Below, piece after piece: positions 1-20,466 of a stretch of 20,466 bases of DNA (its first letter is position 1; each line of letters begins with the position of its first letter). A program made the position numbers and the translations under genes. Under the pieces are notes generated by a model, which was given only the letters and a program-made list of their open reading frames with translations, was not told the DNA's origin and did not search any database. The DNA is from a virus. The DNA is taken from positions 1 through 20,466 of IMG/VR virus record IMGVR_UViG_3300045993_000316. One strand, written 5' to 3'.

Positions 1-125
1 TCAAGCATTGAATTAAGGTAACCAAATCTTTTTAAGTCTGCATCAAATTCCGTGGTAGAAATCATCCTAGGATTATCATAGGATTTGAAAGCATTTAGTA
101 AGAAGTGTTGGTCGTTAAGGATCAT
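1..125 (-). CDS. 5' part of a phage virion-type gene, runs off left edge
   Basis: An ATG at 125-123 overlaps the TAA of the preceding gene by one base and opens a frame that stays open to the window edge. About 41 residues are visible, beginning MILNDQHFLLNAFKSYDNPR and continuing with an acidic FDADLKRFGYL stretch. From memory this resembles short proteins of T4-like marine phages that start MILTDKHFMLYA and contain an EEFxxDLKR motif (DUF7208-like); I cannot verify this here. The translation-coupled position behind other virion genes supports a structural or assembly role, but no specific function can be given. The C-terminus lies outside the window. Confidence 0.7.
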   Translation of the reverse strand, partial: MILNDQHFLLNAFKSYDNPRMISTTEFDADLKRFGYLNSML

Positions 126-502
126 TAGACCATGCCATAGACCGATAGAACATTCCAGGTCAGATTTGCCCACATTAAAGTAATTGTTGCGCCGTTTGCT
201 GCATAGGTATAGGTAGTACCAGAAGTTGTAAGTGTGCCAGCGGCAGTAGATATAAGCGTAATCTTCTTACCCACAGCTGTACCGGGAGCTAATGTAACTA
301 CACCAGAGATTAGTACTACATCTGCTGTAGTTGGGATTGCACCCGGACCAACGGTTGTAACGGTAGGTAGTGTAGCATTTGCTAAATTTACCAACTGTCC
401 CAGAGTTGCAATTTTATTGGCACCTGCTTGGATAATAGGGAAGGTGTCGACACCGGTTACCGTAGTGGCCTGTGTCATTGCCGAGATTTTAGTATCAGCC
501 AT
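125..502 (-). CDS. Small beta-rich virion/fibre-type protein
   Basis: The 125-residue product is rich in Thr, Ala, Gly and Val with almost no charged residues in its second half, as in phage fibre, collar and capsid decoration proteins. The N-terminus (MADTKISAMTQATTVTG, then DTFPIIQAG, then a KIATLGQL stretch near residues 29-36) is a pattern I know from the start of many phage tail-fibre or appendage proteins, where a short N-terminal anchor precedes beta structure. The remainder alternates short strands and GT/TT turns. Its ATG overlaps the TAA of the upstream gene by one base. No catalytic motif is visible. A virion surface or fibre protein is the best guess; exact location is not deducible. 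Confidence 0.65.
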   Translation of the reverse strand: MADTKISAMTQATTVTGVDTFPIIQAGANKIATLGQLVNLANATLPTVTTVGPGAIPTTADVVLISGVVTLAPGTAVGKKITLISTAAGTLTTSGTTYTYAANGATITLMWANLTWNVLSVYGMV

Positions 503-822
503 TATTCACCAATAACTTCTGCATCAGTTGGAAATTCAACGACTTCACCTAGAAGTTTTTGTTTCTTCTTTGGCTTTTTGATGGTTTCTTCCTTAAGAGG
601 AACTTGAACTTCGGCAACAACTGGGACTGTTTCTTCAACTTGCATAATGACCTCTTTTGGTGTTTCAACGGCTGGAGCCTGGGTAGCAGCTTCTTCGGCT
701 GCTAACAATGATTTTAGATTACGGAGGGAAACTAAAAGTTCTCCGGTAGTGCTATTTATCCAGCCTTGTTCTGTTGCTTCAACAGTTGGGCAATATTTAG
801 GTTTAGTTCTTAGATATGACAT
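502..822 (-). CDS. Small acidic hypothetical protein with Lys-rich tail segment
   Basis: A 106-residue product. Residues 1-40 form a compact-looking domain (YCPTVEATEQGW, then STTGELLVSLRNL). The middle (about 42-80) is Ala/Pro/Glu/Val-rich and probably disordered, followed by a basic cluster KKPKKKQK at 82-89 and an acidic C-terminus ending in GE. It lies 2 bases downstream of the 762-residue module protein and overlaps the next gene by one base, so it is probably co-expressed with virion genes. I do not recognise a family with confidence. The composition suits a structural linker or a protein that touches DNA through the Lys cluster, but that is inference. Confidence 0.6.
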   Translation of the reverse strand: MSYLRTKPKYCPTVEATEQGWINSTTGELLVSLRNLKSLLAAEEAATQAPAVETPKEVIMQVEETVPVVAEVQVPLKEETIKKPKKKQKLLGEVVEFPTDAEVIGE

Positions 823-824
823 AA

Positions 825-3113
825 TTAGTTTCTTTCTTCTTTCGATTTTGCACCATTCACAATGATTTTGGCGATTGCAGCGGCATCAGTTTTGTTGCCC
901 ATCATTTTCTTAACTTTGCCTGTGCCCTGAGGTCCTGCACCATCTACACCTGCGTGTTGAGCAATAGCACCAACGCCACCATTAGCGTTCTCTAGAATGT
1001 ATTTAACTTCGGTTAGAGAGAGAAGTTCTCCAGTGAGTTCTAGGTGTTCCCGTTGCCATTTCTTTGGATTTGGGTGTAGAACTTCATAGTCATTGTTCAC
1101 GAACTTATGTGGATAATGAGCTTCAGTACCATCTTTATGCTTCACGGTAGTAAGAGTTTGGCCGATCTTGGTAACCTTGCCAGTCATCGTAAGAGCTTTG
1201 TTGGTAGGAGAGGCTGCCCAAACGGTATCACCAACTTTATGTTGTGGTTTTTCAGTTTTAACGGCTTCATCTACTTCTTCATTTGTCTTACCAAAACGTT
1301 GGTGCATTAGGCTAATAGAAGAAGCATGATTCATACCGGTATCACGAGCGGCTTTATATTGCTTCCGAGCAGCATCTCTTTTAACAGGATCAATATTGTC
1401 CATGGCATTGGTCATATTCTTCTGAGCGGCATCTTCGTCTAGAGTTTCTTCCTTCAGATTCGCTTTAAGTCCGGGAACTTCATTCTTAAGAACACTCAGG
1501 GCACGTTGGTGTGAACCGTATGTATCAATGTGTTTGCCATTGGCATGAATAGCATGATCATCACCGGTTTTGATGATTTCATATTTCACACCATTGGCAC
1601 CTTTGCCAGAGAATGTAACTTCTTCATCTAGAGTTTCTACCGATTCACCCTTGATCTTGGCAAGCATCCTTGCGCGCATGAGGTGGTTCTGAATCTCGTC
1701 GTGCTGATCCACCTTATGAACGTCATCAACCGGAATATGAACATCTGGATTCCAATTAACTGTATTCAGTGGGTCTTTCTTGAGTTTAGCAACAAAATGT
1801 GTAACCGTACCATGAACTCTTCCGGTCATAGGATCAATTCTACCATCTTTTTTAGATGTAACTAATCCATGAATTTGAGCATATCTATGTCCGTTCATAC
1901 CAGCAATTTTATGGAACTTAACTAGATCACCAATACCGATACCAGAACCTTCGTCTAGAACTTCTTCGTTCTTCAGACCTAGGCGTTCACGCATCTTCTT
2001 CATTTCATCTGAATGGATACGGTCTTCGGCACGTTCTTTGCCGGCAAATCGCCGAATAGCTTTATGGAGGATGTTCGATGTAGTCTTAGATGGGGCTGGG
2101 TTCTTTGTGACCTTTTCCTTATAGGACTTCACTGTGTCCATAGAGAGTTCAGTAACCGATTCAACTTCTTCCTTGATATGCTTAACTTCTGCTCGTTTAT
2201 GCATCAGTGGTTCTGCATATTTGTTATATTGAATTTTCAGAGTTCCTGTGGATAATTTGCCTATGACTTTGCCCAAACCGTGCATAGGGTGCTTTACCTT
2301 ATCTCCATTATCTAATTCCATTTTATAAGTTGGTTGATCTTCGTCTAAAGACTCAACTTCTTCTGAGCATTTTCTGATGTGTTCTTTTGGTACTTGAATT
2401 GCACCGTGTTCTCCGTGATAGACTGTGTAGTTCTTTGGAGCACCTTTGAAGAGACCATGGCGAATCTCGCCGATGGTTCCTTTGGTACCTTTGCCATCAC
2501 CTTTAACTACTTCTACCTTGTCGCCAAGCTTATGTGCTTCTTCAATAGATTCAACTTCTTCTTTCATCAATATACGAATGTGTCTTTCATGATATTTTAT
2601 ATGGGATTTGTATCCATTTTTAGCTACAAGTCTCTCTATTTCACCTTTATGATATGCAATCAAATCTTTACTAGCTGGCTTATCTCCAGTATTCCGTTGA
2701 CGTGATAGATAACTAAAGTCTGAACGACCACCATGTCCGTCTCCGTATGGTATTGTTGGTAGTCCTGCTTCATCCAACTGATCTTCGACTTCCGTCTGCT
2801 CTACTGAGTCACCCATGTATCGACCTTCGCCATAGCCGCGGTTATTCTGAGAATCTACCTTGGCTTTGTTTGCCTTAGCATGAGCTGCTTTATCGGCTTC
2901 GGTAGGTGCTGGAGGAGCAACTTTTGGAGTAACTTTAGATGGATGTTCTGTGTGCCGATACTTAGCATTATCGGACTTCCGAAGAAGGTCCATAGCCTTG
3001 GCACGAGTAGGATTATTCACACCAATACCACCAGCTTCTTTAGACTGATCGGCGCGCTTTTTAGCTACCGACTGAAGGGTGGAATTGCTTAGTTCGTTAA
3101 TTTGGTCTGTCAT
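825..3113 (-). CDS. Modular polyprotein-like internal virion protein (762 aa) with repeated (L/I)xE linkers
   Basis: The protein is a string of short modules separated by acidic linkers of the form EEV-x(0-3)-LDE. Sites fitting (L/I)xE end at residues 115, 192 (IEE), 258, 388, 497, 560 and 702 (LTE); looser versions are VTE322 and VDE616. Modules between them look like small beta-barrels of SH3/KOW type: 193-250 (LGDKVEVVKGDGKGTKG), 259-314 (NGDKVKHPMHGLGKVIG), 389-460 (GIGDLVKFHKIAG) and 617-680 (KVGDTVWAAS). Short helical elements of the form ELSxxTLxS occur at 7-18 and 322-331. Module 498-560 is nearly identical to one in the 1031-residue protein upstream. The start ATG overlaps the previous stop (ATGA). 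T4 prohead protease cuts after (L/I)xE, so the linkers may be processing sites; this is inferred. It could instead remain uncut as a flexible scaffold or core protein. Confidence 0.8.
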   Translation of the reverse strand: MTDQINELSNSTLQSVAKKRADQSKEAGGIGVNNPTRAKAMDLLRKSDNAKYRHTEHPSKVTPKVAPPAPTEADKAAHAKANKAKVDSQNNRGYGEGRYMGDSVEQTEVEDQLDEAGLPTIPYGDGHGGRSDFSYLSRQRNTGDKPASKDLIAYHKGEIERLVAKNGYKSHIKYHERHIRILMKEEVESIEEAHKLGDKVEVVKGDGKGTKGTIGEIRHGLFKGAPKNYTVYHGEHGAIQVPKEHIRKCSEEVESLDEDQPTYKMELDNGDKVKHPMHGLGKVIGKLSTGTLKIQYNKYAEPLMHKRAEVKHIKEEVESVTELSMDTVKSYKEKVTKNPAPSKTTSNILHKAIRRFAGKERAEDRIHSDEMKKMRERLGLKNEEVLDEGSGIGIGDLVKFHKIAGMNGHRYAQIHGLVTSKKDGRIDPMTGRVHGTVTHFVAKLKKDPLNTVNWNPDVHIPVDDVHKVDQHDEIQNHLMRARMLAKIKGESVETLDEEVTFSGKGANGVKYEIIKTGDDHAIHANGKHIDTYGSHQRALSVLKNEVPGLKANLKEETLDEDAAQKNMTNAMDNIDPVKRDAARKQYKAARDTGMNHASSISLMHQRFGKTNEEVDEAVKTEKPQHKVGDTVWAASPTNKALTMTGKVTKIGQTLTTVKHKDGTEAHYPHKFVNNDYEVLHPNPKKWQREHLELTGELLSLTEVKYILENANGGVGAIAQHAGVDGAGPQGTGKVKKMMGNKTDAAAIAKIIVNGAKSKEERN
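1446..1628 (-). repeat. Direct repeat copy A: shared 60-aa module
   Basis: This segment encodes residues 496-556 of the 762-residue protein and aligns without gaps to 4608-4790 (offset 3162 bases). By hand count over 180 bases there are about 18 differences, so roughly 90% identity, and about five amino-acid changes (A/S, I/V, L/M, N/D, T/V). Both copies are flanked by EEx-LDE linkers, so the repeated unit corresponds to exactly one linker-to-linker module. Confidence 0.9.
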
Positions 3114-3517
3114 TTTTCGTTCTCGTAGTTCTTATGTGATTTAATGTGGTCCCACCAAATATTCTTATTGCCATGGGTGTGGCGTTTGCCGTCTACGTTG
3201 TGGTGCAGATGAGCATTGTCGACTGAATGACCAGAGTACTTCATATCGAATTGCACCATGCGGCGAATCTTACCGTGGGTAGTATCTAGGACTTGGGAGT
3301 TGCCCATGTATACCTTCTTAAAACCAGCACGGTCCTTAGTTACACGAGCAGCAACTGTCCCACCCGGAACATAGTTGCCTACATATTCTTTGAAGTATGG
3401 ATGCTTCTGAATACTTTTGATCTCACCCGGAGTGAGATGCTTAGGAAGATCTCTGGGATGGATATTCCCAGAGTCAAACTCTTCGGCTTCGGCTAGGTAT
3501 TCTAAGAATGTTTTCAT
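3110..3517 (-). CDS. Small internal-protein candidate with T4-like capsid-targeting N-terminus
   Basis: The chosen ATG at 3517 forms an ATGA overlap with the upstream Dps-like gene and yields 135 residues; a longer reading would need a TTG start at 3541. The first ten residues, MKTFLEYLAE, match in length and pattern the T4 internal-protein capsid-targeting sequence MKTYQEFIAE, which gp21 removes after (L/I)xE, so cleavage after Glu10 is predicted. The rest has a basic, aromatic body (PYFKEYVGNYVPGG at 40-53, FKKVYMGN at 66-73) and a striking His cluster (HLHH at 103-106, KRHTHG at 111-116) with Trp-Trp at 121-122. I do not recognise a family. The His-rich end could bind metal or form an active site, but nothing decides it. 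It overlaps the 762-residue gene downstream. Confidence 0.75.
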   Translation of the reverse strand: MKTFLEYLAEAEEFDSGNIHPRDLPKHLTPGEIKSIQKHPYFKEYVGNYVPGGTVAARVTKDRAGFKKVYMGNSQVLDTTHGKIRRMVQFDMKYSGHSVDNAHLHHNVDGKRHTHGNKNIWWDHIKSHKNYENEK

Positions 3518-3951
3518 TTTGCTACTGTGAGTAGTTTCCAACGAAGTTTTTCATATACATCCATTTGACCAGCACAGTAGTTGGCCAAACCTTGCTCGCC
3601 GGCCGCGGTTGACAATTTGAATAACTTTGCCATATCAGCTAGAAGAGCATCATTGAGCACTAGGATTTCTTTCACCATTTCTTTTGGTTTGGAACCTACG
3701 ACTATATTGGCTTTAACGGTCTTATTGGCTTGAACTATAGCAACCGAAGCATTCACATATTCCTCGGCTTTTGATATAATTCGGACGTATTCGGCCAGAG
3801 TATCTACTTGATCAAAGTATTCGTTATAAATCTCACCAAAGAATGTATGATACTGGTTGAAGTCAATACCTTCGCAGTTCCAATGATAACCCCAGACGGT
3901 CAGAGCCGACTCAATGTGGTTGGCCAGTGCTACTTTAAGTTCGTCAATCAT
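3514..3951 (-). CDS. dps: Dps-like ferritin (DNA-protection protein family)
   Basis: The 145-residue, all-helical sequence carries the Dps signature. His23 lies in a YHWNCEG motif, His35 follows 12 residues later, Asp50 15 residues after that, and Glu54 four residues further. This is the spacing of the Dps ferroxidase ligands (E. coli His51, His63, Asp78, Glu82). The family's additional Asp four residues after the second His is Gly39 here, with Glu40 beside it, so the site may be modified. Dps proteins form 12-subunit shells that oxidise iron, detoxify peroxide and often bind DNA. There is no long basic N-terminal tail, so DNA binding would need another surface. The gene overlaps both neighbours by ATGA and sits among predicted head-cargo genes, which suggests late expression and perhaps packaging. 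No capsid-targeting N-terminus is seen. Confidence 0.87.
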   Translation of the reverse strand: MIDELKVALANHIESALTVWGYHWNCEGIDFNQYHTFFGEIYNEYFDQVDTLAEYVRIISKAEEYVNASVAIVQANKTVKANIVVGSKPKEMVKEILVLNDALLADMAKLFKLSTAAGEQGLANYCAGQMDVYEKLRWKLLTVAK

Positions 3952-6900
3952 TTCTTACCCAATCCTGCCCACATAGAGAAGGCCGTGTCTTGTTTCTTCT
4001 TAACCAGAGCTTGTTGTTGAGATGCAACCTTAGTTGTTCCAACTGGACGGCCGGCTTGTGATACATGCTTTTCGGCAAAGTCTGGGTGATTCTTAAGGTG
4101 ACGAACAAAGTGGATCTTCTCGTTGCGGTCAAAACCAGCAGTTGGACGTTTGCCTGCCTCTACGTTAGAGTGAGCACGAGTCTTGAGAAGGTCACGGTCG
4201 ATGTTGGTTGGTTTACCGCGGCCGCGTTTCACTGGCTCTGGGAGTCCAAGAGCTTTGCGTTGAGCTTTAAGATATTCTTCCTTGGACTCTACTTCTTTGG
4301 CCTTCCAGTATGCATCACCGGATAGTGGGCGAGTTGCTTCATCTAGTACTTCTTCCTTAAGAGATTCTGGGTGATTTGCGTAATGTGCATGAGCAGCACG
4401 AGAGGCTGCCATATCACCAATTCTTTCATATGCATCTAAGTAAGCACGAGCACCTTCGGCTGCGGCAGCCTTAGTCTTGTAGCCATGCTGGCCGAGATAC
4501 ATTGTAGTACCTTTTTTCTTATGTACTACTTTTGGACGGAAGCCGCCAAACTGACTTGGTTCCGAAGTTGCATTGTAGTGATATGTATTGATAGCTTCAT
4601 CAAGAACTTCTTCCTTCAGATCTGCTTTCAAACCGGGAACTTCATTCTTAAGAACACTCATGGCACGTTGGTGAGAACCGTAGGTGTCGACGTGCTTACC
4701 ATTGGCATGGATTGCATGGTCATCACCGGTTTTGATGATTTCATATTTTACACCATTGGAACCTTTGCCAGAGAATGTAACTTCTTCATCAAGTACTTCT
4801 TCCTTCAGATCTTTGAACTGATTCCAATCGGAAGCATCGGTAGATCTAACGGCATGATTCTGAATGGTCGAACCGTCTTGTAGGTGCAGAGCAAAACCAT
4901 TGCCCTTGTTACGTACTTTAGACATCTTATGGTCACCCTTCAGTGTCTTATAGATAACGGTGCCACCTACGGCAATGTCGTCCATAGCAAATCTTGCTGC
5001 TTCATCAAGTTCTACTTCTTCATTTTTAGTTCTACGGTCAACAGAACGGTTGAAAGTTTCGCGGTCCTTGTCTGCATTGTGCAGTCCGTTTGCATTAGAG
5101 AAGCGAGCCGATACAGCCTGGCTTTTCATAAAGCCACCCTTGTTCTTACCACCAGCAATCTTATCAAGTGCCTTCATAACGCCAGCACCTCGGTTGTCTG
5201 CTTTTCTGTCATCTGGTTCATGAGCGCGTGCATCATTGGCCTGTTTGGCATATGAACCTAGAGTAGCTTTGGACAGTTCGTCAATTTCTTCCACTTCTTC
5301 AGCCATGTATTCGTTGTACTTAGCTCTTAGATGTTTTTGAGCCAGAGCGTGAGCATCTTTACCGTGTGTGGCTCGGGTAAAAGTCGCCTTTACCTGGCCG
5401 ACATTACCAAGAACTTCATAATGGTCTGGGCCGAGAGAAGACACGTAAGGCTTTTGTTTGCCTTTCATATGTTCTGGTGCATCAGATTCATCAAGTACTT
5501 CTTCTTGAAGTTTGCCTAGCAAGTTGAGATATTTCTTACCTGCAGCTTCGGAGTCGGGATATGCAACATGAGAGAACTGGTCATTGTTGGCAACAATTTC
5601 GTGCTGACCGGTCTTTTTGTGTTTGCGAAGAATCATCTCACCTTGTCCGGCATTACGCTTCCAGGTACCAATTTTGTCATGGTCGTCGAACTTAATGTCG
5701 GTTGCTGGAGTTTGTTTGCCAGTATTCTTAGCCTTCAGTTTAGCGACATAAGACTTTGGTTGCTTGTCTGGGTTAGGACCAGCCCAAATTTCATCAAGTT
5801 CTTCTACTTCTTCCTTAGTCAATCTGTCAAGTGCAGCATCGGTACCACGAACTCTATTTGTACTTTTGTACAGATTTTCTTCACCCTTTTCGCCGTATGG
5901 AGAGCGCTTGTAGTTGGCAAGTTTCTTTTGGCCATCAGGAATAGCCTTTTTGACATATGCCGCCAGAGTTTTCTTAGAGAGTTCATTCAACATGTACTCT
6001 TCTGAGATGTCTTCAAATAGTTCTACGGCAAGTTGTTGAGCTTCAAGCAGAGAATCAGACATGCTGAGGGCTTCGGTGCGGCAATCTTCCTTGATAGAGG
6101 CAAGACCGTCTACGATAGCATCTTCATACTGTACGAATTCTTCATTTTTCTGATCATATGCTTTCCGATATGCCTTCATGGCATATTTTTCACGCTTGTC
6201 ATACTTATCTACAAGTACATCACCCTTTACCAATTTGCCAACAGCTTTTTTGTGATAAGATTTAAGAGTGTCTTTGCTCAATTCATCAATGCTTTCTACT
6301 TCTTCTGTCAGACCAAGAGCCTTTACACGAGATGAGACAGCATTTTTAAGTGATGTTGAAGTATGAGGATCTGATTTAGCCAAAGCATGGATATGGAGCA
6401 GAGTTTTGTCGTCCATGTTGCGAAGGAACTTCTCTGGAGTCTTGTGAGATAGGAATTCAGCATATCTTTGATTACGTTGGCGACGGGAAGCATTATCTGA
6501 TTCTACCGATTCATCAAGTTCTTCTACTTCCTCTGCCCTGATAGCAGAGAATTCTTTGTGTGCCATCTTAATGAACTTTGGATGCATAGGTTCACCGGCA
6601 GCCTTGGCCAATTCGGATGCACGTTGAAGCACTGGGAAAGCAGAAATCATGGTGCGAGAAGGGATATGCTTTGTTTTGATTGTTTTCCGAACTACAAATG
6701 ACTCAATAAGCATTTCTTCGATGTCTGCATCCACACCTTCGGTCACAGTACCGTGGGTATCTTCTGGAAGATCAATCACACCATAGAATGCACCTAGTTC
6801 GTCCAACTTGGTCAACCCATCGGCAACGGCTTCTGCCATGCTTGAGTGAGCCGTATAACTTTGTGGTACATCCATGAATGTACTAGCACCATAGGTCAGC

Positions 6901-7043
6901 TTGGCAAACACTGGGCTTACGCGCCAAAAGAATACTGAAGAATCTGGCGATTCAACAATGGTAAGACATACTTGCCCAGCAAAAGATACAAGAGCACCAT
7001 TTGGGGTTTTAGTAATGTGGACGTATTTTTCTATTTGCATCAT
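3948..7043 (-). CDS. Giant modular polyprotein-like internal virion protein (1031 aa)
   Basis: The largest gene in the window. A distinct N-terminal domain (about 1-110) with aromatic and hydrophobic strands is followed by modules separated by EEV-x-(L/I)DE linkers; (L/I)DE sites end at 178, 254, 418, 519, 589, 681, 753, 816 and 902, with LNE354 as a variant. ELSKxTLxxY helical elements follow several sites (255-263, 355-363, 590-598). Module 754-816 is a near copy of one in the 762-residue protein. The C-terminal module is basic, with an AT-hook-like VKRGRGKP at 938-945 and a second GRPVGTTK at 998-1005, suggesting DNA contact. The start is ATG ATG; an AAGGA box sits 4 bases before the first and 7 before the second ATG (7040), so either may be used. 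Linkers fit T4 prohead protease specificity; processing is inferred. Alternative: an uncut core or scaffold protein. Confidence 0.82.
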   Translation of the reverse strand: MMQIEKYVHITKTPNGALVSFAGQVCLTIVESPDSSVFFWRVSPVFAKLTYGASTFMDVPQSYTAHSSMAEAVADGLTKLDELGAFYGVIDLPEDTHGTVTEGVDADIEEMLIESFVVRKTIKTKHIPSRTMISAFPVLQRASELAKAAGEPMHPKFIKMAHKEFSAIRAEEVEELDESVESDNASRRQRNQRYAEFLSHKTPEKFLRNMDDKTLLHIHALAKSDPHTSTSLKNAVSSRVKALGLTEEVESIDELSKDTLKSYHKKAVGKLVKGDVLVDKYDKREKYAMKAYRKAYDQKNEEFVQYEDAIVDGLASIKEDCRTEALSMSDSLLEAQQLAVELFEDISEEYMLNELSKKTLAAYVKKAIPDGQKKLANYKRSPYGEKGEENLYKSTNRVRGTDAALDRLTKEEVEELDEIWAGPNPDKQPKSYVAKLKAKNTGKQTPATDIKFDDHDKIGTWKRNAGQGEMILRKHKKTGQHEIVANNDQFSHVAYPDSEAAGKKYLNLLGKLQEEVLDESDAPEHMKGKQKPYVSSLGPDHYEVLGNVGQVKATFTRATHGKDAHALAQKHLRAKYNEYMAEEVEEIDELSKATLGSYAKQANDARAHEPDDRKADNRGAGVMKALDKIAGGKNKGGFMKSQAVSARFSNANGLHNADKDRETFNRSVDRRTKNEEVELDEAARFAMDDIAVGGTVIYKTLKGDHKMSKVRNKGNGFALHLQDGSTIQNHAVRSTDASDWNQFKDLKEEVLDEEVTFSGKGSNGVKYEIIKTGDDHAIHANGKHVDTYGSHQRAMSVLKNEVPGLKADLKEEVLDEAINTYHYNATSEPSQFGGFRPKVVHKKKGTTMYLGQHGYKTKAAAAEGARAYLDAYERIGDMAASRAAHAHYANHPESLKEEVLDEATRPLSGDAYWKAKEVESKEEYLKAQRKALGLPEPVKRGRGKPTNIDRDLLKTRAHSNVEAGKRPTAGFDRNEKIHFVRHLKNHPDFAEKHVSQAGRPVGTTKVASQQQALVKKKQDTAFSMWAGLGKK
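4337..4361 (-). repeat. Linker micro-repeat (one of several DNA-level copies)
   Basis: A roughly 25-base unit encoding LKEEVLDE recurs with few changes at about 4337-4361, 4595-4619, 4784-4808 and, more diverged, 5487-5511 in the same gene, with related versions in the 762-residue gene (for example near 1623-1640). The copies mark module borders and could serve as short homologies for module exchange. Confidence 0.7.
4608..4790 (-). repeat. Direct repeat copy B: shared 60-aa module
   Basis: Second copy of the unit at 1446-1628, encoding about residues 752-812 of the 1031-residue protein, in the same orientation and with no indels. Differences are mostly at third codon positions, so both copies appear to be under protein-level selection after duplication. 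Confidence 0.9.
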
Positions 7044-7055
7044 GAATCCTTATTC
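7040..7055 (-). promoter_or_regulatory. Ribosome binding site with double ATG start
   Basis: The transcript reads AAGGATTCATGATG. The AAGGA box is 4 bases before the ATG at 7043 and 7 before the ATG at 7040. The second spacing is the more usual one, so the 1031-residue protein may begin one residue later. Confidence 0.6.
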
Positions 7056-7832
7056 GTATTGCTTATTTAATTTGGCTATTTTGTCTGAATGATATTTCTT
7101 TTCGGTCTCAGAAGTGGCAGCAGCAATAGCACGTTTATGGTGTTTGACTGCTAGATCCGTAAGATCTTTATTTCCCGGATCGTTATTCAATAGGTGCTCA
7201 ACTTCGGCAGCTGCTGCCGCATGCTTAGATACAGCATACTCTAACAGCATGCCTTTAGCACGATAGATGAAGCATTCTAGTTTCAGACCAGAGCGAACCT
7301 TGTGGTACATTTCTTTGTGTACCTTCTCGTCACCTTTAGGTAGACCAGATTTGAATTCTTTATAGTGACCAGCGACGGCATGTGCACGAAGTTTGGAAGC
7401 TGACATACCCTCAGTGCCTTCGGCATCTGGATCACGTTCACCAGCAGAAACCACTGTAATCTTCTTGAAGTTGTGATTCTTACCAGGACCATTGTACTTG
7501 TGCAGTATGTCGTGGTATTCCTTGGCACGGTCAGAACCTGCTACCATGACTAGGTGTTCTGTACCTTCATCTGATAGTTTCTTGGCGTGGTGTAGGAATG
7601 TAGGGTATTCTTTGGAAGCACCTTCAATGTTTGTATGAGGGAAGTAATGCTTGGCAAAACGAACTTTATCATCTACATGTAATGGATTCTTTTTGGCATC
7701 CTGAGTATGGGACAGAATGATCTTGTGATCTGCAGAATGCTCTTTGGCCGTATCTTTTACCTTCTGGACAAGTTTAGCATGACCTTGTGTAGGTGGGCTG
7801 AGTCGCCCGAACGCTAACACAGTAGTTTTCAT
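7050..7832 (-). CDS. HIGH-superfamily nucleotidyltransferase (cytidylyltransferase/NMNAT-like)
   Basis: The 260-residue protein begins with a strand and the nucleotide-binding motif GRLSPPTQGH (residues 9-18), giving the T-x-G-H form of the HxGH signature. The second superfamily motif appears as GMSASKLR at 142-149, matching the (I/M)SxxxxR loop that contacts phosphates. AGSDRAKEY at 98-106 sits where these enzymes have their core strand and helix. Such enzymes transfer a nucleotidyl group from CTP or ATP to a small phosphorylated substrate. Substrate cannot be told; NMN adenylyl transfer is one option because T4-like phages carry NAD genes, but here the gene sits among head-cargo genes. The C-terminal 75 residues are helical, Lys/His/Ala-rich and outside the catalytic core. 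ATGA overlap with the upstream gene. No capsid-targeting N-terminus; an internal MLLEYA at 195-200 is the only similar string. Confidence 0.8.
   Translation of the reverse strand: MKTTVLAFGRLSPPTQGHAKLVQKVKDTAKEHSADHKIILSHTQDAKKNPLHVDDKVRFAKHYFPHTNIEGASKEYPTFLHHAKKLSDEGTEHLVMVAGSDRAKEYHDILHKYNGPGKNHNFKKITVVSAGERDPDAEGTEGMSASKLRAHAVAGHYKEFKSGLPKGDEKVHKEMYHKVRSGLKLECFIYRAKGMLLEYAVSKHAAAAAEVEHLLNNDPGNKDLTDLAVKHHKRAIAAATSETEKKYHSDKIAKLNKQYE
7064..7071 (-). promoter_or_regulatory. Candidate phage late promoter (ATTAAATA)
   Basis: On the minus strand the octamer ATTAAATA lies 20 bases before the 1031-residue gene, inside the last codons of the nucleotidyltransferase gene. It matches the T4-type late element NATAAATA at six of seven fixed positions. 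The same octamer recurs before two other genes at similar distance, which is the main support; on its own it would be weak. Confidence 0.4.
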
Positions 7833-8806
7833 TCTGCCGATCCCTTCAATCCTGTGACGACAGGCGTAGATTCTGGTTTCAGTCTATGACGAAGGAATGT
7901 CTTACCTTTATGCTGAAACTCAATAGAATTATTGCCGGCCTTCTTTACTGTAATGTTCTTATGATCATTCAATATTGAATCGTGGTGAGTAGCAGGATGT
8001 TCAATCTCTACTGAATGATCTGATCCAGAACCACCAGTAGTTACCTTATGCATATCAGTCTTAGTTGGATTAGCATGAAGTAGATTGTTACGAATATGTG
8101 ATGACAAATCCGAACTCTTCATCGAAGATAATTTAGAATGCCATTCATCTCTAATCTTACCAATAGCTTCGTTAGAATGCTTCAGAGCAGTAGCATGCAT
8201 TTCTGGAGATGCTTTGATCATTTGCTTCTGTTCACTCTTAGATTTACCTGCAAGAACTGGATGAGCTGCAACTAATTTCTTATGAGCTTCATCATAATGG
8301 TGAGTAGAATTTAAGCCAAGCTGGGAGTCGGTCTGTTTGGCACCAGGATTACCAACTGGAATATGTCCGTTTTTCTTTTGAGTTACTTTAAGAGAAAGAC
8401 CGATATGAGCACCATTTTTATGCCGAAGAATCAAATCGGAAGAATTTTCTTGTTGAGTTTCGTGTGTACCAGTAATACGGCCGATGTCACCAGGTTTAGA
8501 TGACCAGTGAGCCGAATGAATGTCTGAACCAAAATGTTTACGAATGTGTTCGGCTGTACCATGAGCTAACTGTTCATGATTCTTATATTCTTCTGGGGTA
8601 ATATTCTTTTTGATTTCATCGTGCTTTTTCTGTGCTTCTGGTGACATATGCCGGCCATGATTCAGAGCCTTGCCGGCAAGAAGTTCGTGAAGAACACCTT
8701 TGTCATTAGAAGAAATACCTTCTGTGAGAACTTCTTGTTCTTCGAAAACGGTATCCAAATTGGTGATACCATTAACCCGGTCTAAATATTCTAAAAATTC
8801 TGCCAT
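7829..8806 (-). CDS. Putative packaged PD-(D/E)xK-like protein with capsid-targeting N-terminus
   Basis: The 325-residue protein starts MAEFLEYLDR, sharing F-L-E-Y-L at positions 4-8 with two other predicted cargo proteins. An LTE at 27-29 followed by Gly30 fits the T4 prohead protease rule (L/I)xE, giving a predicted 29-residue propeptide. The body contains GVLHELLAGK at 37-46 with Glu41, then SSDLILRHKNG (122-132) leading to GLSLK at 136-140. An upstream Glu, an Asp124 and an S-x-K strand 14 residues later resemble the E...D...(E/S)xK core of PD-(D/E)xK nucleases, where Ser sometimes replaces Glu. Nuclease activity is therefore a hypothesis, not a clear family call. The rest is very His/Lys/Ser-rich. 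It overlaps the upstream ligase-like gene by one base and the downstream nucleotidyltransferase by ATGA. Confidence 0.6.
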   Translation of the reverse strand: MAEFLEYLDRVNGITNLDTVFEEQEVLTEGISSNDKGVLHELLAGKALNHGRHMSPEAQKKHDEIKKNITPEEYKNHEQLAHGTAEHIRKHFGSDIHSAHWSSKPGDIGRITGTHETQQENSSDLILRHKNGAHIGLSLKVTQKKNGHIPVGNPGAKQTDSQLGLNSTHHYDEAHKKLVAAHPVLAGKSKSEQKQMIKASPEMHATALKHSNEAIGKIRDEWHSKLSSMKSSDLSSHIRNNLLHANPTKTDMHKVTTGGSGSDHSVEIEHPATHHDSILNDHKNITVKKAGNNSIEFQHKGKTFLRHRLKPESTPVVTGLKGSAE

Positions 8807-9960
8807 TATGATCTCTCGAAATTAGCCTTTGAAAACGAGGCACGGTTAACGAACTTGGTTGACTTACCTGCATGGTTAGACACATAGCCTTCTGGACCAA
8901 CTTTCTTACCATTGATTTTTGCCTCAAGACCTTCTGCGGAATGATCCATGTGCTTCACGAGCAGATCTTTGGCAGACTGAAGGTGGTGCTGAGAATTTAG
9001 AGCGTGGGTAATAGATTCTTTGTGTGCCCCATTCGCAGCATTGATCGTAGACTGATGTAGATCAGCCTTAGCTGCTTTAGCTTTCTCTGTCTTAACAGAC
9101 CCTACGGCTTTAGTCTTAATCGCTTCTAAGTGCTTTACATAATCTTCGTGAGTTGGCTTTTCACCAGATCTTACTGTTTGATTGATGTAAGTATTGATGT
9201 GCTCGCGGTGCGGTTCAATATGAGAGTAATTAGTCTTGGAATGAGATTCCTTGGCTTGTCTCATATGTTCGTGGAACTTTTGGTTGTCATCACCGGACAT
9301 TTTCTTGCCAGACGACTTGAATGCAACCGAAGGTGAATAGACATCTTCATGATGGCTAAATTTAGAATGATCTTTGATAGGAGCTGCCTTCATATCATCC
9401 ATAGTCTTGCCATGATACTCAGTATGCAGTGCAACACCAAACTTAGATTTCTTTACCTTGTCGGCTTCGGCACCATGAGCTGTATATTCAATCGTGTTTG
9501 GTTTGAATGTGGCAGTAGTTTTGCCATGCTTCACATCTGTGCCCGAATGGAGTACATCACCCTGAAACACGCCAGTCTTAGGTAGAATCTTATGGCCGTG
9601 ATCAAGAGCAGATTTGAGTTTCTCTACTAGACCAGGCGCATGGCCATGGTTCTTCTCAATGTCGTCATGAGTATAGTTGAGTTTTGGATTCTTATTGAAT
9701 GCAGACTTAGAGGCAACAAAGTATTTGCCAGTCTGTGGGTGATGACCCATAACAATAGAAGGGGAACCATCAATCTTTTGGGTAAGAGAAGAAGATGTCT
9801 TACCAGATTCTACGTGGTCTTTTACTCGGTGAAGTTCACCAGATGCATGTTTGAAACCAGACTCACCATGATCTACGTGGAGATCTTCTAGGTGCTGTAA
9901 ATGTTTGAGCTTACCATCCGGCTCGGCCCTTTCGGCCAAGTATTCTAGAAATGTTCTCAT
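8806..9960 (-). CDS. Ligase/nucleotidyltransferase-like protein (DUF6267-type) with capsid-targeting N-terminus
   Basis: The 384-residue product opens with MRTFLEYLAE, nearly the T4 internal-protein targeting decapeptide, with LAE at 8-10 as likely cleavage site. The core has QKIDGSPSIVMG (61-72): K62-x-D64-G65 is motif I of covalent nucleotidyltransferases (DNA/RNA ligases and capping enzymes), where Lys takes AMP or GMP. Further blocks fit the same fold: GKYFVASKSAFNKNP (78-92), TGVFQGDVLH (129-138, in place of the usual FxGE) and FKPNTIEYT (152-160). I recall this combination as a phage family (DUF6267) with KWDGxPA in other T4-like phages. The C-terminal 200 residues are His/Lys-rich and helical. 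Activity and substrate are unproven; end sealing or nucleotide transfer to DNA or RNA is plausible. ATGA overlap with the upstream gene. Confidence 0.75.
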   Translation of the reverse strand: MRTFLEYLAERAEPDGKLKHLQHLEDLHVDHGESGFKHASGELHRVKDHVESGKTSSSLTQKIDGSPSIVMGHHPQTGKYFVASKSAFNKNPKLNYTHDDIEKNHGHAPGLVEKLKSALDHGHKILPKTGVFQGDVLHSGTDVKHGKTTATFKPNTIEYTAHGAEADKVKKSKFGVALHTEYHGKTMDDMKAAPIKDHSKFSHHEDVYSPSVAFKSSGKKMSGDDNQKFHEHMRQAKESHSKTNYSHIEPHREHINTYINQTVRSGEKPTHEDYVKHLEAIKTKAVGSVKTEKAKAAKADLHQSTINAANGAHKESITHALNSQHHLQSAKDLLVKHMDHSAEGLEAKINGKKVGPEGYVSNHAGKSTKFVNRASFSKANFERS

Positions 9961-11021
9961 GCTTGTAGAGCCTTAACTGTAGGGAGTAATTTTTGTGCAA
10001 GTTGAGCTACCAATAGTTTCCGGCGATTCTGAGTTTCATCAAATGCGGCCTTATCATCTGAAGTTAGATCAGACATAGATTTTTGGAACATCTGCCGAGC
10101 AATCATAGTGTCGGCTAACTTTTTGGCACGGTCGGACAAAACACCTGTGTTCGTAGCGGTAGTAAGAATTTGTGTACCTTTGACTTGGTCTGCTTCAAGA
10201 AGTTCATCTGCAGAGTATGTCTGCATTATATCAGAGACACATAGAGTCTCAAATAATTCTTGTACATTTTCTTCCATGACAGCAATGATTTCTTCTGTCA
10301 TTTTGGAAGATTGACCAACTGGAGCAGTAGCAGAAGGTTTAAAAGGTAGTGTCTGAAGAACACCAGTAATACCAGATTGATCAATCATTCTAAAGAATGG
10401 CCATAGAACTTGCCATTGCTTAGGATCTGTATATTTCTTCCGAAGAACTCTGACCGCATCCATTGTAGTTTCATATGGACTTGACTTAGGATCGATTTCG
10501 GCAATGGACGCAATGATTTGCGCCAATCGCTGGCGTTCAATAGAATTCTTGAGACCTTCGACGATCAGAGGTTCTTGAATAGACTGTTTGGAGTAAAAGT
10601 TGGAGATTTTCTCAAGGTAATCATACTTCTTATCAATGTTAGATTCCATAAGAGCATAGTCTAACAGTTTAATGATCTGATGTTTCGAGTATAGATCATC
10701 AAATTCCTTGAATTGTTCAATAAGGAATGAACTAAGTTCTGGAGTAAAGTTTTGAGTATCAAAGCCGAAGAGCTTGATCTGACCAGATTCAAGAAGGGTG
10801 AAGTCTTCCTCTACGATATGTTCGACCTGCGCTTCCGGTTCCGATTCGGAAATGACATCCTGTATCCACTTTTTCTGGATTCCGGCTGATGATTCAACTG
10901 TGACATAATTTGAGCCACGGTCAAGAATTTTTACGTCCTCACCAGTAGCCTGATCTTGTACAATTTCCCCAATCAAAAGAATCTCATTATTTAGATAGCG
11001 TTCTCTTAAAGTCTTAGTCAT
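9957..11021 (-). CDS. Phage virion-associated protein with SH3-like N-terminal domain
   Basis: The 354-residue product begins with a small beta domain (about 14-56): LLIGEIVQDQATGEDVKIL, then RGSNYVTV and KKWIQDV. The pattern G-x-x-V-x-D-x-x-T-G-E with RGxNYV and KxWxxD recurs in structural proteins of T4-like marine phages, by my recollection. Residues 80-354 are almost entirely helical and polar, with GFDTQNFTPELSSFLIEQF at 90-108 and a C-terminus ending LLPTVKALQA. There is no catalytic motif. It directly follows the small terminase gene, where T4 would have gene 17 (large terminase), and its stop overlaps the start of the first cargo gene (ATGA). A structural or head-assembly role is inferred from position. 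It does not resemble the large terminase: no Walker A motif is present. Confidence 0.65.
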   Translation of the reverse strand: MTKTLRERYLNNEILLIGEIVQDQATGEDVKILDRGSNYVTVESSAGIQKKWIQDVISESEPEAQVEHIVEEDFTLLESGQIKLFGFDTQNFTPELSSFLIEQFKEFDDLYSKHQIIKLLDYALMESNIDKKYDYLEKISNFYSKQSIQEPLIVEGLKNSIERQRLAQIIASIAEIDPKSSPYETTMDAVRVLRKKYTDPKQWQVLWPFFRMIDQSGITGVLQTLPFKPSATAPVGQSSKMTEEIIAVMEENVQELFETLCVSDIMQTYSADELLEADQVKGTQILTTATNTGVLSDRAKKLADTMIARQMFQKSMSDLTSDDKAAFDETQNRRKLLVAQLAQKLLPTVKALQA

Positions 11022-11054
11022 ATTAGTTCATCGATTAATGTGTTGCAATACCAT

Positions 11055-11062
11055 TATTTAAT
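11055..11062 (-). promoter_or_regulatory. Candidate phage late promoter (ATTAAATA)
   Basis: ATTAAATA on the minus strand lies in the 47-base gap between the small terminase stop and the 354-residue gene, 33 bases before its ATG. This is one of the few real gaps in the window. It is the same octamer as at 7064 and 17667. Confidence 0.4.
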
Positions 11063-11068
11063 TAAAGT

Positions 11069-11509
11069 TTAATTATCAATCACATTGGAAGATTTCAGAT
11101 AAGCTGCCAAATCTTTCGTCTGCCCTACGAATACCGTATTATTGTTAATCGTTGTTGCCTCTTGCCCTGATGCACCCGGGATGCCAATCTTTGGTTTGTG
11201 CGCAACTTCGACGTTGAGGAGTTCTACGTTTGTTTCTACCAGAGTTTTCATGAGCGTCGACATCACTTCAAAGTCACGTGACTTCTCTGTGGAGTTGGCA
11301 ATCATATTCAGATCGGACATAGCAGTCATACCACGTTCAATGATCTTGACTAGGTTGTCCTTGACATACTTTCTCTGTGCCTCGAGTGAGTCAATCTCGG
11401 CCGCCTTGGCAGCATCCTTGAGTTCTACAATAGATCTATTAGGATCTGCTTCTTGTAGATCTACATTGAAAATATTAGAAAGTGAACTTTCTACTTTGGG
11501 TGTTGTCAT
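11069..11509 (-). CDS. 16: Terminase small subunit, T4 gp16-like
   Basis: The ATG at 11509 makes an ATGA overlap with the gp15-like gene and gives 146 residues, close to T4 gp16 (about 164); a longer reading would use a TTG at 11548 inside the upstream gene. Central helices (45-100) contain YVKDNLVKIIERGMTAMSDL and then SRDFEVMSTLMKTLVETN, the hairpin by which gp16 proteins form ring oligomers. The C-terminal NNNTVFVGQTKDL (122-134) matches the NATVFMGSPTEL block of T4 gp16. In T4 this ring recognises DNA and stimulates the gp17 packaging motor. Position directly after gp13-, gp14- and gp15-like genes supports the call. Unusually, gene 17 does not follow within the window. Confidence 0.85.
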   Translation of the reverse strand: MTTPKVESSLSNIFNVDLQEADPNRSIVELKDAAKAAEIDSLEAQRKYVKDNLVKIIERGMTAMSDLNMIANSTEKSRDFEVMSTLMKTLVETNVELLNVEVAHKPKIGIPGASGQEATTINNNTVFVGQTKDLAAYLKSSNVIDN

Positions 11510-12297
11510 AATGTAGGCCCTCCAGCCACAGGTGGAACCGTCGTCCAACTTTCATCAATTACATATGGATCAACTGCATTAGCTGCAAAGGGATTGATCA
11601 CAGCGGTATATTTATGAACACTAGCGGCTGTAACATTTGTTTCTTTAATGACTTGCATATCATTAGCAGATGCAAAGTGTCCTTCTGGGTCAATAGAGTT
11701 CAGAATAGGACCATAGTAGAATGCCTTCATAGAGAAGGAATACTGTGTAATGATAGTTCTCATGTTCTCAAATGAACCAGAGTAAGAATCATCTGTACTC
11801 ACAGAGTTCAACATCATCGGAATTTCTTGTACTAGTACTGGATCTTCCAACATCTTAATTGACAGATTCATATCTGGAGAGAAGAATGGAAGAATCTGTT
11901 CCATGATCTGCAGATTATCTTCTACAGTCTTGGTGTACGAATAGAGATTGAATGAAATCGTATATGGAACTGGGTTGTAGTAATAGATAGAACGAGCACC
12001 AGATGAGGTTACTACCTTTTGAGTCTTATTAAGTTGTCTAGAAGAATCGTACTGAATGCTTGTAATTTCAGCCGAGAGCCGTGGAAGCACAAGCATAGTA
12101 TCTTCGTTCATACCCGGGTCTTGTGTAAGACGGACAATGAACTTTTCTTTGTTCAAAAAAGAAATAGGCACATTGATGATCTTTTGCGAAACACCGGCGG
12201 CATCACGAGTGCGAATAAAGACATTAGAGAACAAACCACAAAATGCTATTACAAGATTTCTAGTGGTGCCATGGTAAAAAGGAATGCTCGTAATCAC
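11506..12297 (-). CDS. 15: Tail sheath stabiliser/completion protein, T4 gp15-like
   Basis: A 263-residue protein that starts with GTG at 12297, three bases after the gp14-like gene. Diagnostic blocks of the gp15 family are present: YHGTTRNLVIAFCGLFSN near the N-terminus (8-25), QKIINVPISFLNKEKF (38-53), LPRLSAEITSIQYD (71-84) and YNPVPYTISFNLYSYT (107-122), followed by EDNLQIMEQILPFFSP. In T4, gp15 forms a hexamer on the tail terminus that stabilises the sheath and joins the tail to the neck. Length is close to T4 gp15 (272). Its neighbours, gp14- and gp16-like genes, are in T4 order. No alternative ATG suits the conserved N-terminus, so the GTG start is favoured. Confidence 0.88.
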   Translation of the reverse strand: MITSIPFYHGTTRNLVIAFCGLFSNVFIRTRDAAGVSQKIINVPISFLNKEKFIVRLTQDPGMNEDTMLVLPRLSAEITSIQYDSSRQLNKTQKVVTSSGARSIYYYNPVPYTISFNLYSYTKTVEDNLQIMEQILPFFSPDMNLSIKMLEDPVLVQEIPMMLNSVSTDDSYSGSFENMRTIITQYSFSMKAFYYGPILNSIDPEGHFASANDMQVIKETNVTAASVHKYTAVINPFAANAVDPYVIDESWTTVPPVAGGPTL

Positions 12298-12300
12298 GTA

Positions 12301-13059
12301 TTATACTCCAGCAAATGGGTTTTTGGCATCAAAGTTCATAATCTTAACAAACTCTTCTTTGATTGCATCATTATCACCAAAGCCGCGCATGTCGTCATAC
12401 TCTTTGGATACCACATAGTCTTCAAGTAATGCATAACCACCAGTTTCCATGGCAATCACACCAGTGCCATCTTCTAGTTCAAATGCCATATCTAATCTGT
12501 TCAAATTAGTTCCAAAGTATGCATCTACTTCTTCGTAGCCCGTACCAAACTTTTCGTTGTTAAACTGTACCAACTCTGTACGAAGAGTCCATACATACTT
12601 CTTGTTTAACTGATAGTAGCCTGGCTCTTCGTCCTCTACAAACTTGATTTCAAAAAGTGATTTGGAGTGTGGAGCATAAACTAGATCGCCTTCATTCGGT
12701 CTCCATGCAACAGCAGGGTTACGTGTAGAAGGGACAATAGGTACTACGGTTTCTTTGAACCGTTTCCGTGATACTATGAACGATGCTGTATCCTGAATTT
12801 CCATTCCGAACTTAGTAAGAATTTCAGACTGACCACCCATACCTTGGAAGTCGAGCAGATACATCTCAATCTCGGCATAAGAGTCAAATGAAGATAGAAC
12901 ATCCTCACCAAAGATTTTATCTAACTTATTCAACGTCCGAGGAATGTAGATATAGTTCTGACCTGCTATCTGAATAGCCTCTATATTCAGAGACTCAACT
13001 AGATCTTGTTCAGAAGCATAGCCGGTTTCGGACGTCTGAAAGTATTGATTAACTGCCAT
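12301..13059 (-). CDS. 14: Neck protein, T4 gp14-like
   Basis: The 252-residue product has the conserved N-terminal region of gp14 neck proteins: EQDLVESLNIEAIQIAGQ (17-34), YIYIPRTLNKLDKIFGED (37-54), then SSFDSYAEIEMYLLDF (57-72) and LTKFGMEIQDTASFIVSRKR (81-100). In T4, gp14 with gp13 forms the neck that closes the filled head and receives the tail. Length matches T4 gp14 (256). It is followed after three bases by the gp15-like gene, as in T4, but it is separated from the gp13-like gene by five lysis-type genes. The ATG at 13059 lies three bases after the Rz stop. Confidence 0.9.
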   Translation of the reverse strand: MAVNQYFQTSETGYASEQDLVESLNIEAIQIAGQNYIYIPRTLNKLDKIFGEDVLSSFDSYAEIEMYLLDFQGMGGQSEILTKFGMEIQDTASFIVSRKRFKETVVPIVPSTRNPAVAWRPNEGDLVYAPHSKSLFEIKFVEDEEPGYYQLNKKYVWTLRTELVQFNNEKFGTGYEEVDAYFGTNLNRLDMAFELEDGTGVIAMETGGYALLEDYVVSKEYDDMRGFGDNDAIKEEFVKIMNFDAKNPFAGV

Positions 13060-13062
13060 GTA

Positions 13063-13572
13063 TTACTTTGGTGGTGTTTGAAACTTTAGAGATTCTTGGT
13101 ACACAGAGTTGTATTGATTAACACAGTACTCTAGTTGGTTTCTTACTGTTTCGGCTCTGGCAGCTTCCCCGATAAGAAATTCTGCATCGGCTCGATAAAG
13201 CTCTTTTCCGGTGGCACCTGTACTGATGACAGGGGTGGTATTGCCGGGCACGTCTGTGCCACTTGGACGATTGGGGCGGTTTTGCAACTCACGAGTAATA
13301 GCAGCAACAGTGGCAACAAGACTTTTATTCTTTTCATTTAGTAACCTCACTTGATTTTCAGATTCTTTTTTCAGGGTAAGTTCAGAGAGAGCAGCTTTGG
13401 TCTTTAGATCTGCTATTACGGCAGCTCTATCGGCTTCAACTTTGTCCCAGAGAACTTGTACGGATGCAGCACCTTTGTTATAGATATGATTGTATGTAGT
13501 CCAACCGATACCAAGGATTGCCGCCAAAAGTGCAGCTAAAATGCCTGCACGAACATATAAAGAAGTAAACAT
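13063..13572 (-). CDS. Rz: Inner-membrane spanin, Rz-like
   Basis: The ATG at 13572 lies two bases after the endolysin stop and gives about 169 residues; the alternative upstream TTG at 13590 overlaps the endolysin and adds six residues. One N-terminal membrane segment (about residues 5-24 after this start, GILAALLAAILGIGW) anchors the protein in the inner membrane. The following 80 residues are a charged, heptad-rich coiled coil (KVEADRAAVIADLKTKAA onward). This is the standard architecture of Rz i-spanins, which join the outer-membrane lipoprotein Rz1 and fuse the two membranes at the end of lysis. The call is confirmed by a lipoprotein gene embedded in the +1 frame and by the adjacent endolysin and holin candidates. 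Confidence 0.85.
   Translation of the reverse strand: MFTSLYVRAGILAALLAAILGIGWTTYNHIYNKGAASVQVLWDKVEADRAAVIADLKTKAALSELTLKKESENQVRLLNEKNKSLVATVAAITRELQNRPNRPSGTDVPGNTTPVISTGATGKELYRADAEFLIGEAARAETVRNQLEYCVNQYNSVYQESLKFQTPPK
13143..13337 (-). CDS. Rz1: Outer-membrane spanin lipoprotein, Rz1-like, nested inside Rz
   Basis: This 64-residue frame lies wholly inside Rz, shifted +1, as in phage lambda. It starts MKRIK, has a hydrophobic run of leucines and a lipobox LVSC with the acylated Cys at 18, followed by Lys-Thr rather than Asp, which favours outer-membrane sorting. The mature part of about 47 residues is Pro-rich (CPAIPPLSS, VQVPPEK), as usual for Rz1. It would bind the Rz coiled coil across the periplasm. 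A signal peptide plus lipobox in this exact nested position is hard to explain by chance. Confidence 0.88.
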   Translation of the reverse strand: MKRIKVLLPLLLLLLVSCKTAPIVQVAQTCPAIPPLSSVQVPPEKSFIEPMQNFLSGKLPEPKQ

Positions 13573-13574
13573 AA

Positions 13575-14039
13575 TTATGGTGTCATACAAAGTTGATATT
13601 CACGTGCTCTTCTCAAAGTCAATCCGTTTAGAGATTTACCCTTGAATTTGTCCCATTTTTTAATTTCGGCACACGCGCCCTCATAGTCATATGTATTGAG
13701 CTTCTTAACTAGCGTTGAGTTACAGAATGCATACGAACCGATGTTATAGCTGAGTTCAATGTAAGCGTCATATTCGTTTTGAGACAATGGAGCAGTAACA
13801 CATGTTTTTAATGCTCCCTCAAATTTTTGTACGTCCTGCAAAGTTCTCATTAAAGCTTTTGGTGGAGTTGTAGTATCACCAAGTTTCACACCATCTGTAG
13901 TTCCAAATCCTATTGTAGGTACATCACCTTTGACTGGGATGATGGCCTTATCTGAATAGCTTTCAGAGACAATAAGGGAAACCAGAGCAGAAGCCGATAA
14001 TGCAATACCAGCGACCTGTTTTCTTGATGGTGTGTTCAT
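13575..14039 (-). CDS. SAR-type endolysin (GH24 lysozyme)
   Basis: The 154-residue protein starts with a weakly hydrophobic, Ala/Ser/Gly-rich segment (KQVAGIALSASALVSLIVS, 7-25), typical of a signal-arrest-release domain that tethers the enzyme until the membrane is depolarised. Immediately after comes Glu26, then KGDVPTIGFGTTDG (37-50), the lysozyme active-site loop with Thr42. Conserved GH24 blocks follow: QNEYDAYIELSYNIG (91-105) and the C-terminal KWDKFKGK (128-135). In the common P21 family the catalytic pattern is E-x8-D-x5-T; here the nearest Asp is Asp39, and Pro35 lies where the usual Asp would align. I recall this KGDVPTxGFG variant from phages and prophages of Burkholderiales. It cleaves peptidoglycan glycan strands. 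It overlaps the upstream membrane-protein gene by ATGA. Confidence 0.87.
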   Translation of the reverse strand: MNTPSRKQVAGIALSASALVSLIVSESYSDKAIIPVKGDVPTIGFGTTDGVKLGDTTTPPKALMRTLQDVQKFEGALKTCVTAPLSQNEYDAYIELSYNIGSYAFCNSTLVKKLNTYDYEGACAEIKKWDKFKGKSLNGLTLRRAREYQLCMTP

Positions 14040-14242
14040 TTCATTACCGCATTCTGTGTTACATTAGCCGCCAAATATGCACCAACTGTAGCAATGACAA
14101 CTGCCGAATAGACCCCGTCGGCGATATGTCCGTACCATGTGAGAATGCTGGCAGATATGACAGAAATCAGAGCTAGAATAAATTTACGAGAACTTAGTCT
14201 AACTAGAGTGTCATTTGTGATGGGTTGTATTTCTTCTGTCAT
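14036..14242 (-). CDS. Small two-helix membrane protein, holin or holin-partner candidate
   Basis: Sixty-eight residues with two predicted membrane segments, 21-36 (FILALISVISASILTW) and 43-60 (GVYSAVVIATVGAYLAAN), a polar acidic N-terminus and a short Lys end. Size and topology fit class II holins. It overlaps the endolysin start (ATGA) and is itself overlapped by the 86-residue membrane protein, so all three are translation-coupled. Which of the two is the holin, and whether the other is an antiholin or pinholin (as expected with a SAR endolysin), cannot be settled by reading. Confidence 0.7.
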   Translation of the reverse strand: MTEEIQPITNDTLVRLSSRKFILALISVISASILTWYGHIADGVYSAVVIATVGAYLAANVTQNAVMK

Positions 14243-14499
14243 TGTATGATCTGATTTGGGTTTAGAGGATTTATCGTTGCTGGATTGTACATTATTCTAG
14301 CAATAACTGTGCCTATTGATAAGACTCCTGTGATAGCTGCTAAATAAAGCATACTTCGAGGTTCGATAAAACCCTCTAGATAAGGCAAAGATACCTGGAA
14401 TGATGATACAGCCGTAGATATGATCGAGATCTTTACCGTACGGCTTTTCAGTAGAATGTTTTTCCAGTCTGGATGTAAGATTTTATTTTTTGTTGCCAT
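14239..14499 (-). CDS. Holin candidate (DUF7940-like small membrane protein)
   Basis: Eighty-six residues: a basic, Trp-containing N-terminus (HPDWKNILLKSRTVKISI, 9-26), a first membrane segment about 24-40 ending SLPYL, a loop with Pro, and a second segment 50-71 (LYLAAITGVLSIGTVIARI). The WKNxLxKSxTVKxxI start followed by a segment ending in xLPxL is a pattern I associate with holins of betaproteobacterial phages (DUF7940-like); this is recall, not a search. A good ribosome site (AGGAT, seven bases upstream) precedes the ATG at 14499. It is first in the lysis cassette. Confidence 0.72.
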   Translation of the reverse strand: MATKNKILHPDWKNILLKSRTVKISIISTAVSSFQVSLPYLEGFIEPRSMLYLAAITGVLSIGTVIARIMYNPATINPLNPNQIIQ

Positions 14500-14520
14500 A
14501 GCTTATCCTATGTTTCTATT

Positions 14521-15483
14521 TTACCCACAAAAGCCAATAGGGAGCTCCATGTAGGAATCACGGATTTCCTGCTCGGCGGCTTCAATTTCTGCCACGGCCT
14601 GAGCCATGAGAGTACTTGCATCAATAGTTACACCACCAAGCAACTGGATGCCTTGATATTTTTGTGTATTTTGGGCCCATTGATGCTTAACCTTGGCCGT
14701 CACTAGCTTCTTGAGCATACGGTCATTGTAGATTGTGGTGAACACTTCTGGATCAAGAATACGGTAGCATTCAAAGATGATGAAGTCGCCGGGATTTGCC
14801 ATGGCCCAGTCAAGATCCAAGAATACCTTACCCATCTTACGGTTAAAGCGAACCGAATCGATTGGACGTAGCACTTGGTCAATAAGGCTAATATGTTGCA
14901 TCAATTGCTCAAAGTAAATCATAGAAGATGAACCAAGATTTTGGAACGTTGACATAATGACTTGATATTTTGGGTCAAAGATGTAGTTGGCAGAATTTGT
15001 GCCGGCAAACCATGGAATAGCACGGATAATGCCAGTAACCATATCGGAGATAGGAACAGAACCGGTCTCTGTATCACCTGCAATGGAAGACACAAACGTA
15101 CAGACTGAACCTGTAGTCTGGCCAGTGATTACAGCGGATGCTTGGAAGGTAGAATTTGGCACATTTGCTACATTGGAGATAGCACGAGCCGTAAAAGTAG
15201 TTGCGTTTGGAATAGACAGAATCTGGAAATGAGTGCCGTCGGCCGCCTGAGCAATCTCACCCGGAATGAATCCTACAGTAGTACTTACGGTGACCACGGT
15301 AGGCAAGAGCTGATGCTTCAAATACAGGCGTTCTGTGCCATCATAGTGGAAGTCTTGGAAGAACTGAAGTGCTTCGTTAACTCTGTCTTCTAGTTGTACT
15401 GGTGCCACTTCGATTGCGATAACTGGCTTGCCAAGGTTGACGAGTGCGTATTCTATTAAGTCTGCTTTTGAGGATATTGTCAT
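14521..15483 (-). CDS. 13: Neck protein, T4 gp13-like, with internal insertion
   Basis: The 320-residue product has the gp13 N-terminus, SSKADLIEYALVNLGKPV (4-21) and QLEDRVNEALQFFQDFHYDG (30-49), and the conserved second half: ISDMVTGIIRAIPWF (145-159), FDPKYQV (169-175), then SVRFNRKMGKVFLDLDW (210-226) and the C-terminal ELPIGF. With gp14 it forms the neck that seals the DNA-filled head. Between YLKHQ (54-58) and SVPISDMV, an extra segment of about 80 residues (59-142) is Thr/Ser/Val-rich with ITGQTTGSVCTF near 119-130. Simple gp13 proteins, as I recall them, pass from KHQLTQEDI directly to ISDSI here. The insert looks like a small beta domain, perhaps exposed on the collar. ATG overlaps the upstream TAA by one base. 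Confidence 0.88.
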   Translation of the reverse strand: MTISSKADLIEYALVNLGKPVIAIEVAPVQLEDRVNEALQFFQDFHYDGTERLYLKHQLLPTVVTVSTTVGFIPGEIAQAADGTHFQILSIPNATTFTARAISNVANVPNSTFQASAVITGQTTGSVCTFVSSIAGDTETGSVPISDMVTGIIRAIPWFAGTNSANYIFDPKYQVIMSTFQNLGSSSMIYFEQLMQHISLIDQVLRPIDSVRFNRKMGKVFLDLDWAMANPGDFIIFECYRILDPEVFTTIYNDRMLKKLVTAKVKHQWAQNTQKYQGIQLLGGVTIDASTLMAQAVAEIEAAEQEIRDSYMELPIGFCG

Positions 15484-17639
15484 TATGCTGTCCTAGGCCA
15501 GAAATCTTGCATCTGAACTCTTTCAAATGTACTTTCTGAATTTCTAACTGATATGCCAGTTATCATGTTGGAGAATTGTGATGGTCCTTTGGAAGATCCG
15601 CCAGAAGAACTAGAGTTATTTGAATTATTTATTACAATTGGTTGCGCGCTCTTTTGCTCTTTTTGTGCTGTGTTTTGTTCTTTTTGCTCTACATTCTTGC
15701 TTACTTCTGCCGTAACTGGATTCTTAACTGGAGTTACCTGCTTAGCAACTTCTGGTGTAACGGCTGCAGTGATCTTAGATTTGTCAACCTTGATACCTTG
15801 CTTCTCAAAGAATTCGGCAGACTTGGTAGTAAGTTTGCCTTCCTTAACTCGTTTCTCATATAGATCTTGTGCGGACTTTTTATCGGCTTCTTTTTGCTTA
15901 TCTTCATCTGAATTACCGAACCAACCCTTGACCTTATCTACACCATCTGCGATGTTAGATTGCACATTTGTGTTTTCATTAAGCCATTCACCTGCTTTAT
16001 ATCCAGCAAAACCAGCTGTTGCCAGAGCTGCGGCAGGTAGTGCAACACTACTTATGGCACCAGCTGCCGGTGCAGCCATGCCAGCAAATCTACCGCCTAC
16101 AGTAGCTACGGTTGAAAGTGCTTTTGAACCAAGAGAACCAGCGGTTTTTGCTACCGTGGCACCTGCAGTCTTGGCAGCTTCTGCTACCTTGGGTACTGTG
16201 CCCATTACCTTTTGTGTGGCAGATTTCATGCCTTCTTTAATAGCAGGAGCTCTATTTGCTATTGTTTCTTTTGCCTTGGAAGCAAGATTTACTAATCCCT
16301 CTTTGGCCTTACCTGCAGTGCCCATCACCTTTTCGGTGGCCTTAGATAATCCTTCTTTAATAGTTCCGGCAACACCAGAATTTCTTACAGATTCAACTAC
16401 CGCTTTGCCACCTTTTAATGCTAGGCCGCCAAGAGCTTTCGCACCATTGATTGCCATGCCACCTGCTGCAACACCACCTCGAATCAATAGATCTGTTGCT
16501 TTATCTTTAAGAACCCGTACTAACGTTCTTGGGGGTTGTTTTTCGACTTGTTTTTCATTGTCATTCGGTTCGGTAACTGCTTGAGAGGCTTTCTTTGCTA
16601 CTACTTCTTGAGCACTTTCTTCTGATTCTGCTTCATCTTTGGCACGTTCTACTTCATTCTCTTTGAGGATTCTATTAGTTTCTTTTGCTTCTTCTACCAG
16701 TTCACCTGTTGTCTTTTCGACATTTGAATCAATCGTTACTAGATCTTTTAAACTTTTGAGTACAGAACCATAATTATCGGCGTTAGCTGCTTTGATAGAT
16801 ACTACTTCTGGAGTAGATTCAGATCCTTGAATTACTTCTGGAGTAGATTGTGAAGTTGTTTTGGTTGCTGCTAGTTGTTTTCTACCAATCTCAATCACTC
16901 TCATTGATTCTTTGTCACGCTTCTTTTCTGCCTGTTTATAGGCAGCAGTGTATTCGTCTTGAATTTCTGACTGTGGTATTGCTTTAGCTGGAGTTACTTC
17001 TAAAGAGGGTTCTTGTTCCGAAGGTTTTTCTACTTTACTTATTAGATCAGAAAGTCTGTCATTAGTTTCTTGAGTGTTGGTGTCTATACTTTCAAGTTTT
17101 TGTACTATTTCTGTGTTATCCTGTACTGGTGTGGGTGTAGCTTCACTCTGAGCTTTTTGTTTCTTTTCGTAGCTAGGTTTTTGAGCTAGTTGCTTGTTTA
17201 TTACCTTCTTATATTCTTGGAATTCTTTGGAGTAGCGTTTATACAGTTCGTTATTTTCTAAGTCAGACTTAGACTGAATTTTGACGTCTTTGTCTAGTTG
17301 AGTTAGGATGCCAACTATTTTCTTCTGTACTTCTTCTTTAGTGGCATCTTTGCCAATATCTGCTTGTACTTTAGATGCAAATGGATTATCTGATGTGTTT
17401 GCTGCGGAATCTGCGTAAAGTTTTGTGAAAGAAGTTTTAAGTCTTTCATTATGTTTTTTGTCTGCCTTAGCTTTAATAGAACCTGCAAGCGCAGCACCAA
17501 GAACTGGTGATCTATTGGTGAGCTCATCAACAAGAGCACCAGTCATTGCATTCTTGAACTCTCCACCAACTTCTTTGACGAAACTCATTGTTCCACCAAA
17601 GACGTTCTTAGCTTTATTTTTTAGGGATTCTTTGAACAT
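15483..17639 (-). CDS. Large Ala/Gly-rich structural protein, possibly tape-measure-like
   Basis: A 718-residue protein. The N-terminal third is charged and helical (KSLKNKAKNVFGG-type start, KxxxE-rich 55-160). Residues 160-370 are polar, Ser/Thr/Glu-rich and probably disordered, with a duplicated STPEV at 265-269 and 275-279. Residues 385-550 are Ala/Gly-rich with imperfect 40-residue repeats and a hydrophobic stretch (about 505-550) that could cross a membrane. A second low-complexity region with poly-Ser/Gly (672-683) precedes a conserved-looking C-terminus ending VQMQDFWPR. Coiled coil plus hydrophobic segment is typical of tape-measure or ejected tail proteins, but T4's counterpart gp29 lies elsewhere, so the call is tentative. 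It shares a stop/start overlap with gp13. Confidence 0.5.
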   Translation of the reverse strand: MFKESLKNKAKNVFGGTMSFVKEVGGEFKNAMTGALVDELTNRSPVLGAALAGSIKAKADKKHNERLKTSFTKLYADSAANTSDNPFASKVQADIGKDATKEEVQKKIVGILTQLDKDVKIQSKSDLENNELYKRYSKEFQEYKKVINKQLAQKPSYEKKQKAQSEATPTPVQDNTEIVQKLESIDTNTQETNDRLSDLISKVEKPSEQEPSLEVTPAKAIPQSEIQDEYTAAYKQAEKKRDKESMRVIEIGRKQLAATKTTSQSTPEVIQGSESTPEVVSIKAANADNYGSVLKSLKDLVTIDSNVEKTTGELVEEAKETNRILKENEVERAKDEAESEESAQEVVAKKASQAVTEPNDNEKQVEKQPPRTLVRVLKDKATDLLIRGGVAAGGMAINGAKALGGLALKGGKAVVESVRNSGVAGTIKEGLSKATEKVMGTAGKAKEGLVNLASKAKETIANRAPAIKEGMKSATQKVMGTVPKVAEAAKTAGATVAKTAGSLGSKALSTVATVGGRFAGMAAPAAGAISSVALPAAALATAGFAGYKAGEWLNENTNVQSNIADGVDKVKGWFGNSDEDKQKEADKKSAQDLYEKRVKEGKLTTKSAEFFEKQGIKVDKSKITAAVTPEVAKQVTPVKNPVTAEVSKNVEQKEQNTAQKEQKSAQPIVINNSNNSSSSGGSSKGPSQFSNMITGISVRNSESTFERVQMQDFWPRTA
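16179..16361 (-). repeat. Two tandem-spaced internal repeats (21 aa, 40-residue period)
   Basis: Residues 427-447 (IKEGLSKATEKVMGTAGKAKE, bases 16299-16361) and 467-487 (bases 16179-16241, beginning IKEGMKSATQKVMGTVPK) match at about two thirds of positions. They suggest a duplicated amphipathic helical unit in the 718-residue protein. Confidence 0.75.
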
Positions 17640-17666
17640 GTTTCAAGTATTATTTCTTTAATAAAC

Positions 17667-17674
17667 TATTTAAT
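17667..17674 (-). promoter_or_regulatory. Candidate phage late promoter (ATTAAATA)
   Basis: ATTAAATA on the minus strand is in the 37-base gap between the short coiled-coil gene and the 718-residue gene, 27 bases before the ATG. The surrounding gap is very AT-rich and carries no hairpin that I can see. Confidence 0.42.
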
Positions 17675-17676
17675 GT

Positions 17677-17847
17677 TCAACTTAGATGATTCTTATTGTA
17701 TTCGAGAATCAGTTTTCTAGCCATACTATTGACGGTATGTTCTATATCGGCCACTTGTTTATCTAAAGCCGCATATTCCAGCGACTTTAGATCTAATTGT
17801 TCACGAATTCTTCGAAGTTGATCAACGAGGAATTCGTGATCAGTCAC
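17677..17847 (-). CDS. Short coiled-coil protein, GTG start (56 aa)
   Basis: A frame of 56 residues fills the space between the DUF4214 gene and the 718-residue gene. It begins with GTG at 17847, two bases after the upstream TAG, and ends with TGA at 17677. The sequence VTDHEFLVDQLRRIREQLDL continues as a strongly amphipathic helix with Leu/Ile/Val at heptad-like spacing (LEYAALDKQVADIEHTV) and ends NKNHLS. Short helical proteins of this kind occur next to tail or fibre genes as assembly partners; no function can be assigned. The next in-frame ATG comes only at codon 42, so GTG is the only reasonable start. Clean fit of the gap and low-complexity-free sequence argue for a real gene. Confidence 0.7.
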   Translation of the reverse strand: MTDHEFLVDQLRRIREQLDLKSLEYAALDKQVADIEHTVNSMARKLILEYNKNHLS

Positions 17848-17849
17848 AA

Positions 17850-18176
17850 CTATGCAGCTTTGTTTTCTGCCGATTCGGAAAAGTTGATCAAGATGTTTTC
17901 TCGTCTTGGATCTGAAGCAAGCAAACCGACCCAGTAAGCTAGGCCACCTGCATCTGGTTCACGGTTTAGAACATTACGATAAAGCAATGTTACAAACTGA
18001 GCATCAGTAGTAGCGCCATAGGTATCAATCCATTCTTGAGATGCCATGAATGCCTGAGCAATCACAGGCAAACCAACTGTGAGAAGCATAGATTCCCAAT
18101 ATGCTTGGCCATTGGCATCAGGTAAGCGTTTGAATGCAGCACGATAAAGACGCCAGATAGGTCCCTTGTCTTGCAC
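17850..18176 (-). CDS. Small DUF4214-domain protein
   Basis: The 108-residue protein consists of one DUF4214 unit with two related halves: LYRAAFKRLPDANGQAYW at 10-27 and LYRNVLNREPDAGGLAYW at 65-82, ending in the family's FSESAENKAA. The PDxxGxxYW motif resembles a Ca-binding-like loop. DUF4214 is common in large secreted and S-layer-associated bacterial proteins, usually C-terminal; here it is a free-standing phage gene beside fibre genes. The start codon is GTG (18176); no ATG is available in frame. It lies eight bases after the preceding gene. A role in fibre or host-surface interaction is inferred. Base composition is higher in GC than the neighbouring 718-residue gene. Confidence 0.82.
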   Translation of the reverse strand: MQDKGPIWRLYRAAFKRLPDANGQAYWESMLLTVGLPVIAQAFMASQEWIDTYGATTDAQFVTLLYRNVLNREPDAGGLAYWVGLLASDPRRENILINFSESAENKAA

Positions 18177-18184
18177 GGCATTAA

Positions 18185-18499
18185 CTACGCTAGTATTTCT
18201 GCTGCTCTGCCAGTAGCTAATAGACCGGCAGTCTCAAGCAGGTTGATACCGCCTACTGTGTCAGGGTCTGCCATGTCAATGAATTCAGCCAACAGGAATT
18301 GCTGCCAGTACCAATCGAGAGTGGCGTTGGCATTTGCCGCAGTCTTGATAGCGGCGTATTCAGTGGGTGTGAAGCGCTTGAGAAATTCGCGCTTGCTGAT
18401 TGAAGGTTTTACCTGTGAAGGTATGAACTTCAATTCACGGGTGACAGCACCCGTGGCATGTTCTGTGACAACATAATCACCGTCAATGTATTGGTTCAT
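18185..18499 (-). CDS. Conserved small phage protein next to tail-fibre genes
   Basis: One hundred and four residues: an N-terminal beta part (MNQYIDGDYVVTEHATGAV) followed by helices KREFLKRFTPTEYAAIKTAA (36-55), NATLDWYWQQFLLAEFIDM (58-76) and DPDTVGGINLLETAGLLATG. From memory, the block RFTxxEYAAIKxAA...YWxxFxxAEFID...L(E/D)xAGLL occurs in small proteins encoded beside tail-fibre genes of many phages and prophages of proteobacteria, without known function. It could be a fibre-associated or assembly factor. Its ATG lies one base after the preceding gene's stop. No catalytic residues stand out. Confidence 0.72.
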   Translation of the reverse strand: MNQYIDGDYVVTEHATGAVTRELKFIPSQVKPSISKREFLKRFTPTEYAAIKTAANANATLDWYWQQFLLAEFIDMADPDTVGGINLLETAGLLATGRAAEILA

Positions 18500-18500
18500 T

Positions 18501-18953
18501 TCAGTTAGTCCTGTAGATGTAGGCGAAACCTGTCTTTGCCGTTTCAGAAAGGCTTGATGCGTATTCCACTAAAAACGATGTGTTGTATGGAATTTGGTCG
18601 TACACAGTGAAGTTGCTTGTTTGCGTATTACCTATCGGCATCACACCATCTCCAGTTGTAGTGCAAGCGCCTGAGGTTGCATCAAAAACAACCGTGCCAT
18701 CAATCGTGACCCTGACTCGGTGAGTTCGGCTAGTTGCGTCGTTGCTGTAGGCTGCAAAGTAGTTAACAACGCCAGATCCAGTAAGTGACAAAGCAGTTAC
18801 CAGCGTGTTTGCCGTCACCGCGCCAGTTGTTGATTTCTTGGTAAAGCCATTGCTAAGAAACGGGGCAAATATTGTCCCGCCACCTGTGCTGAAAGAGTTG
18901 ATGATTGCCCTTGGCACTCTTGCACCACCCGCGAATTGTGAAAGCGAACTCAT
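18501..18953 (-). CDS. Beta-rich fibre/appendage protein
   Basis: The 150-residue product is Thr/Ser/Gly/Ala-rich. It begins MSSLSQFAGG, a start used by many short phage fibre or collar proteins, and then forms alternating strands with motifs such as RVRVTIDGTVVFDATSG and YNTSFLVEYASS that look like a jelly-roll or beta-sandwich domain. It overlaps its upstream neighbour by ATGA. No adhesin family is recognised. The location between two other fibre-like genes argues for a tail-fibre or virion surface role. Confidence 0.62.
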   Translation of the reverse strand: MSSLSQFAGGARVPRAIINSFSTGGGTIFAPFLSNGFTKKSTTGAVTANTLVTALSLTGSGVVNYFAAYSNDATSRTHRVRVTIDGTVVFDATSGACTTTGDGVMPIGNTQTSNFTVYDQIPYNTSFLVEYASSLSETAKTGFAYIYRTN

Positions 18954-19417
18954 ACGAGCCTCCAGTTTCCATTTACAAAGCGCAACTCAACCGTTGCATT
19001 GGCGTTATCCACGGTCACATCCTCAGCCAATCCCATGATGGTCTGACCATTCCTTGCGATGACGTTGGTAGTTAAACCGTTTGTCGGTGTCACCCATACC
19101 GTGTCGCCACTTGCGGGGCTTGCAGGTAGCGTGACTGTGGTTGTAGCAACATTGGTCAAGATGTAGTGACTGCCTGCTACTGCGGTTTGGGTGGTTCCGG
19201 TCACAGTAACAACACCAAGCTGACCTATTGCAGCAGTGGCAGGAAATGCAACAGCGCCAGTAGCGTCAATGGTCAGAACATCCTGAGTTGTAACTCCCAT
19301 ATTACCCCGAGATAATTTGATAGTTCCATCTGGAGTGACTGGTATGCTTAGAACAAAGTTCTGTGTGGCAGTAGATGATTGTCCAATTTGGACGTTATTA
19401 ACTTTTAATGTTGACAT
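18950..19417 (-). CDS. Tail-fibre-type protein
   Basis: The 155-residue protein begins MSTLKVNNVQIGQSST, the N-terminal pattern of phage fibres that attach through a short strand-rich anchor. The middle TTTVTLPASPASGDTVWV and the ending ATVELRFVNGNWRLV follow a scheme known in fibre modules (YxLTNxAxxTVTLP...GDxVxV...N...IxG), a small beta domain that often ends in W-x-L-V. The gene starts three bases after the preceding stop and overlaps the next gene. Local GC is the highest in the window (37 of 60 bases in 19081-19140 by hand count). Confidence 0.68.
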   Translation of the reverse strand: MSTLKVNNVQIGQSSTATQNFVLSIPVTPDGTIKLSRGNMGVTTQDVLTIDATGAVAFPATAAIGQLGVVTVTGTTQTAVAGSHYILTNVATTTVTLPASPASGDTVWVTPTNGLTTNVIARNGQTIMGLAEDVTVDNANATVELRFVNGNWRLV

Positions 19418-19420
19418 ATT

Positions 19421-19720
19421 TTAAAAACCACCAAAGTTTATGGCAGCATAGATAGTTGATCCAGCAGAAGATGGAGTTACCGCGGACCAGTTAGTAACAT
19501 CTAAACTTGGGTCTGTGGTACCGGCCCCAGCAGTAATTCTTTTATAGGTATTGAAATCTACTGGGCTGTAGCGAAGATCTCCTATTACATAGGTTCTTCC
19601 GGAGATCCATACAGAAATAATGCCAGCAATACCAGTTGCCGTGAATGGCACTGCGTCTACGCCATTCACTTGGATAGCACCCGAGATTCCGTCTGGATTT
19701 GATTTTAAGTTAATAGCCAT
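19421..19720 (-). CDS. Tail-fibre protein with carbohydrate-binding-like Tyr/Gly-Asp module
   Basis: Ninety-nine residues. The C-terminal half reads W38, SGRTYVIGDLRYSPVDF, then TYKRITAGAGTTDPS and NW: the W-x-x-x-x-x-Y-x-x-G-D-x-x-Y pattern of small chitin-binding-like (CBM5/12-type) beta modules that phages use in tail fibres. The GAGTTDPSxDxxNW ending is common in fibre proteins of proteobacterial phages. The N-terminus (MAINLKSNPDGISGAIQVNG) is a likely anchor strand. An exact late promoter octamer lies 23 bases upstream, so this gene probably opens a transcription unit that continues left. No Shine-Dalgarno sequence is evident before the ATG. Confidence 0.72.
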   Translation of the reverse strand: MAINLKSNPDGISGAIQVNGVDAVPFTATGIAGIISVWISGRTYVIGDLRYSPVDFNTYKRITAGAGTTDPSLDVTNWSAVTPSSAGSTIYAAINFGGF

Positions 19721-19743
19721 AGTTTATATTTATGAATTATATC

Positions 19744-19751
19744 TATTTATA
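19744..19751 (-). promoter_or_regulatory. T4-type late promoter (TATAAATA)
   Basis: The minus strand carries TATAAATA, the exact T4 late promoter -10 element recognised with gp55-type sigma factors. It overlaps the stop codon of the upstream gene and lies 23 bases before the next ATG. A second partial match, CATAAATA, occurs at 19727-19734, but it is too close to the start codon to serve it. Confidence 0.65.
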
Positions 19752-20421
19752 CAAGTGCTGGCAGAACAGGCTCGACAAGATATGGGGTTAGTTCTTCCTC
19801 TGTTGTGGCAGATTTAATTATAGTTTTAGTATCTTGAAGTTTGGTAAATTCTGCAAAATTTCTAGCGAGAATAGCATTTGACAGACCAGTCAATTCTACT
19901 TTTGTCATTGGATGAAATACATTGCTTTTATCTAACCAACTAAAGTCAGCAGGAAATTCAGAAGTAGATAGTGTCTGAGACATAAGATTCTGAGAATAGA
20001 TAGTAGCATCAAATTCAGTTCCCATATAGGTAACTGGTTCTTGTATGGCAATATAGTATTTTTGAGTAGAAAATCTTAGAGCCTTTTGCTTTTGTTCATC
20101 AAGAGACAGAGTACGTTCCGCGGCAATTTCTATACCAACTTTATCTGCTACAAGAGAATGATCGAATAGAGTCGTTGGATTTTCCAGAATTTCCATGGAT
20201 GTAACAGGTGCATGAGATATAATATAGTCGTGCATTTTTTCTGGAGTATCTATATTTGAGAAAAATGTTAGATTAATATCCGATCGGCATCTTTCTGGTG
20301 ACACAGCTGTATCCCCAACCACAGAAGCCAGAGCATTTTCGGACAGAGTATCTGAGTAATATCTAATCAAAGCAGAGTTTGTAGTTGCGTCAAATGATAG
20401 TATTTTATAAAATATTTTCAT
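19747..20421 (-). CDS. Tail-fibre associated protein, possible assembly chaperone
   Basis: A 224-residue, largely acidic protein. The N-terminus (MKIFYKILSFDATTNSALIRYYS) is a strand-turn-strand unit; residues 100-140 contain LDEQKQKALRFSTQKYYIAI, and the C-terminus has SWLDKSNVFHPMTKVEL, then a helix NAILARNFAEFTKLQ and a short tail TEEELTPY. A C-terminal block with a Trp, a short strand and a helix is what I know from DUF4376-like and tail-fibre assembly proteins, but the match is loose. Its position beside fibre genes supports a fibre assembly or fibre-base function. The ATG is separated by 13 bases from the preceding gene's probable stop. Confidence 0.5.
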   Translation of the reverse strand: MKIFYKILSFDATTNSALIRYYSDTLSENALASVVGDTAVSPERCRSDINLTFFSNIDTPEKMHDYIISHAPVTSMEILENPTTLFDHSLVADKVGIEIAAERTLSLDEQKQKALRFSTQKYYIAIQEPVTYMGTEFDATIYSQNLMSQTLSTSEFPADFSWLDKSNVFHPMTKVELTGLSNAILARNFAEFTKLQDTKTIIKSATTEEELTPYLVEPVLPALV

Positions 20422-20434
20422 GTTTAAGATTTTC

Positions 20435-20466
20435 CTATACCGTTGTTATTCTACCTGGATTACTAA
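20435..20466 (-). CDS. 3' end of an upstream gene (partial)
   Basis: A frame entering from the right edge ends at TAG 20435-20437 and would give the C-terminus SNPGRITTV. Another frame ends at TAA 20446-20448 with LVIQVE. The first leaves a shorter gap to the next gene, as is usual here, so I prefer it. With so few codons the assignment is weak. Confidence 0.35.
   Translation of the reverse strand, partial: SNPGRITTV

What the first reader, a model, noticed from the sequence alone, without database searches (positions are those of the whole stretch)
825..7043. Two giant proteins built as strings of modules with periodic predicted protease sites
The 1031- and 762-residue proteins contain about 16 (L/I)xE motifs, nearly all in the context EEV-x(0-3)-(L/I)DE, spaced about 55-165 residues apart, exactly between compact modules. 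These motifs satisfy the T4 prohead protease rule. The simplest reading is that each is a polyprotein cut during head maturation into some 8-10 small internal proteins, a compact way to load many different peptides in equal amounts. I know similar EEVExxDELS repeats from marine phage proteins but no described function.
Basis: partly seen in the sequence, partly recalled or inferred. Interest (0 to 1): 0.85.

Follow-up and report, generated by a model that had tools for sequence, protein, structure and literature searches.

The report
Phage head polyproteins with cut-site linkers
Two long proteins of an uncultured T4-like phage are strings of small, mostly basic modules joined by short acidic linkers that match the cutting rule of the T4 head protease; in related phages such modules also occur as single T4-style internal head proteins, so these phages probably make a cocktail of small head proteins as one chain and cut it inside the maturing head, which would be a new way of packing proteins into a virus.

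Summary
The 1031-aa (P2) and 762-aa (P1) proteins carry about 16 module junctions ending in (L/I)xE, mostly EEV-x(0-2)-LDE; EEV..(L/I)xE occurs 9 and 3 times against about 0.03 and 0.01 expected. A 192-kb relative has the same genes followed by portal, gp21 protease, gp22 scaffold and gp23, whose arm keeps an LxE at the T4 cleavage point. The commonest module (294 confirmed IMG/VR stretches) is preceded by (L/I)xE in 137 of 149 copies and lies in gp67/68-slot proteins, inside gp22, and beside the cytidylyltransferase. Other small modules occur both behind a T4-type capsid-targeting propeptide ending in LxE and inside long proteins behind an LxE linker; one such long protein (S-CREM2 gp160) was detected in virions by others. 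Unproven: that cutting happens, how complete it is, and whether products stay in the head. The linker is conserved beyond the protease rule (D at P2, E at P5), so it probably has a second role. I found no earlier description in the papers searched.

The parts
3948..7043 (-). P2, 1031-aa modular protein: constant N-terminal domain (aa 1-110) and C-terminal domain (aa 903-1031), variable cassette interior
   Evidence: homologues of 729, 705 and 395 aa keep both ends and lose or swap interior modules
825..3113 (-). P1, 762-aa modular protein with conserved C-terminus (aa ~684-762)
6510..6533 (-). P2 linker EEVEELDE|S (aa 171-178)
6282..6305 (-). P2 linker EEVESIDE|LSKDTL (aa 247-254); preceded by LTE, a possible double site
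5982..5990 (-). P2 junction LNE|LSKKTL (aa 352-354)
5790..5813 (-). P2 linker EEVEELDE|I (aa 411-418)
5487..5504 (-). P2 linker EEVLDE|S (aa 514-519), double site LQE|EVLDE
5277..5300 (-). P2 linker EEVEEIDE|LSKATL (aa 582-589)
5001..5021 (-). P2 linker EEVELDE|A (aa 675-681)
4785..4802 (-). P2 linker EEVLDE|E (aa 748-753), double site
4596..4613 (-). P2 linker EEVLDE|A (aa 811-816), double site
4338..4355 (-). P2 linker EEVLDE|A (aa 897-902), double site
2769..2792 (-). P1 linker EVEDQLDE|A (aa 108-115)
2538..2561 (-). P1 linker EEVESIEE|A (aa 185-192)
2340..2363 (-). P1 linker EEVESLDE|D (aa 251-258)
2148..2171 (-). P1 linker EEVESVTE|LSMDTV (aa 315-322): V instead of L/I, fails the strict rule; preceded by IKE
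1950..1967 (-). P1 linker EEVLDE|G (aa 383-388)
1623..1646 (-). P1 linker ESVETLDE|E (aa 490-497)
1434..1451 (-). P1 linker EETLDE|D (aa 555-560), double site
1266..1280 (-). P1 linker EEVDE|A (aa 612-616): fails the strict rule
3110..3517 (-). P0003: small protein with T4-type capsid-targeting propeptide MKTFLEYLAE|A
   Evidence: T4 IPII/IPIII begin MKTYQEFIAE|A
3514..3951 (-). Dps/ferritin-like protein between the two long proteins
   Evidence: PF00210, 1.2e-15; phrog_3636
7050..7832 (-). cytidylyltransferase-like protein; a cytidylyltransferase was found in S-CREM2 virions
   Evidence: phrog_3041, 2.1e-60; PMC10665884
7829..8806 (-). P0006: CTS-like start MAEFLEYLDR and a linker-type site EEQEVLTE|G at aa 22-29 (nt 8720-8743)
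8806..9960 (-). P0007: DUF6267 protein with CTS MRTFLEYLAE|R

Best explanation
P1 and P2 are head-assembly polyproteins of a T4-like myovirus. Each is built into the prohead core as one chain, with modules joined by acidic EEV..(L/I)DE linkers. When the gp21-type protease is activated it cuts after the E of (L/I)xE at most junctions, giving small, mostly basic domains (about 6-14 kDa), the size and charge class of T4 internal proteins, some of which stay with the DNA and may be injected. The string works as a cassette array: modules are gained, lost and swapped at linkers while the end domains stay. Shown: the sequence architecture, junction statistics, shuffling at linkers, head-gene context in relatives, presence of the commonest module in gp22 and in gp67/68-slot proteins, and equivalence of junctions to T4-type propeptide ends in relatives. 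Inferred: cutting by gp21, order of events, retention and injection.
For: 1) Motif far above chance; across 75 module-A proteins from 80 IMG/VR loci 262 linkers vs 9.5 in shuffles, 0.68 per 100 aa vs 0.08 in other proteins of the same loci, median spacing 78 aa. 2) Context: the 192-kb relative G001 has the same order followed by gp18, gp19, gp20, a 629-aa module-bearing protein in the gp67/68 slot, gp21, gp22, gp23. 3) Module A is inserted in G001 gp22 and absent from an 85%-identical gp22 (one ~55-aa insertion); of 72 non-redundant module-A proteins, 12 lie strictly between gp20 and gp21, 14 follow gp20, 4 precede gp21, 5 are gp22, 18 adjoin the cytidylyltransferase, 9 adjoin Dps. 4) 149 module-A copies: 137 preceded by [LI]xE, 146 by [LIV]xE; 107 distinct junctions all have E at P1. 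5) The gp23 arm keeps LxE at or beside the T4 cleavage point in five T4-like phages, T4 included; L/I-X-E is the T4 gp21 rule (PMC9026906). 6) CTS N-termini on neighbouring genes (4 of 280 ORFs in G001, 0.11 expected; T4 CTS read). 7) The same module appears as CTS-LxE|module and as linker-LxE|module, e.g. MKTYKNFIAE|QDPCWKGYEQYGMK, GSLDE|SDPCWKGYKQIGMK, EENLEE|KKNCWPGYEKKGTK; 19 of 34 pairs vs 6.8 at random positions. 8) S-CREM2 gp160, which carries such modules and an EENLEE linker, was detected in virions (7 unique peptides, 13.1%; PMC10665884). 9) Most module cores have pI 9.3-10.4; linkers are acidic.
Against: No cleavage has been observed. P1 and P2 themselves lack an N-terminal CTS. Two P1 junctions break the L/I rule. 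Linkers are also conserved at P2 (D 97/107), P4 (Q/E) and P5 (E 90/107), whereas CTS and gp23 sites have varied P2 residues; the protease rule alone does not explain this. AF2 was mostly low confidence (mean pLDDT 38 and 41), so the fold-crossing test is weak; the better-predicted stretches of P2 (about 5-86, 184-247, 453-509) cross no linker. The window holds no protease or capsid gene, so the context rests on a relative. The stand-alone/linker pairs come from relatives, not from P1/P2 modules. The module-A scan used a confirmation query that includes LDEL, which may raise the LxE fraction, and the neighbour counts are conditional on mostly T4-like contigs.
Confidence: 0.66

Rival explanations
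1. Modular scaffold: P1/P2 are extra prohead-core proteins like gp22, gp67 and gp68. Their modules are filler that helps shape or enlarge the core; the protease cuts them so that they can leave the head, and the pieces have no function of their own.
For: Module A lies inside gp22 and in gp67/68-slot proteins; T4 gp22, gp67 and gp68 are cut into fragments that mostly exit (PMC9026906, PMC5694885); the cassette number varies widely between relatives.
Against: Many modules are basic and look like small folds, three with weak KOW/CarD/ProQ-C-like similarity. Some modules occur as single CTS proteins, the T4 way of delivering retained proteins. A module-bearing protein was found in mature virions (PMC10665884).
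Confidence: 0.3
2. Uncut string: the EEV..LDE segments are flexible acidic linkers or short docking motifs that bind a core or shell protein; the long proteins stay intact, like polyvalent proteins injected whole.
For: Linker conserved beyond the protease rule (D at P2, E at P5); two P1 junctions lack L/I; long multidomain injected proteins are known (PMC5512222).
Against: E at P1 in 107/107 and L/I at P3 in 97/107 junctions, and the motif precedes unlike modules; junctions coincide with propeptide ends in stand-alone versions; a maturation protease with that specificity acts in the same compartment; no enzyme domains as in polyvalent proteins.
Confidence: 0.2
3. Recombination artefact: the linkers are short repeated DNA that lets cassettes recombine, conserved as DNA and not for what the protein does.
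For: Breakpoints fall at linkers; several linkers share the DNA GAA GAA GTA CTT GAT GAA.
Against: Synonymous codons differ between linkers (CTT/CTA/TTA/TTG, GTA/GTT/GTG, GAT/GAC), and the amino-acid motif persists across very diverged phages.
Confidence: 0.07

Closest known systems
T4 internal proteins IPI, IPII, IPIII with capsid-targeting sequence (CTS)
   Same: Small, basic, head-internal proteins released by gp21 cutting after (L/I)xE; window neighbours P0003 and P0007 carry nearly the same N-terminus (MKTFLEYLAE, MRTFLEYLAE; T4 MKTYQEFIAE)
   Different: T4 makes one protein per gene with one N-terminal propeptide; here about 9-12 modules share a chain with a site at each junction, and P1/P2 lack the CTS
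T4 prohead core proteins gp22, gp67, gp68
   Same: Core proteins cut many times by gp21; the commonest module is built into gp22 and gp67/68-slot proteins of relatives
   Different: P1/P2 show no homology to these in the searches run, are mostly basic modules with acidic linkers, and lie between gp16 and gp18 in the G001 relative
Polyvalent proteins (PMC5512222), including P1 DdrB
   Same: Long multidomain phage proteins linked to the head; DdrB is proteolytically processed before packaging
   Different: Those carry large enzyme domains, and the proposed cutter is their own peptidase; here small modules, no enzymes found, sites fit the head protease
phiKZ/SPN3US head proteins with long propeptides
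   Same: Head proteins with several prohead-protease sites
   Different: The extra cuts lie in propeptides that are removed, not between a series of modules

Membership tests
T4-type gp21-processed internal head proteins | (L/I)xE cleavage motif at the processing point | tested here: met
   about 16 of 18 junctions in P1/P2
T4-type gp21-processed internal head proteins | N-terminal capsid-targeting sequence | tested here: not met
   P1 starts MTDQINELSN and P2 MMQIEKYVHI; CTS is present on neighbours P0003 and P0007
T4-type gp21-processed internal head proteins | small basic mature product | tested here: inconclusive
   most module cores pI 9.3-10.4, but with the acidic linker left on, modules are near neutral; depends on where cuts fall
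T4-type gp21-processed internal head proteins | presence in the virion and cleavage by gp21 | not testable with these tools
   only indirect: S-CREM2 gp160 and gp154 detected by MS in PMC10665884
T4 prohead core proteins (gp22/gp67/gp68) | sequence homology to gp22, gp67 or gp68 | tested here: not met
   P1/P2: no such PHROG or Pfam hit; but module A is shared with gp22 and gp67-slot proteins of relatives
T4 prohead core proteins (gp22/gp67/gp68) | gene between 20 and 23 | tested here: not met
   P1/P2 relatives in G001 lie between gp16 and gp18; other module-A proteins do lie between 20 and 21
T4 prohead core proteins (gp22/gp67/gp68) | multiple (L/I)xE sites along the chain | tested here: met
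Polyvalent proteins | several effector or enzyme domains in one chain | tested here: not met
   no enzyme domain in Pfam for P1/P2 or related chains

The most novel reading that the evidence does not exclude
A widespread cassette system in T4-like environmental phages: libraries of small head-internal modules are exchanged between single CTS proteins, scaffold proteins and long polyproteins at protease-site linkers, so that one gene loads a changing cocktail of small proteins into each head; the first described polyprotein-type loading of phage heads by the maturation protease.
Probability: 0.5. Interest if true: 0.88.

Novelty: new variant of a known kind. Interest (0 to 1): 0.74.

Why it matters
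T4 internal proteins include an anti-restriction inhibitor and host-takeover factors, but equivalents are rarely annotated in environmental T4-like phages. If the linkers are real cut sites, hundreds of uncharacterised long 'hypothetical proteins' become lists of small head-internal proteins with predicted exact ends, each testable on its own. It would show that polyprotein processing, familiar from RNA viruses, is used by tailed phages to fill the head, and would give natural protease-release linkers for loading proteins into T4-type capsids.

Tried and rejected
tblastn of P1 and P2 against 50,697 phage records: no match; a KOW-like module likewise. AlphaFold2 with 6 and 4 sequences gave mean pLDDT 38 and 41, so the 'fold across LDE' refuter could not be tested properly; Foldseek on the P2 model gave no meaningful match. 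LxE depletion inside modules was tested and is not significant. The DNA-repeat-only explanation was set low because linker codons vary. Text searches for the motif and for phage polyproteins with CTS found no prior description. The idea that tandem sites (LKE|EVLDE) cut out the acidic peptide is supported only by frequency (17 of 42 linkers have a second LxE, L+I being 11% of residues).
Full report
WHAT IS THERE. The window is a whole 20,466-base virus record, a fragment of a T4-like myovirus: gp14 head closure, gp15 tail sheath stabiliser and gp16 small terminase lie at 13059-11069 on the minus strand. Downstream come P0008, a DUF6267 protein (P0007), P0006, a cytidylyltransferase-like protein (P0005), P2 (3948-7043), a Dps/ferritin-like protein, P0003 and P1 (825-3113).

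MOTIF STATISTICS. P2 has 25 (L/I)xE against 9.3 +- 2.8 in shuffles and 9 EEV-x(0-5)-(L/I)xE against 0.03; P1 has 12 against 6.9 +- 2.4, and 3 against 0.014 plus variants. About 16-17 LxE sit at junctions. Two P1 junctions (EEVESVTE, EEVDE) have V where the rule asks L/I. LxE inside module cores is not significantly rarer than by chance. Most module cores are basic (pI 9.3-10.4) and the linkers acidic.

MODULES ARE REAL UNITS. Homologues of P2 in related contigs (729, 705, 395 aa) keep the first ~100 and last ~130 residues and differ in the interior by whole modules; P1 behaves similarly. One module (EVTFSGKG...) occurs in both P1 and P2, 91% identical over 68 aa. Of 51 alignment breakpoints, 36 lie within 12 aa of a linker end, 12.2 expected.

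HEAD CONTEXT. Relative G001 (192 kb) has the same gene order and then gp18, gp19, gp20 portal, a 629-aa protein in the gp67/68 slot, gp21 protease, gp22 scaffold and gp23. The 629-aa protein has ...EQIDELSKKTLKSYIKKA... near its end, and gp22 carries DEEQLDELSKKTLKSYIKKA...; a gp22 from another phage with P1/P2 homologues is 85% identical but lacks just this ~55-aa insertion. In the cultured phage BUCT-ZZ01 the gp67-slot protein ends with the same module.

BREADTH. In the 80 loci kept, 137 of 149 copies are preceded by [LI]xE and 146 by [LIV]xE. The 72 non-redundant proteins lie between gp20 and gp21 (12), after gp20 (14), before gp21 (4), in gp22 (5), beside the cytidylyltransferase (18), beside Dps (9), or elsewhere/unassigned (10). 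Linkers occur 0.68 per 100 aa in these proteins against 0.08 in other proteins of the same loci, with median spacing 78 aa. Caveat: the confirmation query contained LDEL, and the loci are mostly T4-like.

LINK TO THE T4 PROTEASE. T4 gp21 cuts after L/I-X-E, and T4 internal proteins carry a ~10-residue CTS in which positions 4 and 7 matter for targeting and 8 and 10 for processing (PMC9026906). T4 IPII/IPIII begin MKTYQEFIAE|A; the window's P0003 begins MKTFLEYLAE|A and P0007 MRTFLEYLAE|R. The gp23 arms of five T4-like phages, T4 included, carry an LxE at or beside the T4 cleavage point in the alignment. So the rule appears kept in this group, though the window's own protease is not in hand.

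THE STRONGEST ARGUMENT. Some small modules occur in two settings: alone behind a CTS, and inside long proteins behind a linker. Example: MKTYKNFIAE|QDPCWKGYEQYGMK (L123), GSLDE|SDPCWKGYKQIGMK (BUCT-ZZ01), EETNLDE|KCWPGYEKKGMK (P-TIM68), EENLEE|KKNCWPGYEKKGTK (S-CREM2 gp160). Of 34 such pairs 19 have [LIV]xE at the equivalent point against 6.8 at random positions; many of the exceptions are cytidylyltransferases, whose upstream part differs. The pairs share queries and targets, so they are not independent, and they are from relatives, not from P1/P2 modules themselves. S-CREM2 gp160 was detected in virions with 7 unique peptides, as was gp154, a cytidylyltransferase starting MKNFSSFLTEA (PMC10665884); the authors note that co-purification is possible for the regulatory proteins.

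WHAT DOES NOT FIT. The linkers are conserved beyond L/I-x-E: D at P2 in 97 of 107, E at P5 in 90, Q/E at P4, while CTS and gp23 sites have varied P2. A second role (docking to the protease or core, or charge balance) is likely. P1 and P2 lack a CTS, so how they enter the core is unknown; module A, present in gp22 and gp67-slot proteins, is a candidate core-binding part (inference). Structure prediction was too poor to test folds across junctions.

MECHANISM, WITH MARKS. Shown: architecture, junction conservation, cassette exchange, head context in relatives. Inferred with fair support: entry into the prohead core and cutting by the gp21-type protease after the E. Speculative: double sites such as LKE|EVLDE (17 of 42 linkers) cut out a short acidic peptide and leave a basic domain; the domains bind DNA (weak KOW, CarD and ProQ-C-like similarity below curated cut-offs) and may be injected.

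VERDICT. I rate it a new variant of a known kind (T4-type processed head proteins), with no prior description found in the open papers searched.

Noticed in passing
window 3110-3517 and 8806-9960: N-termini nearly identical to the T4 IPII/IPIII capsid-targeting sequence; CTS-like starts are also common (38 of 783 ORFs, some redundant) in the 80 module-A loci.
   Followed up: yes
window 7829-8806: P0006 has a CTS-like start without E at position 10 but a linker-type EEQEVLTE site at residues 22-29, a hybrid of both signals.
   Followed up: partly
window 3514-3951: A Dps/ferritin-like gene sits between the two long proteins, and Dps-like genes adjoin module-A proteins in several other loci; possibly another DNA-binding head protein.
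   Followed up: no
L043 24343-25236 (S-CREM2 gp160): The virion protein gp160 carries a stretch resembling the gp23 arm near its cleavage site (phrog_696 hit at residues 17-70), as if a capsid-arm piece were used as a module.
   Followed up: no
window 13143-13337 inside 13063-13590: A small ORF with a lipobox-like LVSC lies out of frame inside the Rz-like spanin gene, the usual embedded Rz1 arrangement.
   Followed up: no
window 17850-18176: A short protein with repeated LYR..L.R.PD..G..YW motifs, resembling DUF4214 (from memory, not tested).
   Followed up: no

What the first reader, a model, noticed from the sequence alone, without database searches (positions are those of the whole stretch)
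17850..19417. GC-richer fibre block with a stand-alone DUF4214 gene
Hand counts give 29/60 (18241-18300), 28/60 (18961-19020) and 37/60 (19081-19140) G+C against 22/60 in 16681-16740. The block includes small genes of a type I associate with betaproteobacterial phages and prophages, plus a DUF4214 protein. This fits recent import of host-range genes into a more AT-rich T4-like backbone.
Basis: partly seen in the sequence, partly recalled or inferred. Interest (0 to 1): 0.5.

Follow-up and report, generated by a model that had tools for sequence, protein, structure and literature searches.

The report
Swapped tail-fibre cassette with stray domain
A virus of bacteria carries a stretch of host-recognition genes that looks borrowed from unrelated phages, with one extra protein domain cut loose from a longer protein; borrowing of this kind is known, but the loose domain may hint at an uncharacterised surface-binding role.

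Summary
All four hand counts are exact; 17850-19417 has 47.6% G+C against 42.1% (SD 1.5). After correcting for amino-acid content GC3 is 0.431 against 0.344 expected, z 4.4. The excess is not uniform: codons 1-56 of the 155-aa gene and the DUF4214 gene are native; the anomaly spans about 18185-19220.

The block is a mosaic. Similarity to T4-like relative L112 stops near 19257 and resumes at the DUF4214 stop. Between lie a fibre "cap", a small adhesin and a putative chaperone, in the order found in integrase-bearing, unrelated L101 (86% and 80% DNA identity pieces). The DUF4214 gene has another source: its nearest viral match ends a papain-like protein in L082, and similarity starts at the chaperone's stop codon. 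It was not found in 7 T4-like records searched.

Import is supported. A betaproteobacterial source was not confirmed, and "recent" holds only for the cap domain, relatively. Cassette swapping is known. DUF4214's role is inferred from a profile match to phycobilisome linkers and a weak fold resemblance to the LPS-binding RsaA domain.

The parts
19257..19417 (-). Native N-terminal anchor of the 155-aa fibre protein (codons 1 to about 54)
   Evidence: 80% DNA identity to L112 7894-8056, stopping at 19257; codons 1-56 GC3 0.286
19195..19257 (-). Left junction zone: L112 similarity ends, L101 DNA similarity begins
   Evidence: BLAST pieces converted to window coordinates; alignment
18950..19225 (-). 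Imported distal 'cap' domain of the 155-aa protein, ending WRLV
   Evidence: 57-87% identity to nine other copies; 86% DNA identity to L101 over 275 bases; codons 57-155 GC3 0.495
18501..18953 (-). 150-aa small adhesin-like protein starting MSSLSQF; overlaps the cap gene's end
   Evidence: 43-50% identity to four relatives; 15 loci found with that alignment, four of them records already held; low-confidence model, strands, mean pLDDT 60
18185..18499 (-). 104-aa putative fibre-assembly chaperone; C-terminal 71 residues conserved, N-terminal third variable
   Evidence: phrog_25252 (unknown function) E 3.7e-12; alignment with three cassette copies
18177..18191 (-). Fusion seam: chaperone stop codon and the five codons before the DUF4214 GTG, similar to the L082 linker (VVNA)
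   Evidence: 11 of 15 bases identical to L082 before GTG, then 3 of 42
17850..18176 (-). Stand-alone DUF4214 gene, 108 aa, two repeats, putative GTG start
   Evidence: PF13946 E 1.5e-30; 76% identity to the C-terminus of a 479-aa Peptidase_C1 protein in L082; model pLDDT 93.8, eight helices
17677..17851 (-). Right junction: backbone resumes at the DUF4214 stop; small 56-aa gene g17677
   Evidence: 85% DNA identity to L112 8287-8537, from window 17851 down to 17601
15483..17639 (-). 718-aa backbone gene flanking the variable site
   Evidence: 74% (L112) and 59% (L107) identity; no PHROGs match at E 0.001
19421..19720 (-). 99-aa fibre-type protein whose N-terminal anchor is shared with L003 and L112
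   Evidence: 74% over 31 aa in L003, 56% over 54 aa in L112; GC3 0.333
19747..20421 (-). 224-aa DUF4376 tail-fibre chaperone-like protein
   Evidence: PF14301 E 1.2e-9, phrog_1807 tail fiber protein E 1.6e-5

Best explanation
The site between the 718-aa gene and the upstream fibre genes is a swap site for receptor-binding cassettes in this lineage of T4-like phages. A cassette is a cap domain (grafted onto a resident N-terminal anchor), a small adhesin starting MSxLSQF, a chaperone with a conserved C-terminus, and a variable cargo gene after the chaperone. In the window the cassette entered inside the anchor-cap gene and brought its own codon usage. In the cargo slot, a DUF4214 domain like the C-terminus of a papain-like phage protein was joined right after the chaperone stop codon and became its own small gene, probably translated by coupling from the chaperone. 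Shown: the composition break, the junctions against L112, the shared gene order with L101, the variable contents in relatives, and the similarity of DUF4214 to L082. Inferred: that the adhesin binds a receptor, that the 104-aa protein is its chaperone, that swapping changes host range, that the transfer ran into the T4-like phage, and that DUF4214 is an accessory surface-binding or anchoring module.
For: Composition and codon break with amino-acid control. L112 similarity stops at about 19257 and resumes at the DUF4214 stop. L101 carries cap-adhesin-chaperone in the same order, with 86% and 80% DNA identity pieces, a Phage_integrase gene and structural proteins of other PHROGs families. Cap-domain dS 0.55 to L101 against dS 1.35 (gp13) and 1.03 (gp15) between window and L112. 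In 3 of 4 T4-like relatives examined the fibre genes as a set also have excess GC3 (L107 z 12.7, L003 z 8.0, L112 z 5.5). The joint WRLV-stop/ATG...CA(A/G)TT is kept in 9 of 9 rows aligned, from 8 records out of 16 with a cap match by then. L112 holds two such cassettes in tandem. DUF4214-L082 similarity begins at the chaperone stop; none of 19 other viral DUF4214 loci examined has it in an open frame under 337 aa.
Against: In L002, one of the four relatives examined, fibre-gene GC3 is below backbone (z -4.2), and single fibre genes of L112 and L003 are at or below backbone too (L112 237-aa type gene -2.9, second cap -2.3; L003 chaperone -0.6), so GC excess is not a rule of the site. Resident genes of the window deviate up to |z| 4.4. 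The cap-domain tree is unresolved and does not exclude one origin of the T4-like rows. Seven of the 15 adhesin-family loci match only from residue 4-15 onward, so the MSxLSQF start is not kept throughout the family. The DUF4214 gene has native GC3. Direction of transfer is not shown. No host is known.
Confidence: 0.8

Rival explanations
1. Ordinary composition effect: fibre proteins are rich in Ala, Gly and Thr, so their genes are GC-rich without any import.
For: Expected G+C from amino-acid content and backbone codon use is already 45.3% for the block, so more than half of the excess over 42% is amino-acid content; DUF4214's 45.4% is fully explained so. L002's fibre genes show no GC3 excess, and resident window genes reach |z| 4.4.
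Against: GC3 excess remains after the correction (z 4.4) and codon chi2 exceeds all 210 overlapping backbone windows; break points in similarity coincide with the composition change inside the 155-aa gene.
Confidence: 0.1
2. The block is ancestral and L112 and the other relatives lost or replaced it; the T4-like lineage is the source and L101 the recipient.
For: L112 carries the same kinds of cassette twice next to the same site; direction of transfer is not determined; the tree is unresolved.
Against: The codon usage of cap, adhesin and chaperone differs from the backbone of window and L107 and, for most of these genes, L112; the DUF4214 gene was found in 0 of 7 T4-like records searched as held.
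Confidence: 0.15
3. The DUF4214 open frame is a relic of recombination without function.
For: No Shine-Dalgarno-like sequence is evident before its GTG by eye; found once in this position.
Against: Both repeats and the natural C-terminus are intact, no stops; 76% aa identity to L082 with only 40% identity at third codon positions implies constraint over most of the path, though part of that path may be inside the longer protein.
Confidence: 0.25
4. The 104-aa chaperone and DUF4214 are made as one protein by a -1 frameshift.
For: The DUF4214 frame is open 19 codons upstream of its GTG, overlapping the chaperone's end.
Against: No X XXY YYZ heptamer anywhere in the chaperone gene; the upstream residues beyond VVNA match nothing in L082.
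Confidence: 0.04

Closest known systems
Host recognition module shared by Alteromonas phages A5, V22 and P24 (PMC10579305; abstract, outline and one results section read)
   Same: Fibre and chaperone genes shared between morphologically unrelated phages; variable parts next to conserved parts; DUF4376 chaperones there, a DUF4376 protein beside the block here
   Different: No DUF4214 in the section read; hosts known there, unknown here; sequence similarity of the adhesins was not compared
Domain shuffling in phage receptor-binding proteins (PMC10684548; abstract and outline seen)
   Same: Fragment sharing between otherwise unrelated proteins, pronounced in receptor-binding proteins
   Different: Here the fragment is a separate gene
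T4 gp37-gp38 type fibre tip and adhesin arrangement (recalled, no call)
   Same: Small separate adhesin gene after the fibre gene, with a conserved N-terminal piece
   Different: No similarity to gp37/gp38 tested; the 150-aa protein has no Pfam or PHROGs match up to E 1
DUF4214 / phycobilisome linker domain
   Same: Profile match to ApcE linkers, whole-sequence E 7.7e-18 and 4.4e-15; fold match Z up to 6.6, rmsd 4.9, 103 aligned; PF13946 rings in Synechococcus elongatus among 14 control genomes
   Different: Single-domain scores are weak (best i-E 0.0077), the window protein alone gives only E 0.5, Foldseek none at E <= 0.001; no phycobilisome context here
RsaA N-terminal domain, LPS O-antigen anchor of the Caulobacter S-layer (PMC6978808; passages read)
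   Same: Predicted fold aligns over 106-108 of 108 residues, Z 5.6-5.7, rmsd 3.8-3.9
   Different: No sequence match up to E 10 and not in Foldseek's 50 rows shown; Z this low can be a common helical arrangement; sugar-binding residues not compared

Membership tests
T4-like myovirus backbone | T4-type neck, tail and terminase small subunit genes in synteny | tested here: met
   PHROGs head closure Hc2, tail sheath stabilizer and terminase small subunit; order kept in L002, L003, L107, L112
Horizontally exchanged receptor-binding cassette | Same gene order in an unrelated phage | tested here: met
   L101 cap-adhesin-chaperone
Horizontally exchanged receptor-binding cassette | Different contents at the same site in close relatives | tested here: met
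   L112, L107, L003, L002
Horizontally exchanged receptor-binding cassette | Gene-tree conflict with the backbone, statistically supported | tested here: inconclusive
   Cap-domain tree of 12 rows unresolved; no backbone tree was built
Horizontally exchanged receptor-binding cassette | Determines host binding | not testable with these tools
   No host, no experiment
DUF4214 (PF13946) | Score above the curated cut-off | tested here: met
   105.5 bits against 23.2
Phage tail-fibre assembly chaperone | Match to a named chaperone family | tested here: inconclusive
   g18185 matches phrog_25252, unknown function, and weakly (E 0.12) a tail fiber family; position after the adhesin is the argument
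Betaproteobacterial prophage genes | Close relatives in betaproteobacterial genomes | tested here: inconclusive
   Two genome-contig scans, with chaperone and cap alignments, confirmed no relative in any named genome; the pattern method is not exhaustive and the adhesin and DUF4214 were not scanned there
RsaA-type LPS anchor | Sugar- and calcium-binding residues | not tested
   Only the fold was compared

The most novel reading that the evidence does not exclude
DUF4214 is a mobile envelope-anchoring domain. Bacteria use it in surface proteins, cyanobacteria use its relative as the phycobilisome linker, and this phage cut it from a protease-type protein to use it alone as an accessory binder of host surface polysaccharide (LPS O-antigen or S-layer sugar) beside its adhesin.
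Probability: 0.15. Interest if true: 0.6.

Novelty: new member of a known kind. Interest (0 to 1): 0.4.

Why it matters
It shows at near-base resolution how an uncultured T4-like phage lineage rebuilds its host-recognition tip: resident anchor kept, cap-adhesin-chaperone swapped, and a free slot after the chaperone filled with unrelated cargo. The conserved pieces at the joints (WRLV end, MSxLSQF start, chaperone C-terminus) are search handles for locating adhesins in unannotated phage genomes. The detached DUF4214 gives a small, well-predicted protein on which the unknown function of a widespread domain could be tested directly.

Tried and rejected
Single-sequence scan of viral contigs with the 150-aa protein: 23 pattern matches, none confirmed; the five-row alignment then confirmed 15 loci, four of them records already held. 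DNA-level search of 17600-19760 in annotated phages: no match. tblastn of the 150-aa protein in phages: none. tblastn of the 155-aa protein: 12 records, 38-46% of the query covered, no betaproteobacterial host named; of the 104-aa protein: 30 records, Rheinheimera and Acidithiobacillus phages. Named bacterial genomes: two scans, 125 and 95 pattern matches, none confirmed. Scan with the 718-aa alignment confirmed only the two records already held, L112 and L107. Last viral scan with window and L082 DUF4214 found only L082's record again. Structural neighbours of the 150-aa model are many mainly beta proteins at Z up to 9.4, from a low-confidence model (mean pLDDT 60), and were not used to name a function; Foldseek's two matches at E <= 0.001 are lambda-type central tail fibres with TM about 0.3. 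Rejected: frameshift fusion (no slippery heptamer); pure amino-acid-composition explanation. PDB sequence searches did not list RsaA, so that link is fold-only. A paper search for any four of six DUF4214, PBS linker, RsaA, S-layer and LPS terms found none in the library; this does not prove the link unpublished. Of the 4 papers holding DUF4214, passages of two were read. Passages of PMC4360716, PMC3037559 and PMC12175726 were seen and not used as evidence; (second L082 papain-like protein in phages: 3 records, about 26-30% identity) was not used either.

Dropped before counts: repeated copies of one contig were treated as one record (L101=L111=L124, L112=L122=L125, L107=L123, L082=L121=L138). 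In the GC3 comparison only four T4-like relatives were examined; L004-L006, L011 and L054 among others were not. In the handle alignment 8 of 16 records with a cap match by then were used, the window included; L099, L100, L105, L106, L108, L110, L114 and L120 were left out. The stand-alone count looked only at plus-strand matches; the loci oriented the other way are L001 (the window) and L121 (L082 again). Several of its 19 loci match over 21-50 residues only.

Full report
WHAT THE WINDOW IS. The window is a 20,466-base virus record with T4-like genes on the minus strand: terminase small subunit, tail sheath stabilizer and head closure Hc2. Relatives by these genes are metagenome contigs: L002 (84% in the head-closure protein gp14), L112 (82%; gp13 92%, gp15 90%), L003 (79%) and L107 (75%). 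The best-ranked cultured phage in the collection reaches 43% in gp15, so the host is unknown.

OBSERVATION. The hand counts are exact. The block 17850-19417 is 47.6% G+C against 42.05% (SD 1.5) in same-size tiles of the rest, and the five richest windows printed overlap it. Amino-acid content explains part: from backbone codon use the four genes would have 45.3%. The rest is synonymous: GC3 0.431 against 0.344 (z 4.4); codon chi2 125 against at most 80 in 210 overlapping backbone windows. Resident genes also deviate singly (gp13 +3.8, terS +3.1, the 718-aa gene -4.4, the DUF4376 gene -4.2), so the test rests on the block as a whole and on where the change falls.

THE ANOMALY HAS INNER STRUCTURE. 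In the 155-aa gene, codons 1-56 have GC3 0.286 and codons 57-155 have 0.495. The chaperone-like and adhesin-like genes have 0.490 and 0.473. The DUF4214 gene has 0.333, native. So the composition core is about 18185-19220.

JUNCTIONS. L112 aligns with the window's anchor at 80% DNA identity up to 19257, and again at 85% from the DUF4214 stop onward. Between these points L112 has about 230 bases that complete a short fibre protein. The window instead has about 1.4 kb. From 19195 the window matches L101 at 86% over 275 bases, then, after a divergent adhesin and chaperone start, at 80% over 215 bases. L101 has the same three genes in the same order. It is a 35.7-kb contig with a Phage_integrase gene and two proteins in head-and-packaging PHROGs families. 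The best-ranked relatives of one of these are about 35% identical; of 25 rows listed, 24 are Pseudomonas phages and one a Microcystis phage, and of all 278 records 106 are Pseudomonas and 94 Escherichia phages. That L101 is podovirus-like is my inference from those names. Synonymous divergence of the cap domain to L101 is 0.55. Between window and L112 it is 1.35 (gp13), 1.03 (gp15), 1.03 (g17677) and 0.73 (anchor). For the chaperone to L101 it is 1.7. The cap was thus probably shared with an unrelated phage more recently than the two T4-like backbones split; the other parts do not show this.

THE SITE IN RELATIVES. L107 has cap, an adhesin with a weak Collar match (E 0.0006, below the curated cut-off), a chaperone and a 133-aa gene there; L112 has two cassettes in tandem, one with a glycine-rich adhesin; L003 has a 442-aa protein and a 126-aa one; L002 has a 905-aa and a 206-aa protein. 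Fibre-gene GC3 taken together is above backbone in L107 (z 12.7), L003 (8.0) and L112 (5.5), and below it in L002 (-4.2): 3 of 4 examined. Within L112 and L003 some fibre genes are at or below backbone. The joint between cap and adhesin, TGGAG...stop/ATG...CA(A/G)TT, is kept in 9 of 9 aligned rows from 8 of 16 records with a cap match. The adhesin start MSxxSQF is in 5 of 5 aligned proteins, but 7 of the 15 adhesin-family loci found later match only from residue 4-15 on. The chaperone keeps its last 71 residues and varies before them. The slot after the chaperone holds a 237-aa gene in L101 and a 68%-identical one in L112, a 133-aa gene in L107, and DUF4214 in the window.

THE DUF4214 GENE. 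It has two repeats. The nearest viral relative found is the end of a 479-aa Peptidase_C1 protein in L082 (76% aa). Similarity continues upstream of the putative GTG for four residues (VVNA; 11 of 15 bases) and stops at the chaperone stop codon (then 3 of 42 bases). Of 19 viral loci, none has the matched stretch in an open frame under 337 aa; several match only in part. In the library of predicted viral structures the clear matches lie in proteins of 229 aa or more. It was not found in 7 T4-like records (L112, L002, L003, L005, L107, L011, L054) among the 10 searched; the one hit was L082's own record. L005 and L054 gave identical matches and may be one virus; some records are fragments. Of 95 plasmid records with relatives (best about 51% identity), at least 76 are in genera that I know or saw to be alphaproteobacterial (class partly recalled); the six fetched all lie inside longer genes. 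The model is confident (pLDDT 93.8, eight helices). As an alignment the family matches phycobilisome linkers (whole-sequence E 7.7e-18 and 4.4e-15), but these sums come from repeats: the best single domain has i-E 0.0077, and the window protein alone gives E 0.5. By fold the top matches are phycobilisome linkers (Z up to 6.6; Foldseek none at E <= 0.001). The RsaA LPS-anchor domain also aligns (Z 5.6-5.7, rmsd 3.8-3.9, 106-108 residues), at a Z where chance helical arrangements occur. One paper calls DUF4214 a likely surface-anchoring domain in segmented filamentous bacteria (PMC12780176, one passage); another cites DUF4214 surface proteins thought to build an S-layer-anchored enzyme (PMC11970703, passages). 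RsaA's N-terminal domain binds O-antigen in a calcium-stabilised pocket (PMC6978808, passages).

MECHANISM. Most likely, recombination between phages meeting in one host replaces the outer fibre parts while the resident anchor stays, so the particle can carry a new adhesin. Cap, adhesin and chaperone move together. The DUF4214 domain came separately, joined at the chaperone stop, and is probably read by coupled translation. That the swap changes host range, and that DUF4214 binds a surface, are inferences.

AGAINST. The cap tree is unresolved. Direction is unknown. No named host was found. The adhesin model is poor. L002 is an exception to the GC pattern.

COMPARISON. Fibre modules shared across unrelated phages are established (PMC10579305, abstract and one section), as is domain shuffling in such proteins (PMC10684548, abstract). 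The cassette here is a new member of that kind; the detached DUF4214 is the unusual part.

Noticed in passing
L112:5497-6213 and L101:9136-9849: A 237-238-aa protein with an apparent N-terminal signal sequence, 68% identical between a T4-like and an integrase-bearing phage, next after the fibre chaperone. No Pfam match for either; the L101 copy has no PHROGs or phage-record match. By eye it could be an outer-membrane barrel.
   Followed up: partly
13063-13590 with 13143-13337: A gene resembling an Rz-type spanin with a second frame embedded in it (Rz1-like, by eye), beside an endolysin-like gene and two small genes (13575-14499); the embedded frame is kept in L002 and L003.
   Followed up: no
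825-3113 and 3948-7043: Two long proteins built of repeats marked by EEVExLDE-like motifs; a piece of the second also matches inside the first one's homologue in L002.
   Followed up: no
L112:3713-7885: Two complete cap-adhesin-chaperone cassettes in tandem with different adhesins in one T4-like record.
   Followed up: partly
L082:7892-10327: Two neighbouring papain-like (Peptidase_C1) phage proteins, one ending in the DUF4214 domain; a DUF4214-like stretch also begins a gene annotated 'protease' in EBPR siphovirus 2.
   Followed up: partly
17850-18176: DUF4214, phycobilisome linkers (by profile and fold) and the RsaA LPS-anchor domain (by fold only) may form one superfamily.
   Followed up: partly
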